The notes under the pieces: generated by a model | Told to the model about the DNA's origin: nothing | The model's database searches: none | The model's input: the letters and a program-made list of their open reading frames with translations, nothing else | Assembly: GCF_019343495.1 (NCBI RefSeq) | Contig: NZ_CP072549.1 | Coordinates: 2,852,001 to 2,916,000, forward strand | DNA length: 64,000 nt | From: Acinetobacter lwoffii | GTDB lineage: Bacteria; Pseudomonadota; Gammaproteobacteria; Pseudomonadales; Moraxellaceae | Reading direction: 5' to 3' | Made by a program: the position numbers and the translations under genes | Part shown: piece by piece, positions 1 to 64,000 of the stretch | Layout: the number at the start of each line of letters is the position of its first letter | Position numbering within the stretch: the stretch's first letter is position 1

Positions 1-621
1 CCATACGAAAACGTTACTTTTGACGTTGAAGAACAGCACCAAGGCGCTGTAATGGAACAAATGGGTCATCGTAAAGGCGAAATGACCAATATGGAAGTTG
101 ACGGTAAAGGCCGTATCCGTATTGAAGCAACTGTTCCTTCACGCGGTCTGATTGGTTTCCGTTCTGAATTCCTGACCATGACTTCTGGTACAGGGATCAT
201 GACGTCTAGCTTCTCGCACTACGGTCCAATGAAGCAAGGTACTGTTGCGAAACGTCAAAACGGTGTGTTGATTTCAATGGTTCAAGGTACTTGCCTGGGC
301 TATGCACTGTTCACACTTCAAGACCGTGGTCGTCTATTTGCGAAACCACAGTTAGAAGTTTATGAAGGTATGATCATCGGTATTAACTCTCGTTCAGACG
401 ACATGACAGTTAACCCGACTAAAGCAAAACAGTTAACCAACGTACGTGCTTCTGGTACTGATGATGCGTTAACGCTGGTTCCTGCGATTGAATATACACT
501 TGAGCAAGCGCTTGAGTTTATTGAAGATGATGAACTAGTAGAAGTAACACCTAAGTCAATCCGTATCCGTAAGCGTTTCTTGACTGAAAACGAACGTAAA
601 CGTAACCGTTCAGGTAAATAA
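1..621 (+). CDS. typA: Ribosome-associated GTPase TypA/BipA, C-terminal part (5' end outside window)
   Basis: The frame is open from base 1 and encodes the last 206 residues of TypA/BipA, a translational GTPase that binds the 70S ribosome and supports ribosome assembly and stress growth. The GTPase domains lie outside the window. What remains is the end of the EF-G-like domain V region and the TypA-specific C-terminal domain, recognised from 'VEEQHQGAVMEQMG', 'PSRGLIGFRSEF' and 'TMTSGTGIM'. The basic tail (KRFLTENERKRNRSGK) is typical. It is followed by a strong hairpin terminator, so it ends its transcript. The identification is secure; only the upstream boundary is unknown. Confidence 0.96.
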   Translation, partial: PYENVTFDVEEQHQGAVMEQMGHRKGEMTNMEVDGKGRIRIEATVPSRGLIGFRSEFLTMTSGTGIMTSSFSHYGPMKQGTVAKRQNGVLISMVQGTCLGYALFTLQDRGRLFAKPQLEVYEGMIIGINSRSDDMTVNPTKAKQLTNVRASGTDDALTLVPAIEYTLEQALEFIEDDELVEVTPKSIRIRKRFLTENERKRNRSGK

Positions 622-645
622 TCGCTAGATTATTTCGGGTTTTCA

Positions 646-679
646 AAAACCGTAATCTTTTCGAAGATTACGGTTTTTT
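646..679 (+). terminator. Rho-independent terminator of typA
   Basis: A 14-bp near-perfect stem (AAAACCGTAATCTT / AAGATTACGGTTTT) with a TTCG tetraloop and a T run lies 25 bases after the typA stop. Confidence 0.92.
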
Positions 680-798
680 TATATTTAAGCGATGCTCACA
701 TTGCTATTTACTAAAACGCATTAAACTAAGTCAAAATTAAAAGTATTTAGTCAGGTATAATTTGACCCAAAACTTGAAAATAAAATATGGGAGCAGTT

Positions 799-1239
799 AT
801 GAGTATTATTCAAGAATTTAAAGAGTTTGCGATCAAAGGCAACATGATGGATCTGGCAATTGGTGTCATCATCGGTGGCGCTTTTAGCAAGATCATCGAT
901 TCATTGGTGAAAGACATTATTATGCCTTTAATTACCGTGATCACCGGTGGTGGCGTCGATTTTACGCAAAAATTCTTTATCTTAGGAAGAAACCCAGACA
1001 ATTTACAATCTTTGGATGCCTTGACTAAGGCGGGTGTGAATGTACTGACTTACGGTAACTTTTTAACGATTTTAATTAATTTCTTAATTTTGGCCTGGGT
1101 CGTATTTTTATTGGTGAAATTCATGAACCGTTTACGTAAACAAGAAGGCCCAGTCGAGGAAACTCCGACTACCCCAGCCGATATTGAATTGCTGCGTGAA
1201 ATTCGTGATGAATTGAAAAAGCGTCCACCTCAAGTCTAA
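799..1239 (+). CDS. mscL: Large-conductance mechanosensitive channel MscL
   Basis: A 146-residue inner-membrane channel that opens under membrane tension to release solutes during osmotic downshock. The N-terminus '[20 protein letters not shown]' matches the MscL amphipathic S1 helix and start of TM1. TM1 (about residues 15-45) has the Gly-rich pore '[11 protein letters not shown]', TM2 is near residues 75-100, and the C-terminal helix is charged. An in-frame ATG 12 bases upstream exists, but the second ATG is chosen because GGGAG sits five bases before it and the family starts at MSII. It stands alone, bounded by the typA terminator and a palindromic repeat. Length fits the family (about 136-150). 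Confidence 0.95.
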
Positions 1240-1246
1240 TTTTTCT

Positions 1247-1318
1247 AATCCCCCTAAATCCCCCTTTTATAAAGGGGGAACTCCTCCCTTTGACAAAGGG
1301 AGGTAAGGAGGGATTTAT
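1247..1318. repeat. Palindromic intergenic repeat, copy A
   Basis: About 72 bp between the convergent mscL and ppiC. It contains two nested palindromes, CCCCCTTTTATAAAGGGGG and CCTCCCTTTGACAAAGGGAGG, framed by AATCCCCCTAA and AGGAGGGATTT. Related elements occur at 13886-13970 and 39343-39442. It may also act as a bidirectional terminator. Confidence 0.75.
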
Positions 1319-1323
1319 AAATA

Positions 1324-1608
1324 TTAAAAATCCATCCGAAACTTGATTTCGACCAAATGAAAACCAAACTGGCTTTTGACCGGACCATGTAATACACGTT
1401 CAGCGGCAGTAAATACCAATTTATCAATCACTGGAACCAGCTGGCCTTTCTTCACTTCACCTAGCTCACCGCCACGTTTGGCAGAATTACAGGTTGAATA
1501 TTGTTTGGCGATTTTATTGAAGTCGGCGCCACTTAAAATCTTCTTTTTAAGCTGTTCAGCAGTTTCTTTATCTTTAACCAGAATATGACGCACAATGGCT
1601 GTTTTCAT
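1324..1608 (-). CDS. ppiC: Parvulin-type peptidyl-prolyl cis-trans isomerase (PpiC-like)
   Basis: A 94-residue single-domain parvulin that isomerises peptidyl-prolyl bonds, probably cytosolic since there is no signal peptide. Family marks are 'VRHILVKDKETAEQLKKKI' at the N-terminus, 'FNKIAKQYSTCNSAKRGGEL', 'GELGEVKKGQLVP' and the closing 'QFGFHLVEI'. The start was set at the ATG with GAGGG seven bases upstream; a longer in-frame reading would run back into mutM. The ATG overlaps the mutM stop codon (ATGA), so it is probably translationally coupled to mutM in a two-gene operon. Length matches E. coli PpiC (about 93). Confidence 0.93.
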   Translation of the reverse strand: MKTAIVRHILVKDKETAEQLKKKILSGADFNKIAKQYSTCNSAKRGGELGEVKKGQLVPVIDKLVFTAAERVLHGPVKSQFGFHLVEIKFRMDF

Positions 1609-2465
1609 GACTTTTTCCCTCGTACAGTTGCCACTTTTTTGACAGGGAGCTGGATCTTTTTCAAAGGTTGGCATTCAGGACAAAAAACAGAAGCCCGTTG
1701 TCCCAATTTGATATTTTCAAGCGTGGTCTCGCAGTTCACGCACATCTCACCGGCACGGCCATAAGCCAACAGGGTTTGCTGAAAATAGCCATTTTCGCCC
1801 ATGGCATTGGTGTAGTCTCTTAAGGTTGAACCACCCAGATCAATTGCCTGTTTCAAGATACGCTTGATTTCCAGTACTAGCTTTTCAATCTGCACCAAGC
1901 TTAAAGTCGAGGCCGGTTGTGCCGGATGAATCCCCAGATTAAACAGACTTTCGGTCGCATAAATATTGCCTACGCCCACCACCACATGATTATCCATAAT
2001 TGCAACTTTGGTGCCAACATTTTTATTCTTCAATTTTTCAAATAAATACTCGGCATTAAAGTTCTCGCTTAAGGGTTCTGGCCCCAGCGTGTCAATCAAT
2101 TTGCTTTGTGATTGTGCATCCAGCCAAAGAATGCAACCAAAACGGCGAGGGTCATGATAACGCAGTTCGATATCATCAAACTGAATGATCAGATGATCAT
2201 GTTTACGTAATTCTTCATTGCCATCGCATAGACGGAAACTCCCCGACATGCCTAAATGCCAGAGCATGGTGTCGTGTTCAAACTCCGCCAGAATATATTT
2301 AGAACGGCGAGTGAGCTTCAGTAATTTTTGCCCCACCAGCTTTTCTATATTCTCCGGAATAGGCCAGCGCAAACTTGACTGACGTACTTCAACACGTTTT
2401 ACGCGTTGCTCTAATAAAGGCAATAAACTGGTTTTGGTGGTTTCAACTTCTGGTAATTCAGGCAT
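1605..2465 (-). CDS. mutM: Formamidopyrimidine-DNA glycosylase (Fpg/MutM)
   Basis: A 286-residue bifunctional DNA glycosylase/AP lyase of base-excision repair that removes 8-oxoguanine and formamidopyrimidines. The N-terminus MPELPEVETT supplies the catalytic Pro2 and Glu3; 'RRSKYILAEF' contains the conserved Lys region; 'HDPRRFG' is the canonical Arg loop. The C-terminal zinc finger is CVNC...CPEC (about residues 243-265) with the 'QRAS' strand. A basic tail of about 20 residues follows the zinc finger, making it slightly longer than the usual 270. It is followed by and overlaps ppiC. Confidence 0.97.
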   Translation of the reverse strand: MPELPEVETTKTSLLPLLEQRVKRVEVRQSSLRWPIPENIEKLVGQKLLKLTRRSKYILAEFEHDTMLWHLGMSGSFRLCDGNEELRKHDHLIIQFDDIELRYHDPRRFGCILWLDAQSQSKLIDTLGPEPLSENFNAEYLFEKLKNKNVGTKVAIMDNHVVVGVGNIYATESLFNLGIHPAQPASTLSLVQIEKLVLEIKRILKQAIDLGGSTLRDYTNAMGENGYFQQTLLAYGRAGEMCVNCETTLENIKLGQRASVFCPECQPLKKIQLPVKKVATVRGKKS

Positions 2466-2864
2466 AACACATCAGTGGCGAGGGAGATGCAGCTAATATT
2501 GGGTGAATTGGCCGGGATTGCAAGCGTTAATCTGGGCGAAATCGCTGGAAAATGACTGGGTATTTCATATTTATTTAAGCTGTAATTGTTTAAAGAATAA
2601 ACTAGGTTTCTATTTTTTTATAACAAATTTTCTTGGGAGTAAATCGAATAGAAAATATCAATAAATTATAAGTTAATGAAAAATATATAAATAATTTGAA
2701 ATTGTTAAAATAAAAATTATATTTTTATGTTTAAGGCATAACTAAAAGTTTAATGAGTAATAAAAAAAATGCTGAGAATTTATATGAAAAGTTATGTAAA
2801 TTCATGCACCTAATAGCAATTTAAAAACCTTGCTTATTTTTCTCTCCGAATGTTTAGGTTTTAC
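2466..2864. other. Intergenic region upstream of the OprB-type porin
   Basis: About 400 bases between the divergent mutM and porin genes. The first 100 bases have ordinary base composition, the rest is very AT-rich with many A and T runs. It presumably holds both promoters, but I could not assign a convincing -35/-10 pair. No ORF or RNA gene was recognised. Confidence 0.5.
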
Positions 2865-4133
2865 ATGAAATATTTAGGTCTAGCTCTATTGCCTTTAATG
2901 GCTGCCATGACAACCGCTCAGGCGGAATCTGCATTTGATCCACAAGGTCAATATTTACTGGGTGACTGGAATGGTCAACGTACAGAACTGGCCCAACAGG
3001 GAATTAAATTTGAAGCTAATCTGTTAACCGATACCGCCTATCTTGCTGATGGTGGTCGTAATGAGGGCGCAGATCCATTAACTTCTGCCCAATTATGGCT
3101 AGGTACTCAACTGGACATGGAAAAGCTGGCAGGATGGAATGGCGTCACCGTACGTGCCGTGATGAGTGCACGTCAGGGTCAAAGTACCTCTGTCCGTGAC
3201 TTGCAGGATCCTAGTGCACCGCAACTGGCCAATGTACAAGGTACTTTCGGACGTGGTAATCAGGATAGCCGTCTGAGCGAGCTGTCTATTGAAAAGAATT
3301 ATAAAGAGCAGGGACTCAGTATTAAGGCGGGTCGTCTTGGTCTGGGCATGGACTTTAATGTCATGGCTTGTGATTTTGCCAGTACTGCATTTTGTGCAGC
3401 GCAAATGGGAAAATGGCAGGGCAATATCTGGATGAATACGCCTGTAGCACAATGGGGTGCGCGCGTGAAGCAGCAACTCAATCCTGAACTTGCCGTACAA
3501 GTCGGTGTGTATGAGTTTAATCCGGATAATGGTAATGGCGCTAAAGAAGGTCAAGGCTGGAGTCTGGATACCGACCATGCAGATGGCGTGACAATTCCAG
3601 CAGAAGTAATCTGGACACCGAAATCATTAGTGAATGGCCTGCCAGGCAGCTACCGGGTTGGCGGGATGTACAATACGGCCGATGATGTTGCCAACCAAAA
3701 GGATATTGCCAATCCTACTGATGCCAAAAACCGTACCTTTGCCGGCTGGTTAGCTGTAGAGCAACAGTTAACGTCTACAGGTCAGGGCCGTCAGGGTTTG
3801 CATTCATTTGCCAACTTTACCTGGCATGACCGCGATACCAATAAAGTGGATAATTCACAACAAATCGGTTTGAAATATATCGGTCTTGCGGACAGTCAAC
3901 CGAACGACATTTTAGGTCTGGCGGTCAACCGTGTGCATGTGAATGATCGCTTTGCTGATTCACGGCCAGCTTTCAATGCTGATGCAGAATACAATATTGA
4001 ACTGAACTATAGCTATAACACAACAAAGTGGCTGATGCTGCGTCCAAACCTGCAATATGTCATTAATCCAGGTTCAAGCAACAATGTGGATGATGCACTG
4101 GTACTTGGTTTGACTACACGAATCATCTTCTAA
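2865..4133 (+). CDS. OprB-family carbohydrate-selective porin (paralogue 1)
   Basis: A 422-residue outer-membrane beta-barrel of the OprB family (PF04966), which forms channels for sugars. The signal peptide is MKYLGLALLPLMAAMTTAQA, cut before ESAF. The mature N-terminus carries the family signature 'LLGDWNGQRTELAQQGI', and the chain ends in 'TTRIIF' with the terminal Phe typical of outer-membrane barrels. The start is the ATG that directly opens the signal peptide; another in-frame ATG lies five codons upstream but has no ribosome site. A second paralogue lies at 30631-31890 beside glucose dehydrogenase. This copy stands alone, so its substrate is unknown. Confidence 0.9.
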   Translation: MKYLGLALLPLMAAMTTAQAESAFDPQGQYLLGDWNGQRTELAQQGIKFEANLLTDTAYLADGGRNEGADPLTSAQLWLGTQLDMEKLAGWNGVTVRAVMSARQGQSTSVRDLQDPSAPQLANVQGTFGRGNQDSRLSELSIEKNYKEQGLSIKAGRLGLGMDFNVMACDFASTAFCAAQMGKWQGNIWMNTPVAQWGARVKQQLNPELAVQVGVYEFNPDNGNGAKEGQGWSLDTDHADGVTIPAEVIWTPKSLVNGLPGSYRVGGMYNTADDVANQKDIANPTDAKNRTFAGWLAVEQQLTSTGQGRQGLHSFANFTWHDRDTNKVDNSQQIGLKYIGLADSQPNDILGLAVNRVHVNDRFADSRPAFNADAEYNIELNYSYNTTKWLMLRPNLQYVINPGSSNNVDDALVLGLTTRIIF

Positions 4134-4158
4134 AGTTTGATCGTTCACGTTATAACTA

Positions 4159-4184
4159 AACAGGCTCTTGGGAGCCTGTTTTTA
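4159..4184 (+). terminator. Rho-independent terminator of the porin gene
   Basis: The stem AACAGGCTC / GAGCCTGTT with a TTGG loop is followed by TTTTATTT. Confidence 0.9.
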
Positions 4185-4225
4185 TTTCTAGAGTGAAACT
4201 GTGCAATAAAAAGAGGAAATACAGC

Positions 4226-5335
4226 GTGGCATTACTATTTCAACCTATTCAATTTGGATCACTGCAACTTCAAAATAAAATCGTAATTGCGCCGATGTGT
4301 CAGTACTCTGCAACAGAGCAGGGGGAAATTACCTATTGGCACGAGCAGCAATGGGCCAACTATGCCTTATCGGGTGCAGGTTTATGTATCGTCGAAGCGA
4401 CTGCGGTACAGCCAGAAGGCCGGATTAGTTATGCCGATCTGGGCTTGTGGAATAACGAACAGGCAAAGCAGATCAAGACCTTACTGGAAAAAGTCAAATC
4501 CATTTCCCCGATGCCTTTTGCGATTCAACTCGCACATGCAGGGCGTAAAGCTTCAACAGATAAACCATGGGCAGGTAAAGGTCAGTTTAAGCCGGATGAA
4601 GCACATGGCTGGCAAACTGTTTCTGCCAGTGATATTCCTTTTCAGGCCGATGAACATCCACCCAAAGCCTTAAGCCAGTCGGAAATTGAGCAGGTCATTG
4701 CTGACTTTGCAGAAAGTGCCAAACGTGCAGTTGATGCCGGTTTTGACCTGATTGAGCTGCATGCAGCGCATGGTTATTTACTGCATCAGTTCATGTCACC
4801 ACTTTCAAATAAACGTGATGATCAGTATGGCGGTTCACTGGAAAACCGGATTCGCCTGACTCTGGAAGTATTACAAGCCATGAAAGCGGCGGTTCCAGAA
4901 GGTTATCCAATTGGAGTGCGTATTTCAGCCAGCGACTGGATGGATCAGCCAGACAGCTGGACCATTGATTCTTCAGTTGAATTGTCTAAAGCACTAGAAG
5001 CTGCGGGTGCTGCCTATATTCATATCTCCAGTGCCGGGCTGCATGTCAAACAGAACATTGATGTGAAGCCGAATTATCAGGTACCTTTTGCAGATGCGAT
5101 CAAGAAAGTCGTGAATATTCCCGTGATTGCCGTGGGATTGATTACTGAAGCTAAGCAGGCAGAAGATATTTTACAAAAGGGCCAAGCCGACGCTATCGCA
5201 CTGGCTCGTGCCATTCTTTATGATCCACATTGGCCTTGGCATGCAGCGGCAGCACTTGATGAAAAAATCAAGATTTCACCGCAATATCTGCGCTGCGCAC
5301 CGCATGGTTTGAATCACCTGTTTGAGCCTTTTTAA
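4226..5335 (+). CDS. NADH:flavin oxidoreductase, Old Yellow Enzyme family (YqjM/NamA-like)
   Basis: A 369-residue FMN-dependent TIM-barrel ene-reductase that reduces activated C=C bonds with NAD(P)H. 'IAPMCQYSA' gives Cys25 and Tyr27, the pair that marks the YqjM (class III) subgroup. 'IELHAAHGYLLHQFMSP' provides the His179/His182 pair that binds substrate oxygen, followed by 'SNKRDDQYGGSLENRIRL'. The start is GTG with AGAGG nine bases upstream; the earlier in-frame ATG lies next to the preceding terminator. The natural substrate cannot be told from sequence. The AEC transporter gene follows after 60 bases and may be cotranscribed. Confidence 0.92.
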   Translation: MALLFQPIQFGSLQLQNKIVIAPMCQYSATEQGEITYWHEQQWANYALSGAGLCIVEATAVQPEGRISYADLGLWNNEQAKQIKTLLEKVKSISPMPFAIQLAHAGRKASTDKPWAGKGQFKPDEAHGWQTVSASDIPFQADEHPPKALSQSEIEQVIADFAESAKRAVDAGFDLIELHAAHGYLLHQFMSPLSNKRDDQYGGSLENRIRLTLEVLQAMKAAVPEGYPIGVRISASDWMDQPDSWTIDSSVELSKALEAAGAAYIHISSAGLHVKQNIDVKPNYQVPFADAIKKVVNIPVIAVGLITEAKQAEDILQKGQADAIALARAILYDPHWPWHAAAALDEKIKISPQYLRCAPHGLNHLFEPF

Positions 5336-5395
5336 CACTGCTTTAGTCTCAGAAATTCTTATAATGGAATATCACTGACAAGAGGATACTGCATT

Positions 5396-6322
5396 ATGAT
5401 TTTTGCGGTCATTGTGCCCATATTTTTATTATTGGCACTGGGTTATCTGACTGTAAAGAGTCAAGTGTTAAGCAAAGAGCAGGTTGGGACGGTCGGTGCT
5501 TTTGTCATTAAAGTGGCCTTGCCCTTGCTGTTCTTTCAGTCCCTTGCCTCCAAAGACCTGCATGAAATCTGGTATTTTGAATACTTTGCCGTGTACAGCA
5601 GTGTGACCTTGCTGCTCTATGGTAGCGGCTTCTGGATTATGCGCCGTCATTTTCAGAATACGCATTCGCAAAGTGCAGTGCTGTCGTTGGGCGCTGCAAT
5701 GTCAAATACTGGCCTGATTGGTACGGCTGTGCTCAGCTTATTGATCGGGCAACAGGCGATGACCTATACCTCTCTGGTGGTCATCATTGAAAGCGTGTTG
5801 CTGATTCCGCTGGTGCTGGTCATGGCTGCGCTGGGCACACAACATCAGGCAAATCTTGGCGCCATTTTGAAAAGTGTACTGCTGACCTTGCTGAAGAATC
5901 CCTTATTTATGGGGGTCATGCTCGGCATGGCCTGTGCGGTTTTCCAGATTAAAATTCCAGTCTATCTCGATCAGGTCTTCGCCTTGATTGGTCAGACGGC
6001 CTCACCATTGGCCTTGTTTGCCATTGGCGGCGGGATCGTAGGAATGAGTCTGAAATATGTCAATCTGCAAAGTTTCTATCTGGTATTTTCCAGCAATATC
6101 ATGATGCCGTTATTGATGTATCTGGGACTGAGCCAGTTAACTGATTTAAGTCAGGAAATGGTCCATGCTGGTACGCTCATTGCAGCTTTGCCGATGCCGA
6201 CGATTTTTGGCATGTTGGGACAGGCGTATGGTCTGAATGATCGAACTTTAACGCCATTGTTGATGAGTACCATTGCCGGTTTTATCGTGACCAGTGGCTT
6301 AATTGCCTTGTGGTGGGGATAA
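5396..6322 (+). CDS. AEC (auxin efflux carrier) family transporter
   Basis: A 308-residue inner-membrane permease of the AEC/PIN-like family (PF03547), with about ten hydrophobic helices. Characteristic features are the N-terminal 'IFAVIVPIFLLLALGYL', the mid-chain 'AMSNTGLIGTAVLSLL' helix with its conserved Asn-Thr-Gly, 'NPLFMGVMLGM' and the last repeat 'AALPMPTIFGMLGQAYG'. Bacterial members include malonate and malate transporters, but this sequence alone does not tell the substrate. A good AGAGG ribosome site precedes the ATG. It lies directly downstream of the OYE gene and ends at a bidirectional terminator. Confidence 0.92.
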   Translation: MIFAVIVPIFLLLALGYLTVKSQVLSKEQVGTVGAFVIKVALPLLFFQSLASKDLHEIWYFEYFAVYSSVTLLLYGSGFWIMRRHFQNTHSQSAVLSLGAAMSNTGLIGTAVLSLLIGQQAMTYTSLVVIIESVLLIPLVLVMAALGTQHQANLGAILKSVLLTLLKNPLFMGVMLGMACAVFQIKIPVYLDQVFALIGQTASPLALFAIGGGIVGMSLKYVNLQSFYLVFSSNIMMPLLMYLGLSQLTDLSQEMVHAGTLIAALPMPTIFGMLGQAYGLNDRTLTPLLMSTIAGFIVTSGLIALWWG

Positions 6323-6350
6323 TCTTTTAGAAGATGGATGCTCCACCACA

Positions 6351-6380
6351 AAAAAAGCCCCAAATTGCATGGGGCTTTTT
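6351..6380. terminator. Bidirectional terminator
   Basis: AAAAAAGCCCC / GGGGCTTTTT with loop AAATTGCAT sits between two converging genes, with A and T tracts that serve both strands. Confidence 0.92.
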
Positions 6381-6404
6381 ATATTTTAATTTTGTGGAAT
6401 TAAC

Positions 6405-7202
6405 TTAACTCTTTTTCGCAGGTGCTTTTTTCTGCTCAGCCAGCATTTTGTCTACCGCTGCCAAAGACTCTTTGGCCTGTGGAACATTTTGCTGCGCCAG
6501 TGCGGCAAAGATTTTCTTCGCTTCTGGCAGGTTTTGCGGAACAATACTGCCATTGGCAAACATATTACCTACTGCCATCAGCGCCGGAATATAACCTTTT
6601 TTTGCCAGTTCCTGAATGCTGCTTAGGCCTTGCTGAATCGGTTTTTCATCTTTGTTTTTGAAACCGCTGCTGATGTCATATAAGGCTTTGGCATGAATGG
6701 CCTGCATATTGCCTTTGCTGATCAGCGGTTGCAGCTTTTGCAGTCCGGCTTTATTTGACGCTGCTGTATTTTCAGAAAACAGCAGTATGGCCAGATCAAT
6801 GCTGGCATCATCAAATTTGGCTGCCGAAGCGCGTTCCAGATGCTGTTTGGCTTTGGTCAAATCCTGTTTGAGTCCGAGTGTGCCGGCTGCATAATTTTTA
6901 CCCAATACATAATTGGCCACCGGATAACCTTTGCTGGCTGCCTGTTCGTAGAGCTGAATGGCTTTTTTCTCGTCTTTGGTTGTACCTTGGCCGGTTTGGG
7001 TCAAATAGCCTAAGTTATATAAAGCCTGGGCGTTTCCTTGACTGGCCAATTGATTCAAAGCGTCATAGGCACCTTTAAAATTATTGGCTTTGACCATGGC
7101 CTCAACTTTTTGAAATTGGGGATCGACTTGATCTTTTACGGTATTTGCCAAAGCGAATTGCGCAGAAAGGGCAAGAACTGTAGCGAGTACTAATTTTTTC
7201 AT
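6405..7202 (-). CDS. Secreted Sel1/TPR-repeat protein
   Basis: A 265-residue periplasmic or secreted helical-repeat protein. The signal peptide MKKLVLATVLALSAQFALA is cut before NT. The body has Sel1-like repeats: 'AQALYNLGYLTQTGQG' followed by 'AIQLYEQAASKGYPVANYVLG', and later 'IPALMAVGNMFANGS'. Such repeats mediate protein-protein contacts; no enzymatic motif is present and no specific role is assigned. The C-terminus is Lys/Ala-rich (EQKKAPAKKS). An AGGAACC element precedes the ATG. It is transcribed alone and converges on the AEC transporter. Confidence 0.85.
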   Translation of the reverse strand: MKKLVLATVLALSAQFALANTVKDQVDPQFQKVEAMVKANNFKGAYDALNQLASQGNAQALYNLGYLTQTGQGTTKDEKKAIQLYEQAASKGYPVANYVLGKNYAAGTLGLKQDLTKAKQHLERASAAKFDDASIDLAILLFSENTAASNKAGLQKLQPLISKGNMQAIHAKALYDISSGFKNKDEKPIQQGLSSIQELAKKGYIPALMAVGNMFANGSIVPQNLPEAKKIFAALAQQNVPQAKESLAAVDKMLAEQKKAPAKKS

Positions 7203-7404
7203 GGTTCCTATAACCTTATTATTGCTGGCACCTTATTCCTTGATGCGGTTTTAATCATTTTCACTTACATCATAAAAGGATTTTGTGCTTTGTAAATATA
7301 CAATTTGTCACTAAATACAAATCATCAAAGCACAATACACCGTTTAAATCGATGCATGATTTGGACAGGTTTTGATCAATCTTGCAGATATTAAAAGGAT
7401 TACT

Positions 7405-7710
7405 TTGCTTCAGTCGACTTCTCTGATTAAATCTCGGTTTGAATCAGCCTCCCAGGATTTCACCATGTTTGTCAAAACCATTAAACGTCACTATGACAGA
7501 ATCAATGCTGATGAATCGATTGCCGATGAAGACAAGATTGATGCGCTGCTGATGAAACTTGGGGCAGATTTTTTGATGAGTCAGGAAGACCGAGTATATA
7601 TCTTTCAAAAAGGTGAACTCACGGCAAAGTTTGATGCCAAGCATGCGCGGGCCTATCATTTCAAAGATTATGTCGTGAAAGACATGAACAAGCTGTTTCA
7701 TGGTTTCTAA
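7405..7710 (+). CDS. Small conserved-looking protein of unknown function
   Basis: A 101-residue, highly charged soluble protein with no signal peptide or membrane segment. I do not recognise a family. The codon pattern and the in-frame terminator directly after the stop support a real gene. The start is uncertain: TTG at 7405 has AAGGA five bases upstream and is preferred, while a TTG 33 bases further upstream (7372) would add 11 residues. No in-frame ATG precedes the conserved-looking core 'SRFESASQDF'. Its C-terminus 'HFKDYVVKDMNKLFHGF' is rich in aromatic and basic residues. Confidence 0.7.
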   Translation: MLQSTSLIKSRFESASQDFTMFVKTIKRHYDRINADESIADEDKIDALLMKLGADFLMSQEDRVYIFQKGELTAKFDAKHARAYHFKDYVVKDMNKLFHGF

Positions 7711-7712
7711 AA

Positions 7713-7747
7713 CAAAAAAGCCAAGAATTTCATCTTGGCTTTTTTTA
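7713..7747. terminator. Bidirectional terminator
   Basis: AAAAAAGCCAAGA / TCTTGGCTTTTTT flanks a short loop between the converging 7405-7710 gene and the ygfZ-type gene. Confidence 0.92.
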
Positions 7748-7762
7748 TGTGCTAAGTAGTCA

Positions 7763-8488
7763 TTATTGCGGACGCGCCACATCACCACTTAAGGCTTCAG
7801 GAAGTTCCAGAACTTCTAGACCTAGCTCAGTCAATGCCTCAGGTTTTGCGACCACGAGTGCTTTATAACCGGTATCAGTCGTGATGCTATTGACGATTTC
7901 AACATCATTGCTCAGTTTGGTCGCAACATCAGGCGCGACACCTGTGCCTTGAACCAGATGTAACCAGTGTTTTGGCTTGGCTTTAAACCACAAGCGTGCA
8001 ATGACTTCCTGACCCAGGTAGCAACCTTTATCGTAGTGAATGCCTTCGCGTTGATGCAAACGTAATTCTTGTGGTTGAAACAGGGTCGCGGTGGCAGCCT
8101 GAATCCAGGCTTGACCTGATTCAATAGCTTGCTGTTCCCACATCGTTACATCGGTTTCAGTCGCCATAAAGTCAGTATGAATGCCATTGACGGCTGGATA
8201 AACCGGACCAACCAGTTCCAGTTTCATTTTTGAAAAGGCGCCAAATTTCTTAATATGATTGGCCAGTTCCGTAGCCTGATCTGCAATGCTCACGATTTCA
8301 AAGCTTTCCGGACTGATTTTTTTAAGCCATAAGCCAAATTGAATGCGTCCTTTCAGACTGCAGATTGCAGTATAGCGGGTCTGGTTTTCCGCCAAAGTTT
8401 CAGTATTCAAAGTCACCTGACCTTGAAGGAATTTTTGTGCATCTACACCATTCAGACTAAACAATGTAAAAGCAGGAGACGCTGCCAT
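7763..8488 (-). CDS. ygfZ: YgfZ-type folate-binding protein (Fe-S cluster repair/assembly)
   Basis: A 241-residue homologue of YgfZ, a GcvT-fold, tetrahydrofolate-dependent protein that helps maintain certain Fe-S enzymes such as MiaB. The diagnostic loop K-G-C-Y-x-G-Q-E is present at residues 154-161 ('KGCYLGQEVIARL'), with Cys156 as the functional residue. The N-terminus 'FSLNGVDAQKFLQGQVTLN' is also typical. At 241 residues it is shorter than E. coli YgfZ (about 326), with a reduced C-terminal part, as in many short family members. It is transcribed alone on the minus strand. Confidence 0.92.
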   Translation of the reverse strand: MAASPAFTLFSLNGVDAQKFLQGQVTLNTETLAENQTRYTAICSLKGRIQFGLWLKKISPESFEIVSIADQATELANHIKKFGAFSKMKLELVGPVYPAVNGIHTDFMATETDVTMWEQQAIESGQAWIQAATATLFQPQELRLHQREGIHYDKGCYLGQEVIARLWFKAKPKHWLHLVQGTGVAPDVATKLSNDVEIVNSITTDTGYKALVVAKPEALTELGLEVLELPEALSGDVARPQ

Positions 8489-8557
8489 AATAAGCCCCGG
8501 TTTGAATACTATAAATCAATGCAGTTATTGTGCAGCAAGCATCAAATAGAGGCAAAC

Positions 8558-8591
8558 AAAAAAGCCAACAATCGAAATCATTGGCTTTTAG
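8558..8591 (-). terminator. Terminator downstream of the multicopper oxidase gene
   Basis: On the minus strand, AAAAGCCAATGATT / AATTGTTGGCTTTTTT style arms (stem AAAGCCAA / TTGGCTTT) are followed by a T run, 12 bases after the oxidase stop. Confidence 0.85.
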
Positions 8592-8602
8592 CGAGCGGAT
8601 CT

Positions 8603-10735
8603 TTAGTGGTGATGGCTAGCCGGTAATGGCGAATCGCAAGGGAATTTGCCTCCACAGACCCGTACGGTTTCCATCATGCCCTGATCTTCATGGTCGAGGA
8701 TATGACAATGTTGTACAAAGTCACCTTCAAATTTCTTGTAATGGCTGCGGACAATATAGGTATAGTTTTGTTTTACAAAAAGCGTGTCCTTAAACTGTCC
8801 TTTCATGCCACGGTATTGCACATCATCCAGAACTGGATTCACCGGATCTTCTGGTGCCACTGCCTCACTGACATCCTTACCTTGAGGATTCAAAATTTTA
8901 ACAATCTGGAACGGGTTAACATGAATATGGAACGGATGACCACCAAAACCAGCGCTGGTCAGTTCCCATTCATCAGTCTGTCCAACTTGTAATTGACGGA
9001 CATATTCGCCATCCACTGAACCATCTCCATCAAAGAAATCTCCGAAACTCAGTGTATCTCCATCTTTTTTATGCCGGAAGCCAAATTTGAACACGCCAGT
9101 TCTAGGGTCGGGACCGAGCGAAAAAGCACTATATTGTTTTGGTCGGGCAGCGACTACTTTATCAATTTCCGGCGTCATCAGTGATGGATGATCACTAAAC
9201 GCAGAAAGATTAAGCTGAGATAACTGGCTCTGGATGTCTTTGTTTAAACCAATTTTTTGTGCCCGATCTTTCAGGAACTGGGCAGCAGTCTGAGGCTTGG
9301 TCTTGGCTGCTTTTACATTGACCCATCCCAGCAGTTGGGCATTGAAGCGGTGAGTGGGAGCAATTTGAGGGCCTACATTCGGTAATGGCGCGTTAATTTC
9401 ATCATCGATATTCAATTTGGTGTCAAAAATGCAGTATCTATTGGTGGTCGGAAAGGCAACCATTGCATCATGACGATAACCAGGATGGAACACGGACAGG
9501 GTTCTGGTCTGTACATGATTCATGGTTAAGCCATCTTGCGCGATGGTATGCACATTCAAGCTATTCAGCTTTTCAAATTCAGCTTTCTTGTCTGCCTCCT
9601 GATAGGCTGAACAGGCTTTAATGGTTTGTTCTGCGCTAAACTTACTGGAGTTGGGAATTTCCTTAATCATTAAACCAATGGTATCGCGTACACCACCATG
9701 AATCATGCGCCAGCGGTTAAACTGATTCTGTTCTGCTTTGATCTCACCTAAAATTTTACCGTTGATAGACGTATAGTAATTCTGGTTGGTCCAGAAGCCG
9801 CCAATAGACAGGTCATTATAATTTTCCAGCATGCCTATACCTACACCTTCACAGTTATTGGGAACAGCGAATGTGACATTAGGATCGGGATTACTACAGC
9901 GATATTGGATTTGCTGGAACAACAGGATGTTTTCGTTCGGGTAACTGTTTTTTTCTTTCCATAGAATATCCATATCTCCAGTTGAGGTGACTTTACCATT
10001 TTTGACTTTTGGCGTTCTTGAGCCTTCAACAATCAATGGGCCGGCCATGCCATTCGACACCTGAAGAGCAGTTGAACCGTGCAGATGGGCATGATACCAG
10101 TAAGTCCCTGCGGGATGATTCGGTTCCATTTTGAACTGATAATCAAATTTTTCCTGAGGTTTGAATTTCAGGAAAACATTATCGCTATTGCCTTGAGGAC
10201 TGACCCAGAAGCCATGGGTATGCAGGTTGGTAGTATTAAAGCAGTGAGGTTCATTTACATTCTCAACATGAGTTGGACAAGTTGTTTCTGACTCGGGTGG
10301 AAGCTGGTTATTCAGGTTAAGTGCCAAGGTTTCACCCTGTTTGACCCGAATCTGTGGCCCGACCAACTGATCCTCAACATATTCACCAGTTTTTTTCTTA
10401 TCAAATAAACTCGGTTTGGTTAAATAGCCTCTCAGCAGTACCTGATCCCATAAGCCGTTTCTGGGGTTGTAGAGCTTGCTGGTTTTATAAGCCACGATCA
10501 GCTCATATTTGCCTTTGGCACTTTTCGGTAACAGAGGTGGGTTGCTAATCAAGCTGTCTGATGTTGTCGGAACGGGATGTGAGGGTTTGGGTGGAGGTGT
10601 TGGGTGTGAGGGATGAGAGGGTTGGAACGGGTTAGAGGGATTTGACGGCGGCGATGGATTTTTTGTTCCATCCCAACCGCGAGCTAAGAGCGTCAAAATG
10701 GCGGCTATAGCTCCGAATATTGCGATTTTCAACAT
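8603..10735 (-). CDS. Membrane-anchored multicopper oxidase with proline-rich tether
   Basis: A 710-residue laccase-like multicopper oxidase that couples one-electron substrate oxidation to reduction of O2 to water. All four copper motifs are visible: HTHG (172-175), WYHAHLHG (213-220), HPFHIH (600-605) and HCHILDH...GM (676 onward, with Cys677 as type 1 ligand). The N-terminus is a single hydrophobic helix (residues 2-18), then about 40 residues dominated by Pro, Ser and His (PSNPSNP, PSHPSHP), a likely flexible periplasmic tether. The chain ends in three His. The substrate is unknown: phenol, Cu(I) or Mn(II) are all possible. A CRP-type palindrome lies 50 bases upstream of the start. Confidence 0.93.
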   Translation of the reverse strand: MLKIAIFGAIAAILTLLARGWDGTKNPSPPSNPSNPFQPSHPSHPTPPPKPSHPVPTTSDSLISNPPLLPKSAKGKYELIVAYKTSKLYNPRNGLWDQVLLRGYLTKPSLFDKKKTGEYVEDQLVGPQIRVKQGETLALNLNNQLPPESETTCPTHVENVNEPHCFNTTNLHTHGFWVSPQGNSDNVFLKFKPQEKFDYQFKMEPNHPAGTYWYHAHLHGSTALQVSNGMAGPLIVEGSRTPKVKNGKVTSTGDMDILWKEKNSYPNENILLFQQIQYRCSNPDPNVTFAVPNNCEGVGIGMLENYNDLSIGGFWTNQNYYTSINGKILGEIKAEQNQFNRWRMIHGGVRDTIGLMIKEIPNSSKFSAEQTIKACSAYQEADKKAEFEKLNSLNVHTIAQDGLTMNHVQTRTLSVFHPGYRHDAMVAFPTTNRYCIFDTKLNIDDEINAPLPNVGPQIAPTHRFNAQLLGWVNVKAAKTKPQTAAQFLKDRAQKIGLNKDIQSQLSQLNLSAFSDHPSLMTPEIDKVVAARPKQYSAFSLGPDPRTGVFKFGFRHKKDGDTLSFGDFFDGDGSVDGEYVRQLQVGQTDEWELTSAGFGGHPFHIHVNPFQIVKILNPQGKDVSEAVAPEDPVNPVLDDVQYRGMKGQFKDTLFVKQNYTYIVRSHYKKFEGDFVQHCHILDHEDQGMMETVRVCGGKFPCDSPLPASHHH

Positions 10736-10785
10736 CTCAGTTCTGCCTCTTATGGTTATTGTTTTAATGTGAGGATTACGAATAA

Positions 10786-10801
10786 TGTGACATGTGTCAC
10801 A
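10786..10801. promoter_or_regulatory. CRP/Vfr-type operator (TGTGA-N6-TCACA)
   Basis: TGTGACATGTGTCACA is a perfect match to both half-sites of the enteric CRP core (TGTGA-N6-TCACA), and its 7-base arms are fully self-complementary. It lies 51-66 bases upstream of the multicopper oxidase start. Regulation by a CRP/Vfr homologue is inferred from the motif only. Confidence 0.65.
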
Positions 10802-11145
10802 CTGAGCTTCTGATAGTTTTGGAAAATCTGCTATCCCAAATTAGGGGATTGAAATTTTGCTAAATGCGGCGGCAGGACAAGCCTATAAAAACCAGTGCGA
10901 CTATATTTTTTTATCTTTAAAAAAATGCACATAAAATTAATTATTTATTAATGATATTAGTGGTTTAGAGGAATAGTAAAATAAAAATATAGAGAAATAT
11001 TTTGCAACATAAGACTAAAGAATAAGGCGAATTATTCAGATTTTTTTAGCAAAAGACTGCTTTAAAGCAAAAATTCTAAAGTCTATGTAACAAATTTTTA
11101 CGAAAATACCGATTTTTATAATTAAGTACTTGAAAAATATAAAAT

Positions 11146-11175
11146 TTGGGAAATGCTATTTGTGCAGCGTACAAT
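11146..11175 (+). promoter_or_regulatory. Possible sigma-70 promoter of acnD
   Basis: TTGGGA and TACAAT are separated by 18 bases, 75 bases upstream of the acnD start. The -10 lies inside a small inverted repeat GCAGC-N7-GCTGC (11164-11180), which could be an operator. Assigned by eye. Confidence 0.4.
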
Positions 11176-11249
11176 GCTGCTATTACAAAAGTAACTCATC
11201 AATATCTATTGATGAATAAAAATAGAGATAAACGAGAGCAGGCAAGCTT

Positions 11250-13868
11250 ATGAACAACAACTACCGTAAACCGCTGCAATCCACCCAGCTGGAATATTAT
11301 GACGTGCGACAGGCCGTAGAAGATATTCAGCCAGGCGCATATGCCAAACTTCCTTATACTTCCAAAGTCCTGGCAGAGCAGTTGGTGCGTCGTTGTGATC
11401 CTGCCATTCTGGAACAGTCTTTACGCCAGCTGATTGAGCGTAAACAGGAACATGATTTTCCGTGGTATCCGGCACGTGTAGTGTGTCATGATATCTTGGG
11501 GCAAACGGCACTGGTGGACCTTGCCGGTTTACGTGATGCGATTGCCGATCAGGGCGGTGACCCGTCTAAAGTCAATCCGGTAGTACCAACCCAACTGATT
11601 GTCGATCATTCACTGGCAGTTGAGTTTGGTGGTTTTGATCCGGATGCCTTTGAGAAAAACCGTGCCATTGAAGACCGTCGTAACGAAGACCGTTTCCATT
11701 TTATTGAATGGACCAAAACTGCCTTTGAAAATGTCGATGTGATTCCTGCCGGTAATGGCATCATGCACCAGATCAATCTGGAGAAAATGTCTCCAGTGAT
11801 TCAGAACCGTGACGGTCTGGCATTCCCGGATACCTGTGTTGGTACAGATTCGCATACGCCACATACCGATGCATTGGGCGTGATCTCGATTGGTGTGGGT
11901 GGCTTGGAAGCTGAAAACGTGATGCTGGGCCGTGCGTCGTGGATGCGTCTGCCAGATATTATTGGTGTAGAACTGGTGGGCCAACGTCAGCCGGGTATTA
12001 CCGCAACGGATATCGTCTTGGCATTAACCGAATTCCTGCGTAAAGAGCGTGTGGTTGGCGCATATTTAGAATTCTTTGGTGAAGGTGCTGACAGCATGTC
12101 GGTGGGTGATCGTGCCACGATTTCTAATATGACCCCGGAATATGGCGCAACGGCTGCGATGTTCTATATCGACCAGAACACGATTGATTATCTGACCTTG
12201 ACCGGTCGTGAGCCTGAGCAAGTCAAACTGGTTGAAACTTATGCCAAGGAGATCGGGCTTTGGGCATCGGATATGACTCAAGCGGAATATCCACGTGTGC
12301 TGCGTTTCGATTTATCGACTGTGACACGTAATATCGCTGGCCCATCGAATCCACATGCACGCGTATCAACTGCTGATCTGAAAGAAAAAGGTATTGCCGG
12401 TAATTTAGAAGCAGCTCGTGCGCAAGAAGCAGAAGGCTTAATGCCAGATGGCGCGGTGATTATCGCGGCGATTACCTCTTGTACCAATACCTCCAACCCA
12501 CGTAATACGGTGGCGGCAGGTTTGCTAGCACGTAAGGCCAATGAATTGGGCTTGGTGCGTAAACCTTGGGTGAAATCTTCTTTTGCACCGGGTTCTAAAG
12601 CGGCTGCTTTGTATTTGGAAGAAGCAGGCGTACTTAAAGATTTAGAAAAACTGGGCTTTGGTATCGTGGCCTATGCATGCACGACCTGTAATGGGATGTC
12701 GGGTGCACTCGATCCAAAAATTCAGCAAGAAATTATCGACCGTGACCTGTATGCAACAGCGGTGCTTTCGGGCAACCGTAACTTCGATGGGCGTATTCAT
12801 CCTTATGCGAAACAGGCATTCTTGGCTTCACCGCCTTTAGTGGTAGCGTATGCGATTGCCGGTACGATTCGTTTTGATATCGAAAAAGATGTACTTGGTA
12901 CTGATAAAGACGGCAACCCGATTTATCTAAAAGATATCTGGCCATCGGATGAAGAAATTGATGCGCTGGTGAAAGTTGCTGTAAAACCAGAACAATTCAA
13001 AAAAATCTATATTCCGATGTTCGACTTGGGTGTGAATGAAAAAGCAACAAGTCCGTTGTATGACTGGCGTCCGCAAAGTACGTATATTCGCCGTCCGCCG
13101 TATTGGGAAGGGGCTTTGGCTGCACCGCGTACCTTGTCAAATATGCGTCCGCTGGCGATCTTGGGCGATAACATCACCACTGATCATTTATCACCATCGA
13201 ATGCCATTGTGCTCGACAGTGCTTCAGGTGAATACCTGAAAAAAATGGGTGTGCCTGAGGAAGACTTTAACTCCTATGCAACGCATCGCGGTGATCACCT
13301 CACGACGCAACGTGCGACTTTTGCCAACCCGAAACTGTTTAATGAGATGGTAGTGCGTTCTGATGGCACCATCAAGCAGGGTTCGAAAGCGCGTGTGGAA
13401 CCTGAAGGTGAAGTAATGCGGATGTGGGAAGCGATTGAGATCTACATGAACCGTAAACAACCGTTGATTATTATTGCCGGTAAGGATTATGGTCAGGGTT
13501 CGAGTCGTGACTGGGCAGCGAAAGGTGTGCGTCTGGCAGGTGTAGAAGCGATTGTGGCAGAAGGTTTTGAGCGTATTCACCGTACTAATTTAGTCGGTAT
13601 GGGTGTTTTACCGCTTGAGTTTAAGCCGGGTACAGACCGTAAGACTTTGGGTCTTGATGGTACTGAGCTGTATAGCGTGATTGGTAATATCGCACCACGT
13701 TCGACGTTGACTTTGGTGGTTGAGCGTTCAACCGATGATGGTAAGAACCAGATTATTGAAGTGCCTGTGACTTGCCGTTTGGATACTGAAGAAGAAGTAC
13801 ATGTGTATGAAGCGGGTGGGGTATTACAGCGCTTTGCACAGGATTTCTTGGAAGGGAATGTGGCTTGA
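11250..13868 (+). CDS. acnD: AcnD-type Fe/S-dependent 2-methylcitrate dehydratase (aconitase family)
   Basis: An 872-residue aconitase-family enzyme. In the 2-methylcitrate route for propionate breakdown, AcnD dehydrates 2-methylcitrate to 2-methylaconitate. [4Fe-4S] ligands are Cys411 (TSCTNTSNPRNT), Cys477 and Cys480 (ACTTCNGMSG). The substrate loop 'YGQGSSRDWAAKGVRLAGVEA' is in the C-terminal swivel domain. Length and the N-terminus (RKPL...LEYYDVRQAVEDIQPGAY) fit AcnD better than housekeeping AcnA (about 890). AcnD usually sits with prpB, prpC and prpF; here no prp gene adjoins, so a role as general aconitase is not excluded. Confidence 0.88.
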   Translation: MNNNYRKPLQSTQLEYYDVRQAVEDIQPGAYAKLPYTSKVLAEQLVRRCDPAILEQSLRQLIERKQEHDFPWYPARVVCHDILGQTALVDLAGLRDAIADQGGDPSKVNPVVPTQLIVDHSLAVEFGGFDPDAFEKNRAIEDRRNEDRFHFIEWTKTAFENVDVIPAGNGIMHQINLEKMSPVIQNRDGLAFPDTCVGTDSHTPHTDALGVISIGVGGLEAENVMLGRASWMRLPDIIGVELVGQRQPGITATDIVLALTEFLRKERVVGAYLEFFGEGADSMSVGDRATISNMTPEYGATAAMFYIDQNTIDYLTLTGREPEQVKLVETYAKEIGLWASDMTQAEYPRVLRFDLSTVTRNIAGPSNPHARVSTADLKEKGIAGNLEAARAQEAEGLMPDGAVIIAAITSCTNTSNPRNTVAAGLLARKANELGLVRKPWVKSSFAPGSKAAALYLEEAGVLKDLEKLGFGIVAYACTTCNGMSGALDPKIQQEIIDRDLYATAVLSGNRNFDGRIHPYAKQAFLASPPLVVAYAIAGTIRFDIEKDVLGTDKDGNPIYLKDIWPSDEEIDALVKVAVKPEQFKKIYIPMFDLGVNEKATSPLYDWRPQSTYIRRPPYWEGALAAPRTLSNMRPLAILGDNITTDHLSPSNAIVLDSASGEYLKKMGVPEEDFNSYATHRGDHLTTQRATFANPKLFNEMVVRSDGTIKQGSKARVEPEGEVMRMWEAIEIYMNRKQPLIIIAGKDYGQGSSRDWAAKGVRLAGVEAIVAEGFERIHRTNLVGMGVLPLEFKPGTDRKTLGLDGTELYSVIGNIAPRSTLTLVVERSTDDGKNQIIEVPVTCRLDTEEEVHVYEAGGVLQRFAQDFLEGNVA

Positions 13869-13885
13869 TTTAAGTTACTTCTTTT

Positions 13886-13970
13886 TAATCCACCCCAACC
13901 CTCCTTTTTAAAAGGAGGGAGTTCTCATGTTTTTGAAAGATAAGAAGCATTGCTTCGCAAGGGTGGATTA
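13886..13970. repeat. Palindromic intergenic repeat, copy B
   Basis: Bounded by a perfect 10-bp inverted repeat, TAATCCACCC and GGGTGGATTA, with an inner palindrome CCCTCCTTTTTAAAAGGAGGG. It is related to copies at 1247-1318 and 39343-39442 and lies 18 bases after the acnD stop. Confidence 0.8.
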
Positions 13971-13990
13971 AAGTTGTTGATATTGTTTAA

Positions 13991-14020
13991 AAAAGACCCT
14001 ACTGTGAAGTGGGGTTTTTA
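13991..14020 (+). terminator. Terminator after acnD
   Basis: The stem AAAGACCCTACT / AGTGGGGTTTTT with loop GTGA ends 12 bases before the next start codon, so it isolates the following gene from acnD readthrough. Confidence 0.75.
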
Positions 14021-14032
14021 TTTGGGGGTAAA

Positions 14033-14926
14033 ATGTCTTTATTACGAGAAATTCAAAATGATGCGGTAAATTCTAATGTTAAAGTTTCTGATTTATTAAG
14101 GAAATGTAAAATTCTAGCTTATCGATTAGGAAATGATGATTTTAAAAACTGGGTTGAATCTGAGTTAAATGGGTATTCTCAAACAGAAATATTACCCAAC
14201 TATAGGGTTTTAAGTGTTAACTCTAAAGGGCATTTTTCTGGTGCTTTTGGAAGTGGATTAAGAAATGCTGATATGCCAATCTTTTGTTTACCATCAGAAC
14301 TTCAAGAAAACTATTCAATTGCAAAATTTAACAGTCCTATTGCGACATTAGAAAGTTTATCTAGTAGTGATAGTGGGGTTTTAACTCAGGACTGGAATCT
14401 AATAATTCTTGCTAAGTATGGTTCAGCTATGTATGAAGGCTATAATTGTATACAAGCTTGGAAGGTCATTCCTGCCTCTGCTGTGATTGGTATGGTTGAT
14501 ACTGTAAAAACAAAAATTTTAAATTTTGCATTGGAAATAGAAATGATTAATAAAGATGCAGGAGATGTAGAAATCAATTCGAATCCAATTCCACAAGATA
14601 AAGTAAGCCAGATTTTTAATATTAATATTTCGGGAAATGTGGGAAATTTATCATCAGGGAATAGCAATAGTAATATCCAACAAGAAGTTACTAATACTCA
14701 ATTACCAGAAGATTTTATAAATTTGATAAGTGATTTAAAACATTCTCAGATTGAGGATGAACTTGCTTTAGAAGTAGAAAAAAGACTTGAACAATTAGGT
14801 ACTGCAGTGGGAACACATGAATATAAAACTCAGTATAGTGATCTTATAAATTTTGCCTCAAATCATGTGACGGTTTTAGGGTTTCTCGCTCCCTATTTAG
14901 TAATGTTAACAAACTTCATAACTTAA
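14033..14926 (+). CDS. AbiTii-like domain protein, predicted phage-defence/toxin-type
   Basis: A 297-residue protein whose first 100 residues match my recollection of the AbiTii domain: 'LLREIQNDAVNSNVKVSDLLRKCKILAYRLGNDDFKNWVESELNGY' is very characteristic in order and spacing (shown here in part: LLRKCKILAYRLGNDDF). A middle segment 'INISGNVGNLSSGNSNSN' is a Gly/Asn/Ser-rich linker of the kind seen before small helical C-terminal domains; the rest is helical and acidic. The start is the ATG after GGGGG. The gene is visibly more AT-rich than acnD and sits between a repeat and small genes, which suggests transfer. Function (abortive infection) is inferred from the family name, not shown. Confidence 0.75.
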   Translation: MSLLREIQNDAVNSNVKVSDLLRKCKILAYRLGNDDFKNWVESELNGYSQTEILPNYRVLSVNSKGHFSGAFGSGLRNADMPIFCLPSELQENYSIAKFNSPIATLESLSSSDSGVLTQDWNLIILAKYGSAMYEGYNCIQAWKVIPASAVIGMVDTVKTKILNFALEIEMINKDAGDVEINSNPIPQDKVSQIFNINISGNVGNLSSGNSNSNIQQEVTNTQLPEDFINLISDLKHSQIEDELALEVEKRLEQLGTAVGTHEYKTQYSDLINFASNHVTVLGFLAPYLVMLTNFIT

Positions 14927-15057
14927 AGTAGCAATAATAAATTTGAGCCATATCCTCTTCGCCCAAATGCCATCATCATTTACAAAAATGGACAATAGAC
15001 ATTCATCACTGGAGAGTTATACTAGACAGACCATTTCTAAAACCATGGAGAACAAAG

Positions 15058-15201
15058 ATGGTTACTGCTGGCGAAAAACCCGGAACAGGCTTCTATTTTT
15101 GTGTTCAATGCGGACACCGCACCTACTTAGAAATTGGTACTGATCGTTTACCACCGTGTACCAAATGCCAAGGCAATCAATTTAACAATAAGAATGCCTA
15201 A
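15058..15201 (+). CDS. 47-residue zinc-ribbon protein
   Basis: A very short gene starting MVTAGEKPGTGFYFCVQC. Two CxxC knuckles, CVQC (residues 15-18) and CTKC, are separated by about 18 residues, giving a rubredoxin-like or zinc-ribbon fold that should bind one Zn or Fe. The GGAG ribosome site lies eight bases upstream of the ATG and a clean terminator follows, so it is probably a real single-gene transcript. A longer ORF in another frame overlaps it but lacks a ribosome site. Similar small zinc-ribbon proteins are widespread; the role is unknown. Confidence 0.85.
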   Translation: MVTAGEKPGTGFYFCVQCGHRTYLEIGTDRLPPCTKCQGNQFNNKNA

Positions 15202-15238
15202 GCAAAACAACTCAAACAGTTACCCTCTGTTTTGAACG

Positions 15239-15266
15239 AAAGCCCTATTACTCGATAGGGCTTTTT
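15239..15266 (+). terminator. Terminator of the zinc-ribbon gene
   Basis: The stem AGCCCTAT / ATAGGGCT with loop TACTCG is preceded by AAA and followed by TTTTT. Confidence 0.92.
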
Positions 15267-15472
15267 GCTGTGGTATCCAAATCTCATACATAGAAATAAA
15301 AAATTATTATGAGAAAACAGTTTTATATCGGGAGGAGAATCTTGGTTTAAAGTAAAAAATTATAATAAATTCAAAAAATTATTTGAACTATTGTTATAAA
15401 AGGTATAGGTTGTCTGCTTTAAAAATTAGCTAACCACTTAGAATTAAGGTTAGATATTTCCGGGGGGAAACA

Positions 15473-15850
15473 ATGAAAAAATTTACAGCTTTAGTAATAG
15501 GAAGTGTGATGTTATTTACTTCAGGCTGTGCGACGATGTTTAATGGTTCAACACAAACTGTGAATATCCGTAGTAACGATGAATTGGCTAAGTTATATGT
15601 CAATGAAGAATATATGGGTCAGCGTAATACTGTTTATACTTTCAAAAAGAAAGAAAATTATGTAATTAAAGCAGAGAAGCAAGGCTGCCAAACCAACATC
15701 GTTATTCCACAAAAAACTTTTGATCCAACAACCTTATTAGGTGTTTTCTTGGATTGGGGAATTATCTCTATTCTCGTTGTGGATGGTGCTGCTACTGGTG
15801 CATGGCAAAAATTCAGCCAGACAAGTTTTGTAGTGGATCCTAATTGTTAA
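15473..15850 (+). CDS. Small outer-membrane-type lipoprotein
   Basis: A 125-residue lipoprotein. The signal sequence MKKFTALVIGSVMLFTSGC ends in a lipobox (FTSG-C19), so the mature protein starts at Cys19; the next residue, Ala, favours outer-membrane sorting over retention. 'CATMFNGSTQTVNIRS' and the later 'VYTFKKKENYVIKAEKQGCQ' resemble a family of small lipoproteins with a PEGA-like beta-rich domain. A hydrophobic stretch 'LLGVFLDWGIISILVVDGAATGAW' near the C-terminus (24 residues, quoted in part: FLDWGIISILVVDGA) may be membrane-associated. A GGGGGG-rich ribosome site precedes the ATG. Specific function unknown. Confidence 0.85.
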   Translation: MKKFTALVIGSVMLFTSGCATMFNGSTQTVNIRSNDELAKLYVNEEYMGQRNTVYTFKKKENYVIKAEKQGCQTNIVIPQKTFDPTTLLGVFLDWGIISILVVDGAATGAWQKFSQTSFVVDPNC

Positions 15851-15870
15851 ATAGTTCACTCCGATTTAAA

Positions 15871-15903
15871 AAATATCCCATTAAATAATGGGATATTTTT
15901 TTT
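15871..15903 (+). terminator. Terminator of the lipoprotein gene
   Basis: AAATATCCCATTA / TAATGGGATATTT with a very short loop is followed by eight T. Confidence 0.9.
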
Positions 15904-15978
15904 ATAGATTTTATTTTCTTAAAATATTATTGTTTGAAAATTAACCAATAAAACCCCATATAAAACCCTAGATTCATC

Positions 15979-16218
15979 GTGTTTAGGGCAGCTCAATTGC
16001 AATATTATCTTGATCTTAATCATGACTCAGGTGTTGCCAATTACGAGATTGGTAATGAGTTTATTCGGGTTCAATTTAAGAAAACCTCGAAAGTTTATAC
16101 CTACAGCTATAGCAGTGCCGGCTATCAGCATGTCGAAAACATGAAACAGCTTGCTCAATATGGCGATGGCCTGAATGCCTATATCAATCATCATACCCGA
16201 CAGCTCTTTGTACGATAA
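15979..16218 (+). CDS. KTSC-domain-like small protein
   Basis: A protein of 73-79 residues. The segment 'FIRVQFKKTSKVYTYSY' followed by 'AGYQHVENMKQLAQYGDGLN' resembles the KTSC domain, a small fold found alone or with RNA-related proteins. The start is unclear: GTG at 15979 has no ribosome site, whereas TTG at 15997 has AGGG eight bases upstream and gives 73 residues starting MQYYLDLNHD. No signal peptide or membrane segment. No defined function. Confidence 0.65.
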   Translation: MFRAAQLQYYLDLNHDSGVANYEIGNEFIRVQFKKTSKVYTYSYSSAGYQHVENMKQLAQYGDGLNAYINHHTRQLFVR

Positions 16219-16331
16219 AACTGGTCTGCTTCTTGCTTGAGTGAAAGACCTAGAAGGCAAATATTTTCTAAAGAGTAAATATCTGCCTAGAAATAGTGAA
16301 AGTGCATATATTAGAAAGAGGGCTATCACCT

Positions 16332-16595
16332 ATGGATATTCAACAGCACGCACCAGAGTCAGGAAAATTAGATAAAAAAGCCCATTTCTATTCTGCATGG
16401 CCACTGATCCTGATTCTTTTTGGGGGCGCGATTGGCTCGGTTTACGCTGTGATCGCTTATTTGCTTAATTTGAAAATTTATAGTTCTGAGTTGACTAGAA
16501 TTAATAAGGTACTGGCTAATCTTCTGTGCGGGATGTCCGCGATTAGTGCCTGGTGGTTTAGTGCGCAATGGATTCAGGGAACATTCTTTCAATAA
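16332..16595 (+). CDS. Small two-helix membrane protein, unknown function
   Basis: An 87-residue protein with a charged N-terminus of about 23 residues and two hydrophobic helices (approximately 24-46 and 62-80). The C-terminus 'SAWWFSAQWIQGTFFQ' is aromatic. The start is the ATG preceded by GAGGG at nine bases; a GTG 36 bases upstream is possible but has a poorer context. I do not recognise the family. It lies downstream of the KTSC-like gene in the same direction without an obvious terminator between them. Confidence 0.65.
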   Translation: MDIQQHAPESGKLDKKAHFYSAWPLILILFGGAIGSVYAVIAYLLNLKIYSSELTRINKVLANLLCGMSAISAWWFSAQWIQGTFFQ

Positions 16596-16784
16596 AACAG
16601 CAATCCTGTCCTGAATATAAATTGCAATAAAGTCTCATTTTGGCGAATAAAAAAGCATAAAAAATTGGAAATGGAATTTATTTCTCTATATGTGGGTTAA
16701 TAATGAAATAAATTTTCAGATTTAATGCAAATTAAAAAAACATAGGAAATTAATCCCGTCCATCTTTACCTAATATAGCTTTCA

Positions 16785-16966
16785 AGGGTGTGATGGGATC
16801 GGAAAGAGTAGCATGCTGTGAGCGGCGCAAAACGCGAGTGCAGTACGAACCCAAAAGGTCTCGATTCGGCTTAGGACGCTATAGACCAAAAGTTTATAGG
16901 CTATAAGATCAGGTCTTACAAAGAATGATAGTTGAAGTAAACCATTGCGAGTTTTCCCAACACCCT
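16785..16966 (+). ncRNA. Candidate structured RNA in a GC-elevated intergenic island
   Basis: Within a 530-base gene-free gap (16596-17125), this 182-base block is more GC-rich than its AT-rich flanks. Its ends can pair: AGGGTGT...TGGGA at 16785-16798 with TCCCA-ACACCCT at 16955-16966. Inside are GGTCT/AGACC and CTATA/TATAG hairpins. It has no long ORF. It does not match tRNA, tmRNA, 4.5S or RNase P motifs that I know; its size is similar to 6S RNA but the sequence is not recognisable as such. The strand is a guess. Confidence 0.3.
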
Positions 16967-17125
16967 AAAAAATTCTCCAGCAATATACGTAGAATTAAAA
17001 ATTAAAATAAATATAAATCATAAATTTAAGAAAACTATTTATCCAAGCAGGATACAAATCCATCCTTCATTTATCAGCATGATCTGTTATTTTAAAAACA
17101 TCAGTTGCCCCTTAGGGGAATCCTC

Positions 17126-17374
17126 ATGAATCTCGATATCTGGTGCCGTTTTTTACTGTTTTGCACACTCATTAATTATGTCATTCTCATGATCTGGTTC
17201 ATGGTCTTTATTTTTGCTCGAAACTGGATGAAGCAGGTGCATGGAAAATGGTTTCGGCTGTCAGATGCCAGTTTTGATGTGATTCATTATTCAGGAATGG
17301 CTGTGTATAAAATTGGCATTCTGCTGTTTAACCTGACGCCGTTAATTGCAATCTATCTGATAAATCAAGGTTAA
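17126..17374 (+). CDS. DUF6868-like small membrane protein
   Basis: An 82-residue inner-membrane protein. 'FCTLINYVILMIWFMVFIFAR' forms the first helix, 'WMKQVHGKWFRLSDASFDVIHY' is a conserved loop, and 'AVYKIGILLFNLTPLIAIYL' the second helix. This order (CTLINY, HGKWF, FDxIHY, YKIGILLFNL) is what I recall of the DUF6868 family, whose function is unknown. AGGGGA precedes the ATG at seven bases. Nothing in the neighbourhood suggests a partner. Confidence 0.8.
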   Translation: MNLDIWCRFLLFCTLINYVILMIWFMVFIFARNWMKQVHGKWFRLSDASFDVIHYSGMAVYKIGILLFNLTPLIAIYLINQG

Positions 17375-17496
17375 GTACGATGTTGTGATTGAATCTTCGA
17401 GTGATAAAAATAAGATTGAATTAGTATCATTTTATCGCTACTTGATAGCGTGGCAGGATCAATAAGAACGAAAAAAGATTTCAAAGGAGTTGAAGG

Positions 17497-18210
17497 ATGA
17501 ATCAATTCAAACCGGCCCTGATTTTAGGCGCCTTGATCGGCTTGGGAATGATTATTGCAGGATGGATTCTGGGCAATAGCGCGCTGAAAATTAAACAGTA
17601 TGAACGTATAGTTTCGGTCAAAGGCTTGTCGGAACGCGAAGTCAAAGCCGATGTGGCGGTATGGCCAATCCGCTTTAATGCCGGCAGTCAGGATTTGGCC
17701 GAATTGTACGATACCATGCAAACCAATACCCAGGAAATTCAGACCTTCTTAAAAAATGAAGGATTTAGCACGGAAGAAATTACCAGTGCTTCACCGAGTA
17801 TCACCGATAAATACGCGCAGCAATATGGCGGGGATGCCAATGTCGCGCTACGTTACACCGCCAGCCAGACCATTACAGTCTATACCCATAAAATAGATGC
17901 AGTGCGTGCGGCACAAAGTCGTCTGGTGGCTTTGGGTCGAAAAGGCATTGCCTTTGCCGGAGATGATTCTGGACAAAGAACGGAATATTTATTTACCAAG
18001 CTGAATGACATCAAGCCTGCGATGATTGAACAGGCCACCGAAAATGCGCGCAGTGTAGCGGAAAAATTTGCTGCAGATTCAAAAAGCAGTCTGGGCAAAA
18101 TCAAGTCCGCCAATCAGGGGCTGTTTAGTATTGAAGATCGCGACAGCAATACGCCGTATTTGAAAAAAGTACGCGTGGTCTCGACGGTCGATTATTATCT
18201 GGCAGATTAA
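17497..18210 (+). CDS. SIMPL-domain (DUF541) protein
   Basis: A 237-residue protein anchored by one N-terminal helix (residues 7-28, ALILGALIGLGMIIAGWIL) with a periplasmic SIMPL/DUF541 domain. Typical features are 'VSVKGLSEREVKADVAVWPI', 'SASPSITDKYA' and the closing 'VRVVSTVDYYLAD'. SIMPL proteins form oligomeric periplasmic assemblies and have been linked to oxidative stress tolerance (YggE) and signalling; the precise role is not established. A strong AAAGGAG ribosome site precedes the ATG. It lies 84 bases ahead of rluA in the same direction. Confidence 0.88.
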   Translation: MNQFKPALILGALIGLGMIIAGWILGNSALKIKQYERIVSVKGLSEREVKADVAVWPIRFNAGSQDLAELYDTMQTNTQEIQTFLKNEGFSTEEITSASPSITDKYAQQYGGDANVALRYTASQTITVYTHKIDAVRAAQSRLVALGRKGIAFAGDDSGQRTEYLFTKLNDIKPAMIEQATENARSVAEKFAADSKSSLGKIKSANQGLFSIEDRDSNTPYLKKVRVVSTVDYYLAD

Positions 18211-18294
18211 GCTGAGCTGGTCAAGCACGGTAATTGACAGCCTAGAAGCCGCTTGTTATTTTGCGCGCATTATTCCAGATGCTGTACCCTTAAA

Positions 18295-18960
18295 ATGCCC
18301 ATCAACAATGACTTTGTCTATTGTCCACCGCAAGAACCGCTGCATATCGTTTATGAAGATGATGATCTGGTGGTGATTGAAAAGCCGGCCGGATTATTGT
18401 CGGTTCCGGGGCGTTTACCTGAACATCACGACAGTGCCTATTTGCGGGTACTGGACCAGTATCCGCAGGCCAAAATTACCCATCGTCTGGATATGGCCAC
18501 CTCCGGTATTTTGATGTTTGCCAAACACCGCGATGCAGAAGTGGCGGTGAGTAAAATGTTTCAGGCACGCACGGTACTTAAAAATTATGTCGCGCTGGTA
18601 CAAGGCAAACTCGAAGGTGAGGGCAGCGTCGAAGTGCCTTTGATTACCGACTGGGAAAACCGTCCGCGTCAGATTGTGCATTTTGAACTGGGCAAGGCTG
18701 CCAAAACCCTGTATCAGGCATTAGAATATCTACCTCAGCAAGACATTAGTCGGGTGTTACTGACCCCCATTACCGGCCGTTCCCACCAGCTTCGCGTCCA
18801 TATGCTGCATATTGGTCATCCCATTACTGGCGACAAAATTTATCATCCTGAACCCCAGCGCAGTCCTTTAAATCGTATGGCCTTGCATGCCAGTTATTTG
18901 GCTTTTACCCAGCCTTTGAGTGGTGTTGCGGTCGAAATTAAGGCAGCCATACCATTCTAA
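18295..18960 (+). CDS. rluA: Dual-specificity pseudouridine synthase RluA
   Basis: A 221-residue RluA-family pseudouridine synthase; E. coli RluA modifies U746 of 23S rRNA and U32 of several tRNAs. The catalytic motif is 'THRLDMATSGIL' (catalytic Asp in HRLD). 'KPAGLLSVPGRLPEH', 'PLITDWENRPRQ' and 'ITGRSHQLRVHMLHIGHPI' match RluA closely, and the length equals that of E. coli RluA (219), without an N-terminal S4 domain. The ATG was chosen because family homology begins shortly after it; upstream in-frame codons have no family resemblance. No clear ribosome site is seen. Confidence 0.93.
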   Translation: MPINNDFVYCPPQEPLHIVYEDDDLVVIEKPAGLLSVPGRLPEHHDSAYLRVLDQYPQAKITHRLDMATSGILMFAKHRDAEVAVSKMFQARTVLKNYVALVQGKLEGEGSVEVPLITDWENRPRQIVHFELGKAAKTLYQALEYLPQQDISRVLLTPITGRSHQLRVHMLHIGHPITGDKIYHPEPQRSPLNRMALHASYLAFTQPLSGVAVEIKAAIPF

Positions 18961-19545
18961 TTTGATTCTGCTTGATAATCAGAGCCAACCGGACACATGC
19001 TTTTTAAGCTCATAAATATGATGAGGATCAAGCTCTTAAACTGGGCAACCCGAATAAAAAAGTGTGAGAATTTATTTCGATAGCAGCTTGGAAATGAGTG
19101 GCTTTACAAGCATGTTCAAATGAAATTTTCTACTGATCCATTGCCTGATCGGCTGTCACTACCGAATATAAATTTTAATGTTCGGTTTATCTCTTGATGA
19201 TGAGCTTAGAGAATTTTTATTCTTTTATCTCTCGCTATAGGCCTGATATCTTTATTTTTCAGGTTTTTTAATTTTGCTTTTATTATTTTTAAACTTTTAA
19301 ATTATATCTTTTGATATAAAAAATATCGTAAGTTGTTTCAGAATGGATTTGACTTGAGCCGGAAAGCAGTCAGTCATACATGACTTGTACATAAATATTT
19401 TGTAGAAAAATAAAATGAATGAATGACTTAGTGGTGATCAACGGCTTTGCTTATCTGTCCGAAGTGATGCAAAATTAATCATGAGTTTATAATAAATTTT
19501 TAATTTGATGGTTTAGGGCGCTGCCCGGGGTTAAAGGAAAGAACG
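18961..19545. other. Long intergenic region between rluA and the DUF4041-like gene
   Basis: About 585 bases, AT-rich, no convincing ORF. A weak hairpin ACCGAA-N14-TTCGGT lies near 19160-19185 and could end the rluA transcript. Nothing else was recognised. Confidence 0.5.
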
Positions 19546-20478
19546 ATGCTCAGTATGGCTCTCTTCGTTCTCGCGAGTATTTTAATATGTGCATTGCTAT
19601 GGAGCTTGAAGGTACAGGCCTCATTACGCAGCAATATCCAGTTTTTACAGGAAAACCTGGATCATTCCCGCAGCAAATTGGCAGATTATGAAACTCAAGT
19701 CGATGAATTGAATTATGAAATCACCCAATTGCGGCTACAGAATGGCAGTTTAAACATTGCGCTGAATAAATATAAAAAATATCAGGATATCTGGGATATC
19801 GAGCAATATATTATTAACCGGACTTTGCAGGCCGAAAACTTTGTTGAAGCGACCAAGCTGGATGCTTCGATCATGATCGATGATCTCAAAGCCTATATCA
19901 CAAGAGTAAAAGATTATCTTGCCCAGTTTCAGGCGCAGGCCGTGGCCGAGGTTGAGCAGGAGGCCCGACAAAGTTTGCACGGTTATTATGAACAGGCCAA
20001 ACAACAGCATCGCTTGCAAGAGGTATTGAGTGCTTTAGAGCATAAAATACAGGCCAAGCGCTTCGGTTTGCAACTTCCCGCAACACAGGTTTTACAGCAG
20101 CTGATTGACGGTTATAGTGAAACGGATGCGGTTCGGCATTTATGCAATGTCCGTGACAGAATTCAGCAGGCTGTAGAAAAACAGCAGGTGGCGAGCTGTA
20201 ATTATGTCGACGACAATCGCCGTCGAAGTACTATTGAAATCCTTAGTCTGGCTTTCAACTGTAAGGCAGATTTATATCTCACTCAATTAAGCACAGAAAA
20301 TCTGGGCGAGATGCTGCAAGCCTTAAAGGATGATTATGTCTTGCTGAATTATACCGGGCAGGCACTGAGTCAGGCGATGATTCAAGAATCCTATCTTGAT
20401 CTGCGTTTAGAGGAGCTCAAGTTCGCTGCACTGCTTTTGCAACTGAAACAGGATCATCCGCATTCACACATCGCGTAG
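19546..20478 (+). CDS. Membrane-anchored coiled-coil protein with DUF4041-like domain
   Basis: A 310-residue protein with one N-terminal transmembrane helix (residues 3-22), a coiled coil of about residues 28-80 rich in Leu, Gln and Glu, and an alpha-helical C-terminal half. The pattern 'STIEILSLAFNCKADLYLTQL...N' followed by 'LLNYTG...IQESYLDLRLEELKFA' resembles DUF4041, in which a 'FN-E-D' element and a 'Y-L-L-K-L-E-E-L' helix are conserved. DUF4041 is usually found in phage-related or T5orf172/GIY-YIG nuclease proteins, but no nuclease domain is present here. AAAGGA lies eight bases before the ATG. Function unknown. Confidence 0.7.
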   Translation: MLSMALFVLASILICALLWSLKVQASLRSNIQFLQENLDHSRSKLADYETQVDELNYEITQLRLQNGSLNIALNKYKKYQDIWDIEQYIINRTLQAENFVEATKLDASIMIDDLKAYITRVKDYLAQFQAQAVAEVEQEARQSLHGYYEQAKQQHRLQEVLSALEHKIQAKRFGLQLPATQVLQQLIDGYSETDAVRHLCNVRDRIQQAVEKQQVASCNYVDDNRRRSTIEILSLAFNCKADLYLTQLSTENLGEMLQALKDDYVLLNYTGQALSQAMIQESYLDLRLEELKFAALLLQLKQDHPHSHIA

Positions 20479-20541
20479 ATCATGACATTCATAGGTCTAG
20501 AAGATTTTTACCAGAGTATTCTGAATGCCATAAGTTGGTTT

Positions 20542-20568
20542 AAATCCTGATATTTTTCAGGATTTTTG
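20542..20568 (+). terminator. Terminator of the DUF4041-like gene
   Basis: The stem AAATCCTGA / TCAGGATTT with a 6-base loop is followed by TT and G-rich sequence. Confidence 0.75.
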
Positions 20569-20739
20569 GTCTTAAGGAATCTTGAATATATTGATCCCCT
20601 TACTTATTTTTATATTTATAAAAATCATATGTTTATTTATGGTTAAAAGATAATATTTTTTGTCTGTATCTCGATAATTGTACAAAAATCAGCTAATCTT
20701 AAATGCAGAATAAAACAGCATCATAATAAGGATACTTCT

Positions 20740-21129
20740 ATGTCACGTGATTACAATCAATTCCCTGACGATGAAAATGGCAATGTACTGTGGCAAATGC
20801 ATCAGGATGGCGACGACTTGCAAGAAGCGCACGAAATTGAATTTTCGATTGCCTTTGCGGATGAAGCGCAGGCAGATCGTTGTGCCTTGCATCTATTAAA
20901 AGAAGAGCAAAAAATTAGCCTGTTTCAGGACGAAGATAGCGATACCTTGGAATGGATCATCACGATTTATGTATATATGGAGCCTGCCTACGAAGATATC
21001 GTGGATCTGGAACAATGGTTCAGCAAAATCGCTGCACAATTTCAGGGTGAATATGATGGTTGGGGCTGTATGGCCTATGTCTATGATGATGAGCTGGATG
21101 ACGAAGAGAGCAGCCTGCGTAGTAGCTGA
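20740..21129 (+). CDS. rraB: RraB-family regulator of RNase E
   Basis: A 129-residue acidic protein of the RraB family, which binds the C-terminal region of RNase E and inhibits RNA processing. 'FPDDENGNVLWQMHQDGDDL' at the N-terminus, 'HEIEFSIAFADEAQAD' and 'GEYDGWGCM' near the C-terminus are family hallmarks. The C-terminal tail is strongly acidic (DDELDDEES), as usual. AAGGA is positioned nine bases before the ATG, and a clean terminator follows, so it is a monocistronic unit. RNase E is not in this window. Confidence 0.92.
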   Translation: MSRDYNQFPDDENGNVLWQMHQDGDDLQEAHEIEFSIAFADEAQADRCALHLLKEEQKISLFQDEDSDTLEWIITIYVYMEPAYEDIVDLEQWFSKIAAQFQGEYDGWGCMAYVYDDELDDEESSLRSS

Positions 21130-21160
21130 GCATGCTTGTATTTAAATGATTTAAAGTAAG

Positions 21161-21186
21161 AAACCCGGTGCTGCCGGGTTTTTTTT
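21161..21186 (+). terminator. Terminator of rraB
   Basis: AAACCCGG / CCGGGTTT around TGCTG with a run of T. Confidence 0.92.
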
Positions 21187-21379
21187 ATTACTCTTTAATT
21201 GCTATACGAAGGTTTGAGCTTGAGTATAGATACATACTCATTATATATAGCCAGCTCAAAACTGGATAAAATAACTCAAATGAGTACTTAACTCAGGCTG
21301 ATGATGCTGAGGATTTAGTCACAACAAATGCAGGGAATATCCCGCAATAAAAAATAATAAGAACAAAGGACAAGAAAAA

Positions 21380-21826
21380 ATGAGTTACACCTTAAAAATG
21401 CATCGTGTGTTTAGTGCACCACCGGAGCGGGTGTATCGTGCCTTTGTGCATCCGGATGCACTGGCCAAATGGCTGGCACCACATGGCTTTATTGCCAAAG
21501 TAGAACATGCGGAAGTCAAACCCGGCGGCAGCTATAAAACGACCTTTACCAATTTTTCTACCGGAACCCAGCATCATTTTCATGGCATTTATCATGAGGT
21601 CATTCCCAATCAGCTGCTGCGCTATACCGATCAGTTTTCTACCCCCGACTTGCAGGGTGAAATAGAGGTGACGATCATCTTTGAAAAAGTGTCAATCGGT
21701 ACCGGTTTGCATATTATTCAGGTAGGTTATCCGGATGTGGTGCCGCCGGCGGTGTGTCATTTGAGCTGGCAGGAATCACTGCAACTCCTGTCTTTGCTGG
21801 TTAATCCGCAGATTTCAGACAATTAA
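21380..21826 (+). CDS. SRPBCC/AHSA1-type protein
   Basis: A 148-residue START/Bet v1-fold protein of the AHSA1 (activator of Hsp90 ATPase-like, PF08327) group. Family features are '[28 protein letters not shown]' at the N-terminus (quoted in part: [16 protein letters not shown]), '[13 protein letters not shown]', '[19 protein letters not shown]' and the late '[13 protein letters not shown]' helix. The fold encloses a hydrophobic pocket; ligand and biological role are not known for such stand-alone members. AAAGGA precedes the ATG. It is 124 bases upstream of the PhnA-type gene. Confidence 0.88.
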
Positions 21827-21950
21827 TTCCTTGGATCTCCTGTGTTGGTTTCATCCCAATGTCCTCTCCATCAGCGCGCCTGACAAAGATGCTATACTGT
21901 GCGCTTATTTGTTTCATTTATTTTATTTTTCTCTTTTTTTCGAGGTTCTT

Positions 21951-22289
21951 ATGGGTCTGCCAAACTGTCTAAAATGTCAATCTGAATATACCTATGCAGA
22001 TGGCGATCTACTGATCTGTCCAGAATGCGCACACGAGTGGAAAGAAGGTGAAATCACTGAAGAGCAAGTGATCATTAAGGATGCCAATGGCAATGTGCTG
22101 GCGGACGGTGATAGCGTAACGGTGATTAAAGACCTGAAAATCAAAGGTTCATCTTCAGTGGTGAAAGTGGGCACCAAAGTCAAAAGTATCCGCTTGCTGC
22201 CTGATGCTGCCGATGGGCATGATATCGATTGTAAAATCGAGGGAATCGGCCCGATGAAACTGAAATCAGAATATGTAAAGAAAGCTTAA
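21951..22289 (+). CDS. yjdM: PhnA/YjdM-family zinc-ribbon protein
   Basis: A 112-residue member of the PhnA (YjdM) family. An N-terminal zinc ribbon has '[11 protein letters not shown]' and '[10 protein letters not shown]' (two CxxC pairs), followed by the PhnA domain '[29 protein letters not shown]' (quoted in part: [19 protein letters not shown]) and 'LKSEYVKKA'. Despite the name the family is not shown to have a direct role in phosphonate use. The start is the ATG with GAGG six bases upstream; the frame is open further back but without support. Confidence 0.92.
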
Positions 22290-22317
22290 ATTTAGCCCTA
22301 GACTAAAATTCTGACGA

Positions 22318-22351
22318 GAGAATAATACGGTTGATTAATCGTATTATTCTC
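22318..22351. other. Perfect 12-bp inverted repeat after the PhnA-type gene
   Basis: GAGAATAATACG and CGTATTATTCTC are separated by 10 bases, 28 bases after the stop. No T run follows directly, so it may be a weak terminator, an mRNA-stabilising hairpin or an operator. Confidence 0.6.
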
Positions 22352-22425
22352 ATTATTGCTGAAATTCTGGGCAGATTATTTTCCTGTCGCCCTGATCCTC
22401 ACGTTTTCGATCCAAGCTCCTTTTA

Positions 22426-22787
22426 ATGCCGCACCTGCATCTGGAATATTCTGACAATCTGCAACACATCGAGATCAAACCTTTATTGGTCGCGATCCAT
22501 CAGGCACTTTTTAAAGCCGGCCATGTCACCGATTCCAATGATTTGAAAAGCCGTGCGATTATGCAGCAGGATTATGTGATTGGACTGAATCTTGTTACAG
22601 ATCAGGCCTATGTACATGCAAAAGTTTACTGTTGAGCGGGTGCAGTGTCGAAGGTCGTCAGGCAATTTCCGAATTGGTGCTCGACGTCATGCAGCAATAT
22701 ATTGCGCCACAGCCTGAATTAAAAATACAGCTTTGTGTCGAAATCATTGAAATGCCAAAGCAGACCTATAGTAAAGCCATTATCTGA
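22426..22787 (+). pseudogene. 5-carboxymethyl-2-hydroxymuconate isomerase-like gene broken by a frameshift
   Basis: The first frame codes MPHLHLEYSDNL... with Pro at position 2, the N-terminal catalytic Pro of the CHMI/tautomerase superfamily, and stops at 22633-22635 after 'AYVHAKVYC'. The family continuation is found in another frame immediately after: 'LSGCSVEGRQAISELVL', 'QQYIAPQPELK', 'CVEIIEMPKQTYSKA', ending at 22787. One base is missing near 22630; restoring it gives 120 residues, the normal family length (about 126). CHMI acts in homoprotocatechuate degradation, but no hpa genes adjoin. It is either a true pseudogene or a sequencing error. Confidence 0.82.
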
Positions 22788-22800
22788 ATGATGGCTTTTA
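22772..22800 (+). terminator. Terminator overlapping the end of the CHMI-like gene
   Basis: TAAAGCCAT / ATGGCTTTTA arms enclose the TGA stop codon of the second frame. Confidence 0.7.
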
Positions 22801-23215
22801 TCTGTTGATATGGCATGGATCAAATGCCTTAAAACTTTATTAATGCCATACGAAATTTATAAACAGATCGACTTGGTCTGTAACAGCCCGCTATCTTATT
22901 CAGATCTAAAATTATTTCTATTTTTAAATGACGCTTTATGTCATTTACAGGCATGCAATAAAAGTTCTAAAGTAACTTTTAATCGCTGCTGATTTTTGAA
23001 TCATCCAATCTAGAAACAGCATATTTATCCTGATTGAAATAAAAATAATTTAAAAAATAATCTTCAGGTGGGCTGTATCCAATCAGGCAGTGGGGAGAGC
23101 AAAGCGAGAATAACGCTTTAGCATAGGCAAAATAATAAGAACAAAAGATCAGAAATCGGGTGAGTTGATTGAATCCCAGATTTCAGGTCTGACTTGTCCG
23201 ATTGAGGAAAATTTA
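22801..23215. other. Gene-free stretch
   Basis: About 415 bases. A 60-residue ORF starting at 22810 has no ribosome site or recognisable product. A small hairpin AAAGCG/CGCTTT lies near 23103-23121. Nothing else was recognised. Confidence 0.45.
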
Positions 23216-23656
23216 ATGCAGATTTTTGGGGATGAACAATTGGTTCGGGAAGTCATGGCATTTCTTCGAGAGTGGGACAATGCCATAGCCAGACTCGAAA
23301 TTCAGGATATTGTTCAATTGTGCCGACCGGAAATCCGTTTGGTCGATGTCAGTATGGAAGTGAAAGGTGTCGAAGCCTATCAGGCTCTCTGGCAACAATA
23401 TCGGCACTTTATGCCCGAAGGAATACGTGTAGAGCGGCAGAATATGAACATTCATGTCACTTCTGATCTGGCTGTAGTCGATGGTTATGTCCGGGTGAAT
23501 TATGCGGTGATTGAACCGATTTTCCAGTTGGGCTGGTGTCGGGTCAGCATGTGCCTGAGCAAGCAGCAGGGCAAATGGCAATTGCTGCATCAACATACTT
23601 CAGTTCCTGTGCAACTCGAAACCCGGAAAATGCGCCGGATCAAAAGCGTGAGTTAA
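23216..23656 (+). CDS. SnoaL/NTF2-like fold protein
   Basis: A 146-residue protein of the NTF2-like cone fold (SnoaL or DUF4440 type). 'VMAFLREWDNAIARLEIQDIVQLCRPEIRLVDVS' (quoted in part: LREWDNAIARLEIQD) is the typical opening helix pair and 'YQALWQQYRHFMPEGI', 'DLAVVDGYVRVNY', 'GKWQLLHQHTSVPV' follow the fold order. The closing 'W-x-L-x-H-x-H-x-S' is typical. The start is ATG 23216 because GAGGA lies seven bases upstream; the frame extends to a TTG at 23165. Whether it is an enzyme or binding protein is unknown. Confidence 0.83.
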   Translation: MQIFGDEQLVREVMAFLREWDNAIARLEIQDIVQLCRPEIRLVDVSMEVKGVEAYQALWQQYRHFMPEGIRVERQNMNIHVTSDLAVVDGYVRVNYAVIEPIFQLGWCRVSMCLSKQQGKWQLLHQHTSVPVQLETRKMRRIKSVS

Positions 23657-23777
23657 TCCACTCATCTGAAAAGATTTAAGTGAAATATCTTTGCAAATGA
23701 TTACAGGAATACCTTTGTAACAAAAATATAGAAAGTCCTAAATTATGTTGAAGGAATAATATTTTAGGACTTTTCAG

Positions 23778-26216
23778 GTGGATAACAACAAGAACAGTCA
23801 AGTAAAACCAAGACAGGCCAACCTGCAACAACAGACTGAAGTATTGATGCCAGATCAGTCCGAGCGGCAGCGCACCCAACATGCACTCAGAATGATGGCA
23901 GGCTTTGTAATTGCTGCTGTAGTCATGACGGCGTTGTATTTTGGCCGGGATATTTTTATTCCGCTGGCTTTGGCCATTCTGCTGGCATTTTTACTTTCTC
24001 CTCTGGTTTCCCGTTTAAAGCGCTGGGGCTGTCCCCAATGGGCGGCGATTGGCCTGGTCATGTGCTTGACCTTGTCATTTCTGGGCGGCACAGCGACTTA
24101 TCTGGGGGTGCAGCTTGGCAAGCTGAGTCAGGAACTGCCGCAATATCAGGACACCATCCAGCAAAAACTGAAAATGCTCGAAAATTATCGTCAGGGACCG
24201 AGTATGTGGGACGGTGCGATCCAGACCTTTGACACGGTAGAAAATTCGATAGACACCCAAGAACAGGAAACAGAAGACCCGAATGTGCAGAATGTCAAAG
24301 TCGTGGGCCTAGAGCCAACGAGTGAAGAGGCTGCGCTGGACTGGTTGAATAAAATCCTGAATCCGTTGGCGATTATCGGGATTGTGTTCCTGTTTATGGT
24401 ATTGATTTTATTCAATGGTAAAGACCTGCATGACCGCTTTCTGAAACTCTTGGGTGGTAATCTGAATATCGGCACCGATGCGCTGGATGATGCCGGCAAG
24501 AGTATCGGAACCTATTTGCGCATGCAGCTGCTGGTCAATGTCACTTATGGTATTCCCATGGCGATTGGGCTGTTATTGATTGGCGTGCCAGCAGCGATCA
24601 TGTGGGGGCTGGTCGCGGTGGTTATGCGTTTTGTACCCTATGTTGGCCCGATCGTTTCAGCTATTTTCCCGATTACACTGGCTTTCGCCGTTGATCCGGG
24701 CTGGGACATGGTGCTCTGGACTGTGGCCTTGATACTGGTGCTGGAACTCATCAGCAATAACGTGATTGAACCGTGGCTCTATGGGGAAAGTACCGGTCTG
24801 TCTACTTTGGCAATTATTCTGGCTGCTACGTTCTGGACCACCCTCTGGGGACCGGTAGGGCTGATCTTGTCGACGCCTTTGACTGCCTGCCTGCTGGTTT
24901 TGTCCAATTATGTACCGGCACTGGGTTTTGTCAAAACCTTACTTGGCAGTACGCCAGTATTGTCACCCTCCGAACGCTTTTACCAACGACTGGTGGCTGA
25001 TGAAGTCAATGATGCAATGCAGGTAGCCAATGATTACATCTGTTCGCAATTACCGAAAAAGCCCAGTGCAGAGGAGGTGGCCCGTCGGGTACAAATGTTC
25101 TATGGCGAAGTGGCCATTCCAGCCATTCGGATTTATTCTCAAGGACATGATACCGATGTCACTGCCGAACACCGGTTGCGTCTTTATCAGGGCTTGCAGT
25201 TCTTTAATCATGCGTTTCAAAAAGCCTATCCAAGTAAATTAAGTGCTGAGCAGCCCGAAGTTTATTGTGTCGGTGCGCGTTGGGAAATTGACACCCAGAT
25301 TTCTGCCATGGTGGCACACGCGCTGAATCTCAAAAATATTGCTGCCCGAAATGATCCGGATGTGCTGATTCAATCGAGTGAATCAGGAAAGGGTATTGTA
25401 CTGCCAGCTTCGATCAAGATTTTATGTGTGTCGATTTTTCATCATGCGCCTGCAGCACAGATTCGGTTGCTGAAATATAGACTGGCGCAGCAATATCCTG
25501 AGATGAAAATCATTTTTGCGACTTGGAGCATGAGGCAGCTGGAGCTTCTGGATGAACTGCAACAACGTTTTGAGCTGGAGGCACTGGTCAATAATGTCGA
25601 TGATCTGATTCTGACTATCGAAACTTATACCTTGAATGAAGGCGAAAGCTGGTTTGAGAATCTGGAGATCAAGAATGAAAAAGAACGGCAGCAGGCTTTA
25701 AATGAATTGGGGTTATTGGATCATCGTCATCAGACCCTTTATAAACAATATATTGAAGAAGCTCGTCAAGCCTTTGACGTTGATTACGCACAAATTTCTT
25801 GGCTGAATCAGCACGAAATGTATATTCCAGTCAGTCCTTTTACCCAAGAACCTATTGCAACCCGGCAAATGTGCAAGGATTCAGTTTGCACCCATCTGCT
25901 TTATCAGAATGAGCCTTTGGTGATTGAAGACTTGCAGCGTGACCCGCGCTTTCCGCATCTGTCAGAGTTAAGACAGCATCATATCCGTTTCTATGCCGGT
26001 GTGCCCTTAAAAGATAAAAATGGAATTGCGCTGGGGAGTCTGTGTCTGCTGGATAAACAACCGAGACAGATGCAGGCCGAAGATATGATTCTGCTTAAGG
26101 CTTTGGCACAGGATTTAATGGCGACTTTGAGCAATGAGCGCAAGAAAAAAGATAAACAGAAGCAGATTGAGCAGATGCAGCCTGCTACCTCGGCAAGCGT
26201 TTTAAATAAGGACTAA
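23778..26216 (+). CDS. AI-2E-family permease fused to a Rossmann-like region and a C-terminal GAF domain
   Basis: An 812-residue fusion. Residues 40-390 form an AI-2E family (PF01594) permease: paired helices at 40-76 and 86-112, a soluble segment at 115-190, then helices at 192-212, 250-300, 310-330 and 340-380. Residues 390-600 are a soluble region with 'KILCVSIFHHAPAAQIRLLKY' and 'YPEMKIIFATWS', resembling the Rossmann-like (B12-binding-type) tail of some AI-2E proteins. Residues 620-790 look like a GAF domain ('PLVIEDLQRDPRF', 'FYAGVPLKDKNGIALGSLCLLD'). The start is GTG with AGGA eight bases upstream; an ATG at 23847 is an alternative. The gene is followed within 3 bases by the DUF1176 gene. 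Confidence 0.88.
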   Translation: MDNNKNSQVKPRQANLQQQTEVLMPDQSERQRTQHALRMMAGFVIAAVVMTALYFGRDIFIPLALAILLAFLLSPLVSRLKRWGCPQWAAIGLVMCLTLSFLGGTATYLGVQLGKLSQELPQYQDTIQQKLKMLENYRQGPSMWDGAIQTFDTVENSIDTQEQETEDPNVQNVKVVGLEPTSEEAALDWLNKILNPLAIIGIVFLFMVLILFNGKDLHDRFLKLLGGNLNIGTDALDDAGKSIGTYLRMQLLVNVTYGIPMAIGLLLIGVPAAIMWGLVAVVMRFVPYVGPIVSAIFPITLAFAVDPGWDMVLWTVALILVLELISNNVIEPWLYGESTGLSTLAIILAATFWTTLWGPVGLILSTPLTACLLVLSNYVPALGFVKTLLGSTPVLSPSERFYQRLVADEVNDAMQVANDYICSQLPKKPSAEEVARRVQMFYGEVAIPAIRIYSQGHDTDVTAEHRLRLYQGLQFFNHAFQKAYPSKLSAEQPEVYCVGARWEIDTQISAMVAHALNLKNIAARNDPDVLIQSSESGKGIVLPASIKILCVSIFHHAPAAQIRLLKYRLAQQYPEMKIIFATWSMRQLELLDELQQRFELEALVNNVDDLILTIETYTLNEGESWFENLEIKNEKERQQALNELGLLDHRHQTLYKQYIEEARQAFDVDYAQISWLNQHEMYIPVSPFTQEPIATRQMCKDSVCTHLLYQNEPLVIEDLQRDPRFPHLSELRQHHIRFYAGVPLKDKNGIALGSLCLLDKQPRQMQAEDMILLKALAQDLMATLSNERKKKDKQKQIEQMQPATSASVLNKD

Positions 26217-26219
26217 ACG

Positions 26220-27278
26220 ATGAAACAAAAATGGATCTACAGCATCAAAACCATGAGTGTCACATTTGGTCTAGCCAGTATCAGCTCATTAAGTCTGGCG
26301 GCCATTCAGGGCCTGCATTTTTCACATAAAGACTGGGAAATTGCCTGTGATAATACCGGCACCTGCCGCGCTGCCGGTTATCAATCGGATCAAGATATCG
26401 ATCAGCCGGTTTCGGTGCTACTTGAGCGTGCTGCTGGGATAAACAGTAGCATCAAAGCTCAGGTCCAGATTTTACCCTTAGCTGCTGCCACACCGACCAG
26501 ACAGCTTCAGCTGCAAATTGCCAGCACACCTTATGGCGTGATTGGTCTGAATAGGGAGGGAATAGGGCAACTCAATAGCAGTCAAACGCGTGCCTTGCTG
26601 AAAGCGGTGCAGGGAACGAGTCCAGTGATATTTAAAAATGCGCAATCACGCTGGAACCTGTCGACCGCCGGCGCCAGTGCCGTTTTACTCAAGATGGATG
26701 AATTTCAGCGTCGACTTTCTACGCCCTCAGCCTTGATCAGTCCGGGGATAAAATCCAATCAGGCGGTGCTTAAAGCCGCAGGGATACCGAAAATTCAGAT
26801 ACCAAAATATCAGTCAGGCAAAGTCACTCAAGCAAAACTGAATACGGCAACAAGTCAGCAGATGATTCGAAAACTGCAAGCCACCACCAAGGAAGATCAA
26901 TGTGATTTGCTGTTTAGCCAGCGTTTTCTGGATGATGATGTTATGACCATTTATCCCATTAATGCCCAGAATCAACTGATTCAGATTCCATGCTGGCGTG
27001 GGGCTTATAATATGGGTAGTGGCTTCTGGCTGATGGATCGAAACAAGCAATTTAAACAGTTGGTGACGACCTCGGGAGAAACATTTAACCAAGGCCAGAT
27101 ATTTTCCGGGCATAAAGTGCGTGGTTTGGGCGATTGTCTGAGTCAGAACGAATGGGCCTGGAATGGCAAGAAATTTGTCAAAAGCTTCAGTGGTCTGACC
27201 GTACAATGCAAAGGCTTCGCCGGTGGTGCTTGGAATTTACCGACCTATGTAAGCAAAATCATTTATCAGGCCAAATAG
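26220..27278 (+). CDS. DUF1176-domain secreted protein
   Basis: A 352-residue exported protein of the DUF1176 family (PF06674). A signal sequence of about 27 residues ends in 'SLSLAA'; the mature N-terminus has the family mark 'HKDWEIACDNTGTCRAAGYQ' with a Cys pair likely to form a disulfide. Later Cys pairs flank 'GLGDCLSQNEWAWNGKKF' and 'QCKGFAGGAWNLPTY'. Function is unknown. Its AAGGA ribosome site lies inside the end of the upstream permease gene, so the two are very likely cotranscribed and coupled. It ends at a bidirectional terminator. Confidence 0.9.
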   Translation: MKQKWIYSIKTMSVTFGLASISSLSLAAIQGLHFSHKDWEIACDNTGTCRAAGYQSDQDIDQPVSVLLERAAGINSSIKAQVQILPLAAATPTRQLQLQIASTPYGVIGLNREGIGQLNSSQTRALLKAVQGTSPVIFKNAQSRWNLSTAGASAVLLKMDEFQRRLSTPSALISPGIKSNQAVLKAAGIPKIQIPKYQSGKVTQAKLNTATSQQMIRKLQATTKEDQCDLLFSQRFLDDDVMTIYPINAQNQLIQIPCWRGAYNMGSGFWLMDRNKQFKQLVTTSGETFNQGQIFSGHKVRGLGDCLSQNEWAWNGKKFVKSFSGLTVQCKGFAGGAWNLPTYVSKIIYQAK

Positions 27279-27302
27279 TATTGTTTAAAAAATAGCAGTG
27301 AT

Positions 27303-27332
27303 AAAAAAGCCTGAATGACTCAGGCTTTTTTA
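27303..27332. terminator. Bidirectional terminator
   Basis: AAAAAAGCCTGA / TCAGGCTTTTTT with loop ATGAC between the converging DUF1176 and thiD genes. Confidence 0.93.
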
Positions 27333-27356
27333 GTTTTGATTTTAAGAAGTGTGATC

Positions 27357-28139
<783 letters not shown>

Positions 28140-28222
28140 TCACTAAAATTGCATTAGTATAGGCAAATTTGAATGAACTCTCGATATTAATTTATATCGG
28201 TGCTGATGAGAGGGGATAGGCG

Positions 28223-28870
28223 GTGATTAAGAATATTTTAATTGATCTGGATGGGACATTAACCGATCCGAAAGTGGGGATTACGACGTCTGCACGCTAT
28301 GGTCTGGAAAAAATTGGTCATCCGATTAGTGACGAGATCAATATCGACTGGATTATTGGTCCTCCTTTAAAAGCCTCACTAGCCAAAATTTTAAATGTTG
28401 AAGCCGATCATGTGCTGGCTGAGCAGGCCTTGATGGGTTATCGGGAGCGCTTTGCAGTCAAGGGTCTTTATGAAAATCATGTTTTTGAGGGTGTGGCAGA
28501 AACGCTGGCAGAACTGAAACGCCGTGGTTATCGCTTGTTTGTCGCTACAGCAAAACCGACAGTGTATGCCAAACAGATTCTGGAACATTTTGATCTGGCC
28601 CAGTATTTTACTGACATTCATGGTAGTGAGCTGAATGGTGACCGCACCAATAAAGCCGAGCTGATTCAGTATATTTTAGCGCAGCAACAGTTACAGGCCG
28701 ATCAATGCATGATGGTCGGTGACCGTGAGCATGACATTTTTGGCGCCCGTCACAATGGTATTGAGACTATAGCGGTAAGTTATGGTTATGGCAGTCAGGA
28801 AGAGTTAGAGGTGGCACAACCTAAATATAAAATTGACCGCTTTAATCAGTTATTAGATTATTTTAAATAA
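28223..28870 (+). CDS. HAD-family phosphatase (phosphoglycolate phosphatase-like)
   Basis: A 215-residue haloacid dehalogenase-fold hydrolase. Motif I is 'IDLDGTLTDPKVGI' (both catalytic Asp), a helical cap follows (about residues 17-80), motif II is the Thr in 'LFVATAKPT', motif III the Lys near 'RTNKAEL', and motif IV is 'MMVGDREHDIFGA'. The pattern is that of Gph-type enzymes that dephosphorylate small metabolites; the physiological substrate is not set by sequence. The start is GTG, supported by the purine-rich GAGGGGATAGG just upstream. It is divergent from thiD. Confidence 0.9.
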   Translation: MIKNILIDLDGTLTDPKVGITTSARYGLEKIGHPISDEINIDWIIGPPLKASLAKILNVEADHVLAEQALMGYRERFAVKGLYENHVFEGVAETLAELKRRGYRLFVATAKPTVYAKQILEHFDLAQYFTDIHGSELNGDRTNKAELIQYILAQQQLQADQCMMVGDREHDIFGARHNGIETIAVSYGYGSQEELEVAQPKYKIDRFNQLLDYFK

Positions 28871-28975
28871 ACCCTAATTTTTGCTTATTTTATTTGAGCT
28901 GATTTTTAGAGAGGCGATGTCTATAAGCTGGTTCATCTATAGAGATCAATTCTCTTATTAGATGGTTATCTCAAT

Positions 28976-29004
28976 AAAAATCCCGCAGCGTGCGGGATTT
29001 TTGC
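28976..29004. terminator. Bidirectional terminator
   Basis: AAAAATCCCGCA / TGCGGGATTTTT with loop GCG between the converging HAD and 29019-29534 genes. Confidence 0.93.
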
Positions 29005-29018
29005 TCTTGGATGAACAT

Positions 29019-29534
29019 TTAAAGCGTCAAAAACCAGGTCGATGCCAGCACCACCATAATGATGATCACCAGTAAAATGTTGATGATCGTCATTCGATGT
29101 TGGGGGGGAACTCTGGCTTTGGTCAGAGCATTTCCTGCATGGTCAAACAGGATGACATTTTGCACGCTACTTTCATAACCGAGTTCGAGTAACGCGCGCT
29201 TTTCAACTTCGGTTAAACCGTCTTCAGGCAGATCCATGATTTGCAGCAATGCTATAGAGCTAAATAGTTTCTTCATCATTGAGGAGGGTAACAGTTGTTT
29301 TAGCGTCACCGCCGCTGCATCAAAGTCGGCAATAATACTCCGCGGATGGGCATAAGGCACATCGGGTAGCAGAGTATGCGTAATCGTGCCATCTATATTC
29401 ATCAGCTGCATTTTATCTTTATAGATTTGCACCCATACAGCATCTGGAAATTTCACTAATTGATCTTGCAGCATGGATAAAGTCTGATTTTGCTGATATT
29501 TAGTCATTAAATAATCGATAAACAAATCCCGCAT
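29019..29534 (-). CDS. Tail-anchored hypothetical protein
   Basis: A 171-residue protein with a soluble N-terminal part and one C-terminal helix (about residues 150-169, IINILLVIIIMVVLASTWFL), suggesting a tail-anchored inner-membrane protein. I do not recognise the family. It begins MRDLFIDYLM. The start ATG has no ribosome site and lies inside the loop of a 10-bp hairpin (29522-29549); an internal ATG ten codons later (MTKYQQNQ) is an alternative. It follows the DUF805 gene in the same direction, 25 bases away. Confidence 0.7.
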   Translation of the reverse strand: MRDLFIDYLMTKYQQNQTLSMLQDQLVKFPDAVWVQIYKDKMQLMNIDGTITHTLLPDVPYAHPRSIIADFDAAAVTLKQLLPSSMMKKLFSSIALLQIMDLPEDGLTEVEKRALLELGYESSVQNVILFDHAGNALTKARVPPQHRMTIINILLVIIIMVVLASTWFLTL

Positions 29535-29549
29535 CAAGACGGGATTTGT
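29522..29549 (-). terminator. Hairpin between the DUF805 gene and the next gene, enclosing a start codon
   Basis: On the minus strand ACAAATCCCG / CGGGATTTGT form a perfect 10-bp stem; the 8-base loop TCTTGATG holds the candidate start codon of the downstream gene. The following TTTA is only a weak T tract, so attenuation or a translational role is as likely as termination. Confidence 0.7.
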
Positions 29550-29558
29550 AAGGTTCGG

Positions 29559-30167
29559 TTATTTGGCAGGAGCACCATACTCATTGTTTTGTTGCTTGGT
29601 TTCAGTTGCCCACCACCAGATCAGTACCAGTATGCCAATCACGGTAAGCGTCAGTAATTGCCACCAACCAGAACGTCCTACATCATGCAAGCGACGCGTG
29701 CCAACGGCCAGACTTGGGACTAGAAGTGCCAGATTAAGCAAGCTATTCACCAGCGGTTTAGTGCCTAAAACTGTATCAATTACCTCAGCAACAATGCCTA
29801 AAATTACACAAAACAGCATAAAGAACCAAAATTCTTTACGGCGTGCACGGCCGGAAAAGTTTGCATAGTTGGTCAGACATTTTACAAACCAGTCAATGCT
29901 GCTGTAATTTTCCTCGGCTTGATCCAGATTTGAATATTTGCCAAGCTGACTGGAAATTTTTTCTCCCAGATAAATAGAACTGCCTGAGGTTAAATAAACC
30001 TCAGATGCTTCACCCGCGGTATTGACGATAAAATCGACCCGATCACCGCGTGAAGGTGGACGCTCACTACGCCAGTCTGCGCCATTAAAGCTATAGCGCT
30101 GATTATCATCCCCCGAGATAAAACCGGTATTGTGTTGAATAGAAAAATCAAGGATTGAACCTTTCAT
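29559..30167 (-). CDS. DUF805 membrane protein with cold-shock-like N-terminal domain
   Basis: A 202-residue two-domain protein. Residues 1-65 resemble an OB-fold cold-shock-type domain ('GSILDFSIQHNTGFISGDDNQRYSF' in part: NTGFISGDDNQRYSF, then 'GDRVDFIVN'). Residues 90-190 are a DUF805 domain: 'CLTNYANFSGRARRKEFWFF' leads into three or four helices, with 'SLAVGTRRLHDVGRSGWWQLL' as the family hallmark. DUF805 proteins are inner-membrane proteins of unknown function; the N-terminal fusion suggests a nucleic-acid or ligand-binding input. The ATG is preceded by GAGAAC. Confidence 0.87.
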   Translation of the reverse strand: MKGSILDFSIQHNTGFISGDDNQRYSFNGADWRSERPPSRGDRVDFIVNTAGEASEVYLTSGSSIYLGEKISSQLGKYSNLDQAEENYSSIDWFVKCLTNYANFSGRARRKEFWFFMLFCVILGIVAEVIDTVLGTKPLVNSLLNLALLVPSLAVGTRRLHDVGRSGWWQLLTLTVIGILVLIWWWATETKQQNNEYGAPAK

Positions 30168-30630
30168 GCTTGTTCTCGTCTATTAAGCTAGATTATTGTT
30201 TTAAAGCGACGCAATTTCTTATCAGAATAACTTTAGCATAATCTAATTTTTAAAAGTTTATGGTGAAATGACAATAATTTTTTCATGTTTTTAAAAGCCT
30301 TATCGCAATAGTGATTCAGTATTCAATCAACAAAAAATGTAGCGTTGCATGATTTGAAATGAAGAAAATTAAATAGTAATGGAGCTGATTTATCTCTGAA
30401 TCTTTTATAAGAAATTAAAGCTAAATCTATCTGATGAATATCAAATTTTTCTTTGGAACTATGGTTTGATGTTGTTAAATTTAATATGATGATAAACAGA
30501 TACTTATAAATTTTAAATTTACAAAAAGCATATAATAATACTAATAAATATAACATTTTATTCATACTTTTTATCTATTAGTAACGATTTTTAAAATCAA
30601 CAGGCGTATAATAAAAAGCTTCATATTGTG
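30168..30630. other. AT-rich intergenic region upstream of the glucose porin
   Basis: About 460 bases between divergent genes, strongly AT-rich. An 80-residue reading frame on the minus strand (30323-30565) has no ribosome site or family resemblance. No operator was identified. Confidence 0.5.
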
Positions 30631-31890
30631 ATGAAGGTATCACATTCAATGTATCTCTCCCCATTATCGAAGGCCGTTTACCTTTGCTGTGCCTCTTTCA
30701 TCTTAACCACGACCACTGTGCATGCTGAAGCTGCTTTCAGTTCGGAAAGCCCGTGGATGCTCGGTGACTGGAACGGGCAACGTACAGCACTCCAAAATCA
30801 GGGCTATGATTTCAGTTTTGGTTATACCGGTGAAATGGCAACCTTGATCGATGCGCTAAGATCTTCAAACCATAAAACTGAATATGCGGACCAGTTTGTT
30901 TTTGGGGCACATCTGGATCTGGCAAAAATTGCAGGCTGGCAAGACACCGAAGCACAAATAACAGTGACCCAGCGTAACGGTCAGTCACTGTCTCAAAGCG
31001 CTGCTGCTTTAAATGGCCATCTGAGTTCAGTGCAAGAAGTCTGGGGCCGTGGTCAAACCTGGCGCCTGACTGATTTATGGATCAAGAAAAAATTCCTGGA
31101 ACAAAAACTGGATGTGAAAGTCGGACGCTTTGGTGAGGGTGAAGACTTCAATAGTTTTGACTGTGATTTCCAGAATCTGGCCCTATGCGGTTCACAAGTC
31201 GGGAACTGGGTTGGCGATCAGTGGTACAACTGGCCGGTAAGCCAATGGGCTGCACGGGTCAAATATAACCTTAACCCTGAATTTTATGCCCAAGTCGGTG
31301 CTTATGAATACAACCCTGAGAATCTGGAACGTGGTAAAGGATTTAACCTGAGTACGGATGGTTCCAAAGGGGCAATGCTTCCTGCAGAAGTGGTTTGGGC
31401 ACCTAAACTGGGTGAACAGAAACTACCGGGTGAATACCGTGCCGGTTATTACTACAGTACAGCAGAGGCTGAAGTCATTTCCAATCCAGATCAAACCGAT
31501 CATCACCATGGGGGCTGGATTGTTGCCAAGCAACAATTGACTGCACATCACGGAGATACTTCGCGTGGTTTGACCGGCTTTGTGAATGCGACAGTGCATG
31601 ACTCCAAAACCAATAATGTCAGTGATATGCAAAATATCGGGCTGGTTTATAAGGGTGCAATGGATTCACGCCCTCAAGATGAAATCGCATTTGGTATTGC
31701 ACGCATCAACATGAATGACGATGTCAGTGCTGACCGTCATCAAGAAATCGATGCAGAAATTTATTATGGCTTACATGCCACTAATTGGCTCACCATTCGC
31801 CCGAATGTGCAATATGTGCGTCACATCGGTGCATATAAAGATGGTGAAAATGTCTGGGTGGGCGGAATCAAGTTTAATACGTCATTTTAA
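30631..31890 (+). CDS. oprB: OprB-family carbohydrate porin (paralogue 2, glucose module)
   Basis: A 419-residue outer-membrane porin with a signal peptide of about 33 residues ending in 'TTTTVHA' before EAAF. The mature N-terminus 'PWMLGDWNGQRTALQNQGYDF' carries the OprB signature (21 residues, core LGDWNGQRTAL), and the chain closes in 'GGIKFNTSF' with a terminal Phe. It precedes gcd by about 170 bases in the same direction, without a terminator between, so it probably supplies glucose and other aldoses to the periplasm for Gcd. The start may also be ATG 30649 (AAGG 11 bases upstream). Confidence 0.92.
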   Translation: MKVSHSMYLSPLSKAVYLCCASFILTTTTVHAEAAFSSESPWMLGDWNGQRTALQNQGYDFSFGYTGEMATLIDALRSSNHKTEYADQFVFGAHLDLAKIAGWQDTEAQITVTQRNGQSLSQSAAALNGHLSSVQEVWGRGQTWRLTDLWIKKKFLEQKLDVKVGRFGEGEDFNSFDCDFQNLALCGSQVGNWVGDQWYNWPVSQWAARVKYNLNPEFYAQVGAYEYNPENLERGKGFNLSTDGSKGAMLPAEVVWAPKLGEQKLPGEYRAGYYYSTAEAEVISNPDQTDHHHGGWIVAKQQLTAHHGDTSRGLTGFVNATVHDSKTNNVSDMQNIGLVYKGAMDSRPQDEIAFGIARINMNDDVSADRHQEIDAEIYYGLHATNWLTIRPNVQYVRHIGAYKDGENVWVGGIKFNTSF

Positions 31891-32060
31891 AATATAGTTT
31901 TTAGTTGCAAATACACTATTGAATCTCTAGGTGCTTTGTTGCAGTAATGGGCAATGCCTGCTTAAGACATTGATGTATTTATAACTCAGAATTTAACAAT
32001 AAGGGTGCTCATGCCTGTCATGTGCATGGACTTTCAAAAAAACTTTTATAGGTGTTCAAT

Positions 32061-34463
32061 ATGAATACTTCATCATCAGGTTCAGTACTGAAAACGATTT
32101 TAGCGGTCATTGCCGCTGTTTTCGGTATAGGACTGCTGATTGGAGGGATTTATCTTGCAGTGCTGGGTGGGTCTTGGTACTACATCATTGCAGGTATTCT
32201 CTTTATTGCGACCGCAGTTCTCTTGTATAAACGAAAAAGCGCTGCACTTCTGGTTTATGCCATATTCGTTTTGGCAACAGTGGTGTGGGGCCTATGGGAA
32301 GTCGGTTCAGATTTCTTTGCACTTGCGCCGCGTTTGGATATTTTAGGTCTGTTTGGTTTAGCGCTGCTTATTCCGGCGGTAACACGTGGCTTTGATCAAA
32401 GCAAAGGTGCGAAAATTGCCTTGGGTGCTTCATTGGCCATTACTATTGCCGTCATGATTTATGCTGTATTTAATGACCCGCAAGAAATTCGCGGTGAATT
32501 AAAATCCCAGCAGCCCGCAACCCACCAGCCAATTCCCGGTGTGGCAGATGAAGACTGGCCAGCTTATGGCCGTACCCAGTCCGGTTTGCGTTATTCACCC
32601 TTAAAGCAGATTAATACTGAAAACGTCAAAGATTTGCAGGTGGCTTGGGAATATCACACGGGCGAATTCAAGACTGAAAATGACTCGGGTGAAACCACCA
32701 ATCAGGTTACTCCAATCAAGGTGGGTGACAACATGTACATCTGTACCACTCACCAGAAATTGACTGCGCTTGATCCAGCAACTGGTAAGGCGAAATGGAC
32801 TTATGATCCAAAACTGAAAGCCGATCATACCTATCAGCATTTAACCTGCCGTGGTGTATCTTATTATGATGTCAACAATACGGCTGGTTTTGAAAGCAGT
32901 CTCGCTGCGAAGAAAACCACATCGGCTGAATGTCCGCAAAAAGTCATTTTACCGGTCAATGATGGGCGTCTGGTTGCGGTAAATGCAACCACCGGTAAAG
33001 TCTGTTCTGACTTTGGTAAAAATGGTGAAGTTGATCTGCAAAAAGATATGCCATTCCCATATCCGGGTGGTTATATTCCAACCTCACCGCCTGTAGTAAC
33101 CGGCACCACCATTATTATTGCGGGTTCAACCACAGATAACTATTCAACTGAAGAACCGTCGGGTGTGATCCGTGGTTATGATGTCAATACCGGTGAACTG
33201 CTTTGGGTATTTGACACAGGCGCTGAAGATCCGAATTTGATTCCTGCACCGGGTCAAAAATTTGTACATAACTCTCCAAATGCTTGGGCACCTTTGGCCT
33301 ATGATGCAGAGCTGGATATCGTCTACGTACCAACGGGTGTCGGTACACCGGATATTTACGGTGGTCATCGTACTGAACTGGACGAGCGTTATGCCAACTC
33401 GATGCTGGCCTTGAATGCGACGACCGGCAAACTGGTATGGAACTTCCAGACTACCCATCACGATTTGTGGGATATGGACGTACCTTCACAGCCAACATTG
33501 ACCGAGATTAAAGACAAAAACGGCAATATGGTTCCAGCCATTTATGTCTTGACCAAAACGGGTAATGCTTTTGTGCTAGACCGCCGTAATGGTAAAGCGA
33601 TTGTGCCAATTACCGAGAAACCGGTACCACAATCTGTGAAACGCGGACCTCAGACCAAAGGCGAGTTCTATTCTAAAACTCAACCTTTCTCTGACTTTAA
33701 TCTGGCGCCACAAGATAAATTGACCGATAAACAGATGTGGGGTGCGACCATGTTTGACCAGTTGGTCTGCCGTGTTGCTTTCCACAAACTGAATTACGAT
33801 GGCATTTATACCCCACCTTCTGAAAATGGGACGCTGGTCTTCCCGGGTAACCTAGGTGTGTTTGAATGGGGTGGTATGTCGGTGAATCCGGACCGTCAAA
33901 TTGCATTAACCAACCCGATTGGCCTGCCATTTGTATCAAAACTGATTCCTCAAGATCCGAACCGTCCTAAGACGGCTAAAGGTGCAGGTACAGAAGCCGG
34001 CGTTCAACCGATGTATGGTGTGCCTTATGGCGTTGAAATCAGTGCGTTCCTGTCTCCATTCGGTCTACCGTGTAAACAGCCATCATGGGGCTTTGTTGCA
34101 GGTGTGGACTTAAATACTCATGAAGTGGCCTGGAAACGCCGTATCGGTACCATTCGTGACAGTATGCCGGGCATTCCATTGCCGCCATTCAAAATGGGTG
34201 TGCCGATGTTGGGTGGTCCTATTTCAACTGCGGGCAACGTGATGTTTGTGGGCGGAACTCAAGATAACTACATTCGCGCCATCAATGTGAACAACGGTGA
34301 TGAGTTGTGGAAAGGCCGTCTACCTGCAGGTGGTCAGGCTACACCAATGACCTATGAAGCCAATGGCAAGCAGTATGTGGTCATTATGGCAGGTGGTCAT
34401 GGTTCCTTTGGGACTAAAATGGGCGACTCTCTGGTGGCTTATGCCTTGCCAGACAATAAATAG
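32061..34463 (+). CDS. gcd: Membrane-bound PQQ-dependent glucose dehydrogenase (quinoprotein)
   Basis: An 800-residue mGDH that oxidises glucose to gluconolactone in the periplasm and feeds electrons to ubiquinone. Residues 10-140 hold five transmembrane helices; the rest is an eight-bladed PQQ propeller. Marks are 'DWPAYGRTQSGLRYSPLKQI', 'LQVAWEYHTGEF', the repeated 'G-x-x-W' blade strands, 'DLWDMDVPSQPTL', 'NPIGLPFVSKLIPQDPN' and the closing 'YVVIMAGGHGSFGTKMGDSL'. The start is ATG with AGGTG six bases upstream. The porin upstream and PQQ receptor downstream form a coherent group. No pqq biosynthesis genes are in the window. Confidence 0.97.
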   Translation: MNTSSSGSVLKTILAVIAAVFGIGLLIGGIYLAVLGGSWYYIIAGILFIATAVLLYKRKSAALLVYAIFVLATVVWGLWEVGSDFFALAPRLDILGLFGLALLIPAVTRGFDQSKGAKIALGASLAITIAVMIYAVFNDPQEIRGELKSQQPATHQPIPGVADEDWPAYGRTQSGLRYSPLKQINTENVKDLQVAWEYHTGEFKTENDSGETTNQVTPIKVGDNMYICTTHQKLTALDPATGKAKWTYDPKLKADHTYQHLTCRGVSYYDVNNTAGFESSLAAKKTTSAECPQKVILPVNDGRLVAVNATTGKVCSDFGKNGEVDLQKDMPFPYPGGYIPTSPPVVTGTTIIIAGSTTDNYSTEEPSGVIRGYDVNTGELLWVFDTGAEDPNLIPAPGQKFVHNSPNAWAPLAYDAELDIVYVPTGVGTPDIYGGHRTELDERYANSMLALNATTGKLVWNFQTTHHDLWDMDVPSQPTLTEIKDKNGNMVPAIYVLTKTGNAFVLDRRNGKAIVPITEKPVPQSVKRGPQTKGEFYSKTQPFSDFNLAPQDKLTDKQMWGATMFDQLVCRVAFHKLNYDGIYTPPSENGTLVFPGNLGVFEWGGMSVNPDRQIALTNPIGLPFVSKLIPQDPNRPKTAKGAGTEAGVQPMYGVPYGVEISAFLSPFGLPCKQPSWGFVAGVDLNTHEVAWKRRIGTIRDSMPGIPLPPFKMGVPMLGGPISTAGNVMFVGGTQDNYIRAINVNNGDELWKGRLPAGGQATPMTYEANGKQYVVIMAGGHGSFGTKMGDSLVAYALPDNK

Positions 34464-34488
34464 TTAAATTTTTAAATCAGTATGAAGG

Positions 34489-34512
34489 AGCCTGATTCGT
34501 CAGGCTTTTTTA
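34489..34512 (+). terminator. Terminator of gcd
   Basis: The stem AGCCTGA / TCAGGCT with a TTCG tetraloop is followed by TTTTTTA. It separates gcd from the receptor gene, which therefore needs its own promoter. Confidence 0.92.
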
Positions 34513-34855
34513 TTATGTATTGTTGAATGCCTACATCCAGTTTTAAGGACACAGAGAAATGATGTTGATTTGTTGCTGAAAGCTCAATTTCATTCAGATC
34601 GCATTAAAATAATATGCTTTGTATATGGCTGATTTTAAGCGAAATTCAGATAAAGGATTAATTAAGTCTAAATTTATCGAACACAGAATTTTTAAGCTCA
34701 AAATATTCCTATTCATTGAGCGAACTATATGTCATCGAATTAGCATACTTATTTGGTATCGATGCTTAAAACAAAATGAGTTGAATCATGAGATGTACGC
34801 CATCTCGATAAGGTATTTGCCGCATTAAACCACTTTCAAATAAGGCCTGTCATTT
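34513..34855. other. Intergenic region upstream of the PQQ receptor gene
   Basis: About 340 bases, AT-rich, with a spurious 69-residue reading frame. It should hold the promoter of the receptor gene. I looked for a Fur box and saw none that was convincing. Confidence 0.5.
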
Positions 34856-37021
34856 ATGTACCAAAGCCCGAAATTTCCATTCGTGAGATCGACCTTGTCC
34901 TGCCTGATTGCTTGCGCAGGTCAGAACATTTATGCAGAAAATGATACACAAGAAGTCCAAAGGTTAGACACGATTGTCATTCAAGCGACCCGTACAGATC
35001 GGGAGCGATTGACCACACCGGCGTCAGTGTATTATCTGAATCAAGAACAAGATAACAGCATGAATGTGAATCTTTCGGAAACATTAAAAGGCATTCCGGG
35101 ATTACAGTTAAACAATCGTGAAAACTATGCCCAAGACCTACAAATTTCGATGCGAGGCTTTGGGGCACGTTCCAGTTTTGGTGTGCGTGGTGTGCGTTTA
35201 TATGTAGATGGAATCCCTGCAACAATGCCGGATGGACAGGGGCAAACCTCGAATATTGACTTGAATAGTCTGGACCATATTGAAGTATTGGGTGGTGGAT
35301 TTTCATCACTGTATGGCAACTCTTCCGGAGGAACGATTTTAACCACCACAAGGGAAGGGCAAGGCGCTGACTCAATTGAACTGGGGCATTCTGCAGGGAG
35401 CCAGAACAAAGGGCAGACCAAGCTGGTTTTGCAAGGCGGTTCAGAGAATGCTTCAGAGCCAAGCTATGTCATTAGCTCCTCTTATTTTGATACCAATGGT
35501 TACCGTGACCACAGCAGTGCACATAAAGTTCTGCATAATGCCAAGCTGACTTGGGATCTGGAAGATGGTTCTAAAATCAACTGGATGAATAACTACGTTA
35601 AAATTGCAGCGGATGATCCGGGCGGTTTAACCCGAGAACAGTGGAAGGTCAATCCCCGACAGGTCGCGACCAACGTCCTTCTTTATAATGCACGTAAAGA
35701 AATTGAGCAGTTGCAAACAGGTTTGACCTGGAATAAACCGATCAATGACCAGCATGACCTGTATGGCATGGCCTACTGGGGACAGCGCGCAGTCACGCAA
35801 TATCAGTCGATTCCAAAGTGTGCATATGAAGAAAATACTGATATTTGTAAACCTAATACAGTTCAACTAGCCCGAAATCATCCCGGTGGTGTCATTGATT
35901 TTGACCGTAATTTTTATGGGACAGATTTACGCTGGACGGGTAAAGATATTCTACCAAATACTAAACTGATTGCAGGTGTCGCCGTAGATGCCATGACCGA
36001 AGACCGTAAAGGCTATCAAAACTTTTTAGGTGATCGCTTGGGAGTCAAAGGCGAACTGCGTCGAGATGAAGATAATACCCTGTGGAATTTAGATCCGTAT
36101 TTGCAAGCTTCTTATCATTTTGCTCCCGATTGGACTTTAGATGCCGGCCTGCGCTATAGCAATGTACATTTCAAGTCTAAAGACAAGTTTCTGGCGAATG
36201 GCAATAATTCGGGTAAAACCGATTATCAGAAATTACTGCCTTCAGCTGCGTTAAGCTGGCAGATTTTTCCTGAGCTGATGACTTATGCCAGTTATGCACA
36301 AGGCTTTGAAACGCCCACCTTTACCGAAATGTCTTATCCAGCAGATGGCAGTAGTCGCACACTTGATCTAAAAGCAGCAGAAAGTAGAACTTATGAGATG
36401 GGATTGAAATCTGCAAATACATTAGGTGATTTTACTGTTGCAGTTTTCCAGACCAAGACGAAGAATGACATTGTTTCTGCAGGTAATGACAATGGTCGCT
36501 CTACTTTCCGTAATGCCGATAAAACTTTAAGAGAAGGTATTGAACTCTCCTGGAATAAAAACCTATGGTGTGACCTAATTGCACAGGCCAGCTATAGCTA
36601 TATAGATGCAACTTTTGATGCAGATATTCCTGAAATTTTAAATCAGAATGGCAGTATTGCAGTGTCGAGAGTTGAATCAGGAAACTATATTCCGGGGATT
36701 GCCAAAAATCAGGCATTTTTAAGTTTAGGCTGGAAACCTGAAAATGGTTTGAGTGCGGGTTTAGACGTGCGTTACTCAGATCGTATTTATGTCAATGATA
36801 CCAATACTGAATATGCGCCAAGCTACACAGTCGCTGGTGCAAACGTTGGTTATAACTGGAATGTGAAAGACTGGTCTGTAAAAACTTTTGCACGCTTAGA
36901 TAACCTGTTTGATAAAGATTATTCTGGTTCGGTGATTGTCAATGAAAGTAATAGCCGTTTCTTTGAGCCGGCAGAAGGACGGAACTGGAGCGCTGGTCTG
37001 AGTGTGACAAAAGAATTTTAA
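34856..37021 (+). CDS. pqqU: TonB-dependent outer-membrane receptor, PqqU/YncD-like (PQQ uptake)
   Basis: A 721-residue TonB-dependent receptor. The signal peptide ends near 'GQNIYA'; a TonB-box-like 'DTIVIQATR' follows; the plug (about 45-170) contains 'LNNRENYAQDLQISMRGFGA' and 'YVDGIPATMPDGQGQTSN'; the barrel has 'ADDPGGLTREQWKVNP', 'ENRKGY'-like 'EDRKGYQNFLGD', and 'DNLFDKDYSGSVIVNESN' and ends in Phe. These segments are nearly the same as those I recall from E. coli YncD/PqqU, identified as the receptor for pyrroloquinoline quinone. Its position directly after gcd supports PQQ as the ligand. AAGG is 11 bases upstream of the ATG. Confidence 0.87.
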   Translation: MYQSPKFPFVRSTLSCLIACAGQNIYAENDTQEVQRLDTIVIQATRTDRERLTTPASVYYLNQEQDNSMNVNLSETLKGIPGLQLNNRENYAQDLQISMRGFGARSSFGVRGVRLYVDGIPATMPDGQGQTSNIDLNSLDHIEVLGGGFSSLYGNSSGGTILTTTREGQGADSIELGHSAGSQNKGQTKLVLQGGSENASEPSYVISSSYFDTNGYRDHSSAHKVLHNAKLTWDLEDGSKINWMNNYVKIAADDPGGLTREQWKVNPRQVATNVLLYNARKEIEQLQTGLTWNKPINDQHDLYGMAYWGQRAVTQYQSIPKCAYEENTDICKPNTVQLARNHPGGVIDFDRNFYGTDLRWTGKDILPNTKLIAGVAVDAMTEDRKGYQNFLGDRLGVKGELRRDEDNTLWNLDPYLQASYHFAPDWTLDAGLRYSNVHFKSKDKFLANGNNSGKTDYQKLLPSAALSWQIFPELMTYASYAQGFETPTFTEMSYPADGSSRTLDLKAAESRTYEMGLKSANTLGDFTVAVFQTKTKNDIVSAGNDNGRSTFRNADKTLREGIELSWNKNLWCDLIAQASYSYIDATFDADIPEILNQNGSIAVSRVESGNYIPGIAKNQAFLSLGWKPENGLSAGLDVRYSDRIYVNDTNTEYAPSYTVAGANVGYNWNVKDWSVKTFARLDNLFDKDYSGSVIVNESNSRFFEPAEGRNWSAGLSVTKEF

Positions 37022-37035
37022 TTGTTATGTGATGT

Positions 37036-37066
37036 AAAAAAACCGCCAGTATTGGCGGTTTTTTAT
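37036..37066. terminator. Bidirectional terminator
   Basis: AAAAAACCGCCA / TGGCGGTTTTTT with loop GTAT between the converging pqqU and nrdB. Confidence 0.93.
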
Positions 37067-37120
37067 GACAAACTATGAGTCGTAAATGACAACTTATGTG
37101 TCGCGTGACGGTAAAAAACC

Positions 37121-38404
37121 TTACCAGCTTAACGCACCGCCAGTTTGGTAATCTGTTACGCGCGTCTCGAAGAAATTCTTCTCTTTACGCAAGTCCATCA
37201 TTTCTGACATCCACTGGAACGGGTTGTTCACGCCAGCAAACTGTTCAGGCAAGCCTAACTGCGCCAGACGACGGTTGGCAATGAACTTCAGGTATTCTTC
37301 CATCATGCCAGCATTCATGCCAAGTACACCGCGTGGCATGGTGTCACGTGCATATTCGATTTCCAGCATCGTGCCTTCAAGAATCATCTGGATGATTTCT
37401 TCCTGGAATTCAGTGGTCCATAAACCCGGGTTTTCGATCTTGATCTGGTTGATCATATCGATACCAAAGTTCAGGTGCATTGACTCATCACGCAGGATGT
37501 ACTGGAATTGCTCGGCAACACCATTCATCTTGTTACGACGGCCCATCGACAGGATCTGGCTGAAACCACAGTAGAAGAAAATACCTTCAAGTACACAATA
37601 GAACGCGATCAGGTTGCGAAGCAGGATTTGGTCGTTTTCAGGGGTACCAGTTTTGAAAGTAGGATCACTTAAAGACTGAGTATATTTCAGGCCCCACGCT
37701 GCCTTACGTGCCACTGACGGTACTTCACGGTACATGTTGAAGACTTCGCCTTCATCCATACCTAACGACTCGATACAGTACTGGTAAGCGTGTGTGTGAA
37801 TCGCTTCTTCAAATGCCTGACGCAAGATGTACTGACGGCATTCAGGGTTGGTAATGTGACGGTAAATCGCCAGTACCAGATTGTTTGCAACCAGTGAATC
37901 GGCAGTCGAGAAGAAACCAAGTGAACGCATCACAATGGTACGTTCATCTTCAGTCAAGCCATTTTCAGACTTCCACAGCGCGATGTCGTGGTTCATGTTG
38001 ACTTCTTGCGGCATCCAGTGGTTTGCACATCCGTCCAGATACTTCTGCCAAGCCCATTCGTATTTGAATGGAACAAGCTGGTTCAAGTCTGCACGACAGT
38101 TGATCATCGCCTTGTCGTCAACCTGTACACGCTGTGCACCCATTTCAAGCTCTTCAAGGCCTGGAGCAACATCAAGCTGCTCTAGGGAAGCAGATGCTCT
38201 TGCCAGCGAATCGGTTGGATTTGATCCTCGGTTTTGAGTGGCTCTAAGGGGTTGTGCAGCTGCCACATCCGGCGATGCGTTGCCTGCATCAGATACCATC
38301 TGTGAATTAGTCGCTTTTTGCGGCTCGACGGGCGCAGGCTGCTGTTCAGGTGCAGCCGGTTTTTGCGAATCATCTTCGAAATCGTCCCAACTTAGGATAG
38401 ACAT
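37121..38404 (-). CDS. nrdB: Ribonucleoside-diphosphate reductase class Ia, beta subunit
   Basis: A 427-residue R2 protein that carries the diiron-tyrosyl radical cofactor for making deoxyribonucleotides. '[17 protein letters not shown]', '[18 protein letters not shown]' and 'DESMHLNFG' supply the Glu/His iron ligands, and the C-terminus 'YQTGGALSW' is the tail that docks on NrdA. The first 60 residues are a Pro/Gln/Ala-rich extension, also seen in related genera. It is on the same strand as nrdA but separated by about 1 kb containing two small genes and a repeat, so it is probably transcribed independently. Confidence 0.96.
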
Positions 38405-38722
38405 ATCAATTCTCTCAAATTATACGCTTCACTTATGTACATTGGACTATCTGGTGTTTAAAGAAACAACGAACATTTGTTAAGCGAGGCGATTTAGTTT
38501 TTAATAAATTTGGAATGTATTGTAGTTTTGATCGCGAAAATTTAATAGGTAATAAGATTTTTTTTGATGAAAAAACGACTATGGTTCTTCTATTCTTTTG
38601 TTTTTTAAGTAGAATTTCTTTATTGGTTTTTCCGTTGAAAAAAATAATAAAATCAATCGGTTATAGTTTTTTTAAAAACAGAACAACCCCGATTAAATCG
38701 AGGTTGTTTTTTAAGAGATAAA
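38405..38722. other. AT-rich intergenic region upstream of nrdB
   Basis: About 320 bases, including the terminator listed at 38682-38714. It presumably holds the nrdB promoter. No NrdR-box pair was recognised and no credible ORF was found. Confidence 0.5.
38682..38714. terminator. Terminator downstream of the DUF2188 gene
   Basis: AACAACC(C)CGAT / ATCG(A)GGTTGTT with one mismatch and flanking A/T runs on both sides. Confidence 0.8.
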
Positions 38723-38959
38723 TTAGCCTTTTATGTTTCTTGGATCATTTCCTGGGGAAATTGTGTCTTTTTGACGAATCAATTGATTAGTACCTTTGAT
38801 TGTCAATTCTCCTCCGCCAGAGTTTTTTAACATAGTTTTAGCTGAGTTTATTGCATCACGTTGTGTTGAGTGAATGGATGAAGCGGTAGAATTACCATTT
38901 GCTTTATTTACCCATTCATTTCCACGTTGATATACCATGCGGTCATTTGATTTGCTCAT
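38723..38959 (-). CDS. DUF2188-domain small protein
   Basis: A 78-residue, hydrophilic, basic protein of the DUF2188 family. 'GNEWVNKANGNSTASSIHSTQRDAI' (shown in part: NEWVNKANGNSTASS) and 'SAKTMLKNSGGGELTIKGTNQ' are the typical domain elements, in which a repeated-fragment antiparallel sheet ends in 'G-E-L-x-I-x-G'. The family has no known function. TAGGAG is seven bases before the ATG. It lies between nrdA and nrdB but appears functionally unrelated to them. Confidence 0.88.
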   Translation of the reverse strand: MSKSNDRMVYQRGNEWVNKANGNSTASSIHSTQRDAINSAKTMLKNSGGGELTIKGTNQLIRQKDTISPGNDPRNIKG

Positions 38960-39058
38960 GAGAATACTCCTAAATTTGAGCTTTCAACAAAGGCTAATTT
39001 GACGATTGCTTTAAACTAGTTCAGAATATTCCCTAGCTTTTTGGTAAAAAAGTTATCG

Positions 39059-39125
39059 CCCTAAAGACAGCCTAATGATCTTTAGGGAAAAGGGGAGCAT
39101 CGTTGACGCGATGTTCCCTTTTTTC
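39059..39125 (+). ncRNA. Two adjacent hairpins ending in a T run, candidate small RNA or terminator
   Basis: CCCTAAAG-N13-CTTTAGGG (39059-39087) is followed directly by a GC-rich stem AAAAGGGGAGCATCG / CGATGTTCCCTTTT with loop TTGACG and TTTTTT (39088-39125). The T run is on the plus strand, where no protein gene precedes it, so it could end a small RNA starting near 39000. On the minus strand it could stop the 39186-39314 gene. Confidence 0.45.
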
Positions 39126-39185
39126 ATTTTCGACAATCAGCTAATCTGCTGACATAATCAAAAGAAGTAATTCGTCTAAAGAAAA

Positions 39186-39314
39186 CTACTTATTTTGTTT
39201 ACGCTGCTGGCGAACTTTGAGCCAGAAATAAGCAATTGGTAAATAAAAGGTAATGCCAAAGGAAATCAGCAATGCCGCAAGTCCTAACATGTAGTTGTGA
39301 GTCATATGGGGCAT
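39186..39314 (-). CDS. 42-residue single-helix membrane protein
   Basis: A very short gene coding MPHMTHNYMLG... with one hydrophobic helix (about residues 9-31) and a basic tail, 'LKVRQQRKQNK', which should stay in the cytoplasm. AAGGA lies eight bases before the ATG. The frame is open upstream through the neighbouring repeat but has no support there. It lies 143 bases after nrdA on the same strand. The family is not recognised. Confidence 0.65.
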   Translation of the reverse strand: MPHMTHNYMLGLAALLISFGITFYLPIAYFWLKVRQQRKQNK

Positions 39315-39342
39315 TGAGGTTTCCTTATTTGTATTAAATTCT

Positions 39343-39442
39343 AAATCCTCCCCAAACCCCTCCTTTAATAAAGGAGGGGCTTCCATCCACCTATTTTGAT
39401 TTCTGGAAGTCCCCCTTTATAAAAGGGGGATTTAGGGGGATT
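39343..39442. repeat. Palindromic intergenic repeat, copy C
   Basis: The largest copy, about 100 bp. It has two inner palindromes, CCCCTCCTTTAATAAAGGAGGGG and CCCCCTTTATAAAAGGGGG, framed by AATCCTCCCC and AGGGGGATT. It lies between nrdA and the 42-residue gene. Confidence 0.8.
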
Positions 39443-39457
39443 CTAGAAACTCGCCAA

Positions 39458-42295
<2,838 letters not shown>

Positions 42296-42587
42296 GTTAG
42301 CATAGCTCCGTTGTCATCTATTTTTATGTTTATAGACCGTTTGAACTGGGCAAAATTTATGCCACAGTGTTTGAGGAATAAACACAAGACCTAGTGGTTT
42401 TAAAATTAATTGAACACAAGATACGGGAAAATTTAGGGTAGATCAATATTGACATTTAGCTAAATATTTTTCTTAAGTTGTGCTTTAATCCTTGTAAAAA
42501 TATCGCTATTTTTATTGATTTTTGTATAAGCCTTATCAGGCAAGGCATAGCATAACAAAGTCAAAAGAAAGTGCTTATAGATAACAC

Positions 42588-42596
42588 TGTGGATAA
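42588..42596 (-). promoter_or_regulatory. DnaA box upstream of nrdA
   Basis: TGTGGATAA is the exact complement of the consensus DnaA box TTATCCACA, about 290 bases upstream of the nrdA start. In E. coli DnaA boxes help control nrdAB. Confidence 0.5.
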
Positions 42597-42757
42597 CTAA
42601 AAAGTGCTGAATCAAGCAGTCATATTTTGTCCATGTAATAGTTGTGTAAATCGCAACTCAGATCTAAGCCACTGTTTCAAGCATAATTGTCCAAAAAATG
42701 CACGATAAAATATTACAAAATGCTATCTTGATGTATCAGTTTGGTGAACGCTATCTT

Positions 42758-42772
42758 GTTTACAATGTAAAC
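42758..42772. promoter_or_regulatory. Perfect palindrome upstream of bfmR, possible operator
   Basis: GTTTACA-A-TGTAAAC, arms of seven bases around one central base, lies about 90 bases before the bfmR start. Autoregulation by BfmR is possible but the binding protein is unknown. Confidence 0.5.
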
Positions 42773-42862
42773 GTGTGTATATTGCAAGCATATTAAAAAC
42801 GTATCTATTGGATTTCAAAAGGATACGCCTATAGCGTAGATCCACCAAATAAGGGGCAATAC

Positions 42863-43579
42863 ATGAGCCAAGAAGAAAAGTTACCCAAGATTTTAATTGT
42901 TGAAGATGACGAGCGTCTTGCTCGTTTAACGCAAGAATACCTCATTCGTAACGGACTTGAGGTGGGGGTAGAGCCGGATGGTAACCGTGCCATTCGTCGG
43001 ATTATTGCCGAGCAGCCAGATATGGTGGTGCTGGATGTGATGTTACCAGGTGCTGATGGCTTGACCATTTGCCGTGAAGTACGTCCACATTATCATCAAC
43101 CGATTTTGATGTTGACTGCGCGTACTGAAGACATGGATCAGGTTTTGGGTCTGGAAATGGGTGCAGATGACTATGTCGCTAAACCAGTTCAGCCGCGTGT
43201 ATTGCTGGCGCGTATCCGTGCATTGCTGCGTCGTACTGACAAGGTGCCTGAAGATGAAGTGGCACAGCGCATCGAATTTGATGATCTGGTCATCGACAAT
43301 GGCGGCCGTTCAGTGACCTTAAATGGCGATCTGGTTGATTTTACCAGCGCAGAATATGACCTGTTATGGTTGCTTGCATCGAATGCTGGCCGTATTCTCT
43401 CTCGCGAAGATATTTTCGAGCGTTTACGTGGTATCGAATATGATGGCCAAGATCGTTCAATCGATGTGCGTATTTCTCGTATCCGTCCAAAAATCGGTGA
43501 CGATCCAGAAAATCCGAAGCGTATTAAAACAGTACGTAGTAAGGGTTATCTTTTTGTTAAAGAGACCAATGGTCTTTAA
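42863..43579 (+). CDS. bfmR: Response regulator BfmR (OmpR/PhoB family)
   Basis: A 238-residue DNA-binding response regulator. The receiver (residues 9-122) has acidic residues in 'ILIVEDDERLA', the phospho-acceptor Asp58 in 'MVVLDVMLPGADGL', Thr in 'MLTART', and Lys in 'YVAKPVQPR'. The winged-helix output domain (about 140-235) has 'DFTSAEYDLLWLLASNAGRI' and 'VRISRIRPKIGDD', and ends 'GYLFVKETNGL'. The sequence is near-identical to what I recall of Acinetobacter BfmR, which controls envelope, capsule, biofilm and stress tolerance. It precedes bfmS by 42 bases. Confidence 0.96.
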   Translation: MSQEEKLPKILIVEDDERLARLTQEYLIRNGLEVGVEPDGNRAIRRIIAEQPDMVVLDVMLPGADGLTICREVRPHYHQPILMLTARTEDMDQVLGLEMGADDYVAKPVQPRVLLARIRALLRRTDKVPEDEVAQRIEFDDLVIDNGGRSVTLNGDLVDFTSAEYDLLWLLASNAGRILSREDIFERLRGIEYDGQDRSIDVRISRIRPKIGDDPENPKRIKTVRSKGYLFVKETNGL

Positions 43580-43621
43580 GCAAATGTGGTTTGTTGCTTG
43601 AACAAGCAGGATAAATTATAG

Positions 43622-45295
43622 GTGTTTAAACACAGTATATTTTTGCGTATATACGCAGGACTCGTCATCCTTGTCGTCTTGGTGGCGGTGTTCGGCTATT
43701 TGTTGGTACAGATTATCAACTATCAGCGTGCGCAAGAATATCGCGAATCCCTGACTGATGGTATGGCGTATATCATCAGTGAAGGGGTCGCACGCCAGCC
43801 AAATCTCCAGCAAAAGATGGATTGGGTTTCTGATGCCTCCGATTTGCTGGAATTACCTATCCATTATGTAGAAGCCAGTAAGGTCGATATTACCCGTGCT
43901 GAAGGGCGCCGTATTGCCGAACGTAAGGCGGTGGTGCGTTGGGACGCCGAATCAGGTATTGCCTATATTGTGGTTGGGCTGCGCGATGACCCGGGTCATT
44001 ACCTTTATATTAAGGCCGACAGTATTACTGAGCGCCAGATGAAGGCCTTACCAGTCTTTATCCTGGACTATCTGGTCTACTATCCAGGTCAGGAAAAAGA
44101 ATATCTGGCTCGTATTCAGGATTATTTTTCTTATCCGGTTTCTATCGAAAATGTCCAGAATCTACCTTTAGACTCCGAGCAAATCGGACGTCTGCGTCTG
44201 GACCATAGCATCATTTTATACCGCGATAATGCCTCTATTCGTGGCACCACGATTTCAATTATTTCACCGATTCCTGGTTCGACTTCGCAAGTATTGGTCA
44301 TGGGGCCGGTACCCTTGTTTAACTGGATGCCATTCCAGTTGGCGACCGGTATTACCTTATTAAGCCTTTTTGTGTTGAGTCTGGGTGTTTATGGTCTTCT
44401 GGTTCCGATGCAGCGTAAGTTGCGTGAAGTCAGCTATGCCTTAAACAAAATGAAATCGGGTAATATGTCATTGCGTCTTCCTGTGGAAGGCAGTGACGAG
44501 ATGTCTACACTGGCGTCTAGCTATAACAATATGTCAGATCATATCCAGCGTTTGATCGAAGCGCAGCGTGAGTTGATGCGTGCGGTGTCGCATGAGTTGC
44601 GTACACCGGTGGCACGAATCCGCTTTGGTGTGGAAATGATGGCGGATGAAGATGACTACGATTATCGTCTGCAACAGGTGGAACAGATTGATAAAGATAT
44701 TGAAGCGCTGAATACCTTGATTGATGAGATCATGACCTATGCCAAACTGGAACAGGGCATGCCGTCGATTGAGTTTGAGCAAATCGATCTGTATGACGTA
44801 CTGAATCAGGTGGCACAAGAAACTGAAGCGCTGAAAACCCAGAAAATCATCGAATTACATCCAATGCCTGTTGCGGTCACAGTAGAGGCGGAGCGTCGTT
44901 ATCTGCATCGTGTAATTCAGAATCTGGTCGGCAATGCTGTACGTTATTGCGATAATAAAATCTTGATTAGCGGCGGTCTGGATCAGGATGGTCAGGCCTA
45001 TGTTTGCGTTGAAGATGACGGGCCGGGGATTCCAGAAATAGATCGTGCCCGCATTTTTGAAGCCTTTGCCCGACTGGATGATAGCCGTACCCGTGCGTCG
45101 GGTGGTTATGGTTTAGGTTTGTCGATTGTCAGCCGGATTGCGTACTGGTTTGGTGGCACGATTCAGGTGGATCAAAGTCCGACGCTGGGTGGTGCGCGTT
45201 TTACCATGACCTGGCCGGCACAACGTTATGTCAAGAAGAGTAAGCGCAAAATGCTGGAAAAAAAGCCAGAGGAAGCGAGTGATCATTTAGCTTGA
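43622..45295 (+). CDS. bfmS: Sensor histidine kinase BfmS
   Basis: A 557-residue inner-membrane kinase that acts on BfmR. Helices at residues 9-32 and 238-260 bracket a periplasmic sensor of about 200 residues. A HAMP segment (261-313) follows, then the dimerisation domain with phospho-acceptor His324 in 'AVSHELRTPVARI', and the ATPase domain with the N box 'NLVGNAVRYCDN', G1 'DDGPGIP' and G2 'SGGYGLGLSI'. The tail is basic. The start is GTG, supported by AGGA upstream; no ATG precedes the first helix. It is in an operon with bfmR, ending at a bidirectional terminator. Confidence 0.95.
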   Translation: MFKHSIFLRIYAGLVILVVLVAVFGYLLVQIINYQRAQEYRESLTDGMAYIISEGVARQPNLQQKMDWVSDASDLLELPIHYVEASKVDITRAEGRRIAERKAVVRWDAESGIAYIVVGLRDDPGHYLYIKADSITERQMKALPVFILDYLVYYPGQEKEYLARIQDYFSYPVSIENVQNLPLDSEQIGRLRLDHSIILYRDNASIRGTTISIISPIPGSTSQVLVMGPVPLFNWMPFQLATGITLLSLFVLSLGVYGLLVPMQRKLREVSYALNKMKSGNMSLRLPVEGSDEMSTLASSYNNMSDHIQRLIEAQRELMRAVSHELRTPVARIRFGVEMMADEDDYDYRLQQVEQIDKDIEALNTLIDEIMTYAKLEQGMPSIEFEQIDLYDVLNQVAQETEALKTQKIIELHPMPVAVTVEAERRYLHRVIQNLVGNAVRYCDNKILISGGLDQDGQAYVCVEDDGPGIPEIDRARIFEAFARLDDSRTRASGGYGLGLSIVSRIAYWFGGTIQVDQSPTLGGARFTMTWPAQRYVKKSKRKMLEKKPEEASDHLA

Positions 45296-45318
45296 TATTG
45301 TGTAAATGATTTTGGTCA

Positions 45319-45350
45319 TAAAAAAACGATGCATCAGCATCGTTTTTTTA
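45319..45350. terminator. Bidirectional terminator after bfmS
   Basis: AAAAAAACGATGC / GCATCGTTTTTTT with loop ATCA. Confidence 0.93.
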
Positions 45351-45362
45351 TTGGAAGAGATT

Positions 45363-45719
45363 TTATTCCTGAATGGTCGCATCAGGTTCAATGAGTGATT
45401 TGCCCTCTTTTAAGCTTTGTAGCGCTTCAGGGTTAAAGTCGATCAACAGTTTGGTGTTTTTCGCATCGACATTATAGCGCTGAATCAGTTTCTGGTCGCC
45501 TGATAATGTTTCGACTTTATATTCGTCAGCGATATTCATAATGCCATCCAGATTGATGCTGGAGGAGGCATGATCTTCTTGAAAAAGTGCATGGATGTCA
45601 CGTAAGTCAAAAGCTGCCTGGTTTATATTAGGATTTTTCTGGATGTAATTTTCTATATGGCGAACCAGTAATTGAGCAAATAAAAAATAATTAGGTCGAT
45701 GGGAAAAGCGTAGAGACAT
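45363..45719 (-). CDS. Small hypothetical protein downstream of bfmS
   Basis: A 118-residue soluble acidic protein starting MSLRFSHRPNYFLFAQ. It has no signal peptide or membrane segment. AAGGAG lies eight bases before this ATG; a longer frame extends upstream but is unsupported. I do not recognise the family. Motif-like segments are 'FAQLLVRHIENYIQKNPNIN' and 'SGDQKLIQRYNVDAKNT'. It converges on bfmS and shares its terminator. Confidence 0.75.
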   Translation of the reverse strand: MSLRFSHRPNYFLFAQLLVRHIENYIQKNPNINQAAFDLRDIHALFQEDHASSSINLDGIMNIADEYKVETLSGDQKLIQRYNVDAKNTKLLIDFNPEALQSLKEGKSLIEPDATIQE

Positions 45720-46068
45720 GCAAGGACTCCTTATTGTTACTTTATTAATATCATGATGTGGTTTAGAAATAGAAATAACATATTCTGAATCAGTCCGTTG
45801 AGCATGTTGCAAAAAGACACAATTGCCAATCCAAGATTACCAAGTAGCTGCAGGGGGGTAAAGCAACAGTTAGATGTAAAAAATCACATTAAATATCAAG
45901 TTAAATCAAATAGTTTGAAAGAAAAAATAGTTGTTAAAATAAGTTTTTATCCGATTTAACTTGGATTCAATAGTGAAAAGGACTATATCTAAATGGGTGG
46001 GCGAGAAAAGCAACTTATCGATCAGTCTATTTTCTGGCAGCGCTATTTATAAAAAAATTAATAGATAA
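45720..46068. other. Gene-free stretch left of the IS element
   Basis: About 350 AT-rich bases. It should contain the promoter of the 45363-45719 gene. It ends in AGATAA, the left target-site copy. No ORF or RNA was recognised. Confidence 0.5.
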
Positions 46069-47042
46069 ACGCCAATCTCAACTTTTAATTAAGTTTTCCA
46101 ACTGTAAAGGAGGATTACCTAATTGAGAATTTAAAACGACTGAAATTGTATGTGAAAGAATTTTTCGAGTGATACGATGAGATAAATGCCATAGATCTCT
46201 AGCCCTGACTTTTTGTATATTAAACTGCGCTGTTAGTTGTCCTATGACTGTTTCAATTTTCCTTCGGGCATTCATCAGTATTCTCATAGCTTCTTTCGGT
46301 CGATGGTCAACCATATTTTTTCTAAATGGTGTTTGTAAATCAACAGACTGTAAATCATAATATTTTTTTAGTTCAGGTCTTAAATACCCTTTATCAGCAC
46401 CAAGCAGACCATGAATATTCTGTGTAATTTCAGGTGCAACATCTCGTTCATCGCAGTTTGCTGGAGCAAAAGTATAATCTGTAATCATTCCTGAGAAATT
46501 AATCACAATATGTCCTTTAAAACCATAATATTTTTCTTGTTTAGCTGCACAATAACTGAAGCCAGCATCGGTTTTAAAATTTCTATGTTTTTTTGCTCGA
46601 GCATAGCGACAAACAGGAATAGGAAAGCCATCAATAAAATGAATATTATCGTGCATAAAGGTTTTTCTAATCTTGGTCATAATTTGCTGATTGACTTGCC
46701 ATAAATTTGCACAGTGTTTACAGAAATTAGGATAAGAACCTAATTTTGGAAACCAGTCTAAGTAATTGTGTTTAAAATATTTCCAGATATTTTTATCAGA
46801 ATCCAATCCTAAAAATTCACCTACAATTTGTATAGTAATTATTTCAATATCGGTTAAAGCTGGAGGAAATCCTCTCGTTCTTAATGGCTTTGTGACGATA
46901 AGTGAATAGCAAGAATCTATGAATAAATACACAGAAATGATAAATTCGTAAATGGACATAACACGAGGTAGTTTTCTTGGTCGAAATCTAAATTGTGTTA
47001 TGTCCTTTTTATTTCAATAGTTTAGAAAGTTGAGATTCGCGT
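46069..47042 (-). mobile_element. Complete IS982-family insertion sequence
   Basis: A 974-bp element. The ends are inverted repeats: left ACGCCAATCTCAACTTT, right (complement) ACGCGAATCTCAACTTT, 16 of 17 identical. It is flanked by AGATAA on both sides (46063-46068 and 47043-47048), a 6-bp target duplication. It carries one transposase gene on the minus strand. Confidence 0.92.
46078..46959 (-). CDS. IS982-family transposase
   Basis: A 293-residue DDE transposase of the IS982 family. 'IHFIDGFPIPVCRYARAKKH' gives the first Asp, 'GLLGADKGYLRPELKKY' the second, and 'NARRKIETVIGQL' the catalytic Glu. 'GFSYCAAKQEKYYGFKGHI' and 'FAPANCDERDVAPEI' are also typical. The frame is intact and of full family length, so the copy may still be active. 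It ends nine bases inside the left end of the element. Confidence 0.95.
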   Translation of the reverse strand: MSIYEFIISVYLFIDSCYSLIVTKPLRTRGFPPALTDIEIITIQIVGEFLGLDSDKNIWKYFKHNYLDWFPKLGSYPNFCKHCANLWQVNQQIMTKIRKTFMHDNIHFIDGFPIPVCRYARAKKHRNFKTDAGFSYCAAKQEKYYGFKGHIVINFSGMITDYTFAPANCDERDVAPEITQNIHGLLGADKGYLRPELKKYYDLQSVDLQTPFRKNMVDHRPKEAMRILMNARRKIETVIGQLTAQFNIQKVRARDLWHLSHRITRKILSHTISVVLNSQLGNPPLQLENLIKS

Positions 47043-47272
47043 AGATAATTAAAATTTAATTTAGGAAAACGATTAAAACGAATTCTGAATGATTAAAGTC
47101 AAATTAAATGCTGAAATGTCTAAAAAATCATCCCAAAGACTAAGGCTTATAAACTAGCAAGTGAAATCCAAAATCAGGTACAATTGGCGGGATTAATTTT
47201 GTGTTTGGTGTATTTGAAGGCCAATACATACATTCTTTGTTAACAAATAGGCCTGCCAGGAGTTATCCCCGC

Positions 47273-47818
47273 ATGAGTGCTATTACTCCATACGAATGGG
47301 CAATTATTGCCTTCGTGATCGGCGTTACATTTTTATGCGTCTTTATGCTGACTGTCCCATTACTCCTCGGGGGTAAATCATGGGGCCGTGCCAAGCAGGA
47401 GCAGTTTGAGTCAGGTGTAGTTAGCGCAGGTGGAGCTCGTATCCGCTTGTCTGCAAAATTCTATTTAGTTGCAATTTTCTTTGTAGTGTTTGATTTAGAA
47501 GCACTTTATCTATATGCATGGGCAGTTTCTGTTCGTGAGGTAGGTTGGATTGGTTTTGCAACTGCAGCTATCTTTATCATAGTTTTACTTGTTGGTTTGA
47601 TTTACGAATTATCGACAGGCGCACTCAATTGGGCACCTTCAGACAGACGTAAGGCAGCAGGAATTAAAGCTAAGATTGGTTCGCCAAATATGGATCTTGC
47701 AGAAATTACGCGCTTCAACTCAATTGAAGAATTGGTGATGGATCCAACGGGTCAAATCCCGGCTCAATCATCTGGTTTTGTGAAAAAGTCACAAACTCAA
47801 TTATCTGATAAGGAGTAA
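47273..47818 (+). CDS. nuoA: NADH-quinone oxidoreductase subunit A
   Basis: A 181-residue membrane subunit of respiratory complex I. Three helices lie near residues 8-35, 65-90 and 95-120. The conserved 'QEQFESGV' loop and 'RLSAKFYLVAIFFVVFDLEALYLYAWA' segment (part: FYLVAIFFVVFDLEALYLY, with the Asp-Leu-Glu) are diagnostic. A C-terminal extension of about 55 residues is longer than in E. coli NuoA (147). The ATG follows AGGAG; it is the first gene of the nuo operon, 230 bases from the IS element. Confidence 0.95.
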   Translation: MSAITPYEWAIIAFVIGVTFLCVFMLTVPLLLGGKSWGRAKQEQFESGVVSAGGARIRLSAKFYLVAIFFVVFDLEALYLYAWAVSVREVGWIGFATAAIFIIVLLVGLIYELSTGALNWAPSDRRKAAGIKAKIGSPNMDLAEITRFNSIEELVMDPTGQIPAQSSGFVKKSQTQLSDKE

Positions 47819-47824
47819 GACGGG

Positions 47825-48505
47825 ATGAAATATACATTAACCCGTGCGAATCCGAATGCTGACCAATATCCACTTCAGGAACGTATTGTTGTAGAAGATC
47901 CGTTGCTAGAAGAAGAAGTGAATAAAAATGTATTCATGACTCGCTTAGAGGATGTGGTACATACAGCAGTCAACTGGGGTCGTAAAAACTCAGTTTGGCC
48001 ATTTAACTTTGGTACATCTTGCTGCTACGTAGAATATGCAACGACCTTGACCGGCGTGCATGACTTGTCACGTTTTGGTGCCGAGGTTATCCGTGCTTCA
48101 CCGCGTCAGGCGGACTTAATGATTGTAGCGGGTACTTGCTTCGTAAAAATGGCGCCAGTAATTCAGCGTCTGTACGAACAGATGCTTGAACCAAAATGGG
48201 TCATTTCAATGGGTGCATGTGCCAACTCAGGTGGTATGTACGATATTTATTCAGTCGTACAAGGTGTGGATAAAATCATCCCGGTCGATGTGTATATTCC
48301 AGGTTGCCCACCACGTCCTGAAGCTTTGATTCAGGCATTGATGCTGTTGCAAGACCAGATTCAACTAGAGCGTCGTCCGCTTTCTGCGGTGATCGGTGAT
48401 GATCTTAAGCCAGTGTATAAGCCAAAGATGATGCCGGAACGTGACCGTAAGAAAGACCAGCGTGTTGCTGTGAAGAACTTACGCTCTATGGATGAAATTA
48501 AATAA
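47825..48505 (+). CDS. nuoB: NADH-quinone oxidoreductase subunit B
   Basis: A 226-residue subunit that holds cluster N2, the last Fe-S centre before quinone. Ligands are Cys66 and Cys67 ([10 protein letters not shown]), the Cys of '[15 protein letters not shown]' and the Cys of '[13 protein letters not shown]'. It starts six bases after nuoA. The C-terminal tail is basic. A 91-base gap with a hairpin separates it from nuoC/D, unusual within this tightly packed operon. Confidence 0.97.
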
Positions 48506-48508
48506 TTT

Positions 48509-48558
48509 AAACGACAGGTTGTTTTGTTGTGCACCCGCTATGGGTGTAATTGTCGTTT
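48509..48558 (+). other. Hairpin in the nuoB-nuoC/D gap
   Basis: An outer stem AAACGACA / TGTCGTTT encloses an inner stem CACCC-GCTAT-GGGTG. There is no T run. It may be a processing or stabilising element inside the nuo mRNA. Confidence 0.55.
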
Positions 48559-48596
48559 AGGTTGACTGAATTTGTATTAAATAGGAAGCCAAGCCA

Positions 48597-50384
48597 ATGG
48601 CTGAAACTGACATTGCTATGCCAGAATCAACGCCTGTTGATTCACGCCCAGCATTTGCCATCATTGAAGAACTCAAAACCAAATTTGGTGAGAACTTCTT
48701 TGTGCAAACGACTTTCGAGGATTTCCCGACAGTCTGGGTTGAGCGCGCACGTGTACAAGAAGTTTTAATGTTCTTGCGTACAGTGTCACGTCCTTACGTG
48801 ATGTTGTTCGACCTGTCAGCGGTAGATGAGCGTCTGCGTACGCACCGCGACGGTTTACCTGCGTCTGACTTCACCGTGTTCTATCACCTGTTGTCGCTCG
48901 AGCGTAATACTGACATTCGTATTAAAGTTGCCTTAGCTGAAAGCGATTTGAATCTTCCAACGGCAACCAATATTTGGCCAAATGCCAACTGGTACGAACG
49001 TGAAGCTTACGATATGTTCGGGATCAATTTCGAAGGGCATCCAATGCTCCGTCGTATCTTGTTGCCAACCTATTGGGAAGGTCATCCGCTACGTAAAGAA
49101 TATTCTGCGCGTGCGACTGAATATACGCCGTATTTGCAAGATAAAGCCAAACAGGACTACGAACAGGAACATCTTCGTTTCGTCCCTGAAGATTGGGGTA
49201 TGAAGCGCGGCAATGCCGATGAAGACTTCATGTTCCTGAACTTGGGTCCGAACCATCCATCTGCGCACGGTGCGTTCCGTGTGATCTTGCAGCTGGACGG
49301 TGAAGAAGTGAAAGACTGTGTGCCTGACATCGGTTATCACCACCGTGGTGTGGAAAAGATGGCTGAACGTCAAACCTGGCATTCATTCATTCCGTATACA
49401 GACCGTGTCGACTACCTCGGTGGTTGTGCGCAAAACATGCCTTACGTGCTTGGCGTAGAGCAAATGGCGGGTATTACTGTACCTGACCGTGCGCAATGTA
49501 TCCGCGTGATGATGTCTGAACTGTTCCGTATCAATAACCACTTGCTGTTCATTGGTACTGCGATTCAGGATGCCGGCGGTATGACGCCAGTCTTCTACAT
49601 GTTCGCCGATCGTCAGAAAATCTATGACGCGATTGAAGCGATCACCGGTTACCGTATGCATCCGGCATGGTTCCGTATCGGTGGTACCGCACATGACCTT
49701 CCAAATAACTGGCAGCACCTGATCCGTGAAATCCTGGATTGGATGCCGAAACGTTTGAAGGAATACCATACTGCAGCGCTAAAAAACTCGGTGTTTGTGG
49801 GTCGTACCCGTAATGTTGCGCAATACGATGCAAAATCTGCATTGGCTTGGGGTGTAACAGGTACAGGTCTGCGTGCTACAGGTATTGACTTTGACGTACG
49901 TAAATACCGCCCATATAGCGGTTATGAAAATTACGACTTCGAAGTGCCAGTGGAGTACGAAGGCGATGCCTATGCACGTGTCATCGTTCACTACCGTGAA
50001 ATTGAAGAATCACTGAAAATTATCAAACAATGTTTAGATAATATGCCGTCTGGTGCGTATAAAGCAGACCATCCACTGGCTGTTCCACCACCAAAAGACA
50101 AGACATTACAAGATATTGAAACCTTGATTACGCACTTCCTGAGTGTATCTTGGGGTCCTGTAATGCCGGCGGGTGAAGCATCTGTGATGGCGGAAGTGGT
50201 GAAAGGCGCGTCGAACTACTACTTGACTTCAGACAAGTCAACCATGAGTTACCGTACCCGTATTCGTACACCAACCTTCACGCATTTACAGCAAATGCCT
50301 TCTGTGATTAACGGCAGCTTAATGTCTGACTTAATCATTTATTTAGCGACCATTGACGTCGTAATGGCTGACGTGGATCGCTAA
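48597..50384 (+). CDS. nuoC: NADH-quinone oxidoreductase fused subunit C/D
   Basis: A 595-residue fusion. Residues 1-185 are NuoC (30-kDa type), with '[18 protein letters not shown]' and 'HPLRKEY' as its signature. Residues 205-595 are NuoD (49-kDa), with '[16 protein letters not shown]', '[14 protein letters not shown]', 'RINNHLLF' and the C-terminal '[19 protein letters not shown]'; these line the quinone pocket. The fusion is normal for gammaproteobacteria. AGGA precedes the ATG. Confidence 0.97.
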
Positions 50385-50398
50385 GGGGTAAACGCATT

Positions 50399-50908
50399 AT
50401 GATGATTTTGACTGATAAAAAGCCACGTGTGAATGTTGAAGGAATTTTGACTGCGGACGAAATTCACGATATCGAACATCACATGGGGCACTACCCATAC
50501 CCACGTGCAGCGTGTCTAGATGCGCTGAAGTGTGTACAACGCCGTAATGGCTGGGTAGATGATGCGCAAATGAATGCCATCGCACAAATGCTGAGCATGA
50601 GCGTTGCAGACCTTGAAGGTGTGGCAACGTTCTATAACCGTATTTACCGTCAGCCGGTCGGTCGTCACGTAATTTTATTATGTGATTCGATTGCGTGTTT
50701 CTTGATGGGTGCGGAAACTTTGGCAGAAGCATTCCAGCGCGAATTAGGAATCCAGTTTGGTCAAACGACTGCAGATGGTCGTTTCACTTTGCTGCCAATT
50801 TGCTGTCTGGGCAACTGTGACAAAGGTCCAACCTTAATGATTGATGAAGACACGCACGGTCTGGTTGAAGTGACTTCGGTGAAACAGCTGTTGGAGAAGT
50901 ATGTATGA
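50399..50908 (+). CDS. nuoE: NADH-quinone oxidoreductase subunit E
   Basis: A 169-residue subunit with the [2Fe-2S] cluster N1a. Ligands are in '[12 protein letters not shown]' (Cys-x4-Cys) and '[10 protein letters not shown]' (Cys-x3-Cys), the thioredoxin-like pattern of the 24-kDa family. AGGGG precedes two adjacent ATG codons; either could start. The stop overlaps the nuoF start by four bases (ATGA), indicating translational coupling with its partner in the NADH dehydrogenase module. Confidence 0.96.
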
Positions 50909-52236
50909 ATACTGAACCAAAACCAATTTATGGCGACGGTAACCCGGAAACGCATCCATTAACATGGCGTTTAAGCAAACAAGCCAACGTACGTAATGCA
51001 GATGATTACGAAGCGCTGGAAGGTTATGCAGGCTTTAAAAAAGCACTGAGCATGTCGCCTAAAGATGTATTGGAAGTGGTTAAAGCAGCGACTGTTAAAG
51101 GTCGTGGTGGTGCAGGCTTCCCGGCAGGCATTAAATGGTCTTTGATGGCGCCAAACGACAACTCAGGTCCACGTTACCTGATTTGTAATGCCGATGAGAT
51201 GGAACCAGGTACCTTTAAAGACCGTTTGTTGATGGAAGATCTTCCGCATCAATTGATCGAAGGGATGCTGATTGCGGGTTATACGCTTGAAGCAACACAC
51301 GGTTATATCTTTATCCGTGGCGAGTACATTGAAGCTGCTCAGTACTTAAATGAAGCACTTGAGCAAGTTCGTGCCAAAGGTTACTTAGGGGATAACATCC
51401 TTGGTACAGGCTGGAACTTCGAGTTACACGTGCATACCGGTGCGGGTCGTTATATCTGCGGTGAAGAAACTGCATTGATTAACTCGCTAGAAGGTCGCCG
51501 TGCCAACCCGCGTACTAAACCGCCATTCCCGCAAGTTGCAGGTGCTTGGGGTCGTCCTACGATTGTCAACAACGTAGAGACCTACAACAACTTACCAGCC
51601 ATCATGCTGCGTGGTCCTGAATGGTATATCAACTTGTCTGCGGGTAAGTCGAAAGATCCAGGCACCAAGATTTATGGTGCATCAGGTAAGGTAAAATTCC
51701 CGGGTCTATGGGAGCTTCCATTTGGTACGACAGCACGTGAAGTGATTGAAGACCATGCGGGTGGTATGCGTGACGGCTTAAAACTGAAAGCATGGTTACC
51801 GGGTGGTGCATCGACTGACTTCCTGGCTGCCGAGCATATTGATCTTCCTATGGATGCGGAAAGCATCATGAAAGCAGGTTCGCGTTTAGGGACTTGTTTG
51901 TTGATGGTGGTAGATGAAACCCAATGTATGGTTTCAGCGACACGTAACCTCGAAGAATTCTTTGCACGCGAATCATGTGGTTTCTGTACGCCTTGCCGTG
52001 ATGGCTTACCTTGGGCTGTGAAAGCGCTGAAAGCACTGGAAGATGGCACAGGTAAGAAAGAAGATATCGATCACTTACAAGAACTGACTCGTAAGCTTTG
52101 GATTGGTAAAACTTTCTGTGCCCACGCACCGGGTGCAATGGAGCCGCTTATGGGCGCACTCAAATATTTCCGTGGCGAATTTGAAGCGAAGGTTGTGAAT
52201 GCCGCCGCTCAAACCAGCAACGTAGAACAAGCTTAA
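50905..52236 (+). CDS. nuoF: NADH-quinone oxidoreductase subunit F
   Basis: A 443-residue subunit that binds NADH, FMN and cluster N3. The Gly-rich '[14 protein letters not shown]' binds FMN/NADH, '[15 protein letters not shown]' and '[14 protein letters not shown]' are conserved, and N3 ligands are in '[12 protein letters not shown]' (three Cys) and '[12 protein letters not shown]' (fourth Cys). It accepts the hydride from NADH, the entry point of the complex. Confidence 0.97.
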
Positions 52237-52247
52237 GGAATTCGACT

Positions 52248-54926
52248 ATGGCTACAATTCATGTCGATGGCAAATCGTATGAAGTCAACGGCTCGGAAAA
52301 CTTGCTACAAGCATGTTTGAGTCTTGGCATTGATATCCCATACTTTTGTTGGCATCCATCCTTAGGTTCTGTCGGTTCTTGCCGTCAATGTGCCGTGACC
52401 CAGTACGCGAATCCAGAAGATACGCGTGGCCGTTTGGTCATGTCATGTATGACGCCAGCATCTGACAATACCTACATCTCGATTGAAGACAAAGAAGCCA
52501 AAGATTTCCGTGCTTCGATTGTTGAATTCTTGATGACCAACCATCCGCACGACTGTCCAGTCTGTGAAGAAGGGGGTCACTGTCATTTACAAGATATGAC
52601 TGTAATGACGCAGCATGACCGTCGTCGCTACCGTTTCACGAAGCGTACCCATTACAACCAGGAGCTTGGCTCATTCATTTCTCACGAAATGAACCGTTGT
52701 ATCGCGTGTTACCGTTGTGTGCGTTATTACAAAGACTACGCAGGTGGTACGGACTTCGGCGTGTATGCCAATGCATCACGTGTGTACTTCGGTCGTCCTG
52801 AATCAGGTACTTTAGAGTCTGAATTCTCGGGCAACCTGACTGAAGTATGTCCAACAGGTGTATTCACCGACAAAACTCATTCGGCTCGCTACAACCGTAA
52901 ATGGGACATGCAGTATGCGCCAAGCGTATGCCAAGGCTGTTCTTCAGGTTGTAACATCTCTCCGGGTGAGCGTTATGGCGAACTTCGCCGCGTAGAAAAC
53001 CGTTATAACGGTGAAGTCAACCAGTACTTCCTATGCGACAAAGGCCGTTTCGGTACAGGTTATGTGAACCGTGAGGACCGTCCGCGTCAACCACAATTCC
53101 GTCAAGGTGCAACTGTTGAAACTGTTTCAGTGGATGCAGCACTAGACACGGTCATTGCAAATATCCAGGGCAAAAAAGTATTGGGTATTGGTTCACCGCG
53201 TGCATCACTTGAATCAAACTTCGCACTTCGTGAGTTGGTGGGTCAAGAGAACTTCTCAACAGGTCTATCTCAAAAAGAGCAAAACCTGGTTGAGTTGGCA
53301 GCTTCTATCATGCAAACCGAGGGTGTTTACAACCCGAACATGCGTGAAATTGAAAGCTATGATGCAGTGCTAATCTTAGGTGAAGACTTAACCCAAACTG
53401 CGCCTCGTATGGCTTTATCTGTTCGCCAGGCTGCGAAAAATAAAGGCAAAGAGATGGCGGCAGAGCGCCGTACGCAAGAATGGTTAGCTGAGCCGGTACA
53501 ACGTATTGCCCAAGATGCAAAATCTCCGATTTACATCCTGGCTGCGACACAAACCCGTTTGTCTGATGTTGCTGAAGGCGAAGTGGTTGCTTCTCCAAAC
53601 GATATCGCGCGTTTAGGTTTTGCGGTTGCTGCAGCAGTTGCTGGTGAAACGATTCTTGGTTTAGATGACGATGCCAAAGCATTTGCACAAACCATTGCGG
53701 ACACTTTAAAAGCTGCGAAGAAACCACTGGTCATCTCGGGTACAAGCTTGCAAGATCCTGCCATTATGGAAGCTGCTGCACAAGTTGCACAGAATCTGGG
53801 TAATGCAGGTCTGTCCTTGACGGTTCCTGAAGTGAACTCGATGGGTATGGCGATCTTGGGTGGTCAAAGCCTAGAGCAAGCATTTGCACAAGATTACGAT
53901 ACTGTGATTGTGGTTGAAAACGACCTTTACCGTCGTCTTCCTGCTGCACAGGTCGATGCTGCACTTGCAGGCAAAGAAGTGATCGTTCTGGATCACTCTG
54001 AAACTGAAACTGTGAAGAAAGCCGACATCGTACTTTCTGCCGCTTCGTTTGCTGAAGGTGATGGTACTGTCGTTTCTCAAGAAGGCCGTGCACAACGTTT
54101 CTACCAAGTGTATGACCCAAGCTACTACAATCCTGAATTGGCGATCAAGGAATCTTGGCGCTGGTTACACGCTCTGGAAACAGGCGTAAAAGGCAAAGCG
54201 ATTTCTTGGACTTTACTGGATGACGTAATCGAGTCAGTGGCGAAGAACGTTCCTGCGCTTGAGGGCATTCTGGATGTTGCACCTGATGCGGGCTTCCGTG
54301 TTCATGGCTTGAAAGTGGCACGTGAACCACGTCGTTACTCAGGTCGTACTTCAATGCGTTCGCCATTGTCTGTACATGAGCCGAAACAGCCTACAGATAA
54401 AGACTCTGCATTAACGTTCTCGATGGAAGGTTATGTCGGAGACCAGACTCCATCTCCACTGGTTCCATTTGCATGGTCTGCAGGCTGGAACTCGCCACAA
54501 GCCTGGAACAAGTTCCAGGAAACTGTAGGTGGTTCACTCAAAGGTGGTGATTCAGGCGTTCGTTTATTCGACCGTTTGGCAAAACGTCCGGCACGTACAT
54601 TCGTTGCACCGGCACCTGTTCTGGTCAATGCTGAAAGCTTCCGTCTGGTACCAATGCACCATATCTTTGGTTCAGGTGAATTCACGGTAAAAACACCAGC
54701 GATGGAAACACGTATTCCTGAAGCGGTATTTGCAGTGGGTGAGCAGGATGCAGCGCGCCTGAATGTTCAAGATGGTCAGACAATCACGGTGAAAGCAGGT
54801 GAAACGTCAATCGTTCTTCCAGTTCAAGTGATTGAATATTTACCGACAGGTTATATTGGCTACCCAATCGGTCTGGCACCGACGGTATCTCTTGCAGAGC
54901 CTGTTTCAGTCGCGGTAGGAGTGTAA
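52248..54926 (+). CDS. nuoG: NADH-quinone oxidoreductase subunit G
   Basis: An 892-residue Fe-S subunit. The N-terminal ferredoxin-type [2Fe-2S] has '[19 protein letters not shown]' and 'MSCMTP'. A His-Cys3 [4Fe-4S] is in '[18 protein letters not shown]', a second in '[13 protein letters not shown]' with 'CPTGV'. A further Cys set 'CQGCSSGC' plus '[10 protein letters not shown]' corresponds to the N7 cluster found in some bacteria, such as E. coli. The rest resembles the molybdopterin oxidoreductase fold without a cofactor. AAGGA precedes the ATG. Confidence 0.97.
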
Positions 54927-54929
54927 TTC

Positions 54930-55946
54930 ATGGAACAAGAATTAATCCGTCAAACGCCGCTGTGGGCTGAAAACTGGCCAATTGCCTATTCAGTCATTCA
55001 AGCGATTGTGATCTTGCTGGTTGTAGTACTGATCGCTGCGTTGATGTCTTTTATTGAACGTCGTTTACTCGGCTTGTGGCAAGACCGTTACGGTCCGAAC
55101 CGTGTTGGTCCGGGCGGTATGTTCCAGATTGTTGCCGACATGCTGAAAATCATGTTCAAGGAAGACTGGACACCAAAATTTGCTGACAAATTGACGTTCC
55201 GTATGGCGCCAGCAGTTGCGATGGCAACTGCGGTGCTATCGTTCATGGTTATTCCTGTATCACCTTATTTAGGTGTAGCAGACATGAACATCGGCCTGTT
55301 GTTCTTTATGGCAATGGCGGGTATTGCAGTTTATGCAGTCCTGTTCGGTGGCTGGTCATCAAACAACAAATATGCCTTACTGGGCGGTTTACGTTCTGCA
55401 GCTCAAACCATTTCGTATGAAGTGTTCTTGGGTATCTCGTTGATGGGTGTGGTGGCAATTGCCGGTTCATTCAACATGCGTGAAATCGTTGAAGCGCAAA
55501 AAGATGTCTGGTTTGTTATTCCTCAGTTCCTAGGTTTCCTGATCTTCGTGGTTGCGGGTGTTGCGGTAACGCATCGTCACCCATTTGACCAACCAGAAGC
55601 AGAACAAGAACTGGCAGAAGGTTACCATGTCGAATACGGCGGTATGAAGTGGGGGATGTTCTTCGTTGCGGAATACGTCAACGTGGTACTGATCTCTGCA
55701 TTGATCGTGACGTTATTCTTCGGTGGCTGGCTTGCGCCATTCAACCTTGATATTCCGTTCCTTCCAGCAGCATTCTGGTTCATTATCAAAACAGCATTCT
55801 TTGTAATGATGTTTGTACTGGCGCGTGGTTCATTAATGCGTCCACGTTATGACCAGGTGATGAACTTTGGTTGGAAAATTTGCTTGCCATTGGCGTTGGT
55901 TAACCTTTTGGTAACTGGTGCTGTGATTCTGATGAATCAGGCCTAA
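54930..55946 (+). CDS. nuoH: NADH-quinone oxidoreductase subunit H
   Basis: A 338-residue membrane subunit (ND1-like) with about eight helices; it joins the membrane arm to the quinone site. '[27 protein letters not shown]' (part: [16 protein letters not shown]) and '[20 protein letters not shown]' (part: [19 protein letters not shown]) are diagnostic and contain the charged residues linked to quinone chemistry. It starts three bases after nuoG, whose end contains its ribosome site. Confidence 0.97.
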
Positions 55947-55964
55947 GACAGCAGGGAGAACAAA

Positions 55965-56507
55965 ATGTTTAAATTTCTAGCTGGATTCGGGTCAATCGTT
56001 CGTTCGTTGTGGATGGTGTTCAGCCACGCAACACGTAAACGTGACACCATTTTATATCCGGAAGTGCCGGCCGAAGAAATCGTGCCACCACGCTTCCGTG
56101 GTCGTATCGTATTGACGCGCGACCCTGATGGCGAAGAACGCTGTGTGGCATGTAACCTGTGTGCAGTTGCCTGTCCGGTAGGCTGTATTTCACTACAAAA
56201 AGCAGAACGTGAAGATGGTCGCTGGTATCCGGAATTTTTCCGTATCAACTTCTCGCGTTGTATTTTCTGCGGTATGTGTGAAGAAGCGTGTCCAACCACT
56301 GCGATTCAGATGACCCCGGACTTCGAGCTTGGCGAATATGTTCGTCAGGACCTGGTCTATGAAAAAGAACACCTGCTAATTTCTGGTCCTGGTAAATATC
56401 CTGACTATAACTTCTACCGTGTAACCGGTATGGCAGTTGCAGGCAAGGACAAAGGTCAAGCACAGCGTGAAAGTGCACCTGTTGATGTACGGAGTCTATT
56501 ACCATGA
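55965..56507 (+). CDS. nuoI: NADH-quinone oxidoreductase subunit I
   Basis: A 180-residue peripheral subunit with clusters N6a and N6b. Two ferredoxin-type motifs are present: '[16 protein letters not shown]' and '[16 protein letters not shown]', each Cys-x2-Cys-x2-Cys-x3-Cys-Pro. '[18 protein letters not shown]' precedes the first. GGGAG lies seven bases before the ATG. The stop overlaps the nuoJ start (ATGA). Confidence 0.97.
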
Positions 56508-57025
56508 TGTGGCCATTTTATTTAATGGCCCTCGTGGCCATTGTCTCTACGGTTCGCGTGGTGACTAACGCGAATCCGGTACATGCTTTATTAAGTCTGA
56601 TCGTGTCATTGCTTGCAGTCGCAGGCATGTTCCTGATCGTCGGTGCGCCATTCGCTGGTGCGCTGGAAGTAATTGTTTATGCGGGTGCGATCATGGTGTT
56701 GTTCGTGTTCGTGGTGATGATGCTGAACCTGGGTGAGCAGACCGTTGAACAAGAACGCAAATGGTTGACTTCATCGGCTTGGGCTTATCCGGCGTTGATG
56801 AGCTTCCTGATCGGTTTGGTGCTGGTATGGGTATTAAACTCTGATTACACACAAGCTTCACTGGTAATGGGTACAGAAATGGTGGGCCCGAAAGCAGTGG
56901 GTCAAGCACTCTTTACGCAATACTTGTTGTTGGTTGAAGTTGCCGCGATGTTATTGCTTGCTGCCTTGGTAGCTGCATTCCATTTGGGTAAACGTGAACC
57001 AGATGCAGAAGAGGAAAAAGAATAA
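56504..57025 (+). CDS. nuoJ: NADH-quinone oxidoreductase subunit J
   Basis: A 173-residue ND6-like membrane subunit with five helices. '[20 protein letters not shown]' and '[25 protein letters not shown]' (part: [19 protein letters not shown], a conserved glycine/tyrosine-containing helix involved in conformational coupling) are typical. The C-terminus is acidic. It overlaps nuoI by four bases and nuoK by one. Confidence 0.95.
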
Positions 57026-57333
57026 TGGGCAACATCCCTTTAGAGCATGGTTTGATCGTTGCATCTATTCTCTTTGCACTGGGTTTTTACGGTGTAATGG
57101 TGCGACGCAACCTACTATTTATTTTAATGAGCCTTGAAATCATGATGAACGCTGCTGCTTTAGCGTTCGTCCTGGCGGGCAGTGCATGGGCACAGCCAGA
57201 TGGTCAGATCATGTTTATCCTGATCCTGACGCTTGCTGCGGCAGAGGCTTGTATTGGTCTTGCGATCGTCCTTCAGTTCTATCATCGCTTCCATCACCTG
57301 GATGTGGATGCTGCTAGTGAGATGCGCGGATGA
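57025..57333 (+). CDS. nuoK: NADH-quinone oxidoreductase subunit K
   Basis: A 102-residue ND4L-like subunit of three helices. '[22 protein letters not shown]' (part: [15 protein letters not shown], containing a buried Glu) and '[16 protein letters not shown]' (second buried Glu) are the conserved proton-path elements. GAGGA lies before the ATG, inside nuoJ. It overlaps nuoL by four bases. Confidence 0.97.
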
Positions 57334-59225
57334 GTTATTTATATCTAACAATTTTATTTCCGCTCATTGGTTTTGTCCTGTTAGCGGCGGGGCGCAACAA
57401 GCTTCCGGAATCTGTTGCAGCGATGATTGGTGTGGGTGCAGTCGGTTTATCTGCACTGTTCGCACTGATTGCAGGTATGGACTTTGTGAATAATGGTTCA
57501 ACTGCAGTTGTGCAACATCTTTGGACCTGGTTCAGTGTTGGCGGTTTTGCTCCGGGCATCAGCTTGCAACTGGATGGCTTGTCTTTATTGATGCTGGGCA
57601 TGGTGACAGGCGTGGGTTTCTTAATTCACATCTTTGCATCATGGTACATGCGCGGTGAAGAAGACTTCGCACGTTTCTTCTCTTACTTCAACCTGTTCGT
57701 TGCAAGCATGTTATTGCTGGTATTGGGTGACAACCTGGCGTTGTTATTCCTGGGTTGGGAAGGCGTAGGTCTGTGTTCATACCTGCTGATCGGTTATTAC
57801 TACCAGAACCCTGCAAACGGTCTGGCGGCAATCAAGGCATTTACCGTGACCCGTATCGGTGACGTATTCTTGCTGATTGCCATGTTCCTGATCTTCCAGC
57901 AATTCGGTACCTTGAACATTCAGTACATCGTTGAAAATGCGGCGACTGTAATGACGCAAAGTTCTTCATTGACCATCTGGACAGCATTGCTCTTATTCTT
58001 GGGTGCGGCAGGTAAATCTGCACAGATCCCGTTACAAACATGGTTAGCCGATGCGATGGCAGGTCCGACACCTGTTTCTGCATTGATCCATGCTGCAACA
58101 ATGGTAACAGCCGGTGTTTACCTGTGCTGCCGTCTGTTCGCAGTCTTTGAACTTGCACCAGAAGTGATGGTATTTATTTCGATCACAGGTGCGGTGACCT
58201 TGCTTGTGGCTGGTTTTGCTGCACTGGTTCAAACCGACATCAAACGTATTCTGGCATACTCAACCATGAGTCAGCTCGGTTATATGTTTATGGCGGTAGG
58301 TGCTGAAGCATACCAGGCAGGTCTGTTCCATATGCTGACTCACGCATTCTTCAAGGCATTATTGTTCTTGTCGTCTGGTGCGGTGATTCTGGCTTACCAT
58401 CACGAACAAAACATCTTCAAGATGGGCGGTCTGTTCTACAAGAACAAATTCCTGTTTGCATGTTTCGCGATTGGTGGCGGTGCATTGGCAGCGATTCCAT
58501 TCCTGACGATTGGTTTCTTCTCAAAAGATGCGATTCTTGCTGCAGTCTGGACGCAAAGTCATATTGCTGGTTTGCCAGTATATAACACGCTGTACTGGGT
58601 CGGTGTTGCAGGTGCATTCTTAACCTCTATTTATACATTCCGTTTAATTTGGGTTGTATTCTTTGGCAAAGAAAACACACCTTATCATGAAATCCAAGGT
58701 GCAACTTACTGGGCGCCACTGGCAATTCTTGCTGTACTTTCAACAGGTCTGGCGATCGTCCTAAAAGCACCGGTAATGAGCATTCTGGATGCTGCACAAA
58801 TTCCAGCCTTCATTATTCCTGAAGCGCTTGAAGCAGGTGCACATGGTGCTGAATACATCGCAATTGCTGTTGCTTTGACAGGTCTTGCAGTGGGTGTCGT
58901 GCTGTTCGCTTTTGCTTACAATGCAGTCAAACGTTTTGCAGCCACTTCTGTAGGTGCTGGCCTGGTCAACATCTGCCGTAATGCATTAGGTTTCGATACG
59001 CTGTATGACATCATTTTCGTGAAGCCATATTTATTGTTCGCGAAGATCTTTGGTCGTGATCCAATTGATGGCCTATGGCTGGTACTTCCTGCACTTGTTA
59101 AAGGTGGTCACAGCTTTACAAGTTCACGTCAAACCGGTTCACTGCGTGAATATGCATCTAGTATGGGGCTCGGTGTCGTTGTCCTACTGATGATCTTGAT
59201 CGTGATTCAGGTCGTGGGGAAATAA
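57330..59225 (+). CDS. nuoL: NADH-quinone oxidoreductase subunit L
   Basis: A 631-residue antiporter-like subunit (ND5) at the far end of the membrane arm. '[20 protein letters not shown]' holds the key Glu; '[33 protein letters not shown]' (part: [20 protein letters not shown]) holds the Lys and Pro of the discontinuous helix. A long C-terminal lateral helix ends the chain. It overlaps nuoK by four bases. Confidence 0.97.
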
Positions 59226-59226
59226 A

Positions 59227-60840
59227 ATGGAAGCTCCAAACAATATTATTTTGCCGGCTCTGATCCTCATTCCGTTCATTGCAGGTTTCATATGCTGGTT
59301 GGTCGATAAACTCGACCAACACTTGCCGCGTTATATCGCGCTGATCGGTATGCTGGTGACCTTGGTCTTGACCATCGTCCTTTGGCAGACTGGTACTTAT
59401 AACTATGAATTAGGCGGTGCTACACCTTCGTGGGCTGCCGAATTCAAATTGCCTTGGATTCAAACCCTGGGCATTAACATTCACTTGGCAGTGGATGGTT
59501 TATCACTTCTTATGGTTGGCTTGACTGCACTCTTGGGTGTATTGGCAGTAGGCTGTTCATGGGGCGAGATTCAAAAGAACGTTGGTTTCTTCCACTTGAA
59601 CCTTTTATGGTCGTTGGGTGGCGTCATCGGTGTGTTTCTGGCGATTGACTTATTCCTGTTCTTCTTCTTCTGGGAGATGATGCTGGTACCGATCTACTTC
59701 CTGATTGCCCTTTGGGGTCATAAAGGGGCAGAAGGCAAGTCACGTGTTTATGCAGCTAACAAGTTCTTCATTTACACGCAGGTTGCCGGTTTGGTGATGC
59801 TGATTGGTATCTTGGGTCTGGTGACTGTAGGCTATACCATGACGGGTGAAATCCGTTTCGACTATAACTATTTATTAGGTGTGGCGAATACGCTTGATGC
59901 TCAGGCGCCAGCGGTTGCTTATGCGTTCATGATCTGTTTATTCATCGGTTTTGCGGTAAAACTTCCAGTTTTCCCATTACACGGCTGGTTACCAGATGCG
60001 CATGCGCAAGCACCAACAGCGGGTTCTGTCGATCTTGCAGGTATCTTGATTAAGACTGCGGCGTACGGTTTATTACGTTTCGTGATTCCGTTCTTCCCGG
60101 CAGCGTCTGCACAGTTTGCAGACTTCGCAATCATTCTTGGTTTAATCGGTATTTTCTACGGTGCTTGGTGTGCTTTCCAGCAAACCGACATGAAACGCCT
60201 GTTGGCTTATACCTCTATTTCACACATGGGCTTCGTTTTACTTGCGATCTACGCAGGTAACATCCTGACCTTCCAGGGTCTGATGATCATGATGTTGGCA
60301 CATGGTATTTCATCTGCTGCGCTGTTCATTATGTGTGGTCAGGTATATGAGCGTGTGCATACACGTGATATGCGTTTGATGGGTGGTATGCGTGGTCAGT
60401 TCCCATATCTTGCATTCTTCCTGATGTTCTTCGTTGCGGCATTGGTGGGTATTCCAGGTCTAGGTAACTTCATTGGTGAGTTCCTGATCCTGATGGGTGC
60501 TTATGCGAAATTCCCGGCGTTTACCATTCTTGCGGCAATCAGCTTGGTATTTGCGGGTCTGTACGGTCTGATCCTGATTCACAAAGCCCTGTTTGGTGTA
60601 CCAAATGAAGCGCAACAGCAGCACTATACAAATCCATTAAAAGATCTAAATGCACGTGAAATCGCATTACTGTTGATCTGTGCGTTTGGTCTACTTTGGC
60701 TTGGTCTATATCCACAAAGCTTCCTTGACGTTTCTAACTCAAGCATGGCGTGGTTAGCGAATAGCTACATTCCAGTTCAAGAAGTGGTTGAAGTTGCTGA
60801 TCAAGTAACGACTCAACTTGAAAATGTGGAGATCCAATAA
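59227..60840 (+). CDS. nuoM: NADH-quinone oxidoreductase subunit M
   Basis: A 537-residue antiporter-like subunit (ND4) with about 14 helices. 'FFFWEMMLVPIYFLIALWG' provides the conserved Glu, 'VKLPVFPLHGWLPDAHAQAP' the discontinuous helix, and 'TDMKRLLAYTSISHMGFVLL' the Lys helix. GGGGA precedes the ATG; it starts one base after the nuoL stop. Confidence 0.97.
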   Translation: MEAPNNIILPALILIPFIAGFICWLVDKLDQHLPRYIALIGMLVTLVLTIVLWQTGTYNYELGGATPSWAAEFKLPWIQTLGINIHLAVDGLSLLMVGLTALLGVLAVGCSWGEIQKNVGFFHLNLLWSLGGVIGVFLAIDLFLFFFFWEMMLVPIYFLIALWGHKGAEGKSRVYAANKFFIYTQVAGLVMLIGILGLVTVGYTMTGEIRFDYNYLLGVANTLDAQAPAVAYAFMICLFIGFAVKLPVFPLHGWLPDAHAQAPTAGSVDLAGILIKTAAYGLLRFVIPFFPAASAQFADFAIILGLIGIFYGAWCAFQQTDMKRLLAYTSISHMGFVLLAIYAGNILTFQGLMIMMLAHGISSAALFIMCGQVYERVHTRDMRLMGGMRGQFPYLAFFLMFFVAALVGIPGLGNFIGEFLILMGAYAKFPAFTILAAISLVFAGLYGLILIHKALFGVPNEAQQQHYTNPLKDLNAREIALLLICAFGLLWLGLYPQSFLDVSNSSMAWLANSYIPVQEVVEVADQVTTQLENVEIQ

Positions 60841-60843
60841 GCC

Positions 60844-62388
60844 ATGAACTTCACAATGTCTTTTTCTGAGCTTATGCCTCTAGCACCTGTGATGATCGTG
60901 TCGTTAACTGCGATCGTCGTGATGTTGCTGACCGCAATCAAGCGTAACCATAACCTGGTGGCTACCACCACAGTGATTGGTTTAAACCTTGCTGCGTTCT
61001 ATATCATTTTCGTTTTGTTGGCGGGCGTATTTGCACCTGCCAACGTGATGAATCTGTTCATCGTAGATCCATTTACGATGCTGTACCAGTTTGTGATCCT
61101 GGTTGCTGCACTTGCATGTGCAACGCTATCTCACGCGTATATCGAAACCTATAAAGATAACCGTGAAGAGCTGTATATCCTGATGCTGACATCCGTTGCG
61201 GGTGCCATGCTAATGGTAGCTAGCTCACACTATGCATCATTCTTTATTAGCCTTGAGTTAATGTCGATTCCCGTATATGGCTTGTTGGCATATACACATC
61301 AACGTTCTCAATCGCTTGAAGCGGGTGTGAAATATCTGGTGCTTTCAGCAACTGCGTCTGCAATGCTGCTCATGGGTATGGCATATATTTATGCATATAC
61401 AGGTACTTTAAGTTTCGTTGCTGAACCAGGCAAACTGTTTACCGTATTCAGTCAACCGGCTGTCGTGATTGGTCTGGCTTTAATTGTATTTGCAGTAGCA
61501 TTTAAATTATCGCTGGCACCATTCCACAAATGGACACCAGATGTATACGCTGGTGCCCCAGCCCCAGTCGCGACTTTCCTTGCGACTGTTGCGAAAGTAG
61601 CCATGATTGGTCTGTTTGTTCGTTATGCTTTGTCTTCAGGTTTAATCCTGGCAGACAGCTTTGTAACGATCATTTCAATCATTGCAGTTCTGTCTATCCT
61701 TGCAGGTAACCTGCTGGCGGTTCGCCAAGTGAACTTGAAACGTATCCTGGCATACTCTTCAATTGCACACTTCGGTTATTTGCTGGTTGCCATCGTCAGT
61801 TCACGTAATACGGATTTCTTACAAGTTCAAGGTTTCGCGACTTTTGAAAGTGTAAACGTCTACGTGATTACTTATGTATTAACCACGATCGGTGCGTTCG
61901 GTGTTGTTACGCTAATGTCTAGTCCGTATAACAATACGGATGAAGCGGGTAGTCTGGCTGAATACCGTGGTCTGTTCTGGCGCCGTCCAGTATTGACTGC
62001 TGTATTGACAGTGATGATGCTGTCTCTTGCAGGTATTCCTTTAACTGCCGGCTTTATCGGTAAGTTCCTGGTGATTAAAACTGCAGTTGCAGGCGAAGCC
62101 TGGTTCCTGACTGCCATGGTCATCCTGGGTTCTGGTATCGGTCTGTACTACTACCTACGTGTGATGGTTGTGCTTTACATGACACCACCTGAAACACCAC
62201 GTCTAGATGCGGTGAATCATTGGGGTCAAAAAGTCGGTGGTATCATGGTACTTCTTGCTGCGCTTGCGGTACTTGTGATTGGTGTCTACCCAGATCCGAT
62301 GATTGCAGTATCTAAATATGCATTCTTTGCCATGTCACCTGAATTGCAACAGTTCATTTTCACTTTGGTTCAAAGTGGTTTTAACTAA
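60844..62388 (+). CDS. nuoN: NADH-quinone oxidoreductase subunit N
   Basis: A 514-residue antiporter-like subunit (ND2) and the last gene of the operon. 'FFISLELMSIPVYGLLAY' contains the conserved Glu, 'FKLSLAPFHKWTPDVYAGAP' the discontinuous helix, and 'VNLKRILAYSSIAHFGYLLV' the Lys helix. GGAG lies ten bases before the ATG. It is followed by a strong terminator. Confidence 0.97.
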   Translation: MNFTMSFSELMPLAPVMIVSLTAIVVMLLTAIKRNHNLVATTTVIGLNLAAFYIIFVLLAGVFAPANVMNLFIVDPFTMLYQFVILVAALACATLSHAYIETYKDNREELYILMLTSVAGAMLMVASSHYASFFISLELMSIPVYGLLAYTHQRSQSLEAGVKYLVLSATASAMLLMGMAYIYAYTGTLSFVAEPGKLFTVFSQPAVVIGLALIVFAVAFKLSLAPFHKWTPDVYAGAPAPVATFLATVAKVAMIGLFVRYALSSGLILADSFVTIISIIAVLSILAGNLLAVRQVNLKRILAYSSIAHFGYLLVAIVSSRNTDFLQVQGFATFESVNVYVITYVLTTIGAFGVVTLMSSPYNNTDEAGSLAEYRGLFWRRPVLTAVLTVMMLSLAGIPLTAGFIGKFLVIKTAVAGEAWFLTAMVILGSGIGLYYYLRVMVVLYMTPPETPRLDAVNHWGQKVGGIMVLLAALAVLVIGVYPDPMIAVSKYAFFAMSPELQQFIFTLVQSGFN

Positions 62389-62413
62389 TATCTGTAAAGA
62401 TTGACGTTATTAC

Positions 62414-62446
62414 AAAAAAGCCTCCATGATTGGAGGCTTTTTTATT
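62414..62446 (+). terminator. Terminator of the nuo operon
   Basis: AAAAAAGCCTCCA / TGGAGGCTTTTTT with loop TGAT, 26 bases after nuoN. Confidence 0.95.
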
Positions 62447-62468
62447 TATACAAATCAATAAAAGCCTT

Positions 62469-62474
62469 TATAAT
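62469..62474 (+). promoter_or_regulatory. Possible -10 element of upp
   Basis: TATAAT, 38 bases before the upp start. The -35 (TTATAC, 17 bases upstream) is weak and overlaps the end of the nuo terminator. Confidence 0.4.
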
Positions 62475-62511
62475 AGCGGAAATTTATCTTTAACCTTTTA
62501 GGTGTTCTCCC

Positions 62512-63147
62512 GTGGCAATCCATGAAATCCGTCATCCACTCATTCGACATAAGCTTGGTTTACTCCGTCGTGCAGATATTAGTACCAAAAATTTCCGTGA
62601 GTTAGCTCAAGAAGTGACCATGCTTCTGACTTATGAAGCAACTAAAGACCTGCCAATGGTTGAACATGATATTGATGGCTGGAATGGTGCTGTTACAGTT
62701 GACCGTATTGCGGGTAAAAAAATCACGGTTGTGCCAATTCTACGTGCCGGTATTGGTATGCTCGACGGTTTCTTGAACCTGATTCCAAGTGCAAAAGTAT
62801 CAGTACTTGGTTTAGAGCGTGATGAAGAAACTCTGGAAGCACGTACCTATTATAAAAAACTGGTTCCAGACGTACAAAACCGTATCGCGATGATCATTGA
62901 TCCAATGTTGGCGACTGGTTCTTCTTTAGTGGCTGCCATTGATGTACTGAAAGCCAGCGGCTGTAAAGATATTCGTGTGATGGTTCTGGTTGCTGCACCA
63001 GAAGGCATTAAGCGTGTAGAAGCTACGCATCCGGATGTGGTGATTTTTACTGCTTCTATCGATAATGGCTTAAATGAAAATGGTTATATCGTTCCAGGTC
63101 TTGGCGATGCTGGCGATAAAATCTTTGGTTCAGTTCAAAAAGACTAA
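62512..63147 (+). CDS. upp: Uracil phosphoribosyltransferase
   Basis: A 211-residue pyrimidine salvage enzyme making UMP from uracil and PRPP. '[20 protein letters not shown]' is the N-terminal signature, '[19 protein letters not shown]' the core, '[20 protein letters not shown]' the PRPP-binding loop, and '[24 protein letters not shown]' (part: [16 protein letters not shown]) the uracil-binding end. The start is GTG with AGGTG ten bases upstream. It stands alone between terminators. Confidence 0.97.
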
Positions 63148-63162
63148 TTTTTGAATATGATG

Positions 63163-63192
63163 AAAAAAGGGGCTACTACAGCCTCTTTTTTA
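63163..63192 (+). terminator. Terminator of upp
   Basis: AAAAAGGGGCT / AGCCTCTTTTT with one G-T pair and a T run. Confidence 0.88.
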
Positions 63193-63198
63193 TATAAT
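63193..63198 (+). promoter_or_regulatory. Possible -10 element of the cold-shock-like gene
   Basis: TATAAT abuts the T run of the upp terminator, 33 bases before the next start. No good -35 was seen. Confidence 0.4.
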
Positions 63199-63231
63199 GT
63201 AGACAGGGCATTTTCAGGATAGGACAATAGC

Positions 63232-63525
63232 ATGAAAGATGAATTGTATCAGGGCAAAATCAAACAGTATGACCCTGCCAAAGGTTTCGGTTTTATTGGC
63301 TGCGCTGAGGGAGATGTATTCTTCCATATTTCAGACTTCCCTGCGGCAGAAGGCGAGCCAAAACGTAATGAACGCGTAAAATTTAATGTTGTTGAAAATG
63401 GCGATAAGTACAAAGCGATTAAGATTGAACGTGTCGAAGACAACTCAAAGAAAGCTAAAAAAACCAAAGTGGCGACACACAATAAATCAATTACATCGGC
63501 ATTGTTAAATAACTTCCGTGGTTAA
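63232..63525 (+). CDS. Cold-shock-domain protein with basic tail
   Basis: A 97-residue protein. Residues 5-68 form a cold-shock OB fold with RNP1-like 'KGFGFIGCAEGDVFFHISDF' (RNP1 KGFGFI, RNP2-like VFFHI), which binds single-stranded nucleic acid. The C-terminal 30 residues are Lys-rich (NSKKAKKTKVATHNKS), longer than a typical 70-residue Csp. AGGA precedes the ATG. A clean terminator follows. Which of the many Csp roles it has is not clear. Confidence 0.9.
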   Translation: MKDELYQGKIKQYDPAKGFGFIGCAEGDVFFHISDFPAAEGEPKRNERVKFNVVENGDKYKAIKIERVEDNSKKAKKTKVATHNKSITSALLNNFRG

Positions 63526-63564
63526 TGGATAATCTTCATACTTAAATCGTGTTGAGTCACATTT

Positions 63565-63594
63565 AAAAAGAGGCTTTCGAGCCTCTTTTTTATA
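63565..63594 (+). terminator. Terminator of the cold-shock-like gene
   Basis: AAAAAGAGGCT / AGCCTCTTTTT with a TTCG tetraloop. Confidence 0.95.
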
Positions 63595-63717
63595 GTGCCA
63601 CCGTTTAGATATTCAAAGAGACAGACAGCACATAAAAAATCCACCAAACAGCAACAATGCTGAACATTTCCTTTGGCTTAGAATACAAATTAAATGAATT
63701 CTATAGAGAAAAGTGTC

Positions 63718-64000
63718 ATGTTTAGGGATGGAAAAATTAAAACTTACGATTCCGAACGTGGTATGGGTACTTTGGAGTTGATAGGAGAAGCTCAAGATTT
63801 AAGTTTCGAGTTACAGGATTTACCTTCGCCTGAAATTGAACCACAAATTGGAGAGCGGCTTAAATTTAGAATCATTCCCCAACAAGGCAGCATGAAATTA
63901 GACAACATGGTACGTCTGGATATTAAAGTGCAGGATGAATTTGTGCCAGAAGTCGTCGCCTTGCAATCCTTGGCACCCACAGTCGGTGTTCCTGTACGTA
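63718..64000 (+). CDS. Cold-shock-like domain protein, 3' end outside window
   Basis: A partial gene with 94 residues visible. 'MFRDGKIKTYDSERGMGTLEL' (part: GKIKTYDSERGMGTLEL) parallels the start of the neighbouring cold-shock protein ('GKIKQYDPAKGFGFI'), but the aromatic RNP1 residues are replaced (GMGTLEL), so nucleic-acid binding may be lost or altered. After residue 60 the chain departs from the fold. Start ATG is preceded by AGAGAAA; an in-frame ATG eight codons upstream has no ribosome site. Confidence 0.75.
   Translation, partial: MFRDGKIKTYDSERGMGTLELIGEAQDLSFELQDLPSPEIEPQIGERLKFRIIPQQGSMKLDNMVRLDIKVQDEFVPEVVALQSLAPTVGVPVR

Follow-up and report, generated by a model that had tools for sequence, protein, structure and literature searches.

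A PqqU-like receptor gene behind gcd in the Acinetobacter lwoffii group, and the joint occurrence of PQQ receptor and membrane PQQ dehydrogenase in the genus

The porin-dehydrogenase-receptor cluster

Three open reading frames follow one another on the plus strand at positions 30628-37021 of the window (the whole 64-kb stretch analysed, from an Acinetobacter of the lwoffii group) and encode an OprB porin, the glucose dehydrogenase Gcd, and a TonB-dependent receptor (Table 1). The porin starts at GTG 30628 or at the adjacent codon ATG 30631, the latter being the first position given in the original prediction. The original prediction had named these three consecutive genes, and the reading frames and their Pfam, NCBIfam, and PDB matches agree with it, far beyond chance. 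It had also called them a module and proposed a synteny check in other Acinetobacter; the adjacency proved real and common to 23 of 175 genomes, but an operon is not supported, a conserved terminator lying between gcd and the receptor gene.

Table 1. Features of the cluster and of the usual receptor locus in the window.
Feature	Position	Strand	Evidence
mutM, flanking the usual receptor locus on the left	1605..2465	-	NF002211 325 bits, TIGR00577 292 bits; synteny
Second OprB porin; just upstream of the receptor in many congeners	2850..4133	+	PF04966 302 bits; synteny
59-nt spacer, empty; receptor site in congeners with the usual locus	4134..4192	+	ORF list, synteny
Old-yellow-enzyme-type (OYE) FMN oxidoreductase	4193..5335	+	PF00724 258 bits; synteny
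PF03547 membrane transporter, next gene in the usual receptor locus	5396..6322	+	PF03547 101 bits; synteny
OprB-family carbohydrate-selective outer-membrane porin, 420 aa	30628..31890	+	PF04966 358 bits
Membrane-bound PQQ-dependent glucose dehydrogenase Gcd/GdhA, 803 aa	32052..34463	+	TIGR03074 1126 bits
Intrinsic terminator-like hairpin just 3' of the gcd stop codon	34482..34513	+	scan and conservation
PqqU-like TonB-dependent outer-membrane receptor, 721 aa, intact	34856..37021	+	47% identity to E. coli PqqU

The spacer between gcd and the receptor gene measures 392 nt (34464-34855). The terminator scan of the region is weak by itself because the number of sites, five, does not exceed that in shuffled sequences (6.9 +/- 3.2); however, all 12 gcd-receptor spacers that were aligned, the window's among them, share an identical hairpin core, AGCCTGATTCGTCAGGCTTT. 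This predicted terminator argues against simple co-transcription, so the two genes are neighbours and not clearly one operon.

The same pair of porin and membrane glucose dehydrogenase has been described as the OprB-gdhA two-gene cluster, ubiquitous in Acinetobacter (PMC9162365). The section of that paper devoted to the cluster makes no mention of a PQQ receptor or of PQQ import, whereas the window carries the receptor as a third gene. No description of the gcd-receptor linkage, or of a genus-wide coupling of receptor and enzyme, was found in the literature searched; PqqU and Gcd themselves are already known.

Identity of the dehydrogenase and of the receptor

The window's Gcd matches the Pfam PQQ family (PF01011, 757 bits) and covers all positions (1-783 of 783) of TIGR03074, well above the cut-off of 832.65 bits. 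Its identity to E. coli Gcd is 61%, and the alignment shows conservation of H262, W404, D466, K493, N607, and H775 (E. coli numbering), which we take to be the six active-site residues of the E. coli enzyme; the active site is thus, as judged by alignment, of the glucose type. No match to Edd was found in the window's genome and A. lwoffii NL1 is reported not to grow on glucose (PMC11395192), so glucose probably serves here as an electron donor rather than as a carbon source. Besides BamB, Gcd is the sole PF01011 quinoprotein of this genome. The glucose dehydrogenase of A. calcoaceticus var. lwoffi was reportedly studied with PQQ by van Schie et al. in 1985, and its apoenzyme is said to have been activated by added PQQ; it comes from the same species group as the window, apparently likewise without cofactor synthesis. 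To our knowledge, no receptor gene was known at that time.

The receptor has the Pfam Plug and TonB_dep_Rec barrel domains. Its best NCBIfam family by far is PqqU, NF041535, with a score of 751.6 bits that lies below the equivalog's naming cut-off of 1200; two further receptors of the genus that were scanned also stay under it, at 814 and 817 bits. E. coli PqqU (YncD) has reportedly been the subject of a study by Hantke and Friz in 2022. Its structures 6v81 and 9c4o head the PDB matches (E ~1e-172, 580 bits, against 62 bits for the next receptor), and the alignment to E. coli PqqU has 306 identical residues out of 656 (47%). The PqqU-like assignment of the original prediction is borne out by these matches and by the PQQ-site signature, and the stretch YVDGIPATMPDGQGQTSN that it quoted is present in the receptor and identical in E. 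coli PqqU.

Munder et al. (2025) defined a PqqU signature consisting of an aromatic residue at Y99 together with R304 and R365 (E. coli numbering), with phenylalanine accepted in place of Y99, and also described K274 and R536 as important in E. coli although less conserved (PMC12124388). The window's receptor carries F108, R311, and R384 at the three signature positions, as well as K281 and R548 at the other two. Among ten PQQ-site positions compared with E. coli PqqU, eight are identical, the changes being Y99 to F and N477 to T. The F/R/R combination occurs in 88 of 88 Acinetobacter receptors examined, a set in which each fetched locus is represented by a single receptor (the receptor was tabulated in 144 genomes); outside the genus, one of six receptors fails the signature at position 304, these six corresponding to eight matching genomes minus G294 and G339.

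We infer that the receptor is of the PqqU type and imports PQQ. A grouping with siderophore or other receptors, named beforehand as the contrary outcome, did not occur, and a siderophore-receptor identity was rejected by score, the PqqU match being far better in both the PDB and NCBIfam; siderophore receptors are absent from the tree. It is very improbable that the protein imports another small anion or a siderophore and stands behind gcd by accident. The substrate of a TonB receptor is hard to deduce from overall similarity (PMC12124388), the score stays under the NCBIfam cut-off, and at its usual locus the receptor gene has an OYE-type oxidoreductase gene as its neighbour. Against this stand the PQQ site, from which only the threonine at N477 departs, the gap of about 520 bits to the next PDB receptor, and two observations detailed below: another receptor clade is separately linked to a PQQ dehydrogenase, and receptor presence follows these enzymes through about 12-13 independent changes.

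Distribution and placement of the receptor in Acinetobacter

The window's genome is rated 100% complete, and a profile search of it gave no match to PqqC, PqqD, or PqqE. The strain thus seems unable to make PQQ, as far as pqqC, D, and E tell, in line with the proviso of the original prediction that the genome lack pqq genes. The PqqC and PqqE models each pick out the same 43 of 175 congeners; outside the calcoaceticus-baumannii complex the pqq cluster has been reported in less than 20% (PMC9162365). The receptor is present in 42 of these 43 PQQ-making Acinetobacter, the exception being a genome of 64% completeness (G152).

Of the 175 genomes, 143 contain both the receptor and a membrane PQQ dehydrogenase and 29 contain neither; two have the receptor only and one the enzyme only. 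No pqqC/E match was found in 101 of the 143. One genome (G143; match E 1e-85, no place listed) counts as receptor only in this table, as receptor-absent in the main nrdA test, and as present in the recoded test, and another (G138) has an intact receptor and only a gcd remnant. Five of 138 Gcd-bearing genomes with one stop within the matched stretch (G018, G020, G063, G089, and G109) were counted as present, as was the G020 receptor, which also has one stop. On the nrdA tree, built from 80 of the 175 genomes (all 30 without the receptor plus 50 picked for spread), receptor and enzyme change together in about 13 of 14 independent pairs and never oppositely. With relatedness allowed for, the association gives p ~1e-4, 5e-4 under a harsher coding, and 0.008 on the protein tree. 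No tracking of PQQ synthesis by the receptor was seen on the nrdA tree (3.0 pairs in the same and 0.4 in the opposite direction out of 14, p 0.375). Since the two genes are kept or lost together across the genus, many Acinetobacter species probably depend on PQQ supplied by neighbouring bacteria.

It is rather unlikely that Gcd obtains its PQQ by diffusion through porins, OprB included, and that the receptor matters only when PQQ is very scarce or for retaining leaked cofactor. E. coli PqqU is dispensable at 100-3000 nM PQQ (PMC12124388) and PQQ-making Acinetobacter carry the receptor too, both of which suit such diffusion; by itself, however, it leaves unexplained why receptor and enzyme are jointly present or absent also where pqq genes are missing.

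The usual place of the receptor, often found elsewhere in the genus by synteny, is a mutM-oprB-receptor-OYE locus, in which OYE usually follows the receptor gene immediately (after 9 nt in G016 and 10 nt in G110). The window retains the mutM-oprB-OYE locus (1605-6322) without a receptor, and its genome has a single receptor match, so the copy now standing behind gcd either was relocated from the usual locus or has taken over from the copy that was there. The pairing of the receptor with a flavin oxidoreductase at the usual locus is not explained by PQQ import.

Direct linkage behind gcd occurs in genomes without pqqC/E in all 23 cases, and in 67 congeners the receptor lies 14-34 kb from gcd; contig ends removed G071 and G135 from the linkage counts. 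All gcd-linked receptors fall in one clade of the receptor tree, and the eight of these genomes that are on the nrdA tree occupy three places. A separate receptor clade of 13 genomes is linked to another TIGR03074 dehydrogenase, with spacers of 14-76 nt (five measured), and a single origin of all linked receptors was rejected (p 4e-5). Among these second-type dehydrogenases, those of L131 and L059 are without H262 and H775, and that of L073 is without H262 and N607. A supposed third linkage (G004, at L065) was discarded, its neighbour being only a gcd-like remnant; the same genome (94% complete, 7% contamination) holds two other receptor copies beside dehydrogenases, absent from the tree. The idea that linkage arises where PQQ synthesis is lost fits the raw counts (pqq in 0 of 38 linked rows vs 18 of 48 unlinked rows, the G004 remnant counted here as linked), but in independent pairs, with relatedness allowed for, the relation between linkage and absence of pqq genes is not significant.

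A possible reading, to which we give some credence, is that the receptor does import PQQ while its position next to gcd is functionally irrelevant, the gene having been transplanted once by recombination and then inherited. The terminator makes a separate transcription unit likely, one event may suffice since the gcd-linked receptors form one clade, and 67 congeners keep the two genes well apart. The second linkage, however, arose separately and with short spacers, and the gcd linkage recurs in 23 genomes and at three places on the nrdA tree.

Proposed PQQ import and use

We favour, with a probability of about 0.8, a PQQ import-and-use neighbourhood in which the receptor feeds Gcd. Glucose would cross the outer membrane through OprB, while PQQ released by other bacteria would, by homology, be captured by the PqqU-type receptor and brought into the periplasm with TonB energy, there to load apo-Gcd. 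Because Gcd faces the periplasm, no inner-membrane PQQ transporter is needed. Gcd would hand the electrons of glucose to quinone; as the search for Edd gave no match, the cell probably profits in the form of respiratory energy, with gluconate as the likely end product. The co-occurrence pattern suggests that the receptor is retained because Gcd, the only PF01011 quinoprotein dehydrogenase found, would be useless without imported PQQ.

E. coli PqqU is likewise an outer-membrane TonB-dependent receptor in a Gcd-owning host unable to make PQQ (PMC12124388). In E. coli K-12, pqqU (1520963-1523065) lies next to yncE and far from gcd (138835-141225), in contrast to the window. The present data provide genomic evidence from outside E. 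coli for the role of PqqU, the receptor following the PQQ enzyme and not detectably PQQ synthesis. Many Acinetobacter species would accordingly be cofactor scavengers, offering a simple cross-feeding system to test. This also bears on acid formation from glucose, an old trait for sorting Acinetobacter.

For the genus as a whole, we tentatively suggest, with somewhat less than even confidence, that PQQ is mostly a public good, and that a portable cassette of porin, quinoprotein, and cofactor receptor was put together at least twice among scavengers (around Gcd and around the second dehydrogenase) and passes from species to species. Receptor and enzyme would be gained or lost as a pair and cofactor synthesis independently.

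Outside the genus, in a sample of the class, the receptor was found at E <= 1e-100 in 8 of the other 368 genomes; in the stretches fetched from those eight, BLASTP at E <= 1e-8 detected nothing related to the window's Gcd beside it. At one locus outside the genus (L120), an ORF resembling a dehydrogenase at 27% is located about 5 kb from the receptor.

The OprB, Gcd and PqqU-like genes

The original prediction of a PQQ-scavenging module made up of an OprB porin, Gcd and a PqqU-like receptor was borne out as to gene content by the open reading frames, their families and their identities to E. coli proteins (Table). At 61% identity to E. coli Gcd, the dehydrogenase retains six residues of the E. 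coli active site. The TonB-dependent receptor shares 47% identity with E. coli PqqU (YncD) across 656 aligned residues, and its copies in named A. lwoffii records are 82-95% identical to that of the window. Against PDB structures it scored 580 bits with PqqU and 62 bits with the next solved receptor; the NCBIfam PqqU model is its best family, yet the score lies below the 1200-bit cut-off for naming.

Table. Features of the window
Feature	Position	Strand	Remark
mutM-oprB-OYE-PF03547 locus	1605-6322		usual receptor locus, minus receptor
oprB of this locus	2850-4133		
OYE (old-yellow-enzyme-type FMN oxidoreductase)	4193-5335		
OprB porin	30628-31890	+	first of three consecutive genes
Membrane-bound PQQ dehydrogenase (Gcd)	32052-34463	+	second of three consecutive genes
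TonB-dependent receptor	34856-37021	+	third of three consecutive genes
Complex I (nuo) genes	47825-62388		

PQQ import by PqqU is known; the receptor occurs widely, and 23% of its carriers have synthesis genes (PMC12124388, section 11). Munder et al. (2025; PMC12124388) recognise PqqU by an aromatic side chain at position 99 together with arginine at both 304 and 365. The corresponding residues in the window receptor are F108, R311 and R384. All ten numbered PQQ-site residues were confirmed in the whole E. coli K-12 protein, and eight are the same in the window receptor (K281, R311, R384, Q93, Q315, Q317, Y494 and R548), the two departures being Y99 to F and N477 to T490. The F/R/R signature is kept in all 88 Acinetobacter receptors examined, six of which have K in place of R536; among six non-Acinetobacter receptors, one (G314) breaks it, with T at 304.

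Profile searches of the host genome (3.53 Mb in six contigs, completeness rating 100%) gave no match to PqqC, PqqD or PqqE, which agrees, for these three genes, with the lack of PQQ biosynthesis on which the original prediction made dependence on cross-feeding conditional. The first PqqC search had no positive control, later supplied by the genus-wide searches; the PqqC and PqqE models do function, since each matches the identical 43 of 175 Acinetobacter genomes. Besides Gcd, PF01011 found one weaker protein in the host, at 18.3 bits (39.6 with frame neighbours), which is BamB (TIGR03300, 358 bits; cut-off 285).

Receptor and PQQ dehydrogenases across the genus

At thresholds of E <= 1e-80 for the receptor and E <= 1e-280 for Gcd, matches occurred in 145 and 138 of the 175 genomes, respectively, and every Gcd-bearing genome (138/138) has the receptor. 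Five genomes with the receptor and without a Gcd match (G004, G026, G074, G087 and G101) carry another dehydrogenase above the cut-off of TIGR03074, the membrane PQQ dehydrogenase family model. All 30 receptor-less genomes were tested, and 29 are without such a match; the other, G152, is 64% complete. Both partners are thus present in 143 genomes, neither in 29, the receptor only in two, G138 and G143, and the enzyme only in one. Among the 143, pqqC/E were present in 42 and not found in 101.

In an independent-pairs test on the nrdA DNA tree (80 genomes; a single gene that may itself have moved), 14 pairs differed in the receptor. The enzyme changed in the same sense in 13.4 of these on average and never in the opposite one (p 1.2e-4); PQQ synthesis showed no significant trend in the 14 pairs (3.0 same, 0.4 opposite, p 0.375). 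Omission of three incomplete genomes, with G143 coded as receptor-bearing, gave 11.7 of 13 (p 5e-4), and the NrdA protein tree 7.8 of 8 (p 0.008).

Short gcd remnants lie next to an intact receptor in G138 (locus L126), where no more than the remnant is left of gcd, and in G004 (L065). Others occur without a receptor in the fetched stretch in G143 (L220), whose genome has a weak receptor match, and in G114 (L221). These remnants look like enzyme losses in progress.

Gene arrangement and its history

The receptor match starts 216-406 nt behind the gcd match in 23 of the 175 genomes, so that the linkage recurs in other Acinetobacter; PqqC/PqqE were present in none of the 23. In 67 genomes the receptor lies 14-34 kb downstream of gcd on the same strand, and in the remainder it is farther away, otherwise arranged, on another contig or without Gcd. 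Of the 88 receptors examined, 43 were placed in the usual locus, whose order is mutM, often OprB, receptor and, in most cases, an OYE-type flavin oxidoreductase together with a PF03547 transporter. The window keeps this locus without the receptor, with a spacer of 59 nt between oprB and OYE, and the host genome has a single receptor match; the receptor therefore either moved, or was lost there and gained behind gcd. Receptors with an OprB porin and OYE are common in the genus (L051 4613-7861; L054, L061, L070, L077), at a receptor-to-OYE distance of 9-10 nt in L051 and L054. In E. coli K-12, pqqU and yncE, annotated as a PQQ-like-domain protein, are divergent (L139 4964-8369), and YncE is a possible partner of PqqU.

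All gcd-linked receptors fall within one clade (support 96), which also includes those of G071 and G135 (contig ends) and of G138 and G074 (gcd gone from this position). In a tree of 46 Gcds, the 17 linked ones form a supported clade with those of G046 (L056/L057) and G086 (L052/L053), two genomes with pqq genes, the receptor at the usual locus and 63-65% receptor identity to the window copy. This pattern suggests receptor replacement or gcd transfer. A test of strict monophyly of the linked Gcds gave a weak rejection (p 0.017). Either a single linking event followed by replacement or a transfer of the block would fit. The eight gcd-linked genomes that the nrdA tree includes occupy three places (G000/G062/G083/G117/G156; G173/G099; G019), which suggests, without proving, horizontal movement.

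In 13 genomes (loci L059, L060, L062, L068, L102-L104, L108, L109 and L129-L132) the receptor, forming one clade (SH-aLRT 98), follows a different dehydrogenase with about 37-39% identity to Gcd, preceded by an OprB-type ORF in 12 of the 13. The two tested (L131; G074) both exceed the TIGR03074 cut-off. Because H262 and H775 of Gcd are missing in L131 and L059, the substrate of these two enzymes is probably not glucose. Five measured spacers are 14 (G107), 76 (G074), 59 (G159), 59 (G122) and 58 nt (G042). The arrangement in G026 is similar, the spacer being 147 nt long, and the receptor of this genome groups beside the gcd-linked clade. A single clade of all linked receptors (23 + 13 + G026) was rejected (AU p 4e-5).

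Transcription, putative function and previous reports

A terminator-like hairpin directly follows the gcd stop, and its 20-nt core does not vary among the 12 spacers of linked genomes that were aligned. The case for it rests on this conservation, since a consensus scan found terminator-like sites no commoner than in shuffles; promoter-like sites likewise showed no excess (14 vs 14.7). In the gcd-linked clade, the conserved hairpin thus probably places gcd and the receptor in different transcription units. The original prediction was correct as to the genes present and, with this qualification, mostly correct as to their meaning.

PQQ from neighbouring bacteria would enter through the receptor and be taken up by periplasmic apo-Gcd, which would oxidize glucose arriving through OprB and pass the electrons to the respiratory chain. 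The benefit is likely energy rather than carbon, because Edd was not found in any of 12 gcd-linked genomes tested and A. lwoffii NL1 is reported not to grow on glucose (PMC11395192); Edd was found in three of eight PQQ-making genomes tested.

According to section 15 of PMC9162365, which does not mention a receptor, the OprB-gdhA pair is ubiquitous and pqq genes are seldom present outside the ACB group. 'Acinetobacter' occurs once in the main text of PMC12124388, within a reference, and its synteny passage deals with the pqq operon, not gcd. In the portions available, the terms 'Acinetobacter', 'operon' and 'synten' are absent from PMC7193533, PMC11658791 treats PqqU of E. coli only, PMC12997753 leaves PqqU unmentioned and PMC13088180 mentions PQQ uptake in general terms. 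Neither the gcd-receptor linkage nor the genus-wide coupling was found among the titles and consulted texts of the accessible open-licence literature on PqqU/YncD, PQQ and Acinetobacter glucose dehydrogenase, a negative that is not proof of novelty. The individual parts were already known; what is new is the gene arrangement and the coupling of receptor and enzyme across the genus. Elsewhere in the window, five tested ORFs of the nuo genes match NADH-quinone oxidoreductase subunits and are ordinary.
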